Part shown: positions 1 through 64,000 of the stretch, one piece after another
Numbering within the stretch: position 1 is the stretch's first letter
Layout: each line of letters opens with the position of its first letter
DNA from: Tenericutes bacterium HGW-Tenericutes-2
GTDB lineage: Bacteria; Bacillota_I; Bacilli_A; Acholeplasmatales; Acholeplasmataceae
DNA length: 64,000 bases
NCBI GenBank assembly: GCA_002839095.1
Contig: PGXL01000002.1
Location: 124,001 to 188,000, forward strand
Reading direction: 5' to 3'
The notes under the pieces: generated by a model
The model's input: only the letters and a program-made list of their open reading frames with translations
Database searches by the model: none
What the model was told of the DNA's origin: nothing
Translations under genes and position numbers: made by a program

Positions 1-2
1 CA

Positions 3-242
3 TTAAAGAGTATCATTAAAGGAGATACACTATCGATATCGATTGCTGCAGCATCAATTGTTGCTAAAACAACAAGAGATGCCTATATGCTTGAAATGGA
101 TAAGGTATTCCCAGAGTATGGATTTAAGAATCATAAGGGCTATGGTACAAAGGAACATTTAGAAGCAATTCAAAAATATGGAATTACTCCGATTCACAGA
201 AAAACATATGAACCTGTCAAATCAATGCTAAAAAAGAAGTAA
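3..242 (+). CDS. rnhB: Ribonuclease HII, C-terminal part (5' end outside window)
   Basis: An open frame enters from the left edge and ends at TAA 240-242, giving 79 residues. They match the C-terminal third of RNase HII, which cleaves RNA in RNA-DNA hybrids and removes misincorporated ribonucleotides. Visible family blocks are [12 protein letters not shown] near residues 15-26, the [11 protein letters not shown] block near 39-49, and the HRKTYEPV segment near the end. The family's N-terminal catalytic acidic residues lie outside the window. An intrinsic terminator begins at the stop codon. Identification is firm from these blocks although only about one third of the gene is present. Confidence 0.93.
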
Positions 243-258
243 CGCACTTCTTTTTTTT
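231..258 (+). terminator. Intrinsic terminator after rnhB
   Basis: AAGAAGT (234-240) pairs with ACTTCTT (246-252) around an AACGC loop, and the right arm runs into eight or more T. It overlaps the rnhB stop codon. Confidence 0.8.
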
Positions 259-404
259 ATGAATGAATAATAAAAAAAGTGTAAGCGATTACTTATTTTC
301 AATTCAAAATTAAAGCATTTTTCACATATTTTAACTACCATAAAGTAGGGAAAAAATCATATATATTTAAATAATATATATAAAAAATTATCTTTACTTT
401 CTTC

Positions 405-432
405 TTGACATAGAAAATTATTACACTATAAT
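405..432 (+). promoter_or_regulatory. Sigma-A type promoter of topA
   Basis: Perfect -35 TTGACA at 405-410 and -10 TATAAT at 427-432 with a 16-base spacer. This gives a leader of roughly 17 bases before the topA start. The 260-400 stretch upstream is AT-rich and shows nothing else I can support. Confidence 0.85.
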
Positions 433-455
433 TGTAATGGAAATGGAGTGTTGTC

Positions 456-2240
456 ATGAATAAGAAATTAATCATCGTTGAGTCACCATCTAAATCGAAG
501 ACCATAGCTAGTTACGTCGGATCCGATGTAATTGTTTTATCTTCAAAGGGGCATGTAAGAGATTTAGCAACTTCAGGTGTTGATGGACTTGGGCTTGATT
601 TAAAAAACAATTTCGCTCCACATTATAAAATCATACCTACAAAACAAGCATTAGTTAAGGATTTAATCGCTAAGGCAAAGGGAAGAGATGTTTTAATTGC
701 AACCGACCCTGATAGAGAAGGGGAGGCAATCGGCTGGCATTTAGCTGAGCTTCTTGGTCTAGATCCAGAAGCAAGCAACCGTATTGTTTTTAGAGAAATC
801 ACAAAACCTGCAATATTAGAAGCGTTAAACCATCCAAGACCTATCGATTCACATCTTGTCTATTCCCAAGAGTTTAGACGCATATTAGATAGAATCATTG
901 GATTTAAGCTTTCTAAACTATTACAGTCTAAAATTAAGAGTAAATCAGCAGGGCGTGTTCAATCTGTAGCTTTGAAGCTAATTGTTGACTTGGAGCATGA
1001 GATTGAAGCATTTATCCCTGAAACCTATTATGAAATTGAAGCAACCTTTCATCATTTAAAGGCTGACTATATTATCCCTGATAAAAAAAGACTTGGTAAG
1101 GATGAAGCAGATTTAATCGTTAAGGAATCAACCAATCCATTCATCGTTAAGGATATTCAAGTTAAGGAATCTAGAAGAAATTCTAAACCTCCATTTATTA
1201 CCTCTACTTTACAACAAGATGCAATATCAAGCTTAGGCATGAGTGCGAGTCGTGCAATGATGGTTGCACAAGCACTTTATGAAGGTAAGGAAATACATGG
1301 TGAGCTTGTTGGGTTAATCACTTATATGAGAACTGACTCCAACAGACTTGCTGAACCATTCGTTCACGAAGCACAGTCTTATATAGAAAAGAACTTTGGT
1401 AAAAATTACTTAGGTAAATATACTGTATCTACCAAAGCGAATGCACAGGACGCCCATGAAGCAATCCGTCCAACCTCTATTGATAGAACACCAGATTCAT
1501 TAGAATCCTATTTATCTAAGGATGAACTCAGACTTTACAAGCGCATTTATAATCGTGCTGTAGCATCTCTAATGGCACCAGCAGTCTTTGATATTACAAA
1601 GGTTACATTATCCTCTAATGGACATGACTATTTAGTTGAAGGTTCAGTTGAAAAGTTTGAAGGTCATTTAAAGATGTATAGTGAATCAAAGAACAAAGAT
1701 AAAATATTACCTAAGATGGAACTAAATCAAGAGTTGAATGCAAAGGATGTATTATCGATTGAAAAGGTAACGACACCAAAAACAAGATATTCTGAAGCAA
1801 CCTTAATTAAGGAATTAGAATCTCTAGGTATCGGTAGACCATCTACCTATGCTCAAATCATTCAAACATTAAAAAATAGAGATTATGTAGATATTGAAGA
1901 AAAAAGATTTAAGCCTACCAAGCAAGGAAGACTGACTGCAGAACAGCTTGATCTATTCTTTAACAAAATCATTAATGTCGAGTACACATCTAAAATGGAA
2001 ACTGTATTAGATGAAATTGCCGATGGTAAACAAAAAGGTTCACATTTAATTTCTAAGTTCTATCATTCATTTATTCCTCTTGTAGATATCGCTCAAAAGG
2101 ATATGAAGAAGATTGGAGCTAAGGAAACTGGTGAAAGCTGTCCTGTTTGCGGTAAACCTCTAGTCATTCGAAAAAGCAAATATGGCGAATTTACAGCATG
2201 TAGTGGGTTTCCATCCTGCAAATATGTGAAAAAAGACTAA
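456..2240 (+). CDS. topA: DNA topoisomerase I (type IA), short form
   Basis: 594 residues. The enzyme relaxes negative supercoils by cutting one strand through a 5'-phosphotyrosine. The TOPRIM domain occupies residues 1-110 (IIVESPSKSKTI, DPDREGEAIGWHL). The catalytic tyrosine is in the LITYMRTDS motif near residue 290. A C-terminal four-cysteine zinc ribbon (CPVCGKP ... CSGFPSCKYV) fills residues 563-592. The protein is shorter than most bacterial TopA (about 690-860 residues) because it has one zinc ribbon instead of several. Start ATG 456 has GGAG at 445-448. It is transcribed alone from a consensus promoter. Confidence 0.97.
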   Translation: MNKKLIIVESPSKSKTIASYVGSDVIVLSSKGHVRDLATSGVDGLGLDLKNNFAPHYKIIPTKQALVKDLIAKAKGRDVLIATDPDREGEAIGWHLAELLGLDPEASNRIVFREITKPAILEALNHPRPIDSHLVYSQEFRRILDRIIGFKLSKLLQSKIKSKSAGRVQSVALKLIVDLEHEIEAFIPETYYEIEATFHHLKADYIIPDKKRLGKDEADLIVKESTNPFIVKDIQVKESRRNSKPPFITSTLQQDAISSLGMSASRAMMVAQALYEGKEIHGELVGLITYMRTDSNRLAEPFVHEAQSYIEKNFGKNYLGKYTVSTKANAQDAHEAIRPTSIDRTPDSLESYLSKDELRLYKRIYNRAVASLMAPAVFDITKVTLSSNGHDYLVEGSVEKFEGHLKMYSESKNKDKILPKMELNQELNAKDVLSIEKVTTPKTRYSEATLIKELESLGIGRPSTYAQIIQTLKNRDYVDIEEKRFKPTKQGRLTAEQLDLFFNKIINVEYTSKMETVLDEIADGKQKGSHLISKFYHSFIPLVDIAQKDMKKIGAKETGESCPVCGKPLVIRKSKYGEFTACSGFPSCKYVKKD

Positions 2241-2263
2241 ATTTGAATCCGATATAGAAATAC

Positions 2264-2292
2264 TTTACAAACGATTTAAAAAGTGATAATAT
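2264..2292 (+). promoter_or_regulatory. Candidate promoter of a small RNA
   Basis: TTTACA at 2264-2269 is followed by TGATAATAT at 2284-2292. Reading the -10 as TAATAT (2287-2292) gives a 17-base spacer; reading it as GATAAT gives 15. It lies in the gap after topA, upstream of structured sequence that ends in a terminator. Confidence 0.5.
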
Positions 2293-2296
2293 GATT

Positions 2297-2405
2297 ATGC
2301 ATCTACCTCTATAGATGCTATTTATCCCCTATTTACGTGTACTACAGTGCACAAAATCCCCTGAAGAGGTCCGCCATACTTTATATGGTGGACCTCATTT
2401 TATTA
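2297..2405 (+). ncRNA. Candidate small structured RNA of about 105 nt (unknown class)
   Basis: Between topA and tpx a promoter-like sequence is followed by three successive hairpins and no open frame. GCATCTA (about 2299-2305) pairs with TAGATGC. GTGTAC pairs with GTGCAC around a TACA-type loop with one wobble. A 13-bp stem GAGGTCCGCCATA (2366-2378) pairs with 2384-2396, again with one wobble, and is followed by a T-rich tract. Two CCCCT blocks sit in the single-stranded parts. I do not recognise SRP RNA, 6S RNA, tmRNA or RNase P signatures. It could instead be a terminated leader of tpx, but tpx has its own -10 after it. Confidence 0.45.
2366..2405 (+). terminator. Intrinsic terminator of the candidate small RNA
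   Basis: Stem of 13 bp (2366-2378 with 2384-2396, one G-T wobble), loop CTTTA, then ATTTTATT. Confidence 0.75.
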
Positions 2406-2431
2406 GCATTTTTTTTAAATCATGATATAAT
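2403..2431 (+). promoter_or_regulatory. Promoter of tpx
   Basis: TTAGCA at 2403-2408 and TATAAT at 2426-2431, spacer 17. The -35 is weak, the -10 is consensus. Confidence 0.6.
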
Positions 2432-2463
2432 ATTCATGAACGAAAATATAAGGAAGTGTGAAC

Positions 2464-2964
2464 ATGAAAACATTTAAAGGAAAGCCAATTACTCTACTCG
2501 GTGAGTCTAAAAAAGTTGGCGATATTGCTCCTGATTTCAAAGCCTTAAACACAAAAAGTGAAGTTAAACACCTAACAGATTACAAATCACGTTATATCAT
2601 CTTAAATGTTGTCCCATCCTTAGACACGACAGTATGTGACATGCAAGCAAGAACAGTCAATAATGAACTTGCTGAAAGACAAGATGTCTTAGTGATTACC
2701 ATCAGTAATGACCTACCTACAGCACAAAGTAGATGGTGTGGAAATTCTGGATTACCAAATGTTATTACATTATCCGATCATTTAGACTTAGATTTCGCAA
2801 ACAAATATGGAACGAATATTAAGGAATTAAGACTTCAAGCAAGAAGCGTATTCGTTTTGGATGAATCAAGAAAGATCATTTATAACGAATATGTTGATGA
2901 AATGAGCTCTCATCTAAACTTTGATGAACTGATTACATTCGTCAAAAAATTACCGAAAGAATAA
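2464..2964 (+). CDS. tpx: Thiol peroxidase (Tpx), peroxiredoxin
   Basis: 166 residues from ATG 2464. A GTG six bases earlier lies too close to the AGGAAG ribosome site at 2451-2456, whereas ATG 2464 has 7-base spacing. The enzyme reduces hydrogen peroxide and alkyl hydroperoxides with thioredoxin as electron donor in the cytoplasm. The peroxidatic cysteine is in PSLDTTVC (near residue 58), and the likely resolving cysteine is in RWCGNSG (near residue 92). Length matches the family. It is single-gene, with its own promoter and a strong terminator. Confidence 0.93.
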   Translation: MKTFKGKPITLLGESKKVGDIAPDFKALNTKSEVKHLTDYKSRYIILNVVPSLDTTVCDMQARTVNNELAERQDVLVITISNDLPTAQSRWCGNSGLPNVITLSDHLDLDFANKYGTNIKELRLQARSVFVLDESRKIIYNEYVDEMSSHLNFDELITFVKKLPKE

Positions 2965-2981
2965 CTTTCGGTTTTCTTTTG
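2953..2981 (+). terminator. Intrinsic terminator after tpx
   Basis: CCGAAAG (2953-2959) pairs with CTTTCGG (2965-2971) and is followed by TTTTCTTTT. It includes the tpx stop codon in its loop. Confidence 0.85.
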
Positions 2982-2985
2982 TCTA

Positions 2986-2994
2986 TGGTATAAT
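2986..2994 (+). promoter_or_regulatory. Extended -10 promoter of ftsY-ylxM-ffh
   Basis: TGG followed by TATAAT (2989-2994). No good -35 is visible because the tpx terminator occupies that position. The TGn extension probably compensates. Confidence 0.55.
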
Positions 2995-3018
2995 ATTCAA
3001 AGAATTAGGAGAGAAAAG

Positions 3019-3975
3019 ATGGGATTATTTCAAAAGCTTTTTGGTAAAAAACCTAAGAATGAGAGATATCAATTAGGTTTACATAAAACTAAAGAAAACC
3101 TAGGAAACTTAAAAGCAATTTTAGCCGCATCTACGAAAATAGATGATGAGCTTTTTGACTCTTTAGAAGACATCTTTATTCAAGCTGATATTGGTATTGA
3201 TACCGTTATTTACTTTATTGATCAATTAAGATTAGAAGTCGAAAATAAAAAAATAGAAGATCCTAAGGATTTAGCAGAAATTATCGTTGATAAAATGTTT
3301 GAAATCTATCTTAAGGGTGAGCTTGTTCAAACCGATTTAAATTTTGATGAAGGTGAAACCAATGTGTATCTCTTTGTTGGAGTCAATGGTGTCGGAAAAA
3401 CGACAACAATCGGTAAAATAGCTAAACAATTAAAGGATGAAGGTAAAAAGGTGATGATGGTTGCTGGTGATACATTTAGAGCCGGTGCGATTGATCAGCT
3501 TGTTGAGTGGGGAAGAAGAAGTAACACCTTTGTTTATAAGAAAGATGCAGGAAGTGATCCTTCATCTGTTATCTATGATGCCTTAGAAATAGCGAAAAAT
3601 GAGAAGTATGATGTAGTATTAGTGGATACAGCAGGTCGCCTTCAGACAAAAGTGAATTTAATGAATGAGCTTTCTAAAATGAAGCGTGTCATTCAAAAGA
3701 CATTACCAAATGCTCCACAGGAAACATTATTAGTTATTGACGCGACTACCGGACAAAATGGGATGCGTCAAGCAGAGGTTTTCAAGGACGCAACCGATGT
3801 GTCTGGTATCGTTTTAACGAAGCTAGATGGTACAGCTAAGGGTGGAATCGTCTTAGCAATTAGACATCTATATCATTTACCGATCAAATATGTTGGCCTT
3901 GGAGAAAAAATTGACGATCTCGTCTTATTTGATATCGAACAATATATCTACGGTCTATTTAAGGATTTCTTCTAA
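3019..3975 (+). CDS. ftsY: Signal recognition particle receptor FtsY
   Basis: 318 residues. FtsY is the membrane-associated GTPase that receives ribosome-SRP complexes and hands them to the SecYEG translocon. The NG domain shows a four-helix N part (residues 10-95), the P-loop GVNGVGKTT near 115-123, DTAGRLQ near 206-212 and TKLDGTAKGG near 271-280. The acidic A domain of E. coli FtsY is absent. Instead a short basic and amphipathic start (MGLFQKLFGKK) is the likely membrane-contact helix. ATG 3019 has GGAGAG just upstream. It heads an operon with ylxM and ffh, so both SRP GTPases are co-transcribed. Confidence 0.96.
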   Translation: MGLFQKLFGKKPKNERYQLGLHKTKENLGNLKAILAASTKIDDELFDSLEDIFIQADIGIDTVIYFIDQLRLEVENKKIEDPKDLAEIIVDKMFEIYLKGELVQTDLNFDEGETNVYLFVGVNGVGKTTTIGKIAKQLKDEGKKVMMVAGDTFRAGAIDQLVEWGRRSNTFVYKKDAGSDPSSVIYDALEIAKNEKYDVVLVDTAGRLQTKVNLMNELSKMKRVIQKTLPNAPQETLLVIDATTGQNGMRQAEVFKDATDVSGIVLTKLDGTAKGGIVLAIRHLYHLPIKYVGLGEKIDDLVLFDIEQYIYGLFKDFF

Positions 3976-3984
3976 GGAGTTATT

Positions 3985-4299
3985 ATGGAAGCTCTAGACA
4001 AAAAGGAACAACTCAATCAGCTATTCGATTTATATAAAAGCTTGCTAACAGAAAAACAATGCTTGTATTTTGAGTTGTATTATAGAGAAGATTATTCTCT
4101 TCAAGAAATATCAGAGATTTATACTGTGAGTAGAAATGCAGTATTTGATCAATTAAAAAAGGTAGAGGATTATCTATTTTCATATGAAGAAAAATTAAGT
4201 TTACTAGCGCTTCAATTAAAGCGCAAGGAACTCATTGATAAAGCAATCGAAACTAAAGATTTTAAATTATTAGAAGCCTTAAGAAAGTTGGATGAATAA
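3985..4299 (+). CDS. ylxM: YlxM/p13-like helix-turn-helix protein (UPF0122)
   Basis: 104 residues. The YlxM family are small proteins with a sigma-70 region-4-like helix-turn-helix, coded directly before ffh in many Bacillota and mollicutes. The helix-turn-helix is visible at about residues 20-60 (LTEKQCLYFELYYRED then SLQEISEIYTVSRNAV). It begins 9 bases after ftsY, and its stop TAA shares a base with the ffh start (TAATG). The role is usually described as SRP-associated regulation, but a precise function is not established. Family assignment is strong from sequence plus position. Confidence 0.9.
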   Translation: MEALDKKEQLNQLFDLYKSLLTEKQCLYFELYYREDYSLQEISEIYTVSRNAVFDQLKKVEDYLFSYEEKLSLLALQLKRKELIDKAIETKDFKLLEALRKLDE

Positions 4300-5705
4300 T
4301 GGCAGAAAATAGCTTAAGCCAAAGACTGCAAATGGCGATGCGCCGTTTGACTGGACGCGGCTTTTTAACTGAAAATGATATTGATGAAATGATGCGCGAA
4401 GTGCGTCTTTCTTTGCTTGAAGCTGACGTTAATTTTAAGGTAGTCAAGCAATTTGTTGCCAATGTAAAAGAACAAGCTGTTGGTGAAAAAATACTAAAGG
4501 GATTAAACCCTGGACAACAGGTTGTTAAAATCGTTCATGACGAATTAAAGCGTGTCATGGGTGAGGATTCTGAGGGTATACGCTATAACATTAACGGAAT
4601 TACTACCATTATGACCATCGGTCTACAGGGGTCTGGTAAGACAACTGCGATTGGTAAACTTGGTGTCTATATTAGAAAAACCGAAAAGAAAAGAGTCATG
4701 TTTATTGCTGCAGACGTATACCGTCCAGCTGCAATTGAACAGCTAAAAACGATTGGTAAGCAAATCGAAATTGAAGTCTTTGAAAAGGGTTTAATCGATG
4801 CGAGACAAATCGTTAAAGAAGGGCTTAGCTACGCGAAAGACCAAAAGTATGATGTCGTCATTATCGATACTGCAGGTAGACTGCATATCGATGAAAAGAT
4901 GATGCAAGAATTAATTGATGTTAAAGAAATCGCGAAGCCTAATGAAATTTTGTTAACAGTGGATGCGATGACAGGTCAGGATGCTGCAAACATTTGTAAA
5001 AGCTTCCATGAACAATTAACTGCAACTGGTGCAATTTTAACTAAACTAGATGGTGACACTCGTGGTGGTGCTGCATTATCGATTAAGGAAGTTTCAGGGA
5101 TTCCAATTAAGTTTGCCTCCTCTGGAGAAAAAATGGATACCTTTGAAGCATTCCATCCAGAGCGTATGGCATCTCGTATACTTGGTATGGGAGACGTCTT
5201 AACATTAATAGAAAAAGCGACTGAATCGATTGATGAAGATGAAGCACAGGGCATGATGGAAAAGCTCATGTCAGACACCTTCAATTATAATGATTTATTA
5301 AAGCAATTTAAGATGATAAAAAGGATGGGTTCCATCTCAAAAATCATGGGATTTATCCCAGGCATGGGACAGCTAAAAAATGCTGCATCTCAAGTCGATG
5401 ATAAGCAATTCGAACAAATGAGTGTCTTAATTCACTCGATGACTGAAGATGAAAGAAAAGACCCAAAGCTTATCGATACTTCCTCTAGAAGAAGAGAGCG
5501 TATCGCTAGAGGAGCGGGAATGAGTGTTGCTGATTTAAATAAGCTTAGAACAGCATTAGACACTCAAAAGAAAATGATGAAAAAGATGATGAACATGGAT
5601 GAAAAACAACTCGAAGGTTTATCAAAAGATCCATCAAAGATGATGCCAACCCAAAAAGTAAAAAAAGGTAAAGGTAAAGGAAAGGGTCAATTTAGGATTC
5701 GTTGA
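4299..5705 (+). CDS. ffh: Signal recognition particle protein Ffh (SRP54)
   Basis: 468 residues. Ffh binds SRP RNA and signal sequences of nascent membrane proteins and docks to FtsY in a GTP-dependent way. The NG GTPase domain spans 1-295 (P-loop GLQGSGKTT near 108, DTAGRLH near 190, TKLDGD near 248). The methionine-rich M domain spans 325-440 and includes GFIPGMGQLK and the RNA-binding SRRRERIARGAG segment. The basic tail is KKGKGKGKGQ. Start ATG 4299 overlaps the ylxM stop by one base, implying translational coupling. The terminator at 5681-5716 overlaps the last codons. Confidence 0.97.
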   Translation: MAENSLSQRLQMAMRRLTGRGFLTENDIDEMMREVRLSLLEADVNFKVVKQFVANVKEQAVGEKILKGLNPGQQVVKIVHDELKRVMGEDSEGIRYNINGITTIMTIGLQGSGKTTAIGKLGVYIRKTEKKRVMFIAADVYRPAAIEQLKTIGKQIEIEVFEKGLIDARQIVKEGLSYAKDQKYDVVIIDTAGRLHIDEKMMQELIDVKEIAKPNEILLTVDAMTGQDAANICKSFHEQLTATGAILTKLDGDTRGGAALSIKEVSGIPIKFASSGEKMDTFEAFHPERMASRILGMGDVLTLIEKATESIDEDEAQGMMEKLMSDTFNYNDLLKQFKMIKRMGSISKIMGFIPGMGQLKNAASQVDDKQFEQMSVLIHSMTEDERKDPKLIDTSSRRRERIARGAGMSVADLNKLRTALDTQKKMMKKMMNMDEKQLEGLSKDPSKMMPTQKVKKGKGKGKGQFRIR

Positions 5706-5716
5706 TCCTTTTTTTC
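5681..5716 (+). terminator. Intrinsic terminator overlapping the ffh stop
   Basis: AAAGGGTCAA (5681-5690) pairs with TTGATCCTTT (5702-5711) with one G-T wobble, followed by further T. The right arm contains the TGA stop of ffh. Confidence 0.8.
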
Positions 5717-5737
5717 ACCCCCAATTCCCCACAAAAG

Positions 5738-5767
5738 TTGTGGAAAAGTTACTTAAATATCTATGAT
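5738..5767 (+). promoter_or_regulatory. Candidate promoter of the polA-dnaI operon
   Basis: TTGTGG at 5738-5743 and TATGAT at 5762-5767, spacer 18. A short inverted repeat CCACA-AAAG-TTGTGG covers the -35 region and could be a protein site or chance. Confidence 0.45.
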
Positions 5768-5789
5768 AAAATGAAGAAAAAGAGGATGA

Positions 5790-8411
5790 ATGATGAAGAA
5801 ACTAATACTAATAGACGGAAACTCCATTATGTTTAGAGCATATTACGCTACTGCTTATCCTGGTGCTAAGCTGATGCAGTCCACTCAAGGCGTTTATACA
5901 AATGCACTTTTCGCATTTGTCGGTATGTTCGAAAAAATTATCACTGAAAATGATTCCTATGCTTTGGTAGCCTTTGACACAAAGGAACCTACCAAAAGAC
6001 ATATCGCCTATGAAGGTTATAAAGCTGGTCGAGTTAAAATGCCAGAAGAGCTTATACAGCAAATCCCATATATTTATGAATACATCACCTTAAATGGTGT
6101 GAAACTATATTCAAAGCCAGGCTATGAAGCAGATGATATCATTGGTACGCTTGCTAAAAGAGGTGCTGATGAAGGCTATATGGTCGAGGTTTTTTCTAGC
6201 GATAAGGATCTACTACAATTAGTTGACGATAAAATCACTGTCAATTTATTAAAAAAGGGCATGAAAGAAGTCGCACGCTTTGACCCCAAATCCTTATTTG
6301 ATGAATATCAATTAACTCATGAACAAATGATTGACCTAAAGTCTTTAATGGGTGATGCATCCGATAACATTCCAGGAGTTCCTGGAGTTGGTGAGAAAAC
6401 CGCGATTAAGCTACTTCAAGAATACGGTTCTTTAGAAAAAATATTAGAAAATAAAGATAACATCAAGGGTAAACTTGGTGAAAACTTAAGAGAACATGAA
6501 AAGCTCGCTTTAATGAGTAAGGATCTCGTCACGATTGATATCGATGCCGAGCTTGATTATAAGGTTTCAGATTTAGTGAAAGAAGCACCTAAAACAAGCG
6601 AATTGATGTCATTTTTCCAAGCACTTGATCTACATGTCTTTGTCAAAAAGATGGAGCTCCCAACTGATCAAATGGAATCTTGGGAATTTAAGGTGATTGA
6701 GGATGAAAGAGAATTAGGAAAAGTATTAAAAAAGGGACTAGCAGTCCATTTTGAATTATCTGACTATAATTACCATAAGGCTACCCTATGGGGTGTTGGG
6801 ATATCTGATGGGAAAAATCATTATTACTTATCTCCAGAATTCGCTTTAACATCCATTAACTTTCAAATGTATTTATCAGATGAATCTATTTCAAAATATA
6901 CCTATGATTTAAAGGCTGTTAAAGTCTTTCTACTTTGGAATCAATTAGAATTAGCAGGTGTTGAATTTGATTTACTGCTTGCAGCATATTTAATCAACTC
7001 TCACTTAGGGAAAGAAGAATTTAAAAGAATCGTATCTGCATTTAATTATGAGGATATCTTATATGATGACTCTGTTTATGGTAAAGGTGCTAAAAAAGGA
7101 CTTCCTGAAAAGGAAATCTATCAAAGACATATCGTCAGTAAATCAAAGGCGATCGCTGAGCTTAGACTATCGATGCTAGAAACATTAGAAACCCAAAATC
7201 AAACCAAATTATTAACAGAGCTTGAAATTCCTTTATCTGAAGTATTAGGAGAAATGGAATATCAAGGCTTAACCGTCGATTTAGATGAACTAGAAATTCA
7301 AGGTAACGATTTAAAGGAAAGAATTCAAAGAATAGAGTCTGAGATTCACGAATTAGCTGGAGAAGAGTTTAATATCGGTTCTCCAAAACAAATGGGAGAT
7401 ATCTTATTCGAAAAATTAAATCTTCCCTATGGTAAAAAAACAAAAACTGGATATTCAACCAATATTGAAGTCCTCGAAGAGCTTAAAAAACACCATCCAA
7501 TCATTGAAAAGATTATGGAATATAGACAGCTTACCAAATTACATTCAACCTATATTGAAGGTGTCAAGCAAAACTTATTTGATGATAACAAGGTCCATAC
7601 GATTTATATGCAAGCCTTAACAACAACAGGTAGATTATCATCCTTGGATCCTAACCTTCAAAATATACCAATTCGCAGTGAAGAAGGTAGAAAAATAAGA
7701 AAGCTATTTATACCTAAAGAAAACCATTATTTATTAGGTGCTGACTACTCTCAAATTGAATTAAGAGTTTTAGCGGATATGGCAGATGTCAAATCCTTAA
7801 TTGAAGCTTTTAATCAAAAAATAGATATTCATACGAAAACTGCTCAAGATGTTTTCCACGTTACAGAAGTGACTAGTGATCAAAGAAGAGCAGCAAAGGC
7901 AGTTAACTTTGGAATCATTTACGGTATTGGTGCTTGGAGTCTATCAGAGGACATCAAGGTTAGCCCCAAAGAGGCTCAAGCCTTTATCGACAGGTATTTA
8001 TCCATCTATCCAGAAATCAAGGCTTACATGGAAAATATCGTGAAGTTCGCAAAAGAACATGACTACGTCGAAACAATCATGAATAGAAGAAGATATATAC
8101 CTGAACTGAAATCACCAGTCTATACTCAAAGACTATTTGGTGAGAGAACTGCGCTCAACGCTCCCATTCAAGGAAGTGCTGCAGATATCTTGAAAAAAGC
8201 GATGGTTGATTTATATCACTACGTAAAGAAAAACAAGAAAAAATCAAAGATTTTACTTCAGGTTCACGATGAACTCATTCTAGAGGTACCTGAACAAGAA
8301 TTAGAGGAAATGAAAAAAGTAGTACCAATGATGATGTCAAATGCGTTAAAGCTAAAAGTTGAGCTTGAAACCTCATGTGATGTTGGAAAGAATTGGTATG
8401 AATTGAAATAG
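5790..8411 (+). CDS. polA: DNA polymerase I
   Basis: 873 residues. It fills gaps and removes RNA primers during replication and repair. The 5'-3' exonuclease domain (1-290) has DGNSIMFRAYYA, EADDIIGTLA and SDKDLLQLV. The middle domain (300-460) is a degenerate 3'-5' proofreading domain: where proofreading enzymes carry a DxE motif this one has VHFELSDYN, so proofreading is probably lost, as in Bacillus and Taq enzymes. The polymerase domain (480-873) shows DYSQIELRVLAD, the O-helix KAVNFGIIYG and VHDELILEVP. ATG 5790 or the next ATG 5793 follows AAGAGGA. First gene of an operon with mutM, coaE, dnaB and dnaI. Confidence 0.97.
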   Translation: MMKKLILIDGNSIMFRAYYATAYPGAKLMQSTQGVYTNALFAFVGMFEKIITENDSYALVAFDTKEPTKRHIAYEGYKAGRVKMPEELIQQIPYIYEYITLNGVKLYSKPGYEADDIIGTLAKRGADEGYMVEVFSSDKDLLQLVDDKITVNLLKKGMKEVARFDPKSLFDEYQLTHEQMIDLKSLMGDASDNIPGVPGVGEKTAIKLLQEYGSLEKILENKDNIKGKLGENLREHEKLALMSKDLVTIDIDAELDYKVSDLVKEAPKTSELMSFFQALDLHVFVKKMELPTDQMESWEFKVIEDERELGKVLKKGLAVHFELSDYNYHKATLWGVGISDGKNHYYLSPEFALTSINFQMYLSDESISKYTYDLKAVKVFLLWNQLELAGVEFDLLLAAYLINSHLGKEEFKRIVSAFNYEDILYDDSVYGKGAKKGLPEKEIYQRHIVSKSKAIAELRLSMLETLETQNQTKLLTELEIPLSEVLGEMEYQGLTVDLDELEIQGNDLKERIQRIESEIHELAGEEFNIGSPKQMGDILFEKLNLPYGKKTKTGYSTNIEVLEELKKHHPIIEKIMEYRQLTKLHSTYIEGVKQNLFDDNKVHTIYMQALTTTGRLSSLDPNLQNIPIRSEEGRKIRKLFIPKENHYLLGADYSQIELRVLADMADVKSLIEAFNQKIDIHTKTAQDVFHVTEVTSDQRRAAKAVNFGIIYGIGAWSLSEDIKVSPKEAQAFIDRYLSIYPEIKAYMENIVKFAKEHDYVETIMNRRRYIPELKSPVYTQRLFGERTALNAPIQGSAADILKKAMVDLYHYVKKNKKKSKILLQVHDELILEVPEQELEEMKKVVPMMMSNALKLKVELETSCDVGKNWYELK

Positions 8412-8422
8412 GAGATCATGAT

Positions 8423-9232
8423 ATGCCCGAGCTTCCAGAGGTTGAAACGGTTAGAAGAACATTAGAGCTAGCTATCCAAAATGAAGAAATCATTGAGGTT
8501 AAGGATTACTATTCCAAGATTATTACCAATGATGTTTCTGAATTTAAAAAACAAATCTTAAACCAAAAAATCAATCGAATTGACCGCATGGGTAAATATT
8601 TAATTTTTATCCTAGATCAAGATGTCATGATTATTCACTTAAGAATGGAAGGCAAGTTCTTCATTAAAACAAGTGAACCTCTATTAAAGCATGAACATAT
8701 CGTTTTCAAATTTAAGTCTGGTCGTGAACTACGCTATCATGACGTTAGAAAATTTGGTACGATTACTCTGCTGCCTAAGGATACATATTTAGAGACATAT
8801 CCGCTAAATCAGCTCGCACCTGAGCCAAAGGATATAGGGTTGAATAAATTTTATGAAACGCTTCAGAAAAAAAGAATTGAGATTAAAGCAGTACTCTTGG
8901 ATCAGCATATCATCAGTGGCCTAGGTAATATCTATGTCGATGAAACGCTATTTTTAGCAAGAATTCATCCAACCAGATTAGCAAATACGATTTCCTTGGA
9001 TGAAGCGAAGAAAATAATAGAAAGTGCAATCCAAGTCTTAGATAAAGCAACCAAACTAGGTGGAACTACGATTCGTAGCTACACCTCAAGTCTTGGCGTG
9101 CATGGTCGTTTTCAAAATGAATTAAACGTTCATATGAGAAAGGACCTACCGTGCCCAATCTGTCAAACAAAGATCATAAAAATGAAGGTCAAAGGACGTG
9201 GAACCTATGTCTGTCCAAGCTGTCAAGACTAA
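8423..9232 (+). CDS. mutM: Formamidopyrimidine-DNA glycosylase (Fpg/MutM)
   Basis: 269 residues. It removes 8-oxoguanine and formamidopyrimidines and cleaves the abasic strand. The N-terminus MPELPEVETVRR carries the catalytic proline (residue 2 before Met removal) and glutamate. The conserved lysine lies in RMGKYLIF (near 57). The helix-two-turn-helix segment is near residues 160-185 (SGLGNIYVDETL). The C-terminal zinc finger is CPICQTK ... YVCPSCQ with four cysteines. It starts 11 bases after polA with GGAG upstream, in the gene order seen in Bacillus. Its end overlaps coaE. Confidence 0.97.
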   Translation: MPELPEVETVRRTLELAIQNEEIIEVKDYYSKIITNDVSEFKKQILNQKINRIDRMGKYLIFILDQDVMIIHLRMEGKFFIKTSEPLLKHEHIVFKFKSGRELRYHDVRKFGTITLLPKDTYLETYPLNQLAPEPKDIGLNKFYETLQKKRIEIKAVLLDQHIISGLGNIYVDETLFLARIHPTRLANTISLDEAKKIIESAIQVLDKATKLGGTTIRSYTSSLGVHGRFQNELNVHMRKDLPCPICQTKIIKMKVKGRGTYVCPSCQD

Positions 9233-9818
9233 ACCAATCTTAATCGGACTTACTGGAGGAATTGGAAGTGGGAAAACCGCAGCTTCTAATTATTTTCAGT
9301 CTTTAGGCATTCCAGTAATTGATTCTGATTTAATCGTTAAAAGATTGTGGAAAGAAAATAAGGAAATGGTTCAAAAGATTGAAAAATCCTTCGGCTTTCC
9401 TATAGAAAATGATTTAGATAGGAAAAAACTTGCTAAAATCATTTTTAATGATCAAGAAAAAAGGGAAATATTAAACGAAATCGTTCACCCCTATGTTTTT
9501 CAGGAAGTCGAAAAGGAAAAGTCGTTTTACACGGATCGTGAATTAATCGTGATTGACATGCCTTTACTAATCGAAGTGGGTTATAGATCAAAGGTTGACT
9601 TTGTATTAGTCGTTTATGTTTCAAAGGAAACGCAAATCAATAGATTAATCCAAAGAGATGATCTTTCTATAGAAGAAGCAACCAAAAGAATAAAAGCACA
9701 AATGCCCTTAGATGAAAAACGTGCATTTGCAGATGTTATATTGAATAACGAAACGACTATTTGCGATTTATATTACCAAATTGATTCGTTTTTAAGAGGG
9801 TTAAAAGATGAAAAATAG
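9207..9818 (+). CDS. coaE: Dephospho-CoA kinase
   Basis: 203 residues from ATG 9207. AAAGGA at 9191-9196 gives 10-base spacing, whereas the in-frame GTG 9198 would be only one base from it. The enzyme phosphorylates dephospho-CoA in the last step of coenzyme A synthesis. The P-loop is GLTGGIGSGKT near residues 13-23. DSDLIVKRLW near 40-50 and DMPLLIEVG near 115-123 are family blocks. It overlaps mutM by 26 bases and dnaB by 11 bases, so the three are tightly coupled. Length is normal. Confidence 0.95.
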   Translation: MSVQAVKTKPILIGLTGGIGSGKTAASNYFQSLGIPVIDSDLIVKRLWKENKEMVQKIEKSFGFPIENDLDRKKLAKIIFNDQEKREILNEIVHPYVFQEVEKEKSFYTDRELIVIDMPLLIEVGYRSKVDFVLVVYVSKETQINRLIQRDDLSIEEATKRIKAQMPLDEKRAFADVILNNETTICDLYYQIDSFLRGLKDEK

Positions 9819-10977
9819 TTCAACTTTTCAAATTCAAAGTCAATCGGATTTAAGTGCAGCAGATTTTAAGGTGCTTGCTCTTTTATATCAGCCATTGATG
9901 GGACTTGAAGGGCAAGCACTCTATACAACCTTTTATCAGCTAATCAATAAGACAGGAAGAAATACATATACACATCAAGAGCTTTTTGATCTAGTCAATA
10001 TCAAGCAAGTAGATTTCTTAAAAGTAAGAAATAAGCTTGAAGCTTTAAATTTACTTACTGTCTATCAAAAGGAAGATATTTACTTATATTTTATGAAGGC
10101 TCCTTTAACTGCAAAGCAATTTTTAATGGATACCGTATTTGGTAGCTACCTACAAGCAGAAATTGGTGAAAAGAATTTAAACCTACTTACTGAAATGTTT
10201 AGAATTGATATACCATCTACTGAAGGATATGAAAATATCACCAAACCATTTGATGCCTTATATGAGTTTAAGAGCTTGAGTTTACTCAATGTCTTGCATC
10301 CTCTTCAAGGTAGAGTATCCAATGGTGGTTCACATATCAAGCATCAGTTCAATTATGAATCATTTGTTGAAAACCTATCAGAAAGACTCAAAAACTCACA
10401 ATTACTTACAGATAAGTTTAGAGAGCAAATTAATAAAATCTCATTTGTTTATCAATTTGATGTCTCTGATATGATTGCAGTCTATGAAGGAGCAGCTAAA
10501 AATAGACAGGTCATTAACTTTGCTAACCTTAATTTAAAGGCTAAGCAATATTATGAACAAAAACATCAGCTCTTAACGATAAAGAAAAAGGATTTACCAA
10601 CACCAACATTAATTGGACAAGCATCACCTCAAGTCATTATCCAAAAATATGCGAAAACTGATCAACAGGGTATTGCTTTATCCGTAGCAACTCAGCTACT
10701 AGAAACCAATAGTGTTGAACCAGGAATTATCAATGTCATTTTAATGTTAGTCTTAAAGCATAAGGATGGAATATTACCAAATATCAACTACATGGAGAAG
10801 GTTCTTCATGATTGGTTAAATAAGGGTGTTCAAACAACGGAAGATGCGATTAACTATTCCGCGAGTCTAGAAACACAGTATCAAGAAAAAGCAGCTCAAA
10901 GCAAGAATAAACGTACAGCATATGAACCTGACTGGTTAGAGGATTATATTGCTGAGATTGCTAAATTGGAGGGCTAA
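9808..10977 (+). CDS. dnaB: Replication initiation and membrane attachment protein DnaB (Bacillus type)
   Basis: 389 residues. In low-GC Gram-positives this protein, unrelated to the E. coli DnaB helicase, works with DnaD and DnaI to load the replicative helicase at the origin. Sequence support is moderate: a winged-helix-like N-terminal region (residues 10-90, with YQPLMGLEGQALYTTFYQL) and a DnaB/DnaD-type C-terminal region (about 275-345, with ILMLVLKHKDG and YMEKVLHDW). Position is decisive: it lies between coaE and dnaI as in Bacillus. It overlaps coaE by 11 bases and ends three bases before dnaI. Confidence 0.88.
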   Translation: MKNSSTFQIQSQSDLSAADFKVLALLYQPLMGLEGQALYTTFYQLINKTGRNTYTHQELFDLVNIKQVDFLKVRNKLEALNLLTVYQKEDIYLYFMKAPLTAKQFLMDTVFGSYLQAEIGEKNLNLLTEMFRIDIPSTEGYENITKPFDALYEFKSLSLLNVLHPLQGRVSNGGSHIKHQFNYESFVENLSERLKNSQLLTDKFREQINKISFVYQFDVSDMIAVYEGAAKNRQVINFANLNLKAKQYYEQKHQLLTIKKKDLPTPTLIGQASPQVIIQKYAKTDQQGIALSVATQLLETNSVEPGIINVILMLVLKHKDGILPNINYMEKVLHDWLNKGVQTTEDAINYSASLETQYQEKAAQSKNKRTAYEPDWLEDYIAEIAKLEG

Positions 10978-10980
10978 ACT

Positions 10981-11793
10981 ATGAACTTAGATGAAATGAA
11001 AAAAGCGATTTTAAAAGATCCTGAAACAATGAATCTATCGATTTCTGATGTCGATATCTATAAGGTATACCAATACCTAATGGATAGAGACCAAAAAACG
11101 GTAAGAGATGGCTATCAGCCAGTTCTAAGAACGGATCCCTATATTGAAATTGTTTATCGTCCAACCAAGGAAAAGGCAGATGAACTGAAAAAACAAAAAA
11201 TCAGACAACACTTAAAATTCTATGATACAGAGCTCTACATTCAAGATGCTAGTCTTGATCGTTTTGAGGTGTTCAATGAAGAAAGAGAAAAAGCCTATAC
11301 ACTTGCTAAGGAATTTTTAGACAACTACAAAAAGGATCGCTATTTCAAGGGTTTATACATTTACGGGAAATACGCGACAGGTAAAAGCTATCTACTTTCT
11401 GCAATCGCACAAACCCTAGCTGAAAGAAATATTAGTGTTCTATTTGTCTACATGCCTGATTTAGTTAGAAGCATTAAACAAGGCATGAGTGAAGGTAATT
11501 TAGAGGAAAGAGTGAATCAACTAAAGCAAGCAGATGTATTAATGCTTGATGATATGGGTGGCGAAAACATGTCTGTTTGGTTTAGAGATGAAATTCTAGG
11601 CCCTGTTATTCAATATAGACTTTCAGCGAAGCTTCCAGTCTTTATGTCCTCGAATCTAGAATACGTAGGACTGATTGAAGCATTAGCGATTACTAGAGAT
11701 GAAACCAATCGTGTGAAGGCTGCAAGACTCATACAAAGAATTAAAGATTTAATGACTTATGTGAAATTAACACAGGAAAACTATAAAGGATAA
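10981..11793 (+). CDS. dnaI: Primosomal protein DnaI, helicase loader
   Basis: 270 residues. DnaI is an AAA+ ATPase that binds the replicative helicase and loads it onto DNA with DnaB and DnaD. Walker A is GKYATGKS near residues 129-136, Walker B is VLMLDDMGGE near 183-192. The N-terminal 90 residues are the helicase-interacting part seen in the family. Family zinc-binding cysteines are not present, since I see no cysteine in the N-terminal region. It starts 3 bases after dnaB with a GGAGG site at the end of that gene. Last gene of the polA operon; no terminator is seen before the thrS leader promoter. Confidence 0.92.
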   Translation: MNLDEMKKAILKDPETMNLSISDVDIYKVYQYLMDRDQKTVRDGYQPVLRTDPYIEIVYRPTKEKADELKKQKIRQHLKFYDTELYIQDASLDRFEVFNEEREKAYTLAKEFLDNYKKDRYFKGLYIYGKYATGKSYLLSAIAQTLAERNISVLFVYMPDLVRSIKQGMSEGNLEERVNQLKQADVLMLDDMGGENMSVWFRDEILGPVIQYRLSAKLPVFMSSNLEYVGLIEALAITRDETNRVKAARLIQRIKDLMTYVKLTQENYKG

Positions 11794-11799
11794 TAAGTC

Positions 11800-11827
11800 T
11801 TGAAAATGTTTAAATAAGTGTTATAAT
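11800..11827 (+). promoter_or_regulatory. Promoter of the thrS T-box leader
   Basis: TTGAAA at 11800-11805 and TATAAT at 11822-11827, spacer 16, just after the dnaI stop. Confidence 0.75.
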
Positions 11828-11834
11828 ATAAACA

Positions 11835-12042
11835 TAAACGATGAAGAGGACAAGGTTTAGTCAAGCCTAGCGACGCAGGACGGTGAAAGCTGCGAACGAC
11901 AAAATCACTACCTTGGAGTTGGCTAAAAAAGATAGCCCGGGCCATGCCGTTATCCATAAGTTGAGTGCTAGGATTTATCCTAGAACTAAGGTGGTACCAC
12001 GAACATATTCGTCCTTAGATATATATCTAGGGACTTTTTTAT
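11835..12042 (+). promoter_or_regulatory. T-box riboswitch controlling thrS
   Basis: The leader has the hallmarks of a T-box. GATGAAGAGGACAAG opens the stem I region, GGTGAAAGCTGCG forms the distal stem I part, and the antiterminator motif AAGGTGGTACCACG lies at 11988-12001. It ends in a terminator hairpin (12011-12030 with its partner to 12034, then T). Uncharged tRNA(Thr) should pair with the leader and favour antitermination. A plausible specifier codon is ACC at 11910-11912, just before TTGGAGTT; that choice is inferred from position and from the downstream gene rather than folded. Confidence 0.95.
12011..12042 (+). terminator. T-box terminator hairpin
   Basis: GTCCTTAGAT pairs with ATCTAGGGAC (one wobble) and is followed by a run of T ending near 12041. 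It is mutually exclusive with the antiterminator formed by the T-box motif. Confidence 0.85.
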
Positions 12043-12062
12043 TTAGATAAGGAGCGATGAAA

Positions 12063-13985
12063 ATGATTAAAATCAGTTTTCCAGATGGATCCGTTAAGGA
12101 ATTCCAAATGGGTATCAGCCCTCTTGAAATTGCAGAAGGCATTTCAATGAGCTTGGCAAAAAAATCGATAGCTGCAGTTTTTAATAAGAACTATGTAGAA
12201 CTATCAAGAAAATTAAATGAGGATGGCATTTTAGAGCTACTCACAGAAAAGGATCCAAGAGTTCTTGATGTGGTTAACCACAGTACAGCACATCTAATGG
12301 CACAGGCGATAACAAAGCTATACCCAGGTGCTTGTTTTGGCGTCGGTCCTTTTATTGAAGAAGGATTCTATTATGATGTCGACTTCGGTGACGTTAAGGT
12401 TACTGATGAAGATCTTCCTAAGATTGAAAAGATGATGCTTAAGCTAGCTGAAGAAAACTATGAGATTGTCAGACATGAAGTAAGCTATAGTGAAGCGAAG
12501 AAGCTATTTAAAAATGACCCTTATAAACAAGAGCTTATTGAAGAATATAAGGATTCACAGCTCACTGTATACACTCAAGGGGATTTTAGTGACTTTTGTC
12601 GTGGTGGGCATGTCCAATCCACTAAGTTCTTGAAGAACTTTAAATTGTTAAATCTTGCAGGTGCATATTGGAGAGGTAACTCCGATAATAAGATGCTTGT
12701 TAGAGTTTACGGCACTTCATTTTTAAATAAACAGGATTTAGATGCTCATCTATTACTTCTTGAAGAAAGAAAACAAAGAGACCATCGTAAGATTGGTAAA
12801 GAATTAGACTTATTTATGATTTCAAAGGAAGTCGGATCTGGATTACCATTTTGGTTATCTAAAGGGGCTACTATTAGAAGAATTATCGAAAGATATATTA
12901 CTGATAAGGAATTAAGTCTAGGCTATATGCATGTTTATACTCCAATTATGGCGAATGTTGAATTGTATAAGACTTCAGGACATTGGGATCACTATCAAGA
13001 CTCCATGTTTCCACCAATGGATATGGGTGATGGTGAATTGTTAGTACTTCGCCCGATGAACTGCCCACATCATATGCTAATCTATAAGAATGATGTACAT
13101 AGCTACCGTGAATTTCCACTTCGAATCGCTGAGCTTGGTATGATGCACCGCTATGAAAAGAGTGGGGCATTATCAGGACTTCAACGTGTAAGAGAAATGA
13201 CTTTAAATGACGCACATATCTTTGTTCGTCCTGATCAAATCAAGGATGAATTCAAAAGAACTGTTCAGCTCATGCTAGATGTATATAAGGATTTTAATAT
13301 TAATGAGTATGAGTTTAGACTAAGCTATAGAGATCCACTGGATAAGCATAAGTTTTTCCCAGATGACAACATGTGGATTGAAGCAGAAAAGATGTTAAAG
13401 GTTGCGATGGATGAAATTGGTATGCCTTATTATGAAGCTATCGGTGAAGCGGCATTTTATGGTCCAAAGCTAGATGTTCAAGTGAAAACTGCCTTAGGTA
13501 ATGCAGAAACACTATCTACTATTCAAATAGACTTTTTATTACCACAACGCTTTGATTTAACCTATGTTGGTGAGGATGGAAAAAATAATAATAGACCTGT
13601 CGTCATTCATAGAGGTATCGTATCAACGATGGAACGCTTTGTTGCATATTTAATTGAAGAGTATAAGGGAGCATTTCCTTTCTGGCTTGCACCTGTGCAA
13701 GTTAAAGTATTACCAGTAAACGTTACACACCACCATAAGTATGTCATGGATGTTCATGAGATCTTAAGAGCGAGTGGAATTCGCGTTGAAAGTGATTTAA
13801 GAGAAGAAAAGCTTGGCTATAAGATTAGAGAGGTACAAACCTTAAAGATTCCATATTCCTTAGTTTTAGGTGATAAGGAAGCAGATGAAGGATTAGTCAC
13901 TTACAGAAAATATGGCTCTCAGGACCAAGTCACTGTCTCCATCCAAGAATTTTTGGAAATTGTGTTAGCGGAAAATAAAAAATAA
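12063..13985 (+). CDS. thrS: Threonyl-tRNA synthetase
   Basis: 640 residues from ATG 12063. The upstream ATG 12057 is only two bases from AAGGAG at 12049-12054, so 12063 (8-base spacing) is preferred. The enzyme charges tRNA(Thr). Domains: TGS (1-62), editing domain with the [11 protein letters not shown] zinc-like site (about 70-225, CRGGHV), class II catalytic core (about 240-530) with [15 protein letters not shown] and the motif 3 [13 protein letters not shown], and the anticodon-binding domain (540-640). Expression should respond to threonyl-tRNA charging through the T-box. Confidence 0.97.
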
Positions 13986-14000
13986 TCAAAAATAATTATG

Positions 14001-14029
14001 TTGCATAATAAATAATTATGATATAATAA
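14001..14029 (+). promoter_or_regulatory. Promoter before the 45-residue membrane protein and ABC genes
   Basis: TTGCAT at 14001-14006 with TATAATAA at 14022-14029. Spacer is 15 to TATAAT or 17 to TAATAA. The 10-base word AATAATTATG occurs twice here (13991-14000 and 14011-14020). Confidence 0.5.
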
Positions 14030-14054
14030 TGTCAGGAAGCGAGGTGGGGAACAC

Positions 14055-14192
14055 ATGAGTATACTAGGTATATTCGGTGGGATCTTAATTCTTGGCATTA
14101 TTTTCGTTGTTATCTTCTTTGTTATACTTGGAGATTCAGAAGGTAAGAAAGAGAAAAAAGATGATTGGCGAGATCAACTCAATAAAAAATAA
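14055..14192 (+). CDS. Small single-pass membrane protein, 45 residues
   Basis: ATG 14055 follows GAGGTGGGG at 14041-14049, and the frame closes at TAA 14190. Residues 3-25 form one hydrophobic helix (ILGIFGGILILGIIFVVIFF within it). The rest is short, charged and lysine-rich (EGKKEKKDDW). I do not recognise a family. A promoter and a strong ribosome site make it a likely real gene. It is followed after 30 bases by the ABC exporter genes, probably in one transcript, so it could be an accessory of that transporter; this is inference. Confidence 0.7.
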   Translation: MSILGIFGGILILGIIFVVIFFVILGDSEGKKEKKDDWRDQLNKK

Positions 14193-14222
14193 GTTTTATT
14201 CAATTAGAAAGAAGGCATATAT

Positions 14223-15128
14223 ATGTTAGAGGTAAAGAATGCGAGAATGCTCTATGGTGATTTGATTGCGGTAGATAGTTTATCATTCACGATTAAACCA
14301 GGAGACATTTTCGGTTTACTAGGCACCAACGGTGCGGGTAAAACCACTACGTTTCGAATGATTATGGGACTTCTTGAACCAACAGAAGGAGAAGTACTTT
14401 ATAACGGTGAAAAGGTTGGATATCATAATGTCAATGAAATTGGCTATATGATTGAAGAAAGATCTTTACTCACAAAAATAACCGTTAAGGAATTGATGTT
14501 ATATTTTGGTCAGCTTAAGGATATGGAAACCAAGGTCATTTTAGAAAGACTAGATTATTGGCTAGAAAGATTTGATATTGTTGACTACAAGAACAAGAAG
14601 ATTAAAGAACTATCTAAAGGAAATCAACAAAAAATTCAATTTATTTCAGCGATTATCAATAATCCGAAATTGCTTGTATTAGATGAACCTTTTAGTGGGT
14701 TAGATCCTATCAATACAGAGCTTTTCGTTGAAGTCATTCGTGATTTTCAAAAGAAAGGTTCGATGGTTGTTTTTTCATCCCATCAATTAGATCACGTGGA
14801 ATCATTTTGTGAGGAATTGATTGTTTTAGAAAAGGGTAAAGCAATTATTGAAGGAAGAATCGATCAAGTCAAAAAGGATTATAAGAAACAAAACATTAAA
14901 ATCGTTGGTGATGTTGATATTGAAACCTTAAAGAATATCCCTGGAGTTTATCAGGTGATTGAAAATTCAAATGAAATCATTGTCAAAATCGAAAATGAAG
15001 ATATAGCTAAAAATGTATTTGAATATGTTAAAACATGCAAAAACATTATGAAGTATGATGTTGAGCAGGCTTCCTTATCAGAAATATTTATTGCTAAAGT
15101 AGGAGGTCTTAAAAATGAAAAAGTTTAA
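14223..15128 (+). CDS. ABC exporter ATP-binding protein (NatA/YhaQ type)
   Basis: 301 residues. It energises export through the ABC-2 membrane partner coded next. Walker A is GTNGAGKTT near residues 37-45, the signature is LSKGNQQKIQF near 138, Walker B is LLVLDEPFSGLDP near 157-169, and the H-loop is FSSHQLDHVE. Residues 215-301 form the extra C-terminal domain (DUF4162-like) found in NatA/YhaQ/CcmA-type ATPases. It overlaps the permease gene by 14 bases. The substrate cannot be told from sequence; sodium, peptide or drug efflux are all known in this group. Confidence 0.92.
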   Translation: MLEVKNARMLYGDLIAVDSLSFTIKPGDIFGLLGTNGAGKTTTFRMIMGLLEPTEGEVLYNGEKVGYHNVNEIGYMIEERSLLTKITVKELMLYFGQLKDMETKVILERLDYWLERFDIVDYKNKKIKELSKGNQQKIQFISAIINNPKLLVLDEPFSGLDPINTELFVEVIRDFQKKGSMVVFSSHQLDHVESFCEELIVLEKGKAIIEGRIDQVKKDYKKQNIKIVGDVDIETLKNIPGVYQVIENSNEIIVKIENEDIAKNVFEYVKTCKNIMKYDVEQASLSEIFIAKVGGLKNEKV

Positions 15129-16407
15129 ATATCTAGTTAAATATGGTCTTAAAAAAAGAGTAGGTAGAAAAGCATTTTTAATCGCTAATATCGTTATAGC
15201 AATTCTACTAATCGCGATTGTTAACCTTCCTGCAATTATTAGCTTATTTGGTGGCGGTGATGATCAACTTGAAAATATCCATATTGAAATCATCAATCAA
15301 ACCAATGAAGCGAATTTAGTAACAGATCTAGATGCTTTATTTAATATAACAAATCCAGAAACACCATTTTATATCGTTAATCCATTATCCATTGGTGCAT
15401 TTAATATAGATGAATTTTGGGCTGATAGTGAAAGAGATATTGTATTTCACTTCACTGGAACAATTGATTCTCCAGAGATAGTAATCTATAGTAAATACCC
15501 TGAAATGAATTATATCTTCTCAAACCAGATCGAATTTCTACTGATCAATTATCAAATTGGTAATTATGAAAGACCGACATTTACTCAAGTCGTAGCACCG
15601 GATTATGAGGATCCAGATAAAGGAATGATGGTTGGATCCATTGCAAGCTTATTAATACTTCCAATGTTTATTTTAATAACGATGGCAACACAATTCGTTG
15701 GTGTTGATATCATCGAAGAAAAATCAACAAAAGCGATTGAAACGATTATCGCGTCTGTACCATCAACGATTCACTTTTTATCTAAGATTACCTCAAGTAT
15801 ATTCTTCGTGATTATTCAGGGAGGATTGGTATTAATCTATAGTGTGGTTGCAGCCTTGATTGGTGGAGCTCTATCTCAAGCTGAAGCGTTAGGCTTACCT
15901 ACTGGTGGAGAATCACTATTTGCTTATTTAGCAGAAATTATTCCAAACTGGCCTATAGTCTTAATCATGGCATTACTCTTTATGCTTGTTGGAACATTGT
16001 TCTATTTAGTCGTAGCAGCTCTATTCGCATCGATGGCAGTAACACAAGAAGATTATCAACAGTTTCAATCTCCTTTGATGCTGATGTTACTTGGCGGCTT
16101 CTATATCGGAATGTTCGCACCTATGGCAGGTGGAGATACATTCATGAGAATTATGGCATTCGTTCCAATCTTTACACCAATGGTCGCACCTATCGCATTC
16201 GCATCCGGAGTATTATCTCTTGGTGAGGCGATTATCGCGTTAATTGCTGTAATCATATTTTTCCTAGCAGCATTATATTTTGTAGCACCTATCTATAAGG
16301 TCGCGATATTAAGTTATGATCAAACGAAGTTCTTCAAGAGAATTAAGGATACATTTAAAAAGGCTTTTCAGAAGAATGGTAAGAAAGTAAAAAAAGAAGA
16401 AATTTAA
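15115..16407 (+). CDS. ABC-2 type permease (NatB/YhaP type)
   Basis: 430 residues. The N-terminal helix (about 20-40) is followed by an extracytoplasmic domain (40-175) and then five or six membrane helices (175-405), the NatB/YhaP layout. The segment VGVDIIEEKSTKAIETIIASVP between the first membrane helices is the coupling region typical of ABC-2 permeases. The tail is basic (KKAFQKNGKKVKKEEI). It overlaps the ATPase gene by 14 bases and ends the operon at a strong terminator. The exported substrate is unknown. Confidence 0.92.
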   Translation: MKKFKYLVKYGLKKRVGRKAFLIANIVIAILLIAIVNLPAIISLFGGGDDQLENIHIEIINQTNEANLVTDLDALFNITNPETPFYIVNPLSIGAFNIDEFWADSERDIVFHFTGTIDSPEIVIYSKYPEMNYIFSNQIEFLLINYQIGNYERPTFTQVVAPDYEDPDKGMMVGSIASLLILPMFILITMATQFVGVDIIEEKSTKAIETIIASVPSTIHFLSKITSSIFFVIIQGGLVLIYSVVAALIGGALSQAEALGLPTGGESLFAYLAEIIPNWPIVLIMALLFMLVGTLFYLVVAALFASMAVTQEDYQQFQSPLMLMLLGGFYIGMFAPMAGGDTFMRIMAFVPIFTPMVAPIAFASGVLSLGEAIIALIAVIIFFLAALYFVAPIYKVAILSYDQTKFFKRIKDTFKKAFQKNGKKVKKEEI

Positions 16408-16415
16408 CAGTAAAG

Positions 16416-16452
16416 AAAATGTCTGATTGTAAACATATCAGACATTTTTTTA
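16416..16452 (+). terminator. Intrinsic terminator after the ABC exporter operon
   Basis: AAAATGTCTGAT (from 16416) pairs with ATCAGACATTTT (from 16437), with a short loop and a T run. Confidence 0.85.
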
Positions 16453-16497
16453 TCAATTTTAGATTGATTAGATTAAAAAAGAAAACTATTTTTTAAG

Positions 16498-16525
16498 TTG
16501 CAAAACAAAAAAAAACATATATAAT
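16498..16525 (+). promoter_or_regulatory. Promoter of the leucine-rich-repeat lipoprotein
   Basis: TTGCAA at 16498-16503 and TATAAT at 16520-16525, spacer 16. The leader to ATG 16611 is about 80 bases. I see no riboswitch in it. Confidence 0.6.
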
Positions 16526-16610
16526 ATAAATAAGAATTGATTCGGTGGGAAAACATCATCATTTGACTTGAAAACATCCATAAAGCATAATCATTCAGAA
16601 GGACAAACTG

Positions 16611-17687
16611 ATGAAAAGAAAATATTTATCAATTATTTTAGTCATACTTCTAGCATTTTTAGTCAATGCTTGTAATCCATCAGAAGAGCTCATCACAACT
16701 CCAGGTATTATCTTTGAAATGAGTGATTCTGAGGATGCATATATAGTAACAGGATATACGGGAGATTCAAAAGATGTAGTTATATCAGGTTTCTACAATG
16801 AATTGCCTGTAGTTTCTATTGCTGAAAAAGCTTTTATAAATCTAGAACATGTTGAAAGTATTACACTTCCCGATTCAATAACCTCTATTGGAATGTATGC
16901 ATTCCTTTTTACATCAATAGAGCATTTTACAGTCCCAATCAACCTAACTTACTTTGGTCAAGCATTTGGCACACACCCTAAAATTGAAGTCTCATTAGCC
17001 AAGGATCACAACTTTTTAAAAGAAGTGATTATTTCTAATCATCAATCTATTCTGACTCAAGATGAAAGTGAACTTATTTATGTTGAGAAAGCAAAAACGG
17101 ATGATTCCATCTACATCATTCCTGATTATATTGACTACATAGGACCAAGAGCGTTAGCAAATTCTGGATTTAAGGAGATTTTTCTACCAGAGAGTCTAAT
17201 CGAGATTAAATTTGCTGCATTTTCCAATAATCAAGATACAATCATTCATTTACCTGATTATGTAGAAATCATTGGAGTTTCAGCATTTTCTAAATGTGGG
17301 TTTTCAGGAAATCTAATATTACCTGAGGGATTAATTGAACTAGGTGCATCAGCATTTTTTGAAAATGCACTAACTTCTGTTGAGTTTCCCTCAACTATTG
17401 AAAAAATTGGTGGTTATGTATTTGACAACAGCAATAATCCTTTTCCTAATAAAAACGATATACATACGCTAAAATTTAAAAGCTACTTATTGCAAGGTGA
17501 TGCTCATGAACAATTTTCTAAATACTTTATATTTGCGAATTATAGTTACACTTTGATTGACACATTAACTATTTATCTCCCAGATAATGAAGTGCAAGCA
17601 GAAAGACTTAAAGAAGCTATACTATATTCTATGGAGTATGCATCAAATTATATGTCTAAAGAAATAGAAATCGTATTTATACCATAA
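16611..17687 (+). CDS. Surface lipoprotein with BspA-like leucine-rich repeats (LRR_5)
   Basis: 358 residues. The signal peptide MKRKYLSIILVILLAFLVNAC ends in a lipobox with the cysteine at residue 21, so the protein is lipid-anchored outside the membrane. Residues 45-310 carry BspA/LRR_5-type repeats, for example VVSIAEKAFINLEHVESITLP and SITSIGMYAF, and later IIGVSAFSKCGF and LIELGASAFF. In host-associated bacteria and protists such repeats bind proteins or surfaces; a ligand cannot be predicted here. It stands alone with its own promoter and converges with the flavoprotein gene. Confidence 0.85.
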   Translation: MKRKYLSIILVILLAFLVNACNPSEELITTPGIIFEMSDSEDAYIVTGYTGDSKDVVISGFYNELPVVSIAEKAFINLEHVESITLPDSITSIGMYAFLFTSIEHFTVPINLTYFGQAFGTHPKIEVSLAKDHNFLKEVIISNHQSILTQDESELIYVEKAKTDDSIYIIPDYIDYIGPRALANSGFKEIFLPESLIEIKFAAFSNNQDTIIHLPDYVEIIGVSAFSKCGFSGNLILPEGLIELGASAFFENALTSVEFPSTIEKIGGYVFDNSNNPFPNKNDIHTLKFKSYLLQGDAHEQFSKYFIFANYSYTLIDTLTIYLPDNEVQAERLKEAILYSMEYASNYMSKEIEIVFIP

Positions 17688-17732
17688 ATCGATTATGTAT
17701 TGTTGGCTTAATAAACTTATATGATTGGCATC

Positions 17733-17758
17733 AAAAAAACCAGGTTACTGGTTTTTTT
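17733..17758. terminator. Bidirectional terminator between the LRR lipoprotein and the flavoprotein gene
   Basis: AAAAAAACCAG GTTA CTGGTTTTTTT is symmetrical, with A and T runs on both sides. It contains the stop codon of the minus-strand gene. Confidence 0.85.
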
Positions 17759-18980
17759 CTTTTTTATTCTCTTCAACGATTGATAGTGCACATTTTCTAC
17801 CTATTGATAAACCAATGGTTACATTATATCCACCAATAGGACCATGTAAATCAACAGTTTCACCGATAAAATATAATCCTTTAATTTTTCTTGATTCCAT
17901 CGTATTTGGATCCAACTCTTTTGTTAGTACTCCACCAGCATTTACAAATGCTTTTTCCTTAGTTTCTACAGCATCAATTTTTACAGGAAATGAAATAAGT
18001 AATTCTAGTATTTTAGCAATATCTTTTTTAGATATTTCATTCATATTCTTATTGGATACATTTGCCATATCCAATACCTTTTTCGCTAATCTTTTTGTAG
18101 TTAAAGATTCAAGAACTTTAAGAATTTGAACCTTTTGATTTTCAATTGAATTCATTTGCCTGATCACTTCATCGTCATTGTGATCTGTGATGTTAAATAC
18201 CAAGGTGACATCACCTTCAAGAAGTTCATCATATACAAATTCTGATATTTGCAATATAGCTGGACCAGTTAAACCAAAATGAGTAAACAGTAAACCACCA
18301 TGACTTGATATTTTAGTACCTCTTATTTTTACAGTTGTATGTATTATAGAAACGCCTTGTAGGTCAGATAAAGCTTCCTTAACATAGGATGCATATAAGT
18401 AGGTTTCAGCAGGAGTAAATGCTTTATACTCAAGTCCTAATTTAGATGCGAAAACCAAACCATCTCCACTACTACCAGTAGATGGATAAGCATTCGATCC
18501 AGTAGCAACGATCACTCTTTTCGTTAAAAAGTCCTCATTACTTGTTTTTAGGATAAAGCCACCCTCTGATTTAAAGATGTCCTTAACGCTATGATGAAAT
18601 TTAAGCCTACTCATATTTAGATTTTTCGTTAAGACTTCAAATACACTCGAGCTTTTCATGGTTTCAGGGAAATATTTAAAGTTTTCCTCTAAAACTAGAT
18701 TTAAGCCGTTTGACTTAAAAAATTCAATGATTTCAGGAGAACCAAAATCCTTGATTGCAGGATATAAAAATCTTTTATGTTTAAATGTTAAGGATTGGAT
18801 AAAGTCTTCTTTAGATAAAGCATTGGTGATATTACATCTTTTCCCACCAGTCAGTAGAAGCTTTTTTCCGACCTTGTCATTTTTTTCTAATAATAGGTAA
18901 TTGATTTTATTTTGTTCGAGGATATTTGCAGCCATCAATCCAGATGGTCCTCCACCAATTACAATCGCGTCATAAATCAT
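17745..18980 (-). CDS. HI0933/YhiN-like FAD-dependent oxidoreductase
   Basis: 411 residues from the ATG at 18978-18980, chosen because AAGGAG lies 6 bases upstream; a GTG six codons earlier lies before that site. The FAD-binding Rossmann motif is VIGGGPSGLMAA near residues 7-18. The family signature GKKLLLTGGKRCNITN is near 38-53, a second nucleotide motif is VATGSNAYPSTGSSGDG near 157-173, and the C-terminal GLYFIGETVDLHGPIGGYN closes the FAD fold. These flavoproteins are widespread, and most have no assigned substrate. It is a single gene ending at a bidirectional terminator. Confidence 0.9.
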   Translation of the reverse strand: MIYDAIVIGGGPSGLMAANILEQNKINYLLLEKNDKVGKKLLLTGGKRCNITNALSKEDFIQSLTFKHKRFLYPAIKDFGSPEIIEFFKSNGLNLVLEENFKYFPETMKSSSVFEVLTKNLNMSRLKFHHSVKDIFKSEGGFILKTSNEDFLTKRVIVATGSNAYPSTGSSGDGLVFASKLGLEYKAFTPAETYLYASYVKEALSDLQGVSIIHTTVKIRGTKISSHGGLLFTHFGLTGPAILQISEFVYDELLEGDVTLVFNITDHNDDEVIRQMNSIENQKVQILKVLESLTTKRLAKKVLDMANVSNKNMNEISKKDIAKILELLISFPVKIDAVETKEKAFVNAGGVLTKELDPNTMESRKIKGLYFIGETVDLHGPIGGYNVTIGLSIGRKCALSIVEENKKEKNQ

Positions 18981-19016
18981 AGTATTCTCCTTATTCACAC
19001 AACAACAATTATAACA

Positions 19017-19042
19017 TAAAAAAAATCTCCACTAGGGAGATT
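19017..19042 (-). terminator. Terminator of the gntR-ptsI-ptsH operon
   Basis: Read on the minus strand, AATCTCC pairs with GGAGATT around CTAGT and is followed by a run of T. It overlaps the ptsH stop. Confidence 0.85.
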
Positions 19043-19298
19043 AAATCATTTTATTTTCAACTAGATAATCCTCAATTTGTTTCATATAAATTGGATTTTC
19101 ACTTTCGACTCTCATCACAAATGTGGAACCCTTAGATAACCCAAGGCTCATAATCGCCATAATTGATTTTGCATCAGCAACAAAGTCCTTATGAATTAAA
19201 TAGACATTGGCTGGAATACTTGACATGAAACGCACAAAATTAGTCGCTGGTCTAGCATGTAGACCATTTTCTGCAGCTAAGACAAATTTCTTTTCCAT
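19041..19298 (-). CDS. ptsH: Phosphocarrier protein HPr
   Basis: 85 residues. HPr accepts phosphate from enzyme I and passes it to sugar-specific EII proteins. The active histidine is in GLHARPA (His15 region). The regulatory serine is in the KSIMAIMSLG block (Ser46 region), so this HPr could be phosphorylated by HPr kinase and act with CcpA on cre sites such as those at 41.3 kb. It follows ptsI by 11 bases, the reverse of the usual ptsH-ptsI order. It ends the operon. Confidence 0.97.
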   Translation of the reverse strand: MEKKFVLAAENGLHARPATNFVRFMSSIPANVYLIHKDFVADAKSIMAIMSLGLSKGSTFVMRVESENPIYMKQIEDYLVENKMI

Positions 19299-19309
19299 AG
19301 ATTGCTCCT

Positions 19310-21016
19310 TTAAATGTGGATCGATTTCTTTAACTCTAAGAGGACTTGCTCTTCACTTTCTAATTCTAACACATTTAAAGCGATTTGTTGCAAATCAGAA
19401 TGATTCATTGTTGAAATGACCTTTCTCATTTTTAAGACTTGAGTTGGTGTCATTGAAAGCTCAGTGACACCAAGACCAATGAGTATAGGTCCTGCATTTA
19501 AGTCTCCACCCATTTCACCGCATACCGAAGTCCAAAGTCCATGTTTCTTTGCAGCATCAGTAACCATCTTTATAAGCTTTAGGATTGCAGGATTAAATGG
19601 TTGATATAAATAGCCTACAGATTCATTCATTCGATCTGCTGCCATCGTATATTGAATTAAGTCATTGGTACCAATGGAGAAGAAGTCAACATGCTTAGCA
19701 AGACTATCTGCCATTAAGGCAGCAGAAGGGATTTCAATCATGATCCCTAATTCAAAAGGACTATATTTTATATGCTTTGAATCTAATTCCTTTTGAACAG
19801 ATAGAACCATGGATTTCGCTTCAAGAAATTCACTTAAGGTAGCAATCATTGGAAACATTATTTTTAGGTTTCCATAAACGCTAGCTCTAATTAAGGCACG
19901 TAGCTGTGTTTTAAATAATTCCTTTTCATCTAGAGATAATCTTATAGCTCTTTTACCTAAAAAGGGATTCATTTCACTTTGCATTTTTAAATACGGAAGA
20001 TTTTTATCTCCACCAATATCTAGCGTACGAATAACTACTGGTTTAGGATTCATCTTTTCTAATACACGCTTGTACTCTTCAAATTGTTCTTCTTCAGTAG
20101 GAAATGTTTGATGGTCTAAATATAAAAATTCAGTTCGATATAATCCAATACCGTCAGCATCATTATCTAAGATGTGATTTAAATCCTTAGAGGATCCAAT
20201 ATTTCCAGCTAAAGTGATTTGGTGTCCATCTTTAGTCTCACTTTGAATTCCAATCATTTTTTCTAGCGCTTTATTAGCAAGAGCATATGCCTTTTCCTTC
20301 TTGATATATAAAGACTTAATCTCATCATCATAATCATCGATGATCTCACCTAAAATACCATCTAAGATAATTTCTTGTCCATTCTTTAATAATTTCATGA
20401 TATCCTTTGCACCAACTAGAGCAGGAACTCCTAATAAGCGTGCGATAATCGCGCTATGAGAGGTTTTACCACCAGTCTCTGTAGCGAAACCCAAAACATA
20501 CCTAGGATCGATTTGAGCGGTTTCAGAAGGGGTTAAATCATGAGCGATTAAAATGACTTTTTCATTGATTGCAGCAAGATCGATGATCTTGATATCGAAT
20601 GCATTCTTTAAAATTCTATTGAATACATCCATTAAGTCGCTTGCTCTTTCTCTTAAGTATTCATCATCAAGTGCTTGGAACAAATCGATAAAGCCTGAAA
20701 CAACCGTCTTTAATGCATAGGAAAGATTGACGGATTCATTCTTTATTTTTTTATGAACTGCACCTTTAATCTCAGGGTCTTCAGTAATGAGTAAATGTGC
20801 TTCAAAAATTTTAGCGGTTTCAACACCAAACTTTTTTTCAGCAAGCTGATAAAGATTAGATAGCTGTTCTTTAGTTTTTTCAATTGCTTCATCAAACTTT
20901 TGAATTTCAAGATCAATATCAGTGATTGTTTTTTTAGAGGTATCAATTAAGTAATCCTCTAGCTTTAAGACCTTACCAATTGCATATCCTTCAGAAACTG
21001 GTGTACCTTTAATCAT
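19310..21016 (-). CDS. ptsI: PTS enzyme I (phosphoenolpyruvate-protein phosphotransferase)
   Basis: 568 residues. Enzyme I takes phosphate from PEP and phosphorylates HPr. The HPr-binding helical N-terminus (1-150) precedes the active histidine in TGGKTSHSAIIAR near residue 190. The PEP-binding TIM barrel spans 260-540 with GIGLYRTEFLYLD, RTLDIGGDK and GTNDLIQYTMAADR, and the catalytic cysteine is in SVCGEMGGD near residue 503. Its ATG overlaps the gntR stop by 4 bases, so it is translationally coupled to the regulator. No EII gene is present nearby. Confidence 0.97.
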   Translation of the reverse strand: MIKGTPVSEGYAIGKVLKLEDYLIDTSKKTITDIDLEIQKFDEAIEKTKEQLSNLYQLAEKKFGVETAKIFEAHLLITEDPEIKGAVHKKIKNESVNLSYALKTVVSGFIDLFQALDDEYLRERASDLMDVFNRILKNAFDIKIIDLAAINEKVILIAHDLTPSETAQIDPRYVLGFATETGGKTSHSAIIARLLGVPALVGAKDIMKLLKNGQEIILDGILGEIIDDYDDEIKSLYIKKEKAYALANKALEKMIGIQSETKDGHQITLAGNIGSSKDLNHILDNDADGIGLYRTEFLYLDHQTFPTEEEQFEEYKRVLEKMNPKPVVIRTLDIGGDKNLPYLKMQSEMNPFLGKRAIRLSLDEKELFKTQLRALIRASVYGNLKIMFPMIATLSEFLEAKSMVLSVQKELDSKHIKYSPFELGIMIEIPSAALMADSLAKHVDFFSIGTNDLIQYTMAADRMNESVGYLYQPFNPAILKLIKMVTDAAKKHGLWTSVCGEMGGDLNAGPILIGLGVTELSMTPTQVLKMRKVISTMNHSDLQQIALNVLELESEEQVLLELKKSIHI

Positions 21017-21732
21017 AATGATTTCCTCACATTCATTGCTTGTACGACAAGCTCATATTTGTTTTGGTTCTTATAGCTAATTGTATATTCGAATATTTTT
21101 CCATTTTCTAGATAACTGATTTGTTCAGTTTTGATGGTTGGTTCACCATCCTTCATTTCGAGTAGTTTGGCATACTCACCAGTGATGAGGATTGCTTTAA
21201 TCTCTTCAATTGAAGATATGATTTGATAATTAAGTGTATTGGTTATATAGTGATATATTGAGTTTTCCACTATTTTCTTTGTTAAAGGTATTAATGAAGA
21301 TGGAAGATAACTTTCTTGAATCGTTAGCGGAACTTGATCCTTTTTTCTAAGACGAATCAGCTTATAAACAAAATCATTTTCTTCAATGTTTAATTTGGCA
21401 GATATCCATTCATTTGCTTGAATCTTTTCAAATAGAAGAACTTCGTTTTGAACAGTACCACCAGTAGATAAAACTTCATCTGTAAAGCCCATGAGTGTAT
21501 TGAATACTTTATATAGCTTTTGTTCAGAAATAAAAGTCCCTACATTATTGACTCTGTAGAGCTTTCCTTGATTAACTAATATATCGATTGCTTTTCTAAC
21601 CGTCATTCTAGATATATCAAGCGATAAAGAGAGATTTCTCTCTGATGGAATTAAGGTATTCACTTCTTGAGTTTTGATGATTTTTTCAATTTCATCAATA
21701 ACAATCATATATTTAGGGATATCTGGAATCAA
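21013..21732 (-). CDS. GntR family regulator, HutC subfamily (UTRA domain)
   Basis: 239 residues. The N-terminal winged helix-turn-helix (about 1-75, with NLSLSLDISRMTVRKAIDIL) is followed by a UTRA ligand-binding domain (85-235). In this subfamily the domain binds small sugar phosphates or similar molecules. It is the first gene of the operon with ptsI and ptsH. A dre-like palindrome ACTGGTATATACCACT lies just downstream of its promoter, which fits autoregulation by a NagR/DasR-like protein sensing an amino-sugar phosphate. The effector is inferred from the operator, not seen. Confidence 0.88.
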   Translation of the reverse strand: MIPDIPKYMIVIDEIEKIIKTQEVNTLIPSERNLSLSLDISRMTVRKAIDILVNQGKLYRVNNVGTFISEQKLYKVFNTLMGFTDEVLSTGGTVQNEVLLFEKIQANEWISAKLNIEENDFVYKLIRLRKKDQVPLTIQESYLPSSLIPLTKKIVENSIYHYITNTLNYQIISSIEEIKAILITGEYAKLLEMKDGEPTIKTEQISYLENGKIFEYTISYKNQNKYELVVQAMNVRKSL

Positions 21733-21745
21733 AAGAACACCTCTA

Positions 21746-21761
21746 ACTGGTATATACCACT
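21746..21761. promoter_or_regulatory. GntR operator, dre-like palindrome
   Basis: ACTGGTATATACCACT contains the perfect palindrome TGGTATATACCA (21748-21759). It differs from the DasR/NagR type core TGGTCTAGACCA by one symmetric base pair. It lies about +10 to +25 from the predicted start of the minus-strand transcript. Confidence 0.7.
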
Positions 21762-21768
21762 TGACTTT

Positions 21769-21796
21769 ATTATATCGAATATTAAAGATAAGTCAA
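21769..21796 (-). promoter_or_regulatory. Promoter of gntR-ptsI-ptsH
   Basis: On the minus strand TTGACT (plus 21791-21796) and TATAAT (plus 21769-21774) are separated by 16 bases. Perfect 10-base arms CACTTGACTT (21758-21767) and AAGTCAAGTG (21790-21799) flank the promoter. Confidence 0.8.
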
Positions 21797-21832
21797 GTGA
21801 TATATAATATGAAAACATGACGTATCAAAATG

Positions 21833-21855
21833 AAAAAGGATGCCATATTGGCATC
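21833..21855 (-). terminator. Possible minus-strand terminator hairpin
   Basis: GATGCCA TAT TGGCATC (21839-21855) with A residues on the plus side, giving CTTTTTC after the stem on the minus strand. It could end transcripts from the membrane-protein gene at 22049. The rest of 21800-22048 is AT-rich with no gene that I can support. Confidence 0.5.
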
Positions 21856-22048
21856 TTAATCCAAACGATCTCAAATATTTATATAGGATAGATAACATAG
21901 TCCATCGCACAATCATATAAAATAATATTTTTTTGAGTAGTTTTTTTCTTTATGTACATAAATGGTCTATAGATTCGTTTATATTTTAATTAGCTAGTCC
22001 TAAACTGGCTACACTCATTACAACAATTGACCTCACAAATTATTCACC

Positions 22049-23035
22049 TTATTGTACTAACTCAATATCACCTTCTGTTGATAGCTTTAAGAATAAAATA
22101 CTTCCTTCACTTATTGATATTATATTATCAATAATTTTCATGTTTTTGAGTATAAATTGATCTAATTTAGGGAGAATAATAAATGTATTATAATATAACC
22201 CATTTAACATATATTGTTGGTAAATCAGATAGCCTAAAATATCATTGTCTTCTAAAATAGTTTTAAGATGTCTGAGTCTTAAGTGCATGTTTATGCCACC
22301 TGTAGTTATTCCTTTTAATAAAAAGCTTGCGAAGAAGAATAGAAAATCAGAATATATGCTTTCAAAATAAACTAGCACAAGTATAAAAGCAATTGAGTAG
22401 ATGAGCGATAATAAGCTAAATATACTTAGTTGCAATACATTCAGGTTATATCTTTTTAACACTTTATGCTTATCTGAAAAGACACTATCAAGAAGATCTT
22501 GATCAACTTGAATTTGTGTATATTTACAGTTAAATGTTTTAATGATGTCCTCTATAAAAACTTTTTGGTCTTTTATAAATATCGTTTTTACTTTATAAAT
22601 GTTGGTTAATAAATCACCGATATCGAACAAAAAATTACCCATTAACAAAAACGTTCTGAATCGCTTTATATCTAGATTAGTTTTAAATAAAACAATTTTA
22701 TCATAAAAATAATCAACAACTATACTAGCCCCAACCACTGCAACTATCACAACACCAATAGGTGCTCCAACACCAGTTGAAGTTAGAATGCCTGCAACCA
22801 AAAGAGCGGCTGCTGTTGTAGCAAGTAAATTGCCATTCTCAAGCATAATTGCTGTTCTATACTCATTGTCGTCTAATCCTAAGGATGAATAGTAAGACTC
22901 ATACATGATAGCTGATGCAATTGATGACACTCCTGTCAATATGTACCCAAAAACTCCGAATAATGCCTTATCAAAACTTGGTAAAGACTTACCTAAATGA
23001 CCAAAAAGCAACAGACCAGCCACCAACAATTCCAC
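22049..23035 (-). CDS. Glycine-rich membrane protein, main part of a probably frameshifted gene
   Basis: The open frame gives 328 residues but begins at a GTG without a spaced ribosome site. At least six hydrophobic segments are visible, including a glycine/alanine-rich hairpin (TAAALLVAGILTSTGVG, PIGVVIVAVVGASIVVDYF) near residues 75-110 and two helices near 205-245. I do not recognise a family. The upstream 92-residue frame overlaps it by 47 bases. Removing one T from the T5 run near 23004 would fuse the two into one protein of about 400 residues. Treat it as the body of a decayed or slippage-dependent gene, since an IS remnant and orphan lipoprotein lie beside it. Confidence 0.5.
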   Translation of the reverse strand: MELLVAGLLLFGHLGKSLPSFDKALFGVFGYILTGVSSIASAIMYESYYSSLGLDDNEYRTAIMLENGNLLATTAAALLVAGILTSTGVGAPIGVVIVAVVGASIVVDYFYDKIVLFKTNLDIKRFRTFLLMGNFLFDIGDLLTNIYKVKTIFIKDQKVFIEDIIKTFNCKYTQIQVDQDLLDSVFSDKHKVLKRYNLNVLQLSIFSLLSLIYSIAFILVLVYFESIYSDFLFFFASFLLKGITTGGINMHLRLRHLKTILEDNDILGYLIYQQYMLNGLYYNTFIILPKLDQFILKNMKIIDNIISISEGSILFLKLSTEGDIELVQ

Positions 23036-23267
23036 CTAAAATTAATTTATCTTGAAAATAATTACCGAAGTAGTTAGATTTGTATTTACTAAATGCTAAA
23101 TATCCTTTATTCATTGACATTTCAAATGAACTTAGATTTGTCATGTTAGTTATTTCATTTGACTTCAATTGCACATGACTTGAAAAGTCCATCTTTCCAT
23201 TTGCTGTCATGCTGGATATGTTAAAAACATTGTTGATTACCAGAGTAATGTAGTTAGAGATAAGCAA
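22989..23267 (-). CDS. N-terminal fragment of the frameshifted membrane protein
   Basis: 92 residues from a TTG (an ATG occurs at codon 20), with no clear ribosome site and a stop directly upstream. The C-terminal DKLILGGIVGGWSVAF leads into a hydrophobic glycine-rich stretch that continues in the other frame as GHLGKSLPSFDKALFG. A single extra T in the run near 23004 explains the break. No family is recognised. Either a pseudogene start, a sequencing error, or a +1 frameshift site. Confidence 0.4.
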   Translation of the reverse strand: MLISNYITLVINNVFNISSMTANGKMDFSSHVQLKSNEITNMTNLSSFEMSMNKGYLAFSKYKSNYFGNYFQDKLILGGIVGGWSVAFWSFR

Positions 23268-23292
23268 AAAACGATAGTTTTACAAAACAAAA

Positions 23293-23820
23293 CTAGTTTT
23301 TTGGGAACACAAAATCATATTTAATTAGATCCGAGAGTGAGTAGCTTTCAAGTCTATTTAAACTTCTGTCGTAAAAAAACATAAAAGAGATTGAGTGATT
23401 TATGTCAGAGTAACCAAACATTCCAAACTGTTCAGGATAATTAAAGTTTTCATCTTTAACAACTTTGATAACATACCCATTATAAAAAATTTCTACTTCA
23501 GGAATTGTATAATAGTTGTATTCCATTAGTGGTTCTTCCAGAAACTCATAGGAGTTTAGAAAAATATCTTTCGCATCTTGATACTCATCAGGTGAATAAT
23601 ATACAATTAAGTTCAATGATTTACTAGAAGTTTCAACATAGAACACTGCATGTCTTTCATAAGTAAGCAACTGATCAAGAGATGGCATAAAGTCCTGTGC
23701 TCCAGGAATCGAGTTTATGTAGTTTTCATATTTATCGATATCGGAATATACTCTTTTACATGAAGATAGTACTATGATAAGTATTGTAACGAAAATAACA
23801 GAGTAGATTTTTTTAAGCAT
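23293..23820 (-). CDS. Small hypothetical lipoprotein
   Basis: 175 residues from ATG 23818-23820, which is preceded by GGTGGAACTC on the minus strand; a longer upstream frame exists but lacks a signal peptide start. MLKKIYSVIFVTILIIVLSSC ends in a lipobox with the cysteine at residue 21, so it should be a membrane-anchored extracytoplasmic lipoprotein. The mature part is rich in tyrosine, aspartate and glutamate (for example YSDIDKYENY). I recognise no family. It lies upstream of the broken membrane protein in the same direction, with only a weak AAAACTAGTTTT hairpin between. Confidence 0.65.
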   Translation of the reverse strand: MLKKIYSVIFVTILIIVLSSCKRVYSDIDKYENYINSIPGAQDFMPSLDQLLTYERHAVFYVETSSKSLNLIVYYSPDEYQDAKDIFLNSYEFLEEPLMEYNYYTIPEVEIFYNGYVIKVVKDENFNYPEQFGMFGYSDINHSISFMFFYDRSLNRLESYSLSDLIKYDFVFPKN

Positions 23821-23953
23821 GAGTTCCACCGAGAACCTTTCTAATATGCTGGTATAAATCATATCTATATGCATATGGATTTAAGAGAAACTTGGACTAA
23901 GTGTTTTTTAAACAGATAGTAATAATCATTCATATTCATACAAATTATATCAT

Positions 23954-24172
23954 TTATGAGGTCGATATAAAAGCCTGATTTTGAATTCTGTAGCTCATTG
24001 GTGTCATATAATTTAAGGTTGAATGGATTCTTTTTCTATTATATAAGAGCTCTATATATTCAAATAGATCTTTTTTTAACTTCAGATGAATCTTTATATG
24101 ACTTTCTGTAAATACATTCTTTCTTTAAGTAAGCGAAAAAACTTTCCATACCAATCCAATATGAGATTGAAC
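23954..24172 (-). pseudogene. IS3-family transposase (OrfB) C-terminal remnant
   Basis: Reading the minus strand, one frame gives MESFFAYLKKECIY and another gives LFEYIELLYNRKRIHSTLNY followed by MTPMSYRIQNQAF. Together they are the end of an IS3/IS150-type integrase-like transposase, containing the final catalytic glutamate region (ESFF) and the NRKRIHSTL tail. The frames are separated by an A-run frameshift at about 24080. The part before ESFF is shortened to SISYWIG, and the rest of the transposase is missing. The region 23875-23953 and 24173-24276 holds no other gene; I see no clear terminal inverted repeats. Confidence 0.8.
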
Positions 24173-24276
24173 AACAACTATGTTCAGTATTTATCATGAC
24201 TAATATGAAGTTATATTATCGTTTCCTTTGGGGTTAATCTATATCTTTTGATATAATAGGTTCGAGGTGAAACGAG

Positions 24277-25272
24277 ATGACATATGATGATTTAAGAAAA
24301 AGACTAGAAGAATTAATCGACCCCGGCTTTAACCTTCCTTTTAAAGCGGTAAATGGTATTAAAAAACTAGTCATCGGTCCTACTGGAGTTGCTGAGCTTG
24401 AAATGTATCTAAAGGATAAGACAAAGCACGAGCAGGCCGTCAAAATAATGATTATTAAATTAGTGAAAATCGAATTAGGTTTTCCAGGTATTAAAATTGA
24501 CTTTTTCGAATCCGAATTCGTTCCTGAAGGTGAAAAGCCTATTAAATACCTAGCGATTGCTTCTGGCAAGGGTGGTGTCGGTAAATCGACAGTTACAGCT
24601 AATCTTGCTGCTGCACTCATTAGACAAGGAAAAAAAGTTGGAATTATAGATGCTGATGTATACGGCGCATCCATTCCAAATATTTTAAAGATAGGCATTA
24701 AGCCTTTATCTGCAGCTGAAGATGAAAGAATGATCCCACTTGAAAAAGATGGTATCGAAGTTATTTCTACAGAATTTTTCATGCCACCTGAAAAACCACT
24801 CATGTGGAGAGGACCAATGTTAGGTAAAATGTTGATCCACTTCTTTACTGGAGTGAAATGGCAAGATGATATTGATTTAATTCTAATCGATCTTCCACCA
24901 GGAACTGGTGATGTGGCACTTGATGTGAAAACATATGTTCCTAAGAGTAAAATTTTAGTGGTGACCACTCCACATGTCAATGCTTCTCATGTTGCTGTTA
25001 AAGCTGGAATCGGTGCTCAAAATATCGGACATGAAGTGATTGGTGTAGTTGAGAATATGAGCTATTATTTCAATATCTGCAGTAGCACAAGAGAATTTAT
25101 CTTCGGTCAAGGCGGAGGAGATGAAGTTGCTAGAAAACTAGGTGTGAAGCTATTTGGTCAAATTCCTATTGGACAACCACAAAATGGTGATTTCCTTTAT
25201 ACAGGCAAAGAAGAAGCAGGAAAGATTTATAATGATTTAGCATTAAAAGTAATGAAAGAAATGGATATCTAA
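24277..25272 (+). CDS. Mrp/NBP35 family P-loop ATPase, iron-sulfur carrier-like, without the CxxC motif
   Basis: 331 residues. Mrp/ApbC proteins bind and transfer [4Fe-4S] clusters. A short DUF59-like domain occupies residues 1-75. The deviant Walker A ASGKGGVGKSTVTANLA is near 93-109, and DLPPGTGDVALDV is near 206-218. Family members usually have a CPHC-type pair between NMSY and FGxGGG. Here that stretch reads NMSYYFNICSSTREFIFGQGGG with only one cysteine, so the canonical cluster-bridging pair is missing. ATG 24277 follows GAGGTG. Single gene with a terminator. Confidence 0.93.
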   Translation: MTYDDLRKRLEELIDPGFNLPFKAVNGIKKLVIGPTGVAELEMYLKDKTKHEQAVKIMIIKLVKIELGFPGIKIDFFESEFVPEGEKPIKYLAIASGKGGVGKSTVTANLAAALIRQGKKVGIIDADVYGASIPNILKIGIKPLSAAEDERMIPLEKDGIEVISTEFFMPPEKPLMWRGPMLGKMLIHFFTGVKWQDDIDLILIDLPPGTGDVALDVKTYVPKSKILVVTTPHVNASHVAVKAGIGAQNIGHEVIGVVENMSYYFNICSSTREFIFGQGGGDEVARKLGVKLFGQIPIGQPQNGDFLYTGKEEAGKIYNDLALKVMKEMDI

Positions 25273-25277
25273 CAAAT

Positions 25278-25306
25278 AAGGGACTCATCGAGTCCCTTTT
25301 CTTTTT
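25278..25306 (+). terminator. Intrinsic terminator after the mrp-like gene
   Basis: AAGGGACTC ATC GAGTCCCTT followed by TTCTTTTT. It may also work weakly in reverse for the converging VOC gene. Confidence 0.85.
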
Positions 25307-25309
25307 GTC

Positions 25310-25726
25310 TTATTTTTCGTGAATGAACTGCCATTGCATCCCAAACTTGTCAATCACATGTCCGTATCCTTCACTAAAGAAGGTTTCCTTGAATTCTACT
25401 AAGACCTTACCACCAACAATGAGCTTATCCCAAGCTGCTTTTAGCTTTTTAACGTCTGAATCAACAACAGCGAAAGAAAAATTATTTCCTTCAACCCAAT
25501 CATTACCAAATCCCTTAGGAATATCAGCAAGCATAATTCTTGATCCGAAAACAAACATTTCGGCATGCATCACTAAATTCTTAATTCTTTCCTCGGGCTG
25601 ATAGCTTTCATCTGAATACTCACCATATCTCATAATGATAGGATCTTTTCCACCAAAGATAGAGTGATAAAACTCTATTGCTTCACTCGCATTCTCATTA
25701 TAGAATGCATAAACTAATGTAGACAT
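25310..25726 (-). CDS. PhnB-like VOC superfamily protein
   Basis: 138 residues from ATG 25724-25726 (AGAGG upstream). A longer frame starting 39 bases earlier lacks such a site. It shows the PhnB/glyoxalase-fold layout of two beta-alpha-beta-beta-beta modules. Visible blocks are EAIEFYHSIFGGK near residues 12-24, HAEMFVFGSRIMLADI near 52-67, and YGHVIDKFGMQWQF near 119-132. Such proteins may be metal-dependent enzymes or resistance proteins. The substrate is unknown. It stands alone, downstream of the gcv terminator. Confidence 0.83.
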   Translation of the reverse strand: MSTLVYAFYNENASEAIEFYHSIFGGKDPIIMRYGEYSDESYQPEERIKNLVMHAEMFVFGSRIMLADIPKGFGNDWVEGNNFSFAVVDSDVKKLKAAWDKLIVGGKVLVEFKETFFSEGYGHVIDKFGMQWQFIHEK

Positions 25727-25790
25727 GTTTTTACCTCTTTTTGTTTTTAGTATATTCCTTCTCATTTTTGATGTAAAATCATTTACCCAA

Positions 25791-25815
25791 GAAAAAAAGG
25801 ACCGGAGTCCTTTTT
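25791..25815 (-). terminator. Terminator of the gcv operon
   Basis: AAAAAGGAC CGGA GTCCTTTTT (25794-25815), followed by T on the minus strand. Confidence 0.8.
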
Positions 25816-25817
25816 AA

Positions 25818-27263
25818 TTATTTAATATCTCTAAATTTAACAATCGGTTGTCTCGCTGCTTTTGCTTCATCAAGACGTCTAACGATGGTGTTATGTGGAG
25901 CAGTCTTTACAAGCTCAGGGTTATCCTTAGCTTCTTGTGCAACGACTCTCATAATGTTAATGAACTCATCAAGAGTTTCTTTGGATTCAACCTCAGTTGG
26001 TTCAATCATCATCGATTGTGAGAAGATTAATGGGAAATAGACCGTAGGTGCATGATAGCCATAATCTAATAATCTTTTCGCTACATCTAAGGTCTTTACA
26101 CCAGTTGATTGATCCTTTAGACCATCAAATACGAACTCATGCATACAATGTCCCTTGATAGGAAGCTCAAATATATCCTTTAATGAGTCTTTAATGTAGT
26201 TTGCATTTAAAACTGCCATCAACCCGATATCACTCATCGATTCCTTACCAAATGTCATTAGATAAACATAGGCTCTAATATAGACAGATGCGTTTCCATA
26301 AAATAAACCTAATGCGCCAATGGAGTCAGCAGAATCCTCAAAGTAGTAGAAGCCATCCTTTTCCTTAACAATTGGATTGGGTAGGAATTCAAGAAGCTTT
26401 TCACAAACACCTACTGGACCAGATCCTGGACCGCCACCACCATGTGGTGTCGAGAATGTTTTATGAAGATTGATGTGTGTGATATCAAATCCCATATCTC
26501 CAGGTCTAGCTTTACCTAAGATCGCGTTTAAGTTTGCTCCATCATAATAGACCAATCCACCTGCTTCATGTACTAATCTTGAAATCTCAGCGATATCCTT
26601 TTCAAAGACACCAGCAGTATTAGGATTGGTTAGCATTAAACCAGCAGTTTCATCATTTAAAACAGCCTTAAGTGCTTCAAGGTTTACAGTACCATCTAAA
26701 TTAGACTTAATTTCAACGGTTTCAAATCCGCAAACCGTAGCACTTGCTGGATTGGTTCCATGTGCTGAGTCTGGGATAATAATCTTATTTCTCTTTGAGT
26801 CATTACGCTTATCATGATATGCTTGAATAATCATTAATCCTGCTAGCTCTCCATGAGCTCCTGCAAACGGATTTAATGAATATGCTGCAAGTCCTGATAT
26901 TTCTGCTAAAATTCTTTGTGTTTCATGATAAATCTTTAATAGCCCTTGTACGGTTTCAACAGGTTGAAGTGGATGGATATTCGCAAATCCACTTAAGGTT
27001 GCTAATTCATCATTAATTTTTGGATTATATTTCATTGTACAAGATCCAAGTGGATAAAACCCTGTTTCAACGCCAAAATTCTTTTGGCTAACGTTTGTAT
27101 AATGTCTAACGACATCAAACTCAGACACCTCTGGAAGCTCAGCAGGAGTTACTCTCAACAGTTCCTTAGGGATTTTAACTTCAGGGATATTTTTCTCTGT
27201 TAGATTGAAGCCTTGACGGCCTTCCTTGGATATTTCAAAAATGAGCTTATTGTAGTATTTCAT
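25818..27263 (-). CDS. gcvPB: Glycine dehydrogenase (decarboxylating) subunit 2
   Basis: 481 residues. With GcvPA it forms the P-protein that decarboxylates glycine and loads aminomethyl onto lipoyl-GcvH. The pyridoxal phosphate lysine lies in DITHINLHKTFSTPHGGGGPG near residues 262-282. GFYPLGSCTMKYNPK near 67-81 is a family block. It overlaps gcvPA by 4 bases (ATGA). It is the last gene of gcvT-gcvH-gcvPA-gcvPB and ends at a terminator. Confidence 0.97.
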   Translation of the reverse strand: MKYYNKLIFEISKEGRQGFNLTEKNIPEVKIPKELLRVTPAELPEVSEFDVVRHYTNVSQKNFGVETGFYPLGSCTMKYNPKINDELATLSGFANIHPLQPVETVQGLLKIYHETQRILAEISGLAAYSLNPFAGAHGELAGLMIIQAYHDKRNDSKRNKIIIPDSAHGTNPASATVCGFETVEIKSNLDGTVNLEALKAVLNDETAGLMLTNPNTAGVFEKDIAEISRLVHEAGGLVYYDGANLNAILGKARPGDMGFDITHINLHKTFSTPHGGGGPGSGPVGVCEKLLEFLPNPIVKEKDGFYYFEDSADSIGALGLFYGNASVYIRAYVYLMTFGKESMSDIGLMAVLNANYIKDSLKDIFELPIKGHCMHEFVFDGLKDQSTGVKTLDVAKRLLDYGYHAPTVYFPLIFSQSMMIEPTEVESKETLDEFINIMRVVAQEAKDNPELVKTAPHNTIVRRLDEAKAARQPIVKFRDIK

Positions 27264-28573
27264 TTTTGTTCTACCACCTTTCCAACAAGTAATTCAATAT
27301 CACTTAAAGATCTCTTTTCAGTAACTGCAAATAATAGGTTATTATCTTTTAAATGAAGAGGTCCTAAAATACCAGCATCTAGACAATCTTTTTCAAATTT
27401 TTCAACGTCGAATTTAGCCTTTAGAACGAATTCTTTAAAGAATGGCTTATGATAGACGACTTCGAACTTATTGGTCTTTAGAAGTGCTTCATATAGGTAA
27501 TGCGCACCTTTCATCGATTCATTAGCAACCATTACTGTACCATCCTTACCCATAGTGGATAAATAAATAGTAACAGCTAGAGCCATTAAGGATTGGTTTG
27601 AACAAATATTTGAATTTGCTTTTGCACGTCTAATGTGTTGTTCTCTTGCTTGAAGTGTTAAAACAAATGCACGTTTACCATCCACATCAGTAGTGATTCC
27701 ACAAATACGACCTGGCATTTTTCTAACGTATTTCATCTTTGTTGCAAGATAACCTACATAAGCTCCACCAAAGGATAGAGGTAGACCAAAGGATTGAAGA
27801 TCACCAACAGCGATATCTGCATCATACTCACCAGGAGTTTTAATGATGGATAAAGGCTGACCCTCAGCATTCATAATCAGTAATCCGTTATGCTTGTGAA
27901 CTGCATCAGCAAATCCAGCATAGTCTTCAATGATTCCATAGTAGTTAGGATTTTGAACGATTAAGCCCATTGAATTTTCTAAATTCTTTTCAATGAAGTC
28001 TAAATCACTTGCTCCATCCTTACTTGGTGTAACGATGACTTCGATATCACGATATCTCGCGTAGGTCTTGACGACATCAATAATTCGTGGGTTTACAGTT
28101 GAGCTAACTAAAACCTTGCTCATTCCTGTTTGTGCAAATGCCATAAACATTGCTTCAGCAGTAGCAGTTGCTCCATCATACATAGAAGCATTGGAAACCT
28201 CCATGCCTGTAAGCTCACAAACCATAGATTGATATTCAAAAATGTATTGCAATGTTCCTTGAGCAACCTCAGGTTGATAAGGAGTATAGGAAGTTAGGAA
28301 TTCTTGTCTTGAAATTAAGGCTTTAATAATGGATGGTGAATAGTGATCATAGGCACCAGCACCACGGAAAACGATTAATTCTTTATTTTGCTTTGCTAAA
28401 TCCTGCATATGCTTGGTTAAGTCATAATCTGATAAAGCACTAGGAATAAGGTATGGCTTTGTTAGTCTTAGCTTTTTAGGTATAGAAGTAAATAGGTCAT
28501 CAAGGGAATTTGCCCCTGTGACCTTTAACATTTCTTCAATATCTTGACTTGTATGTGGAAGATATTTGTGCAT
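27260..28573 (-). CDS. gcvPA: Glycine dehydrogenase (decarboxylating) subunit 1
   Basis: 437 residues. The N-terminal half of the split P-protein. Recognised blocks are FRGAGAYDHYSPSII near residues 70-84, YTPYQPEVAQGTLQYIFEYQ near 95-114, and the C-terminal RAKANSNICSNQSLMAL near 317-333. The start MHKYLPHTSQDIEEML matches the family. It lies 5 bases after gcvH. The two-subunit arrangement is the common one in Bacillota. Confidence 0.97.
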   Translation of the reverse strand: MHKYLPHTSQDIEEMLKVTGANSLDDLFTSIPKKLRLTKPYLIPSALSDYDLTKHMQDLAKQNKELIVFRGAGAYDHYSPSIIKALISRQEFLTSYTPYQPEVAQGTLQYIFEYQSMVCELTGMEVSNASMYDGATATAEAMFMAFAQTGMSKVLVSSTVNPRIIDVVKTYARYRDIEVIVTPSKDGASDLDFIEKNLENSMGLIVQNPNYYGIIEDYAGFADAVHKHNGLLIMNAEGQPLSIIKTPGEYDADIAVGDLQSFGLPLSFGGAYVGYLATKMKYVRKMPGRICGITTDVDGKRAFVLTLQAREQHIRRAKANSNICSNQSLMALAVTIYLSTMGKDGTVMVANESMKGAHYLYEALLKTNKFEVVYHKPFFKEFVLKAKFDVEKFEKDCLDAGILGPLHLKDNNLLFAVTEKRSLSDIELLVGKVVEQK

Positions 28574-28578
28574 GTTAA

Positions 28579-28953
28579 TTACTCCTCACTGAGTGGTTTG
28601 TATTGTTCGCTTGTTAATAAAGAAGACAATTCAGAATCATTTAATAGTTCAATTTTTACAATCCAACTGCCATATGGATCATCATTTAATAATTCTGGTG
28701 AAACCTCTAGCTTTGAATTGACTTCTAATATTTTTCCTGTGACAGGAAGATACATATCAGATGCTGCCTTAACAGATTCAACTGCACCAAAGCTATCACC
28801 CTTTTTAATGGTTACGCCAACTCTTGGTAATTCAATAAAAACAACAGAACCTAGCGCATGCTGCGCATGATCAGAAATACCGACAAATGCAGTCTTTCCT
28901 TCAACCTTTAGCCATTCATGGCTTGGGCTGTATAATAATCCATCTAATACCAT
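28579..28953 (-). CDS. gcvH: Glycine cleavage system H protein
   Basis: 124 residues. The lipoylated carrier that shuttles the aminomethyl group between P, T and L proteins. The lipoyl lysine is in FGAVESVKAASD near residue 60, followed by LPVTGKILEVNSKLE. HEWLKVEGKTAFVGISDHAQ near 12-31 is the typical start. It lies 12 bases after gcvT. No L-protein or lipoate ligase gene is present in the window. Confidence 0.97.
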   Translation of the reverse strand: MVLDGLLYSPSHEWLKVEGKTAFVGISDHAQHALGSVVFIELPRVGVTIKKGDSFGAVESVKAASDMYLPVTGKILEVNSKLEVSPELLNDDPYGSWIVKIELLNDSELSSLLTSEQYKPLSEE

Positions 28954-28965
28954 TTTTGAATCCTC

Positions 28966-30042
28966 CTATTTTTTATAGTTCTTTGTATAAAATTTTCTAT
29001 TTCTAACCTTTGCTAAGTAGCGATTTCCTCTAATCTCAACATAGAGTTCAGTTCCTAGTTCAGCATACTTAATATCAATTAATGCACATGCAATTGGAGA
29101 CTCTTGATTCGGTAGCATATAGCCTGTAGTAATTACACCAATTTCATGTTCATTATGAAGTACTTTATAGCCTTGTCTTGGAATACAGCGCTGTAGTAAT
29201 TCTAAACCTACAACTTTTCTTAATGGGTTCTCTTTATAGGCAATTAACGCACTTTTACCGATAAAATCTTCTTTATCTAGCTTAACAACGAAATTTAATC
29301 CTGCTTCAACTGGATTGATAGAATCACTGATTTCATGTCCATAAAGTGGAAGATTCGCTTCAAAGCGTAGCGTATCTCTAGCTCCTAGTCCAATGGGTAC
29401 TACTCCAATTTCAATTGCCTTATCAAAGACTTGAGTGACTAGATCATGAGTTCCGTAAACCTCAAAACCATCTTCACCAGTGTATCCCGTACGGGAAAGA
29501 ATGACATAGCCTTCCTTATAAGGAATAACCTTGTAGGTCATAAACTTTAAATCAGGTGTTTCTATATCCATGATTTCACCAATATGGTTAATCACCTCAG
29601 GACCTTGAATCGCGACCTGGCTATAATTATCTGAGACATTTCTAACTGTAACATCAAATGTTTTACTTTGTTTAGTAACCCATTCAAAATCCTTATCAAT
29701 ATTTCCTGCATTAACGACTAATAAAACTTGTTCAGGTTTCATCACATAAACAAGTAAATCGTCAACTACAAATCCTTTTTCATCAAGAAAAAGTGAATAA
29801 GTAACTTTAGATGTATCTTCAGCTATAAAATTCGTGACGATATGATTTACAAAACGTAGTGCATCCTTGCCATCTACTAAAAATTCACCCATATGCGAAA
29901 CATCAAAAATGCCCATACCTGTGCGAACAGCAATATGCTCCTCAGTTATACCGGCATAGGATACTGGCATGTGAAAACCAGCATATTCTATCATCTTTGC
30001 GTTTAACGCTAGGTGGCGATCATGTAAAGCTGTTAGTTTCAT
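28966..30042 (-). CDS. gcvT: Aminomethyltransferase (glycine cleavage T protein)
   Basis: 358 residues. It transfers the methylene carbon from aminomethyl-GcvH to tetrahydrofolate and releases ammonia. Visible blocks are [13 protein letters not shown] near residues 24-36, [13 protein letters not shown] near 42-54, [13 protein letters not shown] near 185-197 and [20 protein letters not shown] near 219-238. First gene of the operon. Ribosome site AGGGAGAG lies upstream. I see no glycine riboswitch in the short leader. Confidence 0.97.
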
Positions 30043-30074
30043 TTGTACTCTCCCTAAAAGCGTTTTCTATTTTC

Positions 30075-30101
30075 ATTATACAACATATTTTTAGAAATCA
30101 A
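30075..30101 (-). promoter_or_regulatory. Candidate promoter of the gcv operon
   Basis: Minus-strand TATAAT at plus 30075-30080. A TTGATT at plus 30096-30101 gives a short 15-base spacer, so the -35 is uncertain. Confidence 0.5.
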
Positions 30102-30139
30102 ATCGATAATGTTTGAAGAAGTATATATTATATATAAAA

Positions 30140-30165
30140 ACAAAAAAATGGCGTTTCCGCCATTT
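30140..30165 (-). terminator. Terminator of the 30187-31050 gene
   Basis: AAATGGCG TTTC CGCCATTT (30146-30165) with a T run after it on the minus strand. Confidence 0.85.
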
Positions 30166-30186
30166 CATTTTAAGAGTTTTTTAATT

Positions 30187-31050
30187 CTACATATTGAGCA
30201 ATAAAATCATTATAGAAAAACTTGCGATGAGTGAAAAGAAGTTAGCAACCAATCCATAAAGCATCGCACGGTTCTTCGATTTTTCGGTCAAGTAGCGTCT
30301 ATAAATAAGGATTTCTATAGTAAAGATTAATAGTTCTCCAATCGCTAAAACAGCAATTTCACCTATAACCGGAGAGTAGTAGTATTTCATAATAAACACA
30401 AAGCCTGTTAAAGAGACTTGAGTAAATAAATTCACATAGGTAACAAACAAATAACTCTTTTTCTTTGCATAGCCAAAGATGATTAAAACAAGAAGCTCGA
30501 TTAAAATTGTACCTAGAATTCTAAGAATAAGTTCAATAGTCATCGTTTGAACTGGAAAATTTTCTACAATGGTACCAGCATTGGACACGGTAATTGCTAA
30601 ATTCACACCAGTTAAATCAAATGTAACCTTACTGTTAAAAAGAGAAGTTGTAATTGGCTTGGATGTAACATAGGTATTATCCTCAAAGATTAAAATAATT
30701 TTGAAGGTTGATGGAGGATTATAGGAGTGTCTATAATTATTTTCAGAAACTTTTGTAGGAAAAATAGACCAAGGACGAACAAAATAAGATGATACATAAC
30801 CATTCTCAGTAAATGTATATAAAAGTTCAGGAAAGATTTCTCCCTCTTCGTTTTCATTTGGATATTCTTCTTCTAATATTTCAATTGAACCTAGTGTTCC
30901 CTTTTCTAATATCTCCAAGAAGTAGGGTTGATCGATACCTATAACCTCGATATCTAATGTTCTTTTTGGACCTAAATCAGCATTTGCTGTTAAAAAAGGA
31001 AATAGACATACGGTGCTTAAAATAAGCAAAAATATAATGAGTTTTTTCAT
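30187..31050 (-). CDS. Hypothetical secreted-domain membrane protein
   Basis: 287 residues from ATG 31048-31050, chosen because CGAGG lies upstream and a signal peptide follows directly (MKKLIIFLLILSTVCLFPFL); an earlier start would add 12 polar residues. Residues 25-155 form an extracytoplasmic domain (DLGPKRTLDIEVIG onward). Residues 165-287 contain about five membrane helices, such as LILRILGTILIELLVLIIFG and ASFSIMILLLNM. I do not recognise a family. It is a single gene, divergent from the lipase gene at 31152. Confidence 0.75.
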   Translation of the reverse strand: MKKLIIFLLILSTVCLFPFLTANADLGPKRTLDIEVIGIDQPYFLEILEKGTLGSIEILEEEYPNENEEGEIFPELLYTFTENGYVSSYFVRPWSIFPTKVSENNYRHSYNPPSTFKIILIFEDNTYVTSKPITTSLFNSKVTFDLTGVNLAITVSNAGTIVENFPVQTMTIELILRILGTILIELLVLIIFGYAKKKSYLFVTYVNLFTQVSLTGFVFIMKYYYSPVIGEIAVLAIGELLIFTIEILIYRRYLTEKSKNRAMLYGLVANFFSLIASFSIMILLLNM

Positions 31051-31151
31051 GATAGAAACCTCGTTATCTATGATTAGATTTATCATATCATGAAATTATC
31101 ATTTCTTGAAGAGTTTTTTGGATGTATAATAAAATAAAGGAGGGATTAACG

Positions 31152-31943
31152 ATGCTTGTTAATGATATTTTATTACATGTTAAAAGAAATGATGTTGAAA
31201 ACTCGAAAGGAAGCATAATCATCACACACGGGATTGCTGAGCATTCAGGTAGATATGATGAGATTACTAAAAAGCTAAATGATGCATCTTTGAATGTCGT
31301 TCGTTATGATATTAGAGGTCACGGGCAAAGCCAAGGGAAACGTGGGGCTCTAAAGAGTTATCATCAGATGATTGATGATTTACATGTTTTAGTACTAGAT
31401 GAAAAGAAAAGAGAACCCAAAAAAATATTTTTACTAGGACATAGCATGGGAGCATTAATAGTCAATATGTATGCAGTTAAATATAAGGATGTCGATGGAA
31501 TTATATCAAGCGCTGCACCATCATATTTTATTAAGGATGTTCTACCCTTTAGATTTATTGGGTATAAATGGTTAGGAATGATGACGAAAAAAACCAATTT
31601 TGCTGATGATCAACTATCAAGAATTAAAGAAGTTGAAACAGCCTATATCCAAGACCCTTTAAACTTAAAGAGATTTCATTTTTCACTTGCGGGAAACATG
31701 TTTGTTGGTGGAGTCAGATATTTGAATAAACGAATCGCTCAATATCAAACACCAGTTTTAATCGTTCACGGTGAAGCGGACAAAATAGTTCCTGTTGAAT
31801 TTAGCAGAAGATTATTCAATTTACTTCCTTTAGAAGATAAAAAAATAATAACTTATCCATTTGCTTATCACGAAATATTTAATGATTTGGATCGTGAAAA
31901 AACATTTGCTGATGTCTTAGAATGGTTAAAGGAAAGAACTTAA
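31152..31943 (+). CDS. Alpha/beta hydrolase, lysophospholipase or monoacylglycerol lipase-like
   Basis: 263 residues from ATG 31152, which has AAGGAGG 8 bases upstream; an earlier in-frame ATG has none. The catalytic triad is visible: serine in GHSMGAL near residue 98, aspartate in VHGEADKIVP near 213, histidine in AYHEIFND near 243. An oxyanion segment ITHGIAEHSGRYD is near 20-32. This group hydrolyses mono- or lysoglycerolipids in the cytoplasm. It is followed by a dehydrogenase and an HMA-like gene on the same strand. Confidence 0.88.
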   Translation: MLVNDILLHVKRNDVENSKGSIIITHGIAEHSGRYDEITKKLNDASLNVVRYDIRGHGQSQGKRGALKSYHQMIDDLHVLVLDEKKREPKKIFLLGHSMGALIVNMYAVKYKDVDGIISSAAPSYFIKDVLPFRFIGYKWLGMMTKKTNFADDQLSRIKEVETAYIQDPLNLKRFHFSLAGNMFVGGVRYLNKRIAQYQTPVLIVHGEADKIVPVEFSRRLFNLLPLEDKKIITYPFAYHEIFNDLDREKTFADVLEWLKERT

Positions 31944-31955
31944 AACAAGGAGATT

Positions 31956-32810
31956 ATGATGAAAATTGCATGGATTGGAACAGGGGTCATGGGTGTACCC
32001 ATGGTAAAGCACTTAAGTGCCGCAGGATATACTATTACTGCATACAATAGAACATATGAAAAAGCAAAGGCATTAGAGCCACATATTAAGGCAGTAGAAA
32101 CCATTAAAGAGTGTGTTAAGGATGCAGATGTTGTCTTTTCAATTGTTGGATATCCTAGTGATGTCGAAGAAACATATAAAGAAGTGATGAAGCATGTGAA
32201 GAAGGGTGCGATATTAGTCGATATGACAACATCTTCACCAACACTCGCAATTAAGCTTTATCAAGATGCTTGGAAATTAGGTTTAAGAATGCTAGATGCA
32301 CCAGTCACTGGTGGTGATATTGGTGCAATCAATGCTACACTTTCCATTATGGTTGGTGGCGATAAAGAAATATTTGAAAGTGTCCTACCGCTCTTTAAAG
32401 TGATGGGAAAAACCATTACCTATATGGGTAAAGCAGGATCTGGTATGCATGCAAAGCTAGCAAATCAAACAGTTATTGCAGGAAATATTATTGGTATTAC
32501 TGAAGCTTTGGTTTATGCCAAGGTTAAGGGTCTTGATTTAGAAGCAATGCTGGGAGTCATCACTGGTGGCTCAGCAAACTCATGGCAGGCACAATACAAT
32601 GGAGCTAAAATGATTAATAAGGATTATACTCCAGGATTTTATGTCAAACATTATTTAAAGGATTTAAAGCTTGTTATTGAAGAAAAGAAGGACTTAAAGC
32701 TAGCTGGTGTTGAATATGCTTGCAAAGCATATCAAATCTTATCCGATCATGGCTTTCAAGAAAGTGGTACGCAAAGTATCATTGAGTATTATTTAAGAAA
32801 TATGATGTAA
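31956..32810 (+). CDS. NAD(P)-dependent beta-hydroxyacid dehydrogenase (3-hydroxyisobutyrate dehydrogenase family)
   Basis: 284 residues. The Rossmann motif GTGVMGVPM is near residues 8-16. The substrate motif DAPVTGGDIGA is near 115-125, and GSGMHAKLANQ near 162-172 contains the catalytic lysine. The length is typical. Family members oxidise 3-hydroxyisobutyrate, tartronate semialdehyde-type compounds or gamma-hydroxybutyrate; the substrate cannot be assigned here. ATG 31956 or the next codon ATG follows AAGGAG. It lies 12 bases after the lipase gene. Confidence 0.9.
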   Translation: MMKIAWIGTGVMGVPMVKHLSAAGYTITAYNRTYEKAKALEPHIKAVETIKECVKDADVVFSIVGYPSDVEETYKEVMKHVKKGAILVDMTTSSPTLAIKLYQDAWKLGLRMLDAPVTGGDIGAINATLSIMVGGDKEIFESVLPLFKVMGKTITYMGKAGSGMHAKLANQTVIAGNIIGITEALVYAKVKGLDLEAMLGVITGGSANSWQAQYNGAKMINKDYTPGFYVKHYLKDLKLVIEEKKDLKLAGVEYACKAYQILSDHGFQESGTQSIIEYYLRNMM

Positions 32811-32828
32811 TCAAGAAGGAGGTCATTT

Positions 32829-33074
32829 ATGCCTATTGTTTACTTGAGTTTTATAGGGGAACATTGTGACGGGTGTTTGACATCCATTGAAAATGCACTA
32901 TATACACTTGGAGTAGAGCAATTCACCTATGATTTTACACATGCACATGCGAAAATAATGTTCAATAGAGAGCAAGTCGAGCTTGATCAAATTATGAATG
33001 CTATATCTCATTTAGGCTTTGAGCCAAATATTGTAGATTTAATTGAATATAATGAGGATATAAACGCAGAATAA
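32829..33074 (+). CDS. HMA-like small protein with a CDGC motif
   Basis: 81 residues. It has the beta-alpha-beta-beta-alpha-beta outline and length of a heavy-metal-associated domain. The GEHCDGC segment near residues 10-16 provides a CxxC pair, and GFEPNIVDL is near the end. Canonical copper chaperones have GMxCxxC, so metal choice is uncertain. AAGGAGG lies directly upstream of ATG 32829. It is the last gene after the lipase and dehydrogenase, with no metal ATPase nearby. A metal-binding or redox role is inference. Confidence 0.65.
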   Translation: MPIVYLSFIGEHCDGCLTSIENALYTLGVEQFTYDFTHAHAKIMFNREQVELDQIMNAISHLGFEPNIVDLIEYNEDINAE

Positions 33075-33078
33075 CAAA

Positions 33079-33119
33079 AAAAGAATGGGAGTCTAAAAGA
33101 TTTCCATTCTATTCTTTTT
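33079..33119. terminator. Bidirectional terminator between HMA-like and VOC genes
   Basis: AGAATGG (from 33082) pairs with CCATTCT (33104-33110). A run lies on one side and T run on the other. Confidence 0.7.
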
Positions 33120-33513
33120 AGCCTTGTTTTTTCATTGCGAAAACTTCAAAATGATGACCATCCAGATCTCTAAATGACCGGTAATACATATATTCATCAT
33201 CCGATGCTTTCCCTATCTCAGATCCACCAAGTTTCTTAACTTTTTCAAGAATTTCATCAACTTTTTCTGGTGTCTTTAGGTCTAAGCTGAAGATAGATTC
33301 TGTATGTTTAAAGGAATCAACAACAGTGTTTTTTGAAAAAAGCATATATTTTTCTAAACCTAGCATCATTGCGTAAGCTCGTTCATTAATGGATAGGCAA
33401 TATCCTGTATCATCTGAGTATTCTTCTTTAATTTCAAATCCTAGCTTTTCAAAAAAGCTTCTAGATCTTTTTACATCTTGAACACATAAATTAACAAATA
33501 CATCCGCCTTCAA
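33118..33513 (-). CDS. VOC superfamily (glyoxalase-like) protein
   Basis: 131 residues. A VOC fold is supported by FVNLCVQDVKRSRSFFEKLGF near residues 6-26 and FRDLDGHHFEVFAM near 114-127, the two ends of the paired modules. It probably binds a metal through residues at the module ends, such as the glutamate in HFEVF. Substrate is unknown. It is unlike the PhnB-type gene at 25310 in its motifs. Single gene on the minus strand. Confidence 0.83.
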   Translation of the reverse strand: MKADVFVNLCVQDVKRSRSFFEKLGFEIKEEYSDDTGYCLSINERAYAMMLGLEKYMLFSKNTVVDSFKHTESIFSLDLKTPEKVDEILEKVKKLGGSEIGKASDDEYMYYRSFRDLDGHHFEVFAMKKQG

Positions 33514-33603
33514 ACATAACCACCTCTTTTAATTTAAAAAGTATCATTAAATGATGGTTTTGACTATCAATTTGCATTTATAGTAAACTTTTGGAGGATT
33601 TGA

Positions 33604-33641
33604 AATAAAAAAAGACGATATCCCATAAGGATTCGTCTTAA
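33604..33641 (-). terminator. Terminator of gpmI
   Basis: On the minus strand AAGACGAATCC pairs with GGATATCGTCTT (one bulge) and is followed by a T run. Confidence 0.8.
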
Positions 33642-33646
33642 AATTT

Positions 33647-35170
33647 TTATTTAACGATTAAGCTTTGACCAGTCATTTCCTTTGGTTGTTTGATACCTAA
33701 AAGGTCTAGTAATGTAGGTGCAACATCACATAATGATCCAGTACCTAGCTTAACATCCTTTTTAGTAATTACTACTGGAACTAAATTGGTTGTATGTGCT
33801 GTGTGAGGATTTCCTAAATCGTCTCTCATCTTTTCAGCGTTACCATGGTCAGCTAATACAATAGCTACTCCTCCAATAGAAAGGATTGCTTCAACAACTT
33901 CCTTTGTACATTGGTCAACAGTTTCAACAGCTTTAGTCGTCGCTTCAATCGAACCTGTGTGTCCAACCATATCAGGATTAGCAAAGTTTAAAATCATGGT
34001 GTCATATTCCTTAGATAAAATCGCTTCAACTGCCTTATCCTTAACCTCAAAGGCACTCATTTCAGGCTGTAAATCATAGGTAGGAACCTTTGGTGATTGA
34101 ACTAGAATTCTAGTGCTTCCCTTTAATTCTTTATCTGAACCACCATCAAAGAAGAAGGTGACATGTGGATATTTTTCTGTTTCTGCAATTCTTAACTGCT
34201 TTAATCCTGCATTCGCAATCACTTCACCATAAAGGTTATCAAGTGTTTGAAGCTCATAGGCTAAAGGACCTTTAACCGATTCATTATAATGCATCATAGA
34301 GACTAAGAAAATATCCTTTGGTGCATTCTTTGGATCGAATTTTGCTTTACCAGGAGTTTCATATAAATTGGTAGCATCTGGATTTGTAAAAGCAGTTGCG
34401 ATACGTATTGCACGATCAGGTCTAAAGTTTGCAAAAAGAATTGCATCCTTATCGCCAATTAAACCATTTTTATCAACTAAAAATGGAATGATAAATTCAT
34501 CAGTAACGCCTTCATCATACGATTTTTGCATACCCTCAAGCGCATTGGAATAAGTCTTTCCAGTACCTAAGACCATATTATCAAAGGCCTTTTGAATTCT
34601 ATCCCAGTTATTATCACGGTCCATCGCATAATATCTACCTGATACTGTAGCAACCTTCATGCCGTGATCCATTAAATCCTTTAAAAAGCCTAAGCCAGAT
34701 GTTTGTGCAGTATCTCTACCATCCATGAATGCGTGTAAATAAGGTGTAACACCATTAGATACTGCTAAATCATGAAGTGCTTTAATATGCGTTGGATAGG
34801 AGTGTACTCCTCCATCAGATACTAAGCCAAAGATATGTAATTTACTCTTGTTTTTCTTTGTGTAATTGATCGCTTCTAAAAATGCTGGATTCTTAAAGAA
34901 AGACCCATCCTTAATTGCGACATTGATTCTTGTTAATGACTGATAAACAATTCTACCAGCTCCTAAATTTAAATGACCAACCTCAGAATTACCCATTTGT
35001 CCATCAGGTAAGCCTACATATTCACCACTTGCCTGTAAAACATTGTTTGGATAGTCCTTAAATAGTGAATCTAAAAAAGGTTTTTTAGCTAGTGATACTG
35101 AATTGGATGGGCTATCTGGAGCAAGTCCATATCCATCCATAATAATTAATGCTGCAAATTTCTTATTCAT
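33647..35170 (-). CDS. gpmI: 2,3-bisphosphoglycerate-independent phosphoglycerate mutase
   Basis: 507 residues. It interconverts 3- and 2-phosphoglycerate in glycolysis using two manganese ions. The metal and phosphate serine is in GNSEVGHLNLGAGR near residue 60. MDGYGL near 9, MDGRDT near 148, and HGNAEKM and HTAHTTN near the C-terminus carry other metal ligands. ATG is preceded by AAGGAG on the minus strand. Enolase, the next enzyme in the pathway, is coded 1.6 kb away on the plus strand. Confidence 0.97.
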   Translation of the reverse strand: MNKKFAALIIMDGYGLAPDSPSNSVSLAKKPFLDSLFKDYPNNVLQASGEYVGLPDGQMGNSEVGHLNLGAGRIVYQSLTRINVAIKDGSFFKNPAFLEAINYTKKNKSKLHIFGLVSDGGVHSYPTHIKALHDLAVSNGVTPYLHAFMDGRDTAQTSGLGFLKDLMDHGMKVATVSGRYYAMDRDNNWDRIQKAFDNMVLGTGKTYSNALEGMQKSYDEGVTDEFIIPFLVDKNGLIGDKDAILFANFRPDRAIRIATAFTNPDATNLYETPGKAKFDPKNAPKDIFLVSMMHYNESVKGPLAYELQTLDNLYGEVIANAGLKQLRIAETEKYPHVTFFFDGGSDKELKGSTRILVQSPKVPTYDLQPEMSAFEVKDKAVEAILSKEYDTMILNFANPDMVGHTGSIEATTKAVETVDQCTKEVVEAILSIGGVAIVLADHGNAEKMRDDLGNPHTAHTTNLVPVVITKKDVKLGTGSLCDVAPTLLDLLGIKQPKEMTGQSLIVK

Positions 35171-35271
35171 TGTTTGTTATACTCCTTATCGTTTTGTCCA
35201 ACTATATTATACTTTAAAAATATCAAACACATGAATACTGACTCAAAAAAAACGTTTTCAATAGTGGCATA

Positions 35272-35299
35272 TTGTAAATTACAAAAATTATGATAGAAT
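35272..35299 (+). promoter_or_regulatory. Promoter of the ribU leader
   Basis: TTGTAA at 35272-35277 and TAGAAT at 35294-35299, spacer 16. Confidence 0.55.
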
Positions 35300-35316
35300 T
35301 ATGCTGTAAATGAATA

Positions 35317-35470
35317 CTTCGGGGCAACGTGAAATTCGTGACCGGCGGTATAGTCCGCGAGCCAATAGGCAGACCTTGTGTAATTCAAGGACCGACAGTA
35401 AAGTCTGGATGGAAGAAGGATGAGTCTTTTTGACGTTCTTTTGTCGCCGAAGTAATTTGGCGATTTTTTT
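35317..35470 (+). promoter_or_regulatory. FMN riboswitch (RFN element) with terminator
   Basis: The conserved RFN blocks are present in order: CTTCGGGGCA, GTGAAATTCGTGACCGGCGG, TATAGTCCGCGAGCC, ACCGACAGTAAAGTCTGGAT and GAAGAAGGATGA. A terminator TCGCC (35444-35448) with GGCGA (35459-35463) and seven T follows. Riboflavin mononucleotide binding should favour termination and lower ribU expression. The aptamer runs to about 35424. Confidence 0.96.
35444..35470 (+). terminator. FMN riboswitch terminator
   Basis: TCGCC and GGCGA form a short stem with a 10-base loop, followed by TTTTTTT. Confidence 0.75.
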
Positions 35471-35492
35471 GTAACTTAGGAGGTTAACCAAA

Positions 35493-36182
35493 ATGTCAAA
35501 TTACTTGTACTTAAAAAAAATGCTTTACATTGTTTCACTTTCAGCTGTCTCTATTGTGATAGGACTAGTTGAAATTCCAAACCCATTTTCCTTTTTTGGT
35601 CCATGGGCTGCATTTGTAAGACTTGATTTTAGTGATGTAGTTGTTCTAGTAGCTTTAGTAGTAATGGGACCGAAGGAAACAATTTCTGTTATTTTACTCA
35701 GAAGCTTAATTAGACCACTTATTTTACCTAAAATGGGATTTGCAATGGATTATGTTGGTGAGTTTTTAGCGATTACTGCTTCATTATCTATTTTATTCGC
35801 TTACATGAGCGCACGCAAATTTTTGAAGAGAAAAGAAGAACCTTTACTTTATGTTCTTCCTGTTCAAGAAGAAAAGCTTACTAAAAAGGACTGGGCAGTT
35901 TATCTAGGCTTTGGAATTGTCTTTTTATCAGTTGGGATGTTAGCTGCAAATTATTTCTTTGCTACTCCATTATATTTAAGTATGTTTGGTGCGACACAAA
36001 GTCAAACAAGCCTACACTTTACAGTATTCTCTTATGTTAAAGACAGTGCACCACCATTTACCTTGTTTTCATTTTTTATAGCAGCTTTAATTAGCTACAC
36101 ACCATTTAATATTATGAAAAGTATTTTAATCATATCGATTTTCCTAGCACTAAAGCCAAGACTTAAATATTTAGAATTATAA
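35493..36182 (+). CDS. ribU: Riboflavin ECF transporter S component RibU
   Basis: 229 residues. RibU binds riboflavin and docks to the shared EcfAAT module for uptake. About six membrane helices are visible. The early segment LVEIPNPFSFFGPWAAFVRLDFSDV is typical of RibU-like S components. The FMN riboswitch directly upstream gives strong functional support. A charged loop (RKFLKRKEEPLLYV to KKDWAVYLG) lies between helices in the middle and makes it slightly long for the family. The ribosome site TAGGAGGT is 8 bases before ATG 35493. Confidence 0.93.
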   Translation: MSNYLYLKKMLYIVSLSAVSIVIGLVEIPNPFSFFGPWAAFVRLDFSDVVVLVALVVMGPKETISVILLRSLIRPLILPKMGFAMDYVGEFLAITASLSILFAYMSARKFLKRKEEPLLYVLPVQEEKLTKKDWAVYLGFGIVFLSVGMLAANYFFATPLYLSMFGATQSQTSLHFTVFSYVKDSAPPFTLFSFFIAALISYTPFNIMKSILIISIFLALKPRLKYLEL

Positions 36183-36186
36183 ATCG

Positions 36187-36195
36187 TGTTATAAT
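36187..36195 (+). promoter_or_regulatory. Extended -10 promoter before the 36213 gene
   Basis: TGT then TATAAT (36190-36195) just after the ribU stop. No clear -35. If used, the leader is very short. Confidence 0.45.
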
Positions 36196-36212
36196 AATCC
36201 TGAGGTAAATAA

Positions 36213-36680
36213 ATGAAATTTATAGATCAAATGAAATTACCTATACATAAGGATGACTTAATGCCCGTCATCAGACAGGGCATTTTTATGTCATTTACCG
36301 GAGGGTTATTAATCGGTGCACTTCATGCATTCTTTTCCTTTCAATTTGGGTTCTCACTCACTTGGTTATTCTTACTTATACTTGCACATATAACTGCAAG
36401 TAGAATTCGAAGATCATATAATGAATATCATTTGATTTATTCTATTTTGAGCGTATTTTTCTTTTTCCTAGCATATTATTTAATGTCAATCACCTTAAGT
36501 CTAGGCATGCTTTTCCTATACGATGCGCTAGTAACAAACTTTATCCTTCAAGTCATCAAACCATTTCAATATTTTTATTTTATGAACCCATTTTCTAGTC
36601 AATTTTTTAGTATTGATAATATGCTAATGCTCTTGTTCTTTTTTATTGGGACATATTATGCATTTAGATATAGTAAGTAA
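36213..36680 (+). CDS. Hypothetical multi-pass membrane protein
   Basis: 155 residues with about four hydrophobic helices (near 25-45, 47-60, 75-100 and 130-152). I do not recognise a family. GAGG lies 8-9 bases before ATG 36213. A terminator-like hairpin sits within codons 16-26, so either it attenuates this gene or the true start is a later methionine such as Met26. It lies 30 bases after ribU and ends without a visible terminator before the eno promoter. A membrane helper of vitamin uptake is possible but unsupported. Confidence 0.6.
   Translation: MKFIDQMKLPIHKDDLMPVIRQGIFMSFTGGLLIGALHAFFSFQFGFSLTWLFLLILAHITASRIRRSYNEYHLIYSILSVFFFFLAYYLMSITLSLGMLFLYDALVTNFILQVIKPFQYFYFMNPFSSQFFSIDNMLMLLFFFIGTYYAFRYSK
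36260..36288 (+). terminator. Terminator-like hairpin inside the start of the 36213 gene
   Basis: AATGCCCGTC pairs with GACAGGGCATT (one bulged A) around ATCA, then TTTTTATG. It has the form of an intrinsic terminator, located within the coding region. Confidence 0.5.
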
Positions 36681-36720
36681 ACGTTTTTATTGCCAATAAT
36701 CTTTTAAACAAAGAATTATT

Positions 36721-36729
36721 TGGTATAAT
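36721..36729 (+). promoter_or_regulatory. Extended -10 promoter of eno
   Basis: TGG followed by TATAAT (36724-36729). TTTAAA at 36703-36708 gives only a 15-base spacer. Confidence 0.55.
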
Positions 36730-36766
36730 GAATAGTAGTAAACAAACAGGCAAAAAAACTAAATAA

Positions 36767-38074
<1,308 letters not shown>

Positions 38075-38090
38075 TTTATTTATAACTTTA

Positions 38091-38127
38091 AAAAGGTGTC
38101 AGACAACAATGTCTACACCTTTTTTTG
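38091..38127 (+). terminator. Intrinsic terminator after eno
   Basis: AAAGGTGT-AGACA pairs with TGTCT-ACACCTTT around ACAA, followed by T run (38121-38127). Confidence 0.85.
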
Positions 38128-38137
38128 TTGAAATGAG

Positions 38138-38146
38138 TGTTATAAT
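38138..38146 (+). promoter_or_regulatory. Extended -10 promoter of the GDPD gene
   Basis: TGT then TATAAT (38141-38146). No convincing -35 since the eno terminator lies there. Confidence 0.5.
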
Positions 38147-38169
38147 AGAGTTGAATACTTGAGGTTTCT

Positions 38170-40008
38170 ATGAAAAAAACATTTATCGACACTTATCGAA
38201 GCTTGACGTATAATTTAAGAACTCTATTCTTTTTTGAAGTCATTTACCGAGTCATTGGTTTACTCGTTATTTTTCCGTTAGGTCAGCTATTATTTCATCT
38301 CTCTATACGCTTATCTGGTTATGCTTATATAACAAATAGTCTTCTATTCACATACCTTGTTAAACCTTCAACCATTATCATTTTTTTAATCATGGGTATA
38401 TTTTTAGCGATTTATATTGTAATTGAACTCGTATTTTTATCATTAATCTTTGATTTTGGTTATCATGAAAAAAATATCTCATTTAAAAATCTATTGATCT
38501 ATGGCTCAAAGAAATTACTTGAAACCGTTAAAATATATCGTTTAAGAATTATTGGACCAGCGTTTTTATTTATTATATTGGTTGAACTATTCCATATTGT
38601 AGGGATTGCATCAACATTCAATATGCCAGATGAACTCATTGTTGAAATCAACAAATCGATTTATATGCAATTAGGATTTTATAGTTTAATTATTTTTTTA
38701 GGCTTTTTATTCATAGAAACTATTTTTACAATCAATTTATATACAATTGAAAAAATACCGACAAAAAGGGCTATCGAAGAAAGTCAAACCATGCTCAAGA
38801 AAAAAAGATTAGAGATGGTTTTAGAGTTTATCGGTTTAAATATTATTTTGAACGGTATTCTCTATTTAATCTATGCCCTAATCATTATTTTAATTGGTTT
38901 CGCTGTATCGATTATTAAGGGTGAAATCTACACGTTATCAGTGATTCTAACCCTTCTTTATTCACTATATTTAATTATTGGTTTTTTAGCAACCATTACA
39001 TTGATTCCAATCAATTACGCGATGATCTCCTCATGGTATTATGAAGCAAGAGAAAAAATGGGCTTCTTACCAACAGCAATTCCTAAAAAGAAAATATCTC
39101 CTAAATTGATTAACCTAAAGCGCGTTAGAAGAACGACGTTTGCTGCTATTTTCATTATTTCATTAATCAATATATCAAGCATCATTACACTACTTCAAAC
39201 GCCAAAGGTTCAAATCGAATTATTTAACTACGCTGAAATTGTTGCACATCGAGGATCTTCATTTGACGCTCCTGAAAATACTTTAGCTGCGGTTGAATTA
39301 GCGATAGAGCAGGGTGTCGATGCAGTTGAAATTGATGTCAGAGAAACAAGCGACTTAATTCCTATTTTATTTCATGACAGAACTACAGGTAGAACGACGA
39401 ATGATACCCTAAATCGAAGAGTTGCGAACATGACTCTAGCTGAAATGAAAAGCCTAGATGCGGGATCTTGGTTTTCTCCTGATTTTGCAGATGAAAAGGT
39501 TCCAACACTAGAGGAAACCATTATTAGAGTGGATAAACGAGTGGTTATGTTTATTGAGATGAAGGTCTATAGTCAAACGATAGAAGAAAGTGTATTATCA
39601 TTAATCGAACAATATGATATAGTGAATCAAGTTGTTTTACTTTCGTTTTCAAGAGATCAAATTAGAAGAATAAAGCAAATCAACCCAGATGTAAAAACAC
39701 TACTTTTAGTTTCAACCTTTTATGGAGATATTAGCCTACTTGCTGCAGCAGAGGATATTGATTACTTTGGCTTCTCAGAATTTTTCTTTATGAGAAATGA
39801 GGCCTTTGTTAAGCTGATCCATGAAAACAATAAAAAGGTTTACGTATGGACAGTGAATGATGATGCAAAAATAGAAGAGGTTATTTCAAGAGATGCTGAT
39901 GGTGTAATCACCGATAGACCAGTTCGTGCAAGAGAAATTGCATATTCTAGAAATACAACAGATATATTAGTAGAAATCTTAAGGAGATTCTTTAGAGTGG
40001 ATAATTAA
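38170..40008 (+). CDS. Glycerophosphodiester phosphodiesterase with N-terminal membrane domain
   Basis: 612 residues. Residues 15-335 contain about six to seven membrane helices (the GPDPase membrane domain). Residues 355-590 are the GDPD TIM barrel with VAHRGSSFDAPENT (catalytic histidine near 359), VEIDVRETSD and FHDRTTGRTT, and the final VNDDAKIEEVISRDADGVITDRP. It hydrolyses glycerophosphodiesters from lipid breakdown to glycerol 3-phosphate and alcohols, probably at the membrane. Single gene, ending at a terminator shared with the anion permease gene. Confidence 0.93.
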   Translation: MKKTFIDTYRSLTYNLRTLFFFEVIYRVIGLLVIFPLGQLLFHLSIRLSGYAYITNSLLFTYLVKPSTIIIFLIMGIFLAIYIVIELVFLSLIFDFGYHEKNISFKNLLIYGSKKLLETVKIYRLRIIGPAFLFIILVELFHIVGIASTFNMPDELIVEINKSIYMQLGFYSLIIFLGFLFIETIFTINLYTIEKIPTKRAIEESQTMLKKKRLEMVLEFIGLNIILNGILYLIYALIIILIGFAVSIIKGEIYTLSVILTLLYSLYLIIGFLATITLIPINYAMISSWYYEAREKMGFLPTAIPKKKISPKLINLKRVRRTTFAAIFIISLINISSIITLLQTPKVQIELFNYAEIVAHRGSSFDAPENTLAAVELAIEQGVDAVEIDVRETSDLIPILFHDRTTGRTTNDTLNRRVANMTLAEMKSLDAGSWFSPDFADEKVPTLEETIIRVDKRVVMFIEMKVYSQTIEESVLSLIEQYDIVNQVVLLSFSRDQIRRIKQINPDVKTLLLVSTFYGDISLLAAAEDIDYFGFSEFFFMRNEAFVKLIHENNKKVYVWTVNDDAKIEEVISRDADGVITDRPVRAREIAYSRNTTDILVEILRRFFRVDN

Positions 40009-40031
40009 AAAAAAGCCAAACGGCTTTTTTT
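40007..40031. terminator. Bidirectional terminator between GDPD and anion permease genes
   Basis: AAAAAAAAGCC AAAC GGCTTTTTTT has A and T runs on both sides. Confidence 0.85.
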
Positions 40032-40032
40032 C

Positions 40033-41151
40033 TTACATTATGGATAGCGTTACAACTGAGATAATCGTAATAAAGATGATCGAAAGAATGGTATAGGTGA
40101 TTAAATAGTTTTTCGTTTCCTTCGGATACTCTCGAAGTATGTATTTGAATGTAATCAGACTTGCTAATGATCCAATAATCGTTCCCATTGCACCGATATT
40201 GACTCCTTGAAGTAATGGTGGCCAGAATTCATGTCTTGTGAATGTTGATAGAAGAACAGCAGCTGGTACATTACTAATGAATTGTGAGGTAATGATTCCA
40301 GTGAAGAACACTGAAGTGCTTGAATCTAATAAGCCCTCGATACTATTTTTAATAAAATCCATTTGACCAAGATTTCCAGTAAAGATAAAAAATGATAAAA
40401 AGGTTAGTAGCAAGGTATAATCGACTCTTTTTAATAAATGCCTTCCATAAATAAGGGTTAAAATGATGGTTATACCTAACGTATAAAATTCTGGAACAAT
40501 ACGAAGAACAGATAGTAATGCATTCACTAAAATGAGTGAATATAAAAATAATTTTTTAAAGTTTACCGTAGGAGCAACTATATTTAACTCACAAGAAATA
40601 TTTGGAATCTTAAGTAATGCAGTTGAACTCACCAATATAAAGCCCATCACTGTGATCGGTAATGTAACCATAATAAATGCTTGAAAGGGAATATCATAAT
40701 AGGCATATAAATAAATATTTTGAGGATCACCCATTGGTGTGAGTGCACTACCCATATTGGCTGCGATGGTCTGTAAAATAATGATAATGACTGCATATTT
40801 CTCAGTCTTTGTATGCTTAGTAATAAAGATTGTAAAGGGAACCAGTGTTAAAAGCACTGCATCATTAGTTAATAGCATTGCCAAAAAGAAGGTTGTAAGA
40901 ATAATCACTAAGGCTATCCATTTAATACTTCTAAAATGAATAACAAGCTTTGTAGCTACAAAATCAAAAAAATGAGTTTCATAAAAACCTGCAACAGCAA
41001 TCATTAACGTAAACATGATAATTAAGACTTTGTAGTTAATATAACTCAAATATTGACTAGAAGGAGTGATGATAAACATAGAAATAACCGCGAAAATAAA
41101 CGCGATTACAAATACCTTGTCTCGATACAAATATTTAAAAATATTCTTCAT
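40033..41151 (-). CDS. ArsB/NhaD-like or DASS-type anion permease
   Basis: 372 residues from the ATG at 41149-41151. A longer start at 41166 lies before the GAGGTG site and is less likely. About ten membrane helices are visible. Two motifs point to the ion transporter superfamily: LLTNDAVLLTLVPFT near residues 92-106 and the repeat-2 type NMGSALTPMGDPQNIYLY near 135-152. Members carry arsenite, citrate, dicarboxylates or sodium/proton exchange. The sequence alone does not choose between them. Divergent from the glycan locus. Confidence 0.8.
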   Translation of the reverse strand: MKNIFKYLYRDKVFVIAFIFAVISMFIITPSSQYLSYINYKVLIIMFTLMIAVAGFYETHFFDFVATKLVIHFRSIKWIALVIILTTFFLAMLLTNDAVLLTLVPFTIFITKHTKTEKYAVIIIILQTIAANMGSALTPMGDPQNIYLYAYYDIPFQAFIMVTLPITVMGFILVSSTALLKIPNISCELNIVAPTVNFKKLFLYSLILVNALLSVLRIVPEFYTLGITIILTLIYGRHLLKRVDYTLLLTFLSFFIFTGNLGQMDFIKNSIEGLLDSSTSVFFTGIITSQFISNVPAAVLLSTFTRHEFWPPLLQGVNIGAMGTIIGSLASLITFKYILREYPKETKNYLITYTILSIIFITIISVVTLSIM

Positions 41152-41242
41152 GCACACCTCAATCATTACATCTCGATATCATTATACGATAAGTTCTAAG
41201 AAAAGGAATAATAAACAAAATAAAAAAAACAATTCAAAAGTA

Positions 41243-41271
41243 TTGATTAATGGAAACGGTTGCATTATAAT
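41243..41271 (+). promoter_or_regulatory. Promoter P1 of the glycan locus
   Basis: TTGATT at 41243-41248 and TATAAT at 41266-41271, spacer 17. A cre-like site fills the spacer and a LacI-type palindrome sits at about the transcription start. Confidence 0.75.
41251..41264 (+). promoter_or_regulatory. cre-like site 1
   Basis: TGGAAACGGTTGCA matches the looser CcpA consensus TGNAANCGNTNNCA. It lies between -35 and -10 of P1, a position that would block transcription. Confidence 0.5.
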
Positions 41272-41275
41272 GTAA

Positions 41276-41289
41276 TTGAAACGTTTCGA
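41276..41289. promoter_or_regulatory. LacI-family operator O1
   Basis: TTGAAACGTTTCGA, core GAAACGTTTC, differs at one base from the perfect palindrome O2. It lies at about +1 of P1. Confidence 0.8.
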
Positions 41290-41341
41290 TGAATCAAATC
41301 GAACGCACAAGCAGAAGATGTTAAAACTCAAGCCAGCTTCA

Positions 41342-41370
41342 TTGACACAAAATCGAGTCCTTGCTATAAT
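41342..41370 (+). promoter_or_regulatory. Promoter P2 of the glycan locus (near consensus)
   Basis: TTGACA at 41342-41347 and TATAAT at 41365-41370 with a 17-base spacer and a TGC extension before the -10. This is the strongest promoter in the window by consensus. Confidence 0.85.
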
Positions 41371-41375
41371 TAAAA

Positions 41376-41389
41376 TGTAAGCGATTTCA
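41376..41389 (+). promoter_or_regulatory. cre site 2
   Basis: TGTAAGCGATTTCA is a full match to the cre consensus TGWAANCGNTNWCA. It lies over the predicted start of P2 transcripts. Confidence 0.7.
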
Positions 41390-41429
41390 GATGGATAGAA
41401 TATGATCTGGATTATATTTTATACAAGGC

Positions 41430-41443
41430 TCGAAACGTTTCGA
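41430..41443. promoter_or_regulatory. LacI-family operator O2
   Basis: TCGAAACGTTTCGA is a perfect 14-base palindrome located about 55 bases into the P2 leader, where bound repressor could act as a block to elongation or pair with O1 in a loop. Confidence 0.85.
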
Positions 41444-41497
41444 TAGTTATTTTTTTTCATTGTTTTTAGGTATAAGAATAGAAATAGGAGGAAAGAA

Positions 41498-44400
41498 ATG
41501 AAGAACGCAGTAAAACTTTTTTCGATGCTTTTAGTCTTAGGATTGTTATTTGTGATCGTTGGCTGCAAACCGGCTGTTGAAACACCAGAACCAACACCGA
41601 CACCAACACCAACAGTTCCTGTTGTCACAGATTTCAATGTATTAGGTGGATGGATGGATGGAGGAGATGGTGTTTATACACTAACAACCAACACGACATC
41701 AAAATTAGAATTCTCATATGCAAAGGATGAATTTCCATACGCATACATGAGCAGTGCAACTATTACAGAAGATCTTTCTGTTTATAAGAAGCTTGTCCTT
41801 ACAGTTGAAGGCTCAGGTACGATGCTACTTAAGCTTGAAACTAGTGATAGCACACCTGCCAAGGAAATTGGCATTAATGTCACAGGTATTCAAGGAACTT
41901 ATGAATGGAATCTGATGGCATCCTCAGCATTTCTTGCTAAGGTCAATAAAGTAGTGATCATCGCTGCTCCAGGAAAAGAAGAGTCAATTGGTACAATCAA
42001 TATTACTCAACTTAAGTTTGGTGTTGATGTTGCATCTGGATTTATCATCAATGATGGTTTCAACAACATCCCAACAAATGTGAATGAATATAATGGTACT
42101 GATGAAATCTTTAACTTTAATAGCAAATGGGAAAACTTTGCTGAAGAAACTTATGTCATCACTCAAGATGGTACAGAATATGATGTTTCATTCACAAAGG
42201 CTGCTGGATTTGAATGGTCAGCAATGCAATCTAGAGTTCAAGGTAACTTCACAGCATTTAACTTTGTTGTTGTAAAAGTTACAGGTACAGCTGGACAACC
42301 AATCATTGTTAAGGCTGCTAACGGTGTTGAAACTAGAATTATCCTTAATGGTGAAATGCAAGAAGTCGTTGTAGATTTATCTGAAATGGCTTTAGCTGAT
42401 AAGAATGCAATTACATCCATTCTAATCTTTGGTAATGCCGGTAGAACTGGAACTGGATCATTTACAATTCATGAAGCATTCATGGTTGATGATTATGAAT
42501 ATGTTGCTCCAGTTATTATTAAGAACGAATACAATGGCACTGATTTAACATTTGATATTCACAATTGGTATGATGGTGGAGACCAAGTTTATGGTATCAC
42601 TAGAATTGCTGATGAATATTTAGTTGAATACAGCAAGCCAGATGCAAACTTCCATTGGTCATATATGTTTGCTAACCTTGATGGTGACTTTAGTGGATTT
42701 GCTAAAATTGAATTTGAAATCACAGGCGTAGAAAATAAGACATTACTACTTAAGGTAGAAAGTCCAGCTGGAGTTAAAGAAGTTCCAGTTACATTTGATG
42801 GAACTAAGCAAGTCTTTGTCTTTGATTTACTCACAATGACTACTGCTCAACTTGAACAGCTGAATAAGATCGTATTATTTGCTGCTCCTGGTGGAATTGG
42901 GTCAGGTGAATTTACAATTCATTCTGTAACATTTAAGACTTCCGATATGGATGTAAATTCAGGTTGGTCATCAATTGATCCAGGTGTTTATACATTCACA
43001 TATGGTGAAACAACAGTAGTAAATTACACGAAGACTGCTGGACAAGAATGGTCAGCAATGCGTACTGATTTTGTTCCTGCAGAAGTTGAAGGATTAAATA
43101 CATTAACACTTGTATTAAAGGGTACTGCAGGTAAATCTGTTTTAGTTAAGCCAAATGATAATGGTGCACTAGAACAAACAGTTAGCTTTGTAGATGCTAT
43201 GCCTGTAACAATCACTGTTACTGCAGATGCTTTTGTTAGTATCATTATGTTTGGTGAGCCAAACACAGCTCCAGCTACAGGTGCATTTGAAATCGTATCT
43301 GCTACATTGAGTTATGTTCCTGTTGATTTCGATCCAACGCTTGTTTATATGTTTAATGCAGCTTGGGTTGCAAATTCAGCAACAATTTATGATATTGAAG
43401 TAATGCAAGATAAGACAATGGTTACCTATAATAAGCTTGCTGGTAATGATTGGGAATGGATGAGAGTCCAATTTGATGCAAAAGATACTGCTGGTTTAAA
43501 TACAATGACAATCGTCATTAAGGGTACTGCTGGTAAGCAAGTATTGATTAAGCCAAATGATAGTGGCGCATTAGAACAATTCATCACATTTACTGATGAA
43601 AATCCAGTCACATTTACAGTTCAAGCTGCAGCATTTACTAGCGTTTACCTATTTGGTGATCCAGGTGTTGCTCCTGCTACAGGTTCATTTGAAATTCTTT
43701 CTGCTTCTCTATATTACACAGCAGATGTCAATGACCTATGGGTTCAAAATGATCCAGACACTTACGCTGTTGTTTATGGTGAAACTGCTGTGGTCAATTA
43801 CACAAAGGCTGCAGGTCAAGAATGGGTATTCCTAAAGAATAATTTCGTTCCTGGTGAAGTTGAAGGATTAAACACGATTAAGATTACATTAGAAGGTACT
43901 GCTGGTAAGTCAGTCATGGTTAAGGTCAATAATTCTATTGAAGAAACAATAACATTTGCTGCAGACACACCAGTCACACTTACATTTATGGTTGAATCAA
44001 TTACCGGTTTAATTATATTTGCAGAACCAGGTACTGCACCTGCTACAGGTTCATTTGAAATTATTTCTACAGAATTCATGTATATGACACCTCCACCAGT
44101 AGATACAGACGTCGTAGTTGACTTCACATTAACAGGTTGGGTTGATAATGATGGTGGAATTTATACATTTACTCCAACTGATGGTAAAAATGTAGTATCA
44201 TATACAAAAACTTCAGAACAAGCTTGGGCATTTATAAAGAATGTATTCGATATGGATCTTGCTAACCATAACACAATTGATATGGTTGTTAAAGGAACAA
44301 TCGGTGCACAACTAATCATTAAACCAAATGATAAAGGTGCCTTTGAACAAACAGTTACATTTGATGGAACTGAACAATCTCTAAGATTTACATTAAATGA

Positions 44401-45286
44401 AGCTCCAATGATGGTATTAATATTCGTTGATCCAATCAATGGAAGCTTAACAGGTTCATTTGAAATCATTAGCGCTAAGGTTCTATATGTTGAACCAGGC
44501 GTAGAAGTTGCAACCGATTGGGTTGATAACGATGGTGGAATTTACACAATTACTAAAGATGGCATGGTTTATGACATTGATTATGTAAAGACTGCAGGTC
44601 AAGAATGGGCATTTATCAAGAATGAATTTGTTGGCGACATGTCAGGATTTAATACAATCACTATGGTTCTTCAAGGTGAAGCTGGAAAGCAACTCATTAT
44701 TAAGCCAAATGATAAAAACATCTTTGAACAAACTGTAACATTTACAGGTGCTGAACAAACTATCGTATTTACATTAACAGAAACACCAGTTAAAATTCTA
44801 ATCTTTGTTGATCCAATTCTTGGTAGCTTAACAGGTTCATTTGAAATTAGATCTACTAAGTTATCTTATGTTGAACCAGCTCCTCTCGATCAAGAAATCG
44901 ATGTAAACTTTACTCAAGGTTGGGTTGATAATGATGGTGGAATCTACACATTTACACCAACTGATGGTAAAAATGTCGTTTCATACACAAAGACTGCAGG
45001 ACAAGAATGGGCTTTCATGAAGTACACATTTGAAGATAATCTTGCAAATCATAACACAATTACAATGGTTGTTAAAGGAACAAACGGTGCACAATTAATT
45101 ATTAAGCCAAATGATAGTGGTGCATATGAACAAACAGTTACATTTGATGGAACTGAACAAACATTTACATTCACACTTACAACTGCTCCAATGAACGTAT
45201 TGATTTTCGTTGATCCAATTAATGGCAGTTTAACAGGTACATTTGAAATCGTATCTGCAATTGTTTCATACGAACCAGGTGCATAA
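41498..45286 (+). CDS. Very large surface lipoprotein of about nine tandem beta-rich modules
   Basis: 1262 residues. The signal peptide ends in a lipobox with VIVGC (cysteine near 25), followed by a PTPTP linker. Then come about nine related modules starting near residues 50, 208, 355, 489, 621, 747, 881, 1007 and 1142, each about 126-158 long. The shared pattern is a W-rich start (GWVDNDGGIYT), YTKxAGQEW(A/S), a GTAGKxxxIKPND segment, an EQTVTF strand and GSFEI near the end. The last modules are nearly identical in places. A carbohydrate-binding role is suggested by the beta-rich form and locus, but no known CBM family is recognised. Ribosome site AGGAGG; first gene of the operon. Confidence 0.85.
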   Translation: MKNAVKLFSMLLVLGLLFVIVGCKPAVETPEPTPTPTPTVPVVTDFNVLGGWMDGGDGVYTLTTNTTSKLEFSYAKDEFPYAYMSSATITEDLSVYKKLVLTVEGSGTMLLKLETSDSTPAKEIGINVTGIQGTYEWNLMASSAFLAKVNKVVIIAAPGKEESIGTINITQLKFGVDVASGFIINDGFNNIPTNVNEYNGTDEIFNFNSKWENFAEETYVITQDGTEYDVSFTKAAGFEWSAMQSRVQGNFTAFNFVVVKVTGTAGQPIIVKAANGVETRIILNGEMQEVVVDLSEMALADKNAITSILIFGNAGRTGTGSFTIHEAFMVDDYEYVAPVIIKNEYNGTDLTFDIHNWYDGGDQVYGITRIADEYLVEYSKPDANFHWSYMFANLDGDFSGFAKIEFEITGVENKTLLLKVESPAGVKEVPVTFDGTKQVFVFDLLTMTTAQLEQLNKIVLFAAPGGIGSGEFTIHSVTFKTSDMDVNSGWSSIDPGVYTFTYGETTVVNYTKTAGQEWSAMRTDFVPAEVEGLNTLTLVLKGTAGKSVLVKPNDNGALEQTVSFVDAMPVTITVTADAFVSIIMFGEPNTAPATGAFEIVSATLSYVPVDFDPTLVYMFNAAWVANSATIYDIEVMQDKTMVTYNKLAGNDWEWMRVQFDAKDTAGLNTMTIVIKGTAGKQVLIKPNDSGALEQFITFTDENPVTFTVQAAAFTSVYLFGDPGVAPATGSFEILSASLYYTADVNDLWVQNDPDTYAVVYGETAVVNYTKAAGQEWVFLKNNFVPGEVEGLNTIKITLEGTAGKSVMVKVNNSIEETITFAADTPVTLTFMVESITGLIIFAEPGTAPATGSFEIISTEFMYMTPPPVDTDVVVDFTLTGWVDNDGGIYTFTPTDGKNVVSYTKTSEQAWAFIKNVFDMDLANHNTIDMVVKGTIGAQLIIKPNDKGAFEQTVTFDGTEQSLRFTLNEAPMMVLIFVDPINGSLTGSFEIISAKVLYVEPGVEVATDWVDNDGGIYTITKDGMVYDIDYVKTAGQEWAFIKNEFVGDMSGFNTITMVLQGEAGKQLIIKPNDKNIFEQTVTFTGAEQTIVFTLTETPVKILIFVDPILGSLTGSFEIRSTKLSYVEPAPLDQEIDVNFTQGWVDNDGGIYTFTPTDGKNVVSYTKTAGQEWAFMKYTFEDNLANHNTITMVVKGTNGAQLIIKPNDSGAYEQTVTFDGTEQTFTFTLTTAPMNVLIFVDPINGSLTGTFEIVSAIVSYEPGA

Positions 45287-45310
45287 GAATTAAACTTTAA
45301 AATCGAATAG

Positions 45311-45365
45311 AAATTGCGAGCTAGTAGCCGGATGTTTAAGAATGCAACTGCTCGCAATTTTTAGA
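45311..45365 (+). terminator. Long-loop hairpin between the large lipoprotein and binding-protein genes
   Basis: AAATTGCGAGC (45311-45321) pairs perfectly with GCTCGCAATTT (45350-45360). A 28-base loop and a short TTTTTAG follow. It is probably a partial terminator or transcript stabiliser. Confidence 0.6.
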
Positions 45366-45401
45366 TTTGATGCATAATAATTGAAGAAACGAGGAAAAAA
45401 T

Positions 45402-46865
45402 ATGAAAAAAATATTAATGTTGGTATCCATCATTTTATTTGCATTGGTTTTGGTCGCTTGTAATAATAATCCTACAGAAGATCCAACTGATGATCCAACA
45501 ACTCCAGTAGAAGGACAGGTGACAATCACCTATGCTTCTTGGGATTTAGGGTCACCAGATTCACAAGAACCTAATATGCAACGTTTAATGATCCAAGCCT
45601 TTCAGGAAAGATATCCAAATATTAAGGTTAACATTATTGAAAGACCAAAAATTCCTGGAACCAATGACGATTTAGGATGGAATGAGTTCTTAGCTGCTAG
45701 AGCATCTACTCAAACACTTCCTGATGTATTTCAGGCAGATAACATTCCTTTTTATGTCATCAATGACTGGGCATACAATTTAACAACGGTTGCGAATGCA
45801 GATCCTGAATATATAAACGTCAGTGCAGATATTCGTGGAGTTGCAACCTATGATTCCAAGGTGATGGCGATTCCAAATGCTGTTCACTATGCAGGTTATA
45901 TAGTCAATGAAACACTATATGATCGTCAAGGTCAAGATTTTCCGACCATTGATTCAACAATGACTGAATTTTTAAGTCTAACAAAGGCTGCAGCAAACCA
46001 TGCATCCAATAACAATACGGGTGTTGTGGGCTTAGAGGGTATCGAACATATCATTCACTGGTATCCTGCACAGCTCAATACCAATTATCGTTGGTTTACA
46101 TTATCAGATTCTGGATTCAATTTGAATTCAACAGAATTTACATCAACGATGCAAATGTATAGAACACTAAGAACAGATCAAACCTATGTTTTAGAGGCTT
46201 TATATGATGCTGCTGGTGCTGAAAACTCTACAATTGAAATTGGTAACATTTTCCCTGAGGGTGATCCATTCAATAATGGTAATATTTTAGCGAAATGGTT
46301 TTACTCATGGGATTTTGGTTGGATGCAATCGAATATTAACAGTGGTCAATATACATGGGATCTAGAATTTATTGGAACACCTATCGTAAATGGCAACAAG
46401 CGTGTACCAATCGTCGCTGACTTTTATACTGTAGCTTCAAACACAAAAAACCCTGAAGCTGCTTATTTACTAGCAAAATGGATGGGCTTTGGTAAAGAAG
46501 GCTATTTGAAGCGCGTTGAACTATCAAAAACTGTTCCAGGTATATCCCAAGTTAATTTCGCACCAATTCAAAATGACGAAGATTTACTCGATGCTTATTT
46601 TGAGCTATATCCAAATTTCACTGGGTTAAGAACAATTATTGAAACAGGTACATTTATTGTTGAACCACCTAAATATTTACCAGGTTATATTGCAGCACGC
46701 TATTCAGGAACATATGATGCTGAAAATAAGATGTCTGATATTATAACCAAGTTAATGGCAGGAGAAGTAGCCTTAGCTGATATACGTGTACAATTGAACA
46801 CTAGAGCGAATGCACTTTATACAGAAGCCAATAATGAATTTGAAACTGCTTTAGGAAATAAATAA
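45402..46865 (+). CDS. ABC sugar-binding lipoprotein (solute-binding family 1)
   Basis: 487 residues from ATG 45402 (GAGGA upstream). The signal peptide MKKILMLVSIILFALVLVAC has its lipobox cysteine at residue 20, so the binding protein is lipid-anchored. Residues 30-480 show the MalE-type layout: ITYASWDLGSPDSQEPNMQR near the start, DVFQADNIPFY near 110, and NPEAAYLLAKWMGFGKEGYLKR near 350. It captures oligosaccharides for an ABC importer. The permeases that serve it are probably the pair at 49895-51734 or 56009-57819. Confidence 0.93.
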   Translation: MKKILMLVSIILFALVLVACNNNPTEDPTDDPTTPVEGQVTITYASWDLGSPDSQEPNMQRLMIQAFQERYPNIKVNIIERPKIPGTNDDLGWNEFLAARASTQTLPDVFQADNIPFYVINDWAYNLTTVANADPEYINVSADIRGVATYDSKVMAIPNAVHYAGYIVNETLYDRQGQDFPTIDSTMTEFLSLTKAAANHASNNNTGVVGLEGIEHIIHWYPAQLNTNYRWFTLSDSGFNLNSTEFTSTMQMYRTLRTDQTYVLEALYDAAGAENSTIEIGNIFPEGDPFNNGNILAKWFYSWDFGWMQSNINSGQYTWDLEFIGTPIVNGNKRVPIVADFYTVASNTKNPEAAYLLAKWMGFGKEGYLKRVELSKTVPGISQVNFAPIQNDEDLLDAYFELYPNFTGLRTIIETGTFIVEPPKYLPGYIAARYSGTYDAENKMSDIITKLMAGEVALADIRVQLNTRANALYTEANNEFETALGNK

Positions 46866-46876
46866 AAAAAAGACTC

Positions 46877-46912
46877 GTGCGAAAAGGAGTCCATTTGGAT
46901 TCCTTTTCACAC
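46877..46912 (+). other. Intercistronic hairpin without a T tract
   Basis: A 16-bp stem (46877-46892 with 46897-46912, two G-T wobbles) with loop ATTT follows the sugar-binding gene. There is no T run after it. It resembles transcript-stabilising hairpins that raise the level of upstream mRNA. Confidence 0.7.
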
Positions 46913-46932
46913 ATTCTTGAATGGAGAAACAG

Positions 46933-49902
46933 ATGAAAATAACACCGAAAATTAAAAAAATTGTGACCTTATCATTGATTTTGCTTGTTTCCTCATTTGC
47001 CATTTTAGGACTTGCTGGAGTGTTTACACCAAAGGAAAATCCAACACCAACATTTGCTAACCTAGAATCAGTTTACCTAGAAAATCATTACTCTAAATAT
47101 TTAAGTCAAATCAATACTAGCGAACCAAGCACTGACGTATCTATATCGATACCGGCAGTGGATTTTGTATTGCCTGATAACGAGGAACTCTCAGAAGACC
47201 AAATGAACTATGAATGGATTGAAGATTCCAGTATTTTTATCCATGTTGATATTGCGGATGCAGGACTTTATTATCTTCATATCAACTACATGTCATTAGC
47301 AAAGACACATATTCCTATCGGACTAGCTGTCAAGCTCAATGGTGCAGAGGATTCTCCTTACTATGAGGCATCACAAATTACACTTCCTACTTTATGGAGA
47401 GAATCATCAACAGATTTAGGTACAGATCGCTATGGCAACGATGTAAGTATCGCTCAAGAAACTGTAGATATTTATCAAGATTTATTAATCAAGGATACAA
47501 GAAGATTATATCAAGATGGCTTAGGCTTTTATTTAGAGGCTGGAGAAAATATCATTGAAATTGAAAAGATTTCAGGAAGCTTAAAGCTTAGAGAAATACG
47601 TGTAGAAACCAAAAAGGAATACATAAGCTATATCGAATATATCCAAAATTACGACAATACAACTGCTGATGAAATAATTAGAATCGAAGCGGAAGAAAAT
47701 CTATATAAAAGCTCTTCAACAATTGCTAGAGGAACAAGTAGAGATCCTTTGGTCAAGCCTTTTTCAATGACAAAGATCAAACTCAATGTTTTAGGCACTG
47801 ATTCCTATGACAATGGTGGAGATGCTGTTTCTTGGGAAGTCGATATTGAACAAGCTGGATGGTATTATATTACATTACGTGCTCAAATGCTAAGACAAAA
47901 TGCTACTTCCTATCGAACACTTTATATCAACGGAGAAATCCCCTTTGAGGAAGCGAAGCATCTACCAATTTCCTATGATAGAAACTGGCAAAATGCAACC
48001 CTAAGAACGATGGATCAAGAAAAGATCAAGGTCTATTTAGAGCCAGGTGATGTCATCACCCTAGAGGTTGATAGCTCATTATTTTCAACGACCCTAGAAA
48101 AGCTAAGAATGATTACATCAGAGATGAGTGCGCTTGGACTTGATGTTACAAAACTAACAAGAAATAATACAGACCGTGGAATTGATTGGGTTATGCTTGA
48201 TTATTTCCCTAACTTAAATAACGATTTATCGAGATGGATTGTTGAACTTGATGAAGCAAAGGAAGTTATTAAATCACTTTATGGCTTCAATAGAACTGCA
48301 CAAATCGTTAGAGATATTGAAGCAGCTAAACAAAAAATAGTCACTATTCAAGGTGATATCAATGAGCTACCAAGAAGACTCACCCTATTATCAACTGGGT
48401 CATCAAGTGCTGTGCAATTGATATCCAATCAGTTTGATAACATCATTAAACAACCTTTAGTTTTAGACGCAATCTATATCCATACCAATTTAGATGTTCT
48501 ACCCAATCCGAATCCAAATCTATGGACAAGAGTTCGAGTTTCTATCTCTCGCTTTTTCCTATCGTTTGTTGATCAGTCCTATTCTGAAAAGGCGGATCCG
48601 GATGAGCTTGAGATATGGGTCAATCGTTCAAGACAGTATGTGGATTTGATGCAAAAAATAGCAGATGATCAATTTACAACTCAAACCGGCATTAAAGTCA
48701 AAATATCATTAATCAATGATGATTCGAAGCTACTTTTAGCAAATTCTGCAGACCAACAACCTGATGCTGCGTTAGGCATATCTGCATGGATTCCTAATGA
48801 ATATGGTATGCGTGGAATGCTCTATGATATGAGTCAAGCTAAAAACTTTAGCCAAACTATTCAAGTCTTTAATCCGGAGCAACTCATTCCAATGACTTTT
48901 GATAATAAGCTATATGGTTTACCTGAAACTGAAAACTTCTTTGTTTTATTCTATAGAAAAGATATACTTGATCAGCTAGACTTAAACGTGCCAAATACTT
49001 GGCAGGATGTTTTAGACATGCTTCCGGTATTGAGAAGATATGGCATGAGCTTTTATATACCGTTATCCTCATCATCAGCATTAAAATCGTTTGATTCAAC
49101 TGCACCTTTAATCTATCAGTTTGAAGGAAAGATTTATGCAGATGATGGATTTGGCTCAGCTATCGATTATGAAAATACAGTTCAAGCCCTATCCTTTATG
49201 ACTGATTTATACCGAGAATATAGTATGCCATTCCAAGTACCTAGCTTCTTCAATAGCTTTAGATACGGAGATATTCCTATTGGTATTGGTGATTTTGGAA
49301 TGTATTTGCAGTTAACCAATGCAGCGAGTGATATTAGTGGTCTATGGGATATTGCACTTGTTCCAGGTATTCCTCATCAAAAACTAAATGAGGATACTCA
49401 AATGATGGAAACCGTGATTAACCGTTCGATGGGTGGAGCACAGCAGGCTTCAATCATCTTTGAAAAATCAGAGAAGAAGGAAGAGGCATGGGAGTTCATC
49501 AGCTGGTGGATGTCAACAGAAACTCAAGTCTTATTTTCGAATACCTTATTAAATACATTAGGCACTAGATATATTTGGAATACAGCAAATCTCGAAGCCT
49601 TTGAACAATTAAGCATCAATAAAGCACATTTAGAGGTTATCTTAGAACAATGGACTCACCTAAAGGAAGTACCGAAAATTCCTGGTAGTTATATTGTAGA
49701 AAGAGAAATTAGTAATACATGGAATAGTGTCGTCTATAATGATGCCAATTTAAGAAGTACGGTCTCGGATGCGATGATTAAAATTGATCGTGAGCTTGCC
49801 AGAAAGATGGTTGAATTTGGCTATCTAGATAGCAAAGGAAACGTCTTAAAACCATTCAATCTACCAACGGTTGAAGATATCTTGAGGTGGTATGATGAGT
49901 AG
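46933..49902 (+). CDS. Large solute-binding protein fused to two N-terminal beta-sandwich-like domains
   Basis: 989 residues from ATG 46933 (GGAG at 46923-46926 gives suitable spacing; ATG 46921 has none). A hydrophobic N-terminal segment (about 10-30) has no lipobox, so it is a signal anchor or cleaved signal. Two beta-rich domains follow near residues 65-225 and 255-400; both contain the same strand pattern ([13 protein letters not shown] and [14 protein letters not shown]), suggesting duplication. A helical linker (430-490) leads to a type 1 solute-binding domain at about 540-960 ([37 protein letters not shown]). Probable dedicated receptor for a large or complex saccharide. The stop overlaps the next permease start. 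Confidence 0.88.
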
Positions 49903-50842
49903 AATGGGATCAGTAAAGCTTAAGGTTAAAAAGTTTATAGAACTAGAAAAAAAGCAGTTTAAGAATGATGATAAAGCCGCTTATCTTTTCACATTGCCTT
50001 ATATCATCTTATTTCTTGCGTTTATTGTTATCCCAATCGCATTAGCGATTATTCTATCCTTTACCACATTTGATATGGTATCATTTCCTACATTTACAGG
50101 ATTTAATAATTATATCTATTTATTAACCAGTGATGAAGAATTCATGAAATATATACTACCAAACACAATTAAATTCGCAGTTATCGTTGGTCCTGGTGGC
50201 TATATATTATCCTTTGTCATGGCTTGGGCATTAGCACAGCTACCTCATAAGCTAAGAACAGTACTAGCCATTATATTATATTCACCATCACTGACAGCAG
50301 GTGTTACGATGACTGTTGTATGGCGTGTATTCTTTGCAGGTGATGAATCTGGTTATCTAAACTATATGCTCCTAGAGCTTGGCATGATTGTAGAGCCTAT
50401 CGCCTTTTTACAATCTCCTCAATATTTATTTACTATTATGCTTGTTGTTGCATTATGGGGATCCATGGGTATCGGCTTTTTAGCAATGCTTGCAGGTATA
50501 TTAAATGTTGATCAAGAGCTTTATGAAGCTGCTTATATTGATGGACTCAATTCAAGATTCCAGGAGGTTATCTATATCACTATACCAGCCATGAAGCCCC
50601 AAATGCTATTTGGAGCCGTTATGGCAATCGTTGGTACATTTAGTGCTGGGGCATTAGGTGTTTCTTTATCCGGATCCAATCCAACACCAAATTATGCAGG
50701 ATCCTTAATTGTAAACCATATTGAAGATTACGGATTTATCCGCTATGACATGGGTTATGCTGCCGCATTATCTCTAGTTCTTTTACTGATTATATATTTC
50801 TTCAGTAGATTATCTTGGAGATTCTTCGGGGACAGAGATTAG
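49895..50842 (+). CDS. ABC sugar permease, MalF-like (pair 1)
   Basis: 315 residues from ATG 49895 (GAGGTGG upstream; ATG 49892 is alternative). Six membrane helices are visible. The coupling motif [25 protein letters not shown] near residues 212-236 is the EAA loop of MalF-type permeases. It overlaps the solute-binding gene by 8 bases. With the 50853 gene it should form a heterodimeric channel for the large binding protein. The ATPase is not encoded here. Confidence 0.95.
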
Positions 50843-50852
50843 GAGGAATATG

Positions 50853-51734
50853 ATGAGAAAAATAAGAAATTTTAGAGCCATCAAAATTAATCCTACTCGC
50901 TTTGGTTGGGGTCAAGTTCCATTCCTACTTATGGTACTACCGATTGCAGCATTTATGATGATGCCGTTAGTCTATATTTTTAATCATGCATTTAAGCCAT
51001 TTGACGAGTTAATCGAATATCCACCAAGATTCTTTGTTAGAAGACCTACCTTGGATAATTTATTTGAATTATTTGAAACTGCAACGACAACAGGTATTCC
51101 TGTTACCAGATATTTATTCAATAGTATTTTAATTACAGCTGCCGTTGTCTTTCTATCTATCTTTTTAGCAACCATCACTGGCTATGCGCTATCTAAATTG
51201 AAATTCCATATAAAAGGAGTTATTTCACAAATCAATACACTAGCGATGATGTTTGTTGGTACAGCTGTTATTATTCCTAGATACATCATTATCGAACAAT
51301 TGGGATTGATTGATAATTTCATGGTGCACATTATTCCTGTCATCGCAATCCCTGTTGGTTTATTCTTAGTCAAACAATTTATCGACCAAATTCCAAATGA
51401 ATTATTAGATGCAGCGAAAATTGATGGTGCATCGAGCATCATGATCTACTGGAAGATTATTCTTCCATTGATTAAGCCTGCAATCGCGACCATCGCGATT
51501 CTCTCCTTCCAAATGGTTTGGAATGATGCAGGTATTTCTGCAACCTATGTCAATACCGATAGCCTAAAGACCTTTGCCTATTATATGCAAACACTTGCCT
51601 CCTCATCGAATGTGGTCGCTGGTGCAGGGATGAGTGCTGTAGCATCACTGATTATGTTTTTACCGAACTTGATTATCTTCATATTCCTTCAAAGTAAGGT
51701 AATGTCAACGATGGTCAACTCGGGGATTAAGTAG
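50853..51734 (+). CDS. ABC sugar permease, MalG-like (pair 1)
   Basis: 293 residues from ATG 50853 (AGGAGG six bases upstream; ATG 50850 is alternative). Six membrane helices; the EAA motif reads NELLDAAKIDGASSIMIYWKIILPLIKP near residues 178-205. A large loop near 38-75 precedes the first permease core. It lies 10 bases after its partner. Its stop TAG abuts the next gene. Confidence 0.95.
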   Translation: MRKIRNFRAIKINPTRFGWGQVPFLLMVLPIAAFMMMPLVYIFNHAFKPFDELIEYPPRFFVRRPTLDNLFELFETATTTGIPVTRYLFNSILITAAVVFLSIFLATITGYALSKLKFHIKGVISQINTLAMMFVGTAVIIPRYIIIEQLGLIDNFMVHIIPVIAIPVGLFLVKQFIDQIPNELLDAAKIDGASSIMIYWKIILPLIKPAIATIAILSFQMVWNDAGISATYVNTDSLKTFAYYMQTLASSSNVVAGAGMSAVASLIMFLPNLIIFIFLQSKVMSTMVNSGIK

Positions 51735-51743
51735 GTGAAGCAT

Positions 51744-53768
51744 ATGAGAAAACTAAGCTTATGGATCATCATTTTAATGACTGCTATACTATCATTTAGC
51801 TTAAAAGAAGTTGAAGCATCCAATCTTTCTAATTATGGAATACCCTATCAAACCTATACACTAAATTCTTCAAAAAGATTGATACCAACCCAGGCAGCCT
51901 ATATTCCAGTTGGTAATTTTGGTCGTAATTTAGGATTATCATTTCCTGAGGATCTCTTTTATGAGAATAATTTGTTTTATATCGCGGATACCGGAAATAA
52001 ACGGATTGTCATATCCAATACATCAGGTGATTTGATTTCTATTATTGACCTACCAGAATTTGAACAACCGACCGGTGTCTTTGTAAAGGATGAATTTTTA
52101 TATGTTGCTGATAAGCTTTCTAAAGAAGTATATAAAATTGATTTATTAACTGAGGAAATCGTTCAAACAATCGTTAAGCCCACTTCACCAATTTATGGAC
52201 AAAAAAATGATTTTGTCCCTATTAAGGTTGCAGTGGATTCCAGTGACTCTATCTATATTATTGGCGAAGGCTCTACATCTGGTGTTATTCAGATGAATTA
52301 TGCAGGAGAGTTTGTTGGTTATTTAGGAATCAATACAGTAACGCTTTCCTTAAGAAGAATTTTATATAACTTCTTTGTACAGGATCCCAATTTAGCATCA
52401 AGCCTGCCAGCCTCCCCTACCAATATCGCCTTAGGTCAAAAGGGTGCGATATTATCAACAAATGTCAATGTCAATGAAACCTTTAAGAGATTAAATATCT
52501 CTGGAGTGAACACATTATTACCTACAACGGTATATCCAACACAGGCATTATCAGATATTTGGATGAGTAATGAATCCTATATTTACTTAACATCTGATAA
52601 TGGTGATGTTTATGAATATGATTCCAATGGGAATATGCTGTTCTACTTTAATACGAAGGATAATGCACTCACTCAAACATTAGGATTAACATCTAATCCA
52701 AAGGGGATTGTTTCTGATAACTCAGGTAATTTATATATTTTAGATCGAGGCTATAATTCAATTCATGTTTATCAAAGAACGGTGTTCGTGGATTTAGTTC
52801 ATAAGGCAGTCACCTTATATAATGATGGAAAATATGTGGAATCGAAGCCTATATGGGAAGAAATCATTCGACAAAATTCATCATTTGCGTTAGCGCATTC
52901 TGCATTAGGTGCAGCCTTAATGAAAGAAGGAGCCTATGATGAGGCTTTATCAGAATTTTATGATGCAAGAGACTATTTAGGATACTCCAATGCGTTTTGG
53001 GAAATCAGAAATGTGTCGATTCAACAAAATCTACCAACCTTCGCGCTTGTAATATTTGGATTATATTTAGTTTTAAAGATTGGCACAGCAATCTTTAGAA
53101 AGTCATTGATTTATCCTCAATATGTAGAGAAGAAGGAAGCCTTCTTAAATAAAAAACTGGTGAAAGAGGTCACCTATAGCCTAAACGTGATTAAAAGACC
53201 TAACGATATGTTTTATGGCATTAAACGGATGAATGAAGCGAGCTATCTATCAGGCTTTATTGTATTAGGACTATTTGTTATCGTTTATTTAATTGATGTT
53301 TACGCAACCGGATTTTTGTTTCGATCAACAAATCTGAATAGTGTAGTCGTTCAGTTAGTCACTGTTTTATCTATCTTTTCATTATATGTGTTAGTCAATT
53401 ATTTAATTTCGACATTAAATGATGGTGAAGGTAGATTTAAGGATGTTTTCATTTCAACATCCTATATTCTCGCACCATTTATTCTATTCACACTACCAAT
53501 GACATTCTTATCCAATTATCTAACCTATAATGAAACATTTATTTTTGATTTCTACCACCAAATCATTTTATGGTGGACATTGATTTTAATTTTCTTATCC
53601 ATCAAATGGGTTCATAATTATACATTCATGGAAACCATTAAAAATATTTTAATTATTCTTTTTGGAATGTTTATCTTAATTTTAATCGGTTTATTAATTT
53701 ATTCATTTATTGGCCAATTGATTGAGTTTATCCTATCAATAATCAAGGAGGTGATCTATCGTGTTTAA
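51744..53768 (+). CDS. NHL-repeat, TPR and Yip1-like membrane protein
   Basis: 674 residues from ATG 51744 (AGGTG upstream; a GTG at 51735 lies before this site). A signal peptide (1-27) is followed by NHL-type beta-propeller repeats at about 40-345 (GLSFPEDLFYENNLFYIADTGNKRI, DNSGNLYILDRGYNSIHV). TPR-like helices follow at about 350-420 (AHSALGAALMKEGAYDEAL). One membrane helix lies near 430, and about five helices at 500-674 resemble a Yip1 domain. Such a fusion has no assigned function. It lies between two permease pairs, so it may organise the binding proteins or the glycan at the surface; this is inference. Confidence 0.8.
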   Translation: MRKLSLWIIILMTAILSFSLKEVEASNLSNYGIPYQTYTLNSSKRLIPTQAAYIPVGNFGRNLGLSFPEDLFYENNLFYIADTGNKRIVISNTSGDLISIIDLPEFEQPTGVFVKDEFLYVADKLSKEVYKIDLLTEEIVQTIVKPTSPIYGQKNDFVPIKVAVDSSDSIYIIGEGSTSGVIQMNYAGEFVGYLGINTVTLSLRRILYNFFVQDPNLASSLPASPTNIALGQKGAILSTNVNVNETFKRLNISGVNTLLPTTVYPTQALSDIWMSNESYIYLTSDNGDVYEYDSNGNMLFYFNTKDNALTQTLGLTSNPKGIVSDNSGNLYILDRGYNSIHVYQRTVFVDLVHKAVTLYNDGKYVESKPIWEEIIRQNSSFALAHSALGAALMKEGAYDEALSEFYDARDYLGYSNAFWEIRNVSIQQNLPTFALVIFGLYLVLKIGTAIFRKSLIYPQYVEKKEAFLNKKLVKEVTYSLNVIKRPNDMFYGIKRMNEASYLSGFIVLGLFVIVYLIDVYATGFLFRSTNLNSVVVQLVTVLSIFSLYVLVNYLISTLNDGEGRFKDVFISTSYILAPFILFTLPMTFLSNYLTYNETFIFDFYHQIILWWTLILIFLSIKWVHNYTFMETIKNILIILFGMFILILIGLLIYSFIGQLIEFILSIIKEVIYRV

Positions 53769-55998
53769 GAATATTATTTTCAAGCGATTGATCATTTTAA
53801 TACTCATCTCATTTTCAATAACCTTTGGAGTATATGCCTTCCTTGAAGAGGAGACTGGTCAACTCGATTCCATTCCTAATTTTGATGAGATCATTCCTTT
53901 AGTGGATTCCAATAAGTATTCTCATCTAAAATCAGATGCCTTAGCTACCAACCAACAAGGATTCTTTGATGAGCCTATTGAAATTCTAACCGTTTATGGA
54001 ACTGTCTATTTAGATCCAGAATCACTCGCCTTTCAGGTTGTTAATAATAATGGATATATTTGGTCTTCAACAATTAATGAAAATGTCCCAGGACTCCCAA
54101 ATACGTTTAAAAGACGTGCGAGAAGTGCAATTATTCTAGAATCATTTAATACAGGTGTAACAAGCTTCGCATTAACTGAAGAAAATCTTTATGAAAGTAA
54201 TACTGAAATTGAGTTAACCTTAATTACCAATGGATTCCACGCATTAATAACCTTTGGAAGATCTGGTATTCAAATGGGATTATATGTAACCTTTGGACTT
54301 GATTCTATCCATGTCGAAATTCCCTATGAAGAAATCAATGAAAGTGGAGTATTTAAAATATCATCTATCAAGGTTTACCCATATTTTGGTGCGGTTTTAG
54401 AAAACCAAATACCAGGATACGTATTTTTACCTGATGGAATTGGTGCATTAGTAGATTATAAGCTAACAGATCCTTTAATTTCAACCAATTATCAAAAGGA
54501 AGTATATGATAGAAATATCGGATACAATCTTGTAAGTAATATGAATACCTTTTTAAGTGGTGGTACGAGAATTTACGCTCCTGTCTTTGGCTTTGTTCAT
54601 GGAATCAATCAAAATGCTGTATTCGCCAATATCACAAGTGGCTCAGAGTACGCGATGATTAACCTATATTTTCCAGCAAGAACCAGAGGATTTACGACTG
54701 TTTTCTCTGAATTTGTTTATCGAAAAACATATCGTCAGCCAATTGATAAGGTTGGAAATACGATATCCTTATTACAATCATTTTCCAATCAAATGGATAT
54801 AAAAATAGAATACACTCTTTTAGAAAATGAAGATGCAAACTATGTCGGTATGGCTAAGACCTATCGAGATTATCTCGATCTTGAATCCTATGAAAGTCAA
54901 TATGATTCGATTCCTTTAAGATTAGACGCGATTGGAATTGAAAAGAATAAGGGATTACTCTTTAACCAAACAACAGTCATGACCACATTTAGTGAGTTTA
55001 GAGATATAACTCTAGATTTAAACAGTCATGGCATCGATTATATTATTGGTAATTTTAGTGGATTTACAAAGCGTGGTGTGACATGGTCAGCACCACAGTA
55101 TGAAAATATATCGAGAAGATTAGGTAGTAAAAATGATCTCGAGTCGCTTCAAGAGGCACTCAGCAGTCTTTATTTCGTGACTGAATACTTAAAGGCAAGC
55201 AATCAATCATCAGGCTATAATCAATACTTTGATTTAGCGAAAAAGATTAATGATCAACTCTATACCTATCTATCAGGAACAGACACCAAATACTTACTTG
55301 AGTATCACGCAGTTCAAAGTATTATGAATAAGAGTATAGCGAAGCTATCAGATGAACCAATTGATGGATTTGCTATCGAATCGATGGGAAGCTTACTTTA
55401 CGATGATTTTAGTAATAAGAAATATCTTCCTGAAGCTATATTAATGTATCAAGAGCTATTATCTAATATCGAAAAGGATATCGCATTGTATGATGTCAAC
55501 TCATATTTATGGAAATCAATGGATTTATATTATGATTTCCCGATGTATTCCTCTCAATATATAACATTTGATGATACAGTACCATTTTTATCGATTGTTT
55601 TAAGTGGTTCTGTTCAGCTATTTGGCCCACACGCTAACTTTTATCCATACGCAAGAGATGAATTGCTTCGCTTAATTGATTTTGGAGTTTATCCATCCTT
55701 CGTCGTCACACAAAAGTCATCTAAGGAGCTTCAAGAAACAGGATTAGAGGCTATTTATTCATCAAAATATGATGATATTAAAAAATCTATATTAGCATAT
55801 TATGATTTTGTTGATGGTGCACTTTCATCAGTCATCGGTCAAAGAATTGTTGATCGTCAAGTCATTACCAATGGTGTTATTCAAATCACCTATGAAAATG
55901 ATATCGTCATATACGTGAACTATAGAGAAACTCCATTTACACAAGGAAGTTTAATTATAGGTGCTAAAAATTATGTAATTAAAGATTTAAATGCTTAG
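53761..55998 (+). CDS. DUF5696-like extracytoplasmic protein, possible glycosidase fold
   Basis: 745 residues from GTG 53761, which is preceded by AAGGAGGTGATC, a full match to the anti-Shine-Dalgarno region; it overlaps the upstream stop by 8 bases. A hydrophobic segment near residues 10-28 is a signal anchor. Residues 70-260 are beta-rich and include the typical GYVFLPDGIGALVDY near 218. Residues 270-640 look like a TIM-barrel-type alpha/beta region, and the end is beta-rich (NDIVIYVNYRETPFTQGSLIIGA). This order recalls glycoside hydrolases with beta-sandwich flanks, but no catalytic pair can be named. No enzyme activity is known to me. Confidence 0.75.
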   Translation: MFKNIIFKRLIILILISFSITFGVYAFLEEETGQLDSIPNFDEIIPLVDSNKYSHLKSDALATNQQGFFDEPIEILTVYGTVYLDPESLAFQVVNNNGYIWSSTINENVPGLPNTFKRRARSAIILESFNTGVTSFALTEENLYESNTEIELTLITNGFHALITFGRSGIQMGLYVTFGLDSIHVEIPYEEINESGVFKISSIKVYPYFGAVLENQIPGYVFLPDGIGALVDYKLTDPLISTNYQKEVYDRNIGYNLVSNMNTFLSGGTRIYAPVFGFVHGINQNAVFANITSGSEYAMINLYFPARTRGFTTVFSEFVYRKTYRQPIDKVGNTISLLQSFSNQMDIKIEYTLLENEDANYVGMAKTYRDYLDLESYESQYDSIPLRLDAIGIEKNKGLLFNQTTVMTTFSEFRDITLDLNSHGIDYIIGNFSGFTKRGVTWSAPQYENISRRLGSKNDLESLQEALSSLYFVTEYLKASNQSSGYNQYFDLAKKINDQLYTYLSGTDTKYLLEYHAVQSIMNKSIAKLSDEPIDGFAIESMGSLLYDDFSNKKYLPEAILMYQELLSNIEKDIALYDVNSYLWKSMDLYYDFPMYSSQYITFDDTVPFLSIVLSGSVQLFGPHANFYPYARDELLRLIDFGVYPSFVVTQKSSKELQETGLEAIYSSKYDDIKKSILAYYDFVDGALSSVIGQRIVDRQVITNGVIQITYENDIVIYVNYRETPFTQGSLIIGAKNYVIKDLNA

Positions 55999-56008
55999 GA
56001 GGATGAAG

Positions 56009-56896
56009 ATGACCAAGAGAAAGATGTCAAGAGCACTTCGTGAAAACTTAATCGGCTATTCATTCATCGGCATTTGGATTGTCGGCTTCTTTATCTTTAT
56101 GTTTTACCCTTTTATCTCTTCTTTAATTTATTCAATGAGTGAGGTTAGAATATTAGGAAGTGGTATTGATGTTCAATTCCATTGGTTCGAGAACTTTAGA
56201 AGAATCTTTCAGATTGAAGAAGGATTCCAGTTTATTGAAGCACTCATTTCATTTCTTAAGGAAATTATCTTCCAGGTTCCAATTATTATTGTATTTTCGG
56301 TCTTGATTGCTGTTTTACTCAATCAGCCACTTAAGGGTAGAGGAATGTTTAGATCCATATTTTTCCTACCAGTTATTATTTCAAGTGGACCAGTCATTAA
56401 TGAGCTAATTACTCAGGGTGCTGGTGGCGCTGCAATCTTTGAAAGCTATGGCTTTATTAGTATTATCGAAAATACACTTAACCCAGGACTTGCAGCACCA
56501 ATTATTAGTGTGTTCTCAGAAATCATTATTATCTTCTGGTTTTCTGGAGTTCAAATTCTAATCTTTTTAGCAGGGCTTCAAAAGGTAGATCGTCAAATTT
56601 ATGAAGCTGCTAGAGTCGATGGTGCAGGACCTTGGGAATCATTTTGGAAGATTACATTACCATCACTATCAACTTTAGTATTTATTAATGTTATCTATAC
56701 CATTGTTTTATTATCAACATTTAGTGAAAATGCAGTCATTATAAGCATTAAATCCAATATGTTTAACATCAATACTGGCTATGGTATGGCATCAGCAATG
56801 GCCTGGGTATATTTCATTATCGTGATGCTAATGATTGGACTTGTCGCTATAATCTTTATCCCCAAAAACGTTAAGGAAGGGGGAAAGAGAAGATGA
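56009..56896 (+). CDS. ABC sugar permease, MalF-like (pair 2)
   Basis: 295 residues from ATG 56009 (AGGAGG at 55997-56002). Six membrane helices; the EAA motif reads IYEAARVDGAGPWESFWKITLPSLS near residues 197-221. It starts 10 bases after the DUF5696-like gene and overlaps its MalG-like partner by 4 bases (ATGA). Its sequence is clearly different from pair 1, so it is a second transporter rather than a recent duplicate. Its substrate is unknown. Confidence 0.95.
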   Translation: MTKRKMSRALRENLIGYSFIGIWIVGFFIFMFYPFISSLIYSMSEVRILGSGIDVQFHWFENFRRIFQIEEGFQFIEALISFLKEIIFQVPIIIVFSVLIAVLLNQPLKGRGMFRSIFFLPVIISSGPVINELITQGAGGAAIFESYGFISIIENTLNPGLAAPIISVFSEIIIIFWFSGVQILIFLAGLQKVDRQIYEAARVDGAGPWESFWKITLPSLSTLVFINVIYTIVLLSTFSENAVIISIKSNMFNINTGYGMASAMAWVYFIIVMLMIGLVAIIFIPKNVKEGGKRR

Positions 56897-57819
56897 ACAA
56901 TAAAAAAACGATGAAATCAAGAATTAAAAGATTTATATTAGGCACGAACGGGACCAATTCAACATTGGCTAAAATTGTGATTTATATCCTTTTGATTGCT
57001 ATTGGATTTTTATACATTTATCCAATGCTATATATGCTTTCCAATTCCCTAAAGAGTCAATCAGATATTATCAATCCAATGGTCAATTGGGTACCAACTG
57101 CGATTTACTTTGGTAATTATGAAAGAGCATTTAGAGTCTTAAGATTTTTCCCAACCTTAAGTAAGAGCTTAGTCGTGACTCTTCTTCCAGCATTAATTCA
57201 AACTGCAGTTACAGCCTTAATAGGCTATGGATTTGCAAAGTTTAATTTTAAATTCAAGAAAATGTGGCTTGTCTTAGTCTTAATGACCTTTATTATTCCG
57301 GTTCAAGTTTACATGATTCCAAGATATGTGATGTTCTTTGAATTTGGATTACTTGAAAAGCCACTTGCTATTATCCTTCCTGCAATTTTTGGTCAAGGTG
57401 TCAATTCTGCAATATTCGTTTTAATTTTCTATCAATTCTTTAGAATGATACCCCAAAGCATTAATGAAGCAGCAGAAATAGACGGTGCTGGTCCCTATTA
57501 CATTTTCTTTAGAATTGCAGTTCCTCTAGCAGTACCTGCATTCATTACTTCATTCTTATTTGGTTTGGTTTGGTATTGGAATGAAACCTATATCGCTTCC
57601 CTATTTTTAGGCTCAGCGTATCCAAATCTACAATTAAGACTCGCAAATTTCGTTTCAGAATACACACAGATTTATTCATCTGATGAATTACTCAGAATTA
57701 ATGAGGGTGTTAGATTAGCAGCAACCCTATTAATCATCCTGCCAATGGTCATTGTTTACTTCGCTATACAAAGATGGTTTGTTGAGGGTGTTGAAAAAAC
57801 TGGTGTTACAGGAGAATAA
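56893..57819 (+). CDS. ABC sugar permease, MalG-like (pair 2)
   Basis: 308 residues. Six membrane helices; the EAA motif reads SINEAAEIDGAGPYYIFFRIAVPLAVP near residues 192-218. ATGA overlap with its partner. The last five codons are followed directly by the GH144-like lipoprotein gene, 5 bases later. The binding protein for this pair is probably one of the two coded upstream. Confidence 0.95.
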   Translation: MNNKKTMKSRIKRFILGTNGTNSTLAKIVIYILLIAIGFLYIYPMLYMLSNSLKSQSDIINPMVNWVPTAIYFGNYERAFRVLRFFPTLSKSLVVTLLPALIQTAVTALIGYGFAKFNFKFKKMWLVLVLMTFIIPVQVYMIPRYVMFFEFGLLEKPLAIILPAIFGQGVNSAIFVLIFYQFFRMIPQSINEAAEIDGAGPYYIFFRIAVPLAVPAFITSFLFGLVWYWNETYIASLFLGSAYPNLQLRLANFVSEYTQIYSSDELLRINEGVRLAATLLIILPMVIVYFAIQRWFVEGVEKTGVTGE

Positions 57820-57823
57820 AAAA

Positions 57824-59209
57824 ATGAAAAACTTTAAAAAATATTTATTACTTTTACTGATAATCTTATCTGGATTTGGACTCATTGCCTGTCAAACAGA
57901 TCCTACAATCCCGACTGAACCAATTGAAACCGTTACACCAACAACTCCAGCTGAAAATACAAAATTATATAGAACAAGTGTAAGAGAAAATGTTTCTCAG
58001 GTTGTTTTAGATGAACTTGAATTAGGCTTCAATTTCTTTTGGGAGCTTGCTAATGATAATTTAGAATCCAATGGCTATGGATTAATTCCTGATCGATTCA
58101 ACACATTCACAGGAAACCCAGGAGGGATTTCTTCAATCGCTTCAGTAGGCTATGGATTATCAGCGATTCCAAGTGGAATTGAAAATGAATTTATAACGAG
58201 AGCTGAAGGTGAAGAAAGAGCATACTATACCTTAGTCACCTTTAAGAATATGCAAAGAACGCATGGTTTTTGGTATCATTTTGTTAATATGCAAACAGGT
58301 CTTAGAGAATGGAACTCAGAGGTTTCCATTATCGATTCTGCTATCTTTATCAATGGTGCACTCACTGTAGGTAGATATTTTGGTGGAAGAGTAGAAAAGC
58401 TTGCATATCAGCTTTATGAAGAGATTGAATGGGACTGGTATTTTGATAACTTAAACAATATGTTTTATATGGGCTATCGTCCTGAATCAGGATTTGAAGG
58501 CTATTGGGATCACTACGGCGAACAGCTGATGGTTTACGTGCTTGCTGCAGGCTCTCCAACGCATAAGGTTGGTAAGGGTGCTTATTCATTCATGAAGTTT
58601 ATGAGCCAAAAATCTGGAACAACAGAGGATTATGATTCATTTTATTTAACATGGACAGGCTCATTATTCACCTATCAATATTCACATGCTTGGGTTGATT
58701 ATTCAAAGGTCAATGACCAACAGGGATATTCATGGTTTAAAAATAGTCAAAGTGCTGTCGATGCAGCGATTGCCTATGCGAAAACTCAAACTGCTACCTA
58801 TATTGGAATTCATGAAAATTCTTGGGGCATGTCAGCAAGCGATGGACCAAATGGTTATGTCGGACCCTATGGGTCAGGCCCTTCCATGGGAAATGCACAC
58901 GTTGTCGATGGAACTGTTCCAGCATATGGTGCGATAGGATCGATAGTATTTAGACCAGAAGAAGCGATTCGTGCGATTGAAAATTATCGTACCTATGACC
59001 GCTTTTGGAGTATTTACGGATTTAAGGGTGCGTACAATTTATCACATTCAACCAATGGTTGGTTTGCTAACGATATTATCGGAATCGATAAAGGGATTTC
59101 TATTTTAATGATTGAAAATTATTTATCAGAAATGATTTGGAAAATCTATATGGAGGTTCCATATATCATTGAAGGATTAAATCAACTAGATTTTCAATAT
59201 GTTGAGTAA
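57824..59209 (+). CDS. GH144-like (PF10091 glycoamylase family) lipoprotein
   Basis: 461 residues from ATG 57824 (AGGA upstream); an upstream in-frame start would bury the signal peptide. MKNFKKYLLLLLIILSGFGLIAC has a lipobox, so the enzyme is lipid-anchored outside. Residues 70-455 show the alpha/alpha-barrel family blocks: YGLIPDRF, SIASVGYGLSAI, SAIFINGALTVG, GFEGYWDHYGEQLMVYV, SWGMSASDGPNGY, and the late FWSIYGFKGAYNL. PF10091 includes GH144 endo-beta-1,2-glucanases; close relatives may differ in linkage. Last gene of the first transcript. Confidence 0.88.
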   Translation: MKNFKKYLLLLLIILSGFGLIACQTDPTIPTEPIETVTPTTPAENTKLYRTSVRENVSQVVLDELELGFNFFWELANDNLESNGYGLIPDRFNTFTGNPGGISSIASVGYGLSAIPSGIENEFITRAEGEERAYYTLVTFKNMQRTHGFWYHFVNMQTGLREWNSEVSIIDSAIFINGALTVGRYFGGRVEKLAYQLYEEIEWDWYFDNLNNMFYMGYRPESGFEGYWDHYGEQLMVYVLAAGSPTHKVGKGAYSFMKFMSQKSGTTEDYDSFYLTWTGSLFTYQYSHAWVDYSKVNDQQGYSWFKNSQSAVDAAIAYAKTQTATYIGIHENSWGMSASDGPNGYVGPYGSGPSMGNAHVVDGTVPAYGAIGSIVFRPEEAIRAIENYRTYDRFWSIYGFKGAYNLSHSTNGWFANDIIGIDKGISILMIENYLSEMIWKIYMEVPYIIEGLNQLDFQYVE

Positions 59210-59216
59210 AATATTA

Positions 59217-59245
59217 TTGAGATTTAATGTCATTTCATATACAAT
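59217..59245 (+). promoter_or_regulatory. Promoter of the second glycan transcription unit
   Basis: TTGAGA at 59217-59222 and TACAAT at 59240-59245, spacer 17. Confidence 0.65.
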
Positions 59246-59256
59246 AAAGGTGTATA

Positions 59257-59270
59257 TCGAAACGTTTCAA
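59257..59270. promoter_or_regulatory. LacI-family operator O3
   Basis: TCGAAACGTTTCAA, core GAAACGTTTC, one base from the perfect palindrome O2. It lies at about +5 to +18 of the predicted transcript, just before the ribosome site. Confidence 0.85.
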
Positions 59271-59282
59271 TGAGGTGAAATG

Positions 59283-60506
59283 ATGGACAACAGCGTACTA
59301 CTAGAGATTCAAAAAACAGCATATGATTTCTTTAAGGATTTTACTAACTTTGAAACGAATTCAAAGGCTTTTGGATTAACTCTAGATCATTCTATGAATT
59401 TAGAAAAAGCATCGATTGCATCGACTGGATTTATGCTATCTTCACTAGTTATTGGTGTAAAGCATCATTATTTATCCTATGAAGAGGCATATGATAAGGC
59501 ATATCACACCCTGATTACCTTACGAGATCATGTGATGCATGAATTTGGCTTTTTCGCCCATTTTCTTGATTTTAAGACTGCTGAAAGAATGGGAAAAACT
59601 GAATTTTCTACGATTGATACGGCCTTATGCTTATGTGGTGTACTCACTGTAGATTCATTTTTCAAGGATGAAAAAATTTCTTTAATAACGAAAAACATTA
59701 TGGATAGAATCGATTGGGATATGTTTACCTTTGATTATCAGGGAAAGCCTACATTACATATGGCATATAACCCAGATCGTGGTGGAGACTACGTTCAAAA
59801 AAAACCAGGCTTTATTCACCATTGGGATATGTTTGCAGAGCAGCTCATGATGTATGTCATGATTGGTGGTTCAAAATATAAGCATTTAGCTAAGGAGTTA
59901 TACAATGGCTTTTCAAGAGTCAAAGGGAGCTATAAAGAATTTGAATATATCTATTCACCAGGGAACTCACTATTTGTTTACCAATTTCCACTCGCATGGC
60001 TAGATTTAAAAAATGTTTATGATGAAGATCATATCTCATGGTTTGATAATGCAAGAACAGCAACCCTCGCTCATCAGGCATGCGCAATCGATTATGCAAG
60101 TCAATATAAAACATTCTCTAAATATTTCTTTGGATTTACTGCAGGAGATACGAGAAATGGTTATCGCGTTTATGGAGGACTTCCGAATACCTTAAATAAG
60201 CTAGATACAGATGGAACCATTTGTCCATTTGGACCGATAGGCTCAATTATTTTCACACCTGAAATTTCAATACCAGCAATTGAAGAAATGAGAAAAATTG
60301 AAGGTCTTTGGGGTAAATACGGCTTTTTTGATAGCTTTAATTTTGAAGAGCATACACCTTGGATTTCTAAAAGATATTTTTCTATTAACAAGGGTCTTGA
60401 ATTATTAATGGTGAATGCCTATTTATATCAGGATGTGCATCAAGCATTTATGAGTCATCCAATTGTTATTGAAGGCATGGAGGTGCTTGGATGGAAAAAG
60501 AAATAA
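59283..60506 (+). CDS. GH144-like protein, cytoplasmic form
   Basis: 407 residues from ATG 59283 (GAGGTG upstream; ATG 59280 is too close). No signal peptide. The same PF10091-type blocks as the 57824 gene are seen in changed form: FGLTLDHSM, SIASTGFMLSSLV, STIDTALCLCGVL, HHWDMFAEQLMMYV and FTAGDTRNGY, then FGPIGSIIFTP. An intracellular paralogue suggests processing of imported oligosaccharides after the lipoprotein acts outside. The last 16 bases overlap the GH13 gene. Confidence 0.87.
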   Translation: MDNSVLLEIQKTAYDFFKDFTNFETNSKAFGLTLDHSMNLEKASIASTGFMLSSLVIGVKHHYLSYEEAYDKAYHTLITLRDHVMHEFGFFAHFLDFKTAERMGKTEFSTIDTALCLCGVLTVDSFFKDEKISLITKNIMDRIDWDMFTFDYQGKPTLHMAYNPDRGGDYVQKKPGFIHHWDMFAEQLMMYVMIGGSKYKHLAKELYNGFSRVKGSYKEFEYIYSPGNSLFVYQFPLAWLDLKNVYDEDHISWFDNARTATLAHQACAIDYASQYKTFSKYFFGFTAGDTRNGYRVYGGLPNTLNKLDTDGTICPFGPIGSIIFTPEISIPAIEEMRKIEGLWGKYGFFDSFNFEEHTPWISKRYFSINKGLELLMVNAYLYQDVHQAFMSHPIVIEGMEVLGWKKK

Positions 60507-62101
60507 AATGGTGGAAAAATGCCGTTGTTTATCAAATCTATCCGCTATCCTTTATGGACTCAAATGGTGATGGTATAGGTGATTTAAAGGGTATTGCTAG
60601 CAAGTTGGATTACTTGAAAAATTTAGGTGTCGATGTCATTTGGCTATCACCAGTTTATGAATCACCAATGGATGATAATGGATACGACATCAAAAACTAT
60701 TTAGCAATTGATCCTATTTTTGGAAATATGGAGGATATGAAGAGTTTAATCCAAATGACACATGAATTAGGCATGAAGCTTATTATGGATTTAGTCGTTA
60801 ATCATACCTCTGATGAGCATCACTGGTTTTTAGAATCTAAAAAGTCTAGGGATAATATATACCGCAATTTTTATGTGTGGAGAGATGAGCCCTCTGATAT
60901 TGGTTCAGTTTTTGGTGGGTCTGCATGGGAATACGATCAATTGACAGATTCATATTATTTTCATTTATTTTCCAAAAAACAACCAGATCTCAATTGGGAT
61001 AATCCAATATTACGTCAAAAAATATATGCAACTGTTAACTTTTGGTTAGACCTTGGTATTGATGGATTTAGATTAGATGTCATTGATTTAATCGGTAAGG
61101 ATATTGATCATAAAATACTATCTGATGGACCACATCTAATTGAAAGACTACAAGAGCTTTATAATGAATGCTTTAGAGGCAGAGATATTATGACAGTTGG
61201 AGAAATGCCTGGTCTATCCTTAGAAAGAGCAGCGGATATAACATCTGGTAAAAATCCTTTATTGGATATGATTTTCCAATTCTCACATATAAGTTTAGAT
61301 GAGATTCCTGGAAAGGGTAAATGGGCATTAAAAAATCTTGATTTAATTGAATTTAAGAATGTTTTTGAAAAGCTTCAAAGCCTTATGTATAACCATGGCT
61401 GGAATTCATTATTTCTAGCTAACCATGATCAGCCAAGAGCAGTGACTAGATATGGGAGTGAAAAATATCGAAGTGAAAGTGCAAAAATGCTAGCAACCAT
61501 TTTATATAGCATGCAGGGAACACCCTATGTTTACCAAGGTGAAGAAATAGGGATGACTGGTGTGAAATTTGAAAATATTGATATGTATAAGGATATTGAA
61601 ACGAAAAATATTTATCATATCCTAACGAATCAAGGAATTTCACATGAGAAAATTATGGAATCCATCTATCAAAAGGGTAGAGATAATTCAAGAACACCAT
61701 TTCAATGGGATGATTCAAAAAATGCAGGATTTTCAAGTGGAACACCATGGCTAGATGTCAATCCAAACTACACAAAAATCAATGCTAAAAAGGATTTAGC
61801 TAGTGAAGATGGTTGTTATCATTATTTTAAAAAGCTTTTTCAAATTAGAAAGAGTCATCAAGTCTTTAATGATGGAAGATTTATTCCATGGATGAAGGAT
61901 CATCCAAAAATGTTTTCTTATTTTAGAAAAAACGATAAAGAAGAAATTTTAATCATTGGATCCTTCAGTGATGAAAAAATGGTTTTAGAATTACCCAATA
62001 AGACATACGAGTTATTAATTTCTAATGATGATCAAGTAAAAATAGAACATCATATGGAAATTTCACCATATTATGCATGTATTTTAAAAATCGGAGGATA
62101 A
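60491..62101 (+). CDS. GH13 alpha-glucosidase (oligo-1,6-glucosidase type)
   Basis: 536 residues. The (beta/alpha)8 catalytic core shows all four GH13 regions: DLVVNHTSDEH near residue 100, GFRLDVIDLIG near 194 (nucleophile aspartate), GEMPG near 236 (acid/base glutamate) and LANHDQPR near 315. NSRTPFQWD and the small C-terminal beta domain fit the GH13_31-type oligo-1,6-glucosidases and related alpha-glucosidases. It is cytoplasmic and is expected to split short alpha-linked oligosaccharides. Ribosome site GGAGGTG; overlaps the previous gene. Confidence 0.95.
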   Translation: MEKEIKWWKNAVVYQIYPLSFMDSNGDGIGDLKGIASKLDYLKNLGVDVIWLSPVYESPMDDNGYDIKNYLAIDPIFGNMEDMKSLIQMTHELGMKLIMDLVVNHTSDEHHWFLESKKSRDNIYRNFYVWRDEPSDIGSVFGGSAWEYDQLTDSYYFHLFSKKQPDLNWDNPILRQKIYATVNFWLDLGIDGFRLDVIDLIGKDIDHKILSDGPHLIERLQELYNECFRGRDIMTVGEMPGLSLERAADITSGKNPLLDMIFQFSHISLDEIPGKGKWALKNLDLIEFKNVFEKLQSLMYNHGWNSLFLANHDQPRAVTRYGSEKYRSESAKMLATILYSMQGTPYVYQGEEIGMTGVKFENIDMYKDIETKNIYHILTNQGISHEKIMESIYQKGRDNSRTPFQWDDSKNAGFSSGTPWLDVNPNYTKINAKKDLASEDGCYHYFKKLFQIRKSHQVFNDGRFIPWMKDHPKMFSYFRKNDKEEILIIGSFSDEKMVLELPNKTYELLISNDDQVKIEHHMEISPYYACILKIGG

Positions 62102-62103
62102 TC

Positions 62104-63063
62104 ATGTCAACAATCAAAGATGTTGCTAAATTAGCTGGAGTATCTATTTCAACCGCATCCTATGCCTTGAATAATTTACCGAATGTACATCCAGATACGA
62201 AAAAAAGAATATTAGAAGCAGCAGAGCAATTGAAATACTATCCAAATGGAATCGCAAGAAACCTTAAAACCAAGCGTACTGGAAGTATCGGCGTCTTTAT
62301 TTACGGATTTGCGGGTCCTATTTTTAGTGATGTCTTAGAGGGTATTCGTCAAAAGCTTCAAGAAAATAATTTCAACATCGTTGTTAGCTCAGGAAAATCC
62401 TCAGCTAACCTCCTCAAGGAACGTCAAATTGATGGAGCGATTATCTTTGATAATGAGCTTTCTGATGATGTTTTAATTAATTACGCGAATTACGGGCTAC
62501 CTCTTTATGTATTGGATCGAAAACTAGATGGTAAAAATATCTATTCCTCCTTAATTGATAATGAGGGTTTAGTCTATCACTTCATCAAAGAGATGATTAA
62601 AAAGGGGTATAAGGACTTTGGATATTTATCTGGTCCAAAGGTAGCGTTTAACAATAATCACCGCTATGACGGGTTTGTTGCTGCATTAAAGGATGAAAAT
62701 ATCAGTACCCACCAGCATTTTGATTGTGATTTTACAATCCAAGGTGGATATCAAGTCGGAAAAGAACTTATAAAAAGTAAAAATAGACCAAGATTTATTT
62801 ATTGTGCAAATGATGAATCAGCAATTGGATTGATGCAGGCACTACGTGAAGAAAACATTAAGGTACCAGAGGATATCGCAATTGCAGGATTTGATAATAT
62901 TTATTTAGGTGAATATATAACACCTAAGCTAACAACAATCGGAATTGACCACGTTTTGTGGGGTAAAGAGGTTGCAGGAGCAATTCTTGATATCCTACAG
63001 AGTAATAAAATTAGAAATATAGGTCATCCAAAGGGATCAGTTATCTATAGAGAATCTTGCTAA
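62104..63063 (+). CDS. LacI family transcriptional regulator
   Basis: 319 residues from ATG 62104 (GGAGGA upstream; an earlier in-frame start lies inside the GH13 end). The helix-turn-helix is TIKDVAKLAGVSISTASYALNN (residues 3-24), and the hinge helix and the periplasmic-binding-like core (60-319) follow. It is expected to bind GAAACGTTTC palindromes (41276-41289, 41430-41443, 59257-59270) and release them on binding an imported sugar. It is probably autoregulated because O3 is upstream in its own transcript. Confidence 0.93.
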   Translation: MSTIKDVAKLAGVSISTASYALNNLPNVHPDTKKRILEAAEQLKYYPNGIARNLKTKRTGSIGVFIYGFAGPIFSDVLEGIRQKLQENNFNIVVSSGKSSANLLKERQIDGAIIFDNELSDDVLINYANYGLPLYVLDRKLDGKNIYSSLIDNEGLVYHFIKEMIKKGYKDFGYLSGPKVAFNNNHRYDGFVAALKDENISTHQHFDCDFTIQGGYQVGKELIKSKNRPRFIYCANDESAIGLMQALREENIKVPEDIAIAGFDNIYLGEYITPKLTTIGIDHVLWGKEVAGAILDILQSNKIRNIGHPKGSVIYRESC

Positions 63064-63093
63064 ATATTAAGCAACTAGAAAAGAGGAATATGC

Positions 63094-64000
63094 ATGGATA
63101 TCAAACAACTACTTAAAAAACTAACCATAGAAGAAAAAATCGGACAGCTACTTCAGCTCTCTCCTTTTAATTTCATTAGAGATATTGAAGTTGAAGTATT
63201 TGGACATCTCAAGGAATTGGGATTGAATGAAAAAAAGGTTTTTTCTGCAGGATCAGTTTTAGGTATTCATAACGCATCTGAAATGATTGCCGTCCAAGAA
63301 AAGTATTTAAGAAAAAGTACACATCAAATCCCACTTGTTTTTATGGCTGATATTATCCATGGATATGAAACCATATTTCCAGTGCCACTAGCATTATCGA
63401 CTTCATGGAATCCTAAGCTCGCATTTGAAATGGCTAGAGTTTCTGCAGTAGAAGCGTCCACAGCAGGTATACATGTCACATTCTCTCCGATGGCTGACAT
63501 CTCTAGAGATCCAAGATGGGGTAGAGTTGTTGAAGGATTTGGTGAGGATCCATATTTAAATAGTCTTTTTGTTAAGGAAATGGTGAAGGGCTATCAGCAG
63601 GATGACATCAGTATTGATGGAAATATAGCAGCGTGTGTAAAGCATTTCGCTGCATATGGTGCTGCTGAAGGTGGTAGAGATTATAATACTGTAGATCTAT
63701 CTCGAATAAACCTGCATAATTATTATTTAAAGGGATATAAGGCGGCTATTGATGCCGATGTGAAGCTAATTATGACATCATTTAATGTTGTTGACGGTAT
63801 TCCAGCAACCATCAATAAGCATCTTTTAAGAGATGTGTTAAGAGATTTATGGAAGTTTGAAGGATTAACAATCTCTGATTATGATTCACTGCATCAAGTT
63901 GTTCCTCATGGAAATGCCGAAAATGATGAAGAGGCAGCCCTCAAGGGAATTGTTGCAGGACTAGATATTGAAATGGCATCAACCTGCTATATCAATTATT
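63094..64000 (+). CDS. GH3 beta-glucosidase-like enzyme, 3' truncated by the window
   Basis: 302 residues are visible from ATG 63094 (AAGAGGA upstream). GH3 blocks: LLKKLTIEEKIGQLLQL near residues 6-22, MADIIHGYETIFPVPLALS near 83-101, DISRDPRWGRVVEGFGEDPYL near 134-154, CVKHFAAYG near 185-193 and the nucleophile region TISDYDSL near 266-273. No signal peptide, so it acts on imported oligosaccharides. The C-terminal domains, and so the linkage preference, are outside the window. Terminal enzyme of the second transcript. Confidence 0.94.
   Translation, partial: MDIKQLLKKLTIEEKIGQLLQLSPFNFIRDIEVEVFGHLKELGLNEKKVFSAGSVLGIHNASEMIAVQEKYLRKSTHQIPLVFMADIIHGYETIFPVPLALSTSWNPKLAFEMARVSAVEASTAGIHVTFSPMADISRDPRWGRVVEGFGEDPYLNSLFVKEMVKGYQQDDISIDGNIAACVKHFAAYGAAEGGRDYNTVDLSRINLHNYYLKGYKAAIDADVKLIMTSFNVVDGIPATINKHLLRDVLRDLWKFEGLTISDYDSLHQVVPHGNAENDEEAALKGIVAGLDIEMASTCYINY

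Follow-up and report, generated by a model that had tools for sequence, protein, structure and literature searches.

What does a lipoprotein built of nine repeated modules do at the head of a glucan operon? The gene lies in a 64,000-nucleotide window of the genome of Tenericutes bacterium HGW-Tenericutes-2 (positions below refer to this window, and all genes are on the + strand), where it occupies 41498–45286, with its ATG at 41498 and its stop codon at 45284–45286, both confirmed as exact by a sequence check. The encoded protein of 1262 aa has, as judged by eye, the N-terminal signal peptide and lipobox cysteine of a bacterial lipoprotein (41498–41566, MKNAVKLFSMLLVLGLLFVIVGC; the N terminus reads MKNAVKLFSMLLVLGLLFVIVG up to the Cys, with the lipobox VIVG preceding Cys23). 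A Pro/Thr-rich linker follows in the sequence (residues 24–44; 41567–41629), and no catalytic domain was found in the 1262 aa.

The nine modules are ~125 aa each and start 126–159 aa apart: M1 (residues 45–175; 41630–42022), the most divergent; M2 (204–330; 42107–42487); M3 (351–480; 42548–42937); M4 (483–607; 42944–43318); M5 (616–741; 43343–43720); M6 (742–863; 43721–44086); and a C-terminal duplicated set of M7 (874–998; 44117–44491), M8 (1002–1125; 44501–44872) and M9 (1135–1259; 44900–45274), the last of which was used for fold prediction. In a leave-one-out test, a profile built from eight modules scored the ninth at 35.5–162.7 bits in every case, compared with 4.4–10.8 bits for the best of 200 shuffled controls. 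The homology of the repeats is therefore far beyond chance, in agreement with the initial annotation of nine homologous modules. The motifs named there are real but uneven across modules: EW(A/S) appears unchanged in M2, M4, M8 and M9 (M1 has Tyr instead of Trp), GTAGK is present in M4–M6 only, KPND in M4, M5, M7, M8 and M9, and the FEI ending in M4–M9 (INI in M1, FTIH in M2 and M3). When modules from relatives are included, which fall into a full type (type A) and a divergent subtype (type B), W13, Y34, W42, G65, K74, E82, F108 and G118 (M9 numbering) are near-invariant in both, and positions 43–46 and 76 differ between the two.

The AlphaFold2 model of M9 is all-beta and confident (pLDDT 93.6), with a predicted jelly-roll beta-sandwich of the kind expected for a carbohydrate-binding module (CBM). 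In a Foldseek search against the PDB, the top 50 matches were mostly CBMs (CBM29, 4, 86, 15, 11, 6, 61, 35 and 22; E ~1e-5 to 3e-4, TM ~0.5–0.63), so that the earlier expectation of a beta-sandwich is borne out at the level of a predicted model. The same list also holds MAM, gingipain adhesin and Cry domains, and the jelly-roll (galactose-binding-like) fold is also used for protein and lipid binding. A fold search of BFVD returned phage tail and CenC-like CBM proteins of the same superfamily. By sequence, 85 modules compared with Pfam gave no consistent family, and a module profile run against PDB sequences found nothing below E 0.3. Weak Pfam matches of the full protein (RepA_N, SUFU_C and DUF5024) were below cutoffs, as were those of single modules, which were also inconsistent from module to module. 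The remark that no named CBM family is recognizable thus held for Pfam, NCBIfam and the PDB, which cover those CAZy families that have a Pfam model or a PDB entry.

The modules are best read as a CBM-like family that is new by sequence. With the jelly-roll CBMs (CBM4, CBM29, CBM11, CBM15 and CBM86) they have in common the fold class, as predicted, with Foldseek E values of 2.6e-5 to ~1e-4, and conserved tryptophan and polar strand residues. They differ in having no sequence match to a Pfam, NCBIfam or PDB family, in occurring as nine copies in one non-catalytic lipoprotein, and in their predicted ligand, beta-1,2-glucan; CBM4 and CBM11 include beta-glucan-binding members. Stalks and adhesins often contain long tandem arrays whose copy number varies and whose C-terminal units are duplicated, and a module without a known CBM sequence signature could also belong to a structural stalk or spacer, or to an adhesin to other surfaces, that is co-expressed with the sugar operon and does not bind sugar. 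We consider this improbable: strong conservation extends beyond the hydrophobic core (Lys74, Glu82, Lys36, Asn57 and Trp42), the nearest folds to the predicted model are CBMs rather than Ig or FN3 domains, and CBM4_9 lipoproteins replace the nine-module type in other loci.

The nine-module lipoprotein is the first gene of a complete beta-1,2-glucan operon. Its promoter (41342–41370, +; TTGACA-17-TATAAT, 12/12 matches, with TG before the -10) is bracketed by two LacI-type operator palindromes, one upstream (41277–41288, TGAAACGTTTCG) and one downstream (41431–41442, CGAAACGTTTCG), 154 bp apart. A third palindrome lies at 59258–59269 (CGAAACGTTTCA). The 12-bp palindrome YGAAACGTTTCR has 3 sites in the 2.3-Mb genome, all inside this operon (0.6 expected), and the pair is conserved 5' of seven lipoprotein orthologues.

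Downstream, the operon encodes a solute-binding lipoprotein (SBP1, SBP_bac_1; 45402–46865, likely start ATG 45402; PDB 22hh, E 3e-50) and a 993-aa protein (46921–49902) with a weak CBM_35 match in its N-terminal half and a C-terminal solute-binding protein (SBP), for which Lin1841 is the top PDB match (5ysb, E 4e-16), followed by other sugar SBPs. Two ABC permeases (49892–50842 and 50850–51734), an NHL-repeat/TPR/Yip1 membrane protein (51735–53768), a DUF5696 protein with an N-terminal membrane helix and a GH129/GH101-like fold (53761–55998) and two further ABC permeases (55991–56896 and 56893–57819) follow. Next come a lipoprotein homologue of GH144 endo-beta-1,2-glucanases (57824–59209; LIAC lipobox at the N terminus; PDB matches XCC2207 and endo-beta-1,2-glucanase 5gzh) and a second, cytoplasmic GH144 homologue without a signal peptide (59280–60506), which match PF10091 at E 3e-58 and 3e-47, respectively. 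A cytoplasmic GH13 alpha-glucosidase-type enzyme (60491–62101), a LacI-family regulator (62077–63063) and a GH3 beta-glucosidase (63094–64000, continuing beyond the window end) complete the window, and a 1096-aa SOGP follows the GH3 gene (G000:C31:189232-192519; SOGP_N, SOGP_2nd and SOGP_4th domains; PDB 5h3z, E 1.9e-245). The GH144-type endo-beta-1,2-glucanase homologues and SOGP mark a beta-1,2-glucan utilization locus, and GH144, GH3 and SOGP supply the carbohydrate-active context in which a non-catalytic module is called a CBM. A literature search on DUF5696 found nothing.

According to PMC12102758 and PMC11842490, known beta-1,2-glucan (sgl/SOGP) clusters, such as that of Listeria innocua with SOGP and Lin1841, likewise combine GH144, SOGP and GH3 with a sophoro-oligosaccharide-type SBP, for which the SBP matching Lin1841 is the candidate counterpart here. 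The operon described here differs in also encoding NHL-Yip1 and DUF5696 proteins along with two more permeases, and term look-ups in the same two papers on beta-1,2-glucan clusters turned up no multi-module capture lipoprotein. With a surface GH144 and SBPs in one operon, and with some jelly-roll domains binding proteins (MAM and adhesin domains in the Foldseek list), the modules might instead serve as a docking scaffold for proteins, holding the lipoprotein GH144 and the SBPs at the membrane without binding glucan. This is very improbable: GH144 and SBP1 have their own lipid anchors, no matching docking module was found (a module HMM gave nothing significant in the SBPs, DUF5696 and Yip1 proteins encoded nearby), and half of otherwise similar operons are missing the lipoprotein.

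Judging by the genomic context, the likely ligand is a glucan, namely beta-1,2-glucan, in line with the ligand binding, of a glucan, that the initial annotation had anticipated. Close relatives also have the repeats, whose absence there would have spoken against that annotation. A single-protein scan of genome contigs gave only three close loci. Among 61 relatives, type-A lipoproteins were found in 16 of the 31 genomes that have both SOGP and GH144 and in none of the 30 without (Fisher p 2e-6, uncorrected for kinship). About half of the GH144 + SOGP genomes have no lipoprotein of the nine-module type, which is therefore accessory. Several genomes that have the locus but not this lipoprotein encode a CBM4_9 + Ig-like lipoprotein in the operon instead. 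Such proteins, found in sister beta-1,3- and beta-1,2-glucan operons (L048, L049, L090, L092, L116 and L118), occupy the same operon slot or role but carry known N-terminal CBM4_9 and Ig-like domains that the nine-module lipoprotein lacks, and those of the beta-1,3 operons contain type-B modules that are homologues of its own.

Type-B modules adjoin GH16, GH161, GH30, GH5 and, weakly, GH81 genes (beta-1,3-glucan enzymes) and are often fused to CBM4_9; one module lies in a cassette next to a pullulanase homologue (L083). The superfamily thus has members in beta-1,3-glucan loci and close to a pullulanase, and esterase-like or phosphodiesterase genes (DUF4886, AXE1 and GDPD) are found in or near some loci. 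These observations would fit a ligand other than the beta-1,2-glucan backbone, either a different beta-glucan or the phosphoglycerol, succinyl or acetyl substituents of osmoregulated periplasmic glucans. We regard this as unlikely, given that type-A lipoproteins are confined to GH144 + SOGP genomes and share the operon's operator. Judged from gene neighbourhoods, module subtype appears to track substrate, imperfectly: L083 is one exception, and two others are a beta-1,2 lipoprotein with two type-B modules at its end (G008) and a lipoprotein of a GH16 locus with one type-A module (G014). An assembly chimera in G008 is unlikely because a double crossover would be needed; the contig resumes the beta-1,2 operon after an 865-nt tract.

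Among the lipoproteins, the number of modules ranges from 6 to 10; modules have been duplicated at the C terminus and, in one case, swapped between paralogues. M7–M9 form the most similar set (M7/M9 ~77–80% aa identity, 82% over 300 nt), which agrees with the identical stretches originally reported there as recent, but the expansion goes back further and varies more than this suggested: an 89%-identical orthologue already has M7, M8 and M9 as separate modules (M7–M7 86%, M7–M9 74%). M7 and M9 look to have been partly homogenized since the split from a 68%-identical species.

Overall, we propose, with a probability of roughly 0.7, that the nine-module lipoprotein is a cell-surface multi-CBM capture protein for beta-1,2-glucan. 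This reading draws on the protein's anatomy, the homology of its repeats, the predicted fold, the content of the operon, the distribution of the operators, GH144/SOGP co-occurrence and module-number variation, from which we infer both that the modules bind sugar and that this sugar is beta-1,2-glucan. The lipid-anchored N terminus and Pro/Thr linker would display the nine CBM-like jelly-roll modules on the outside of the wall-less cell. There they would bind beta-1,2-glucan, most likely linear or cyclic glucans that other bacteria release. Multivalent binding by nine modules may give high avidity and concentrate the glucan beside the lipoprotein GH144, to which it would be handed over for cutting. 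SBPs and ABC permeases would then import sophoro-oligosaccharides for degradation by the cytoplasmic GH144, SOGP and GH3, and a LacI-type repressor would control the operon, presumably with looping, via the two operators flanking the lipoprotein promoter.

The SusE/SusF surface glycan-binding proteins of Bacteroidetes offer an analogy in way of working, with no sequence relation claimed: they are likewise lipid-anchored, non-catalytic and multi-CBM-like, and they are regulated together with an importer and a surface endo-glycanase. In contrast to their SusC/SusD locus in an outer-membrane bacterium, the locus here has an ABC importer, no SusC/SusD and no outer membrane, and its relatives are Acholeplasmataceae MAGs. 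Sas20, for starch adherence in Ruminococcus bromii, is also a non-catalytic surface protein of Gram-positive lineage with several sugar-binding domains and a function not evident from sequence, but its two starch-binding domains have folds unlike that of the modules here (beta-sandwich plus helices, bilobed groove), and it acts in amylosomes (PMC9112005) and is not a lipoprotein repeat array.

A bolder proposal, to which we give somewhat less than an even chance, is that the protein founds a new family of CBMs that recognizes beta-1,2-glucan, in which divergence led type A to read the beta-1,2 and type B the beta-1,3 linkage, and modules were swapped as cassettes between paralogous surface lipoproteins, retuning glycan capture. 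We know of no dedicated CBM for the beta-1,2 linkage; a literature search for sophorotriose with carbohydrate-binding module found nothing, and one for Acholeplasma with beta-glucan, lipoprotein and glycoside hydrolase found nothing relevant.

Beta-1,2-glucans serve bacteria as polysaccharides for osmoregulation and interaction with hosts, and their surface capture by scavengers appears, to our knowledge, to be largely undescribed. Beta-1,2-glucan-degrading enzymes have been identified at the sequence level only since 2014, according to PMC12102758. If the modules bind beta-1,2-glucan, they would be the first dedicated beta-1,2-glucan-binding module, usable as a probe, and the type-A/type-B pair within one genus would be a natural experiment on the change of linkage specificity in a CBM-like module. 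Wall-less Acholeplasmataceae would then possess an analogue of SusE/F for capturing polysaccharides.

The open reading frame at 41498-45286 encodes a lipoprotein of 1262 aa with a lipobox and a Pro/Thr linker, in which a profile of its own repeats found nine modules (M1-M9) of ~125 aa each, bearing out the coordinates and module count of the initial annotation. Scored against a profile of the other eight, modules ranged from 35.5 bits (M1) to 162.7 bits (M9), while shuffled modules (200 shuffles per module) reached at most 10.8 bits. Pairwise identity is 14-28% between M1 and the other modules, 25-53% among M2-M6 and 58-77% among M7-M9. The motifs proposed earlier (tryptophan-rich opening, EW(A/S), GTAGK/KPND and FEI) hold in full for M4-M9 only.

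Searches of the lipoprotein against Pfam and NCBIfam returned no family above cutoff, no Pfam family consistently matched 85 module sequences, and the module profile had no PDB match below E 0.3; judged from sequence, the module family is new relative to the libraries searched. AlphaFold2, given the alignment of 85 modules, modelled M9 with a pLDDT of 93.6 and a pTM of 0.88, predicting nine strands and no helices of four or more residues. Carbohydrate-binding modules (CBMs) form the majority of the PDB matches listed by Foldseek (CBM29, CBM4 (1gui), a BiXyn10A CBM, CBM86, CBM15, CBM11, CBM6, CBM61, CBM35 and CBM22), with E from 2.6e-5 upward and TM mostly 0.5-0.63. Because MAM, gingipain adhesin and Cry domains are also among the matches, the fold alone is no proof of sugar binding.

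The lipoprotein gene is followed, in order, by genes for a solute-binding protein (SBP), a possible CBM35-SBP, two permeases, NHL-Yip1, DUF5696, two permeases, two GH144 proteins, GH13, LacI and GH3, the last running on beyond the window end, with SOGP next. GH144 was assigned from PF10091 and PDB matches to XCC2207 and endo-beta-1,2-glucanases, and SOGP from three SOGP domains and a match to PDB 5h3z at 1.9e-245. For the SBP domain encoded within 46921-49902, the top PDB match is Lin1841 of Listeria, the sophoro-oligosaccharide binder going by the title of Abe 2018 in the reference list of PMC12102758. One GH144 begins with MKNFKKYLLLLLIILSGFGLIAC and is therefore a lipoprotein; the N-termini of the other GH144, GH13, SOGP and GH3 lack a signal peptide. 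The GH13 (60491-62101) is related to phosphotrehalase but falls below its cutoff, and a GH35-type gene takes its approximate place in loci of G008, G013 and G052; the GH13 could possibly act on the alpha-1,6 bond of alpha-1,6-cyclised beta-1,2-glucans. The NHL repeat, TPR and Yip1 membrane protein (51735-53768) is kept in the cassette copies examined, and DUF5696 (53761-55998; homologues in loci L052-L059, L091 and L093-L095) adjoins it and the permeases in the beta-glucan loci examined. The DUF5696 model (pLDDT 79) combines a membrane helix at the N-terminus with a GH129/GH101/GH36-like fold (E 7.9e-30 against a GH129 in Foldseek), predicting a membrane-anchored alpha-glycosidase-type protein within beta-glucan operons. 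A membrane GDPD gene (38170-40008) lies directly upstream of the lipoprotein, and a GDPD as well as DUF4886 lipoproteins occur inside some related operons (L117:4855-6684; L111, L116, L117, L119); these may strip phosphoglycerol or acyl substituents off osmoregulated glucans. Further upstream, an FMN riboswitch (35311-35424) directly precedes a gene, at 35493, for the substrate-binding component of an ECF transporter, which probably carries riboflavin.

The palindrome YGAAACGTTTCR has three copies in the 2.3-Mb genome (about 0.6 expected from base composition), all within this operon (41277, 41431 and 59258), and the first two flank a perfect sigma-70-type promoter (41342-41370). A pair spaced about 150 bp lies 5' of the lipoprotein in seven other genomes (G003, G005, G006, G007, G008, G013 and G016), with single sites ahead of it in G026 and upstream of the genes preceding it in G043 and G048, which ties the lipoprotein to the operon. 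The arrangement suggests that a LacI-type looping complex represses the operon.

The distribution was examined across 61 genomes, comprising its own and others from the genus, family and order; an identical set of 31 has SOGP and has GH144. The lipoprotein with modules like those described here (type A) is found in 16 of these 31 and in 0 of the 30 others (Fisher p 2.2e-6, kinship ignored), leaving out G014, whose single type-A module lies in a GH16-locus lipoprotein. In four locus-bearing genomes (G033, G022, G050 and, slightly below cutoff, G035) a CBM4_9 and Ig-like protein stands in the lipoprotein's stead, and in G021 Ig-like domains alone were recognised. That an established CBM family fills this slot in the operon supports a role in binding carbohydrate. 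Of 392 genomes sampled from the phylum, 22 have the module; the named close relatives are Acholeplasmataceae MAGs.

In the module tree, M1-M3, and largely M4-M6, form positional clades spanning genera, and C-terminal modules are lineage-specific; the total is 6-10 per lipoprotein. Within-gene duplicates occur in G005 (modules 5-8) and G013 (modules 4, 9 and 10). M7-M9, initially read as recent duplicates, are not fresh, since each has its own orthologue in an 89%-identical relative. In G008, an 865-nt tract, 93% identical between beta-1,2 and beta-1,3 lipoprotein genes (L039:9489-10353, L049:9608-10469), brought two modules of a divergent subtype (type B) into the former, by exchange between paralogues or, less likely, as an assembly artefact.

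Type-B modules form a separate clade (100/100), and their paralogous operons have the same transport cassette with GH16 and a GH161-type phosphorylase, or GH30, or GH5; some adjoin a gene that matches GH81 weakly, under that family's cutoff, and type-B lipoproteins often carry CBM4_9. W13, Y34, W42, G65, K74, E82, F108 and G118 (M9 numbering) are near-invariant in both types, with K36, N57, [F/W]44 and [R/K]46 in type A and W43 and N44-N45 in type B. By strand parity, positions 42/44/46, 72/74, 82/84 and 106/108 would share one face. The overall pattern is to be expected if a common binding site were read out differently by type. A lipoprotein with one type-A-like module, encoded in the same cassette (L083:9828-14285), adjoins a pullulanase homologue, which suggests that the cassette is used for alpha-glucans too.

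We conclude, with a probability of roughly 0.85, that the lipoprotein is a lipid-anchored, multi-CBM-like surface protein that captures glycan; that its ligand is beta-1,2-glucan is probable, if somewhat less assured. It would work like SusE/SusF and Sas20, a likeness of function and not demonstrably of family, and the system is a variation on an already known kind.

Follow-up and report, generated by a model that had tools for sequence, protein, structure and literature searches.

A conserved NHL-TPR-Yip1 protein as a candidate accessory subunit of a dual-permease ABC glycan importer

In a 64,000-nucleotide stretch of DNA from Tenericutes bacterium HGW-Tenericutes-2 (contig PGXL01000002.1; the whole stretch analysed is called the window below), a gene at 51744..53768 encodes a 674-aa protein joining an NHL beta-propeller, TPR hairpins and a Yip1 domain. 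Gene content links this protein strongly to glycan uptake, and the reading that we favour, at a probability of roughly 55%, is that a dual-permease ABC glycan importer contains it as a core accessory subunit, independent of the substrate. It is encoded in a seven-gene cassette with the order big SBP, permease, permease, NHL-TPR-Yip1, DUF5696, permease, permease. This cassette is a putative variant of the carbohydrate ABC importer, apparently undescribed.

Architecture of the NHL-TPR-Yip1 protein

The fusion ORF begins at GTG 51735 or ATG 51744 and its stop codon occupies 53766-53768 (every feature located between 45402 and 63063 of the window lies on the + strand). Residues 1-25 (51744..51818; hydrophobic at 5-23, model helix 2-27) form a putative signal sequence or N-terminal anchor. 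The NHL beta-propeller (residues 37-345, 51852..52778) was recognised by Pfam (PF01436, E 9.8e-11), appeared as strands in the AlphaFold2 model of the fusion (pLDDT 89.8, pTM 0.79) and was matched to NHL domains in the fold search (Z about 30 over 262 residues at 2.5 A, the matches covering the propeller part). On the single sequence, the TPR hairpins (residues 347-410, 52782..52973) gave a TPR_16 match under the Pfam cut-off (E 4e-4); a profile from 72 homologues matched solved consensus-TPR chains at residues 356-410 (E 1.7e-45 and 1.3e-27, repeat matches summed), and the model placed four helices at 347-408, between the propeller and the membrane. The first internal TM helix (residues 433-451, 53040..53096) was located by hydropathy and charge, within a model helix spanning 411-453. 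The Yip1 domain (residues 481-648, 53184..53687) scored just above the Pfam cut-off (PF04893, E 1e-6, 29.2 bits against 28.6); the Yip1 scores of the homologues in loci L164 and L148 were 45.2 and 45.8 bits. Hydropathy picked out five hydrophobic stretches starting at residue 499, taken as the five TM helices of this domain.

The loop after the first internal TM helix (residues 447-498) carries a net positive charge in 72 of the 72 homologues, which fits a cytosolic position of the loop and a propeller and TPR region outside the cell. The protein thus fits a topology of signal sequence, outer propeller and TPR region, one TM helix, cytosolic loop and five-TM Yip1 domain. The alignment of the fusion comprised, after length filtering, 71 of 80 named loci (the best 80 of 201 confirmed relatives). 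The ectodomain and the Yip1 part were conserved to about the same degree, and a cytosolic loop at residues 552-567 was the most conserved region.

A chance ORF or an artefact is ruled out by the Pfam domains, the confident model and the conservation across the 80 named loci (best 80 of 201), and an oddity specific to the window by the finding of the family in many genomes. A secreted propeller linked through TPR helices to a Yip1-like membrane domain, as given in the preliminary description, was confirmed by Pfam, the 72-homologue profile, the AlphaFold2 model and the fold search; its wording of an unusual fusion needs correction, the protein belonging to a conserved family that is widespread and also occurs naturally in a split form. 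None of ten proteins scanned against NCBIfam had a model above its cut-off. A defence-system reading was rejected, as PADLOC gave no match for the fusion or DUF5696.

In the split sub-clade, NHL-TPR and Yip1 are encoded by two adjacent genes, at the same place in the cassette, ahead of DUF5696. The 16 sampled sequences of the split group formed one clade in the NHL-TPR tree (support 0.966), the L164 sequence among them being fused, and 15 split members grouped with L164 in the DUF5696 tree (support 0.816). Fission (or fusion) of parts that remain neighbours suggests that both halves work together. The DUF5696 proteins of L162, L163 and L164 are 1015-1317 aa long, with an additional 380-680 N-terminal residues lacking a Pfam match at E 0.01.

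The seven-gene cassette and its linkage to DUF5696

In the window, an extracellular SBP (45402..46865; SBP_bac_1, 6.1e-7; lipoprotein-like N terminus by eye) precedes the big SBP (46921..49902, 993 aa), which was assigned by Pfam and by its conserved position across loci and which has an N-terminal membrane segment (by eye), a long N-terminal region weakly matching CBM_35 and a C-terminal SBP domain. Permeases Pf1 (49892..50842) and Pg1 (50850..51734) lie upstream of the fusion, and Pf2 (55991..56896) and Pg2 (56893..57819) lie downstream of DUF5696 (53761..55998), in agreement with the placement between two permease pairs that had been described. All four permeases are of the BPD_transp_1 family and retain the EAA-type loop. 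Pf1 and Pf2, and likewise Pg1 and Pg2, separated as two clean clades (0 of 136 misplaced and support 1.0 in each case), so that both pairs, which the trees indicate to be anciently distinct, have been kept.

Downstream of the cassette there are two PF10091 enzymes, which we take to be GH144 (57821..59209, with a lipoprotein-like N terminus, a substrate-specific neighbour; and 59280..60506, where no signal sequence was seen by eye; both assigned by Pfam). They are followed by a GH13-type alpha-amylase family enzyme (60491..62101) and a LacI-family regulator (62104..63063). At the window's end, a GH3-like ORF (63094-64000) is cut; it scored 291 bits against a GH3 profile derived from the third cassette of this genome. 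Upstream of the cassette, 41498-45286 encodes a 1262-aa secreted, lipoprotein-like protein of repeated units, whose 300-nt copies are 67-82% alike. A large protein is also encoded upstream of the two other cassettes of the same genome (CBM_4_9 and HYR domains).

The exact seven-gene order was present in 68 of the 80 named loci (best 80 of 201), which belong to Bacillota/Mollicutes and Chloroflexota plus one Treponema, and include Bacillus, Paenibacillus, Lachnospiraceae, Acholeplasmataceae and seven Chloroflexota loci. Nine of the 12 loci deviating from this order (best 80 of 201) were cut by contig ends. In L090 the first Pg was missing at its place, in L145 an opposite-strand ORF was called between DUF5696 and Pf2, and in L148 there was only an SBP directly upstream of the fusion. 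The last of these (L148:7545-12285) reads SBP, fusion, DUF5696, with no permeases directly upstream; it stands behind a GH2-type gene, its contig ends inside DUF5696, and it is possibly a minimal cassette. An ordinary SBP was found upstream in 34 and downstream in 23 of the 80 loci (best 80 of 201), and none was found within five genes in the other 23.

SBPs and paired permeases with EAA loops are present as in CUT1-type carbohydrate ABC importers (MalFGK2-like), together with a UgpC-type ATPase in some loci; the cassette differs from CUT1 importers in its two permease pairs and in DUF5696 and NHL-TPR-Yip1 as fixed extra genes. The membrane fusion protein and MacB-like permease of a YknWXYZ-type system are absent, the neighbours being SBPs and BPD_transp_1 permeases. 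The ORF list of the window's operon contains no ATPase gene. An ATPase gene stands directly before the big SBP in 19 of the 80 loci (best 80 of 201), and in a Paenibacillus record this gene is named ugpC and the fusion homologue 'YIP1 family protein'. Searching the window's own genome with the ABC-ATPase model gave 69 matches, which do not single out the ATPase used.

The GTG start of DUF5696 (53761) overlaps the fusion stop and is preceded, at a distance of 5 nt, by a Shine-Dalgarno-like stretch read directly within the 3' end of the fusion gene (AAGGAGGTGAT, 53745..53755). The DUF5696 ORF begins at or before the fusion stop in 75 of 79 loci (best 80 of 201; ORFs were taken from their first start, making the overlaps upper bounds). 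In 61 genomes (the window's and 60 relatives), the fusion or its split form occurred in 41, DUF5696 was above cut-off in the same 41, and neither was found in 20. DUF5696 lay at most 3 kb downstream, on the same strand, of 140 of the 150 transcribed NHL/Yip1 matches in these genomes, and the remaining 10 were all no more than about 0.7 kb from a contig end (seven on four inspected contigs, three recognisable by their minus-strand coordinates of 1-27); on two of the inspected contigs (L150 and L152) a cut DUF5696 ORF was present after all. Conversely, 104 of 108 DUF5696 matches had an NHL/Yip1 partner and the other four were cut by contig ends. Among 392 genomes of the phylum, 48 harboured the fusion/split family, and DUF5696 was present in 48 of these 48. 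There were five further DUF5696 matches, four of them weak (43-55 bits) and the fifth a short ORF of 339 aa accompanied by two permeases (L166:4904-8006, genome G097). This last is a real exception to the linkage, with no NHL/Yip1 partner within 12 kb.

The preliminary description had proposed translational coupling and a shared job with DUF5696, and had named homologues standing alone or in unrelated operons as the observation that would speak against it. The start/stop overlap and the Shine-Dalgarno-like stretch support the coupling; the survey of 61 genomes did not refute the linkage, and the shared job is strongly supported by the 140 linked matches and by the position of the other 10 at contig ends. 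Distance matrices were most strongly correlated between the fusion and DUF5696 (r 0.96; 68 loci with full order from the best 80 of 201, 54 for the SBP); since correlations were high between all cassette genes (0.74-0.96), this value reflects co-inheritance as much as contact.

Enzyme neighbours and the DUF5696 partner

The genome of the window harbours three paralogous cassettes (the other two are L005 and L006), each with its own copy of the fusion or split protein and each with different carbohydrate-active enzymes: the two PF10091 enzymes and GH13 in the window, GH16 beside the second, and NamZ, GH3 and DUF624 beside the third, which has the split form. In 20 stretches fetched from the 3' side of split-group cassettes, NamZ plus GH3 was present in 12, GH3 only in two and neither in six, one of these six being 1.3 kb long. 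The flanks of the 80 loci (best 80 of 201) contained GH144-type (13), GH35 (10), GH16 (10) and SOGP-type (9) genes, some of the SOGP matches being weak. The leading carbohydrate-active families among the 77 downstream neighbours scanned (out of 96) were GH16 (9), GH35 (5), GH42 (5), GH43 (4) and SOGP (3). GH16 is presumably linked to beta-1,3-glucan. GH144, SOGP and GH35 are supported as beta-1,2-glucan genes in the passages of PMC8861115 used here. When enzyme type was mapped on the NHL-TPR tree (34 labelled cassettes, unlabelled ones left out), it required 4 changes, compared to a minimum of 9 and a mean of 14.4 in 2000 shuffles that ignore relatedness. Enzyme type follows cassette phylogeny. 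Luciferase-like monooxygenases accounted for 4 of the 77 neighbours scanned, and three LLM-class flavin oxidoreductase genes adjoin the cassette L173, on a plasmid of Paenibacillus cellulosilyticus.

The DUF5696 protein of the window (745 aa; Pfam E 1.8e-140) has a GH129-like fold, to which both the profile search and the fold search led (Z 29.2 over 562 residues to NagBb, 5wzn; Z 28.3 over 575 residues to ZgGH129/DagB, 5opq). It shares this fold with GH129 glycosidases over its full length, at 12-14% identity. DagB mutants of D486, E517, E531 and D202 were inactive according to the part of PMC5698469 consulted. D486 is the one residue of these four that could be placed on the DUF5696 alignment (74 of 80 loci after length filtering, best 80 of 201; E517, E531 and D202 are unplaced), and in the HMMER alignment it falls in a variable, non-acidic column of DUF5696. 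Acidic columns above 90% were restricted to D225 and D/E640 (75 sequences). An active GH129 enzyme is not favoured by the loss of the one catalytic acid placed, and DUF5696 is likely a non-enzyme, predicted here as non-catalytic. D225 might correspond to D202 of DagB, and another catalytic set, for example around D225, is possible.

Proposed role of the NHL-TPR-Yip1 protein

Because the same gene set is reused with different enzymes for different sugars, the fusion probably has a part in building or organising the uptake machinery, not in selecting the sugar. An assembly or scaffold role is suggested by the predicted topology, by the constant presence of the protein beside different enzymes and by analogy with YknW. 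As far as the available passages of PMC4887032 and PMC4338810 go, YknW is a Yip1-family protein of Bacillus, encoded in an ABC operon, that reportedly modulates assembly of the YknXYZ ABC exporter. The likeness is a Yip1-family membrane protein that belongs to an ABC operon; the difference is that YknXYZ is a MacAB-like exporter that includes a membrane fusion protein, while the neighbours of the fusion are carbohydrate import permeases, and that those passages mention neither propeller nor TPR in YknW, whereas the fusion has both. Yip1 proteins also occur together with ABC exporters in bacteriocin clusters (in the passages of PMC10707071 and PMC11580447 consulted).

In the mechanism that we propose, the five-helix Yip1 domain would pack on the permeases and drive their assembly, and the TPR hairpins and propeller would project outside, docking DUF5696 and the SBPs over the permease mouths. 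DUF5696, a GH129 fold seemingly devoid of catalytic acids, would probably be a glycan-holding receptor. The capture of long glycans would in this way be tied to two import channels, powered by a UgpC/MsmX-type ATPase whose gene adjoins the cassette in some Paenibacillus-type loci and would lie elsewhere in the genome in the remaining cases. Organisation of the transporter at the surface, as initially suggested, would be consistent with all of the observations. Against the subunit reading, the exporter to which YknW belongs represents a different ABC type, and the propeller could bind a ligand of its own; L148, L166 and the 23 of 80 loci (best 80 of 201) without a nearby ordinary SBP count on the same side.

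The SUS of Bacteroidetes is likewise a glycan-uptake chassis repeated with different enzymes; the comparison is one of working alike, not of membership, as the cassette is built on ABC permeases and not on a TonB-dependent porin. A more complete picture would be a four-permease machine, clamped by NHL-TPR-Yip1 and fed by DUF5696 as a dead-enzyme receptor, importing long glycans as an ABC counterpart of SUS in which the enzymes could be exchanged to suit beta-1,2-glucan, beta-1,3-glucan, peptidoglycan or further substrates; taken as a whole, we hold this picture to be doubtful.

The best surviving alternative, which we consider unlikely, is a surface receptor or lid: the propeller would bind glycan, or cap DUF5696 or the SBP, and pass substrate to the permeases, Yip1 serving as an anchor only. 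BtuG is a propeller lipoprotein that hands substrate to the outer-membrane vitamin B12 importer, and a B12-bound Bacteroides lipoprotein (8okv, rank 33) was among the fold matches; however, such matches are expected from so generic a fold. Conservation of the ectodomain is similar to that of the Yip1 part, which speaks for a receptor, but cassettes beside different enzymes share this one family, a finding that does not point to a specific sugar site, and a single TM helix would be enough as an anchor, yet all five TM helices have been retained, also where Yip1 is encoded by a gene of its own.

It is improbable that the protein acts outside the final importer, as a chaperone for the folding or maturation of DUF5696 and the big SBP. 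The fusion gene precedes DUF5696, mostly overlapping it, and contacts between proteins are often made through TPR and propeller folds, both of which suit a biogenesis factor; a general chaperone could, however, be shared, whereas the three cassettes of one genome each keep their own copy. Least probable is a signal relay, with the propeller as a sensor of extracellular glycan or of the state of the transporter and Yip1 passing the signal to the cytosol to control the ATPase or gene expression: histidine-kinase ATPase domains (6 of 77) and response-regulator domains (4 of 77) occur among the scanned downstream neighbours and loop 552-567 is the most conserved region, but this loop could equally be a structural feature of Yip1, the fusion has no output domain, and LacI-type regulators exist in some loci, including the window.

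In the literature searched, with subscription papers mostly outside it, no paper was found on DUF5696, and searches combining Yip1 with SBP/permease or NHL and related terms returned nothing on such a cassette. The component families are known; what appears new is that they are combined in a fixed way and that this set is reused for different glycans. The cassette is present in bacteria of several phyla, from gut, rumen, soil and elsewhere, with two non-standard proteins that are nearly always there. For bacterial Yip1 proteins and for DUF5696 it suggests a role open to testing, and for glycan-utilisation loci it provides a new marker.
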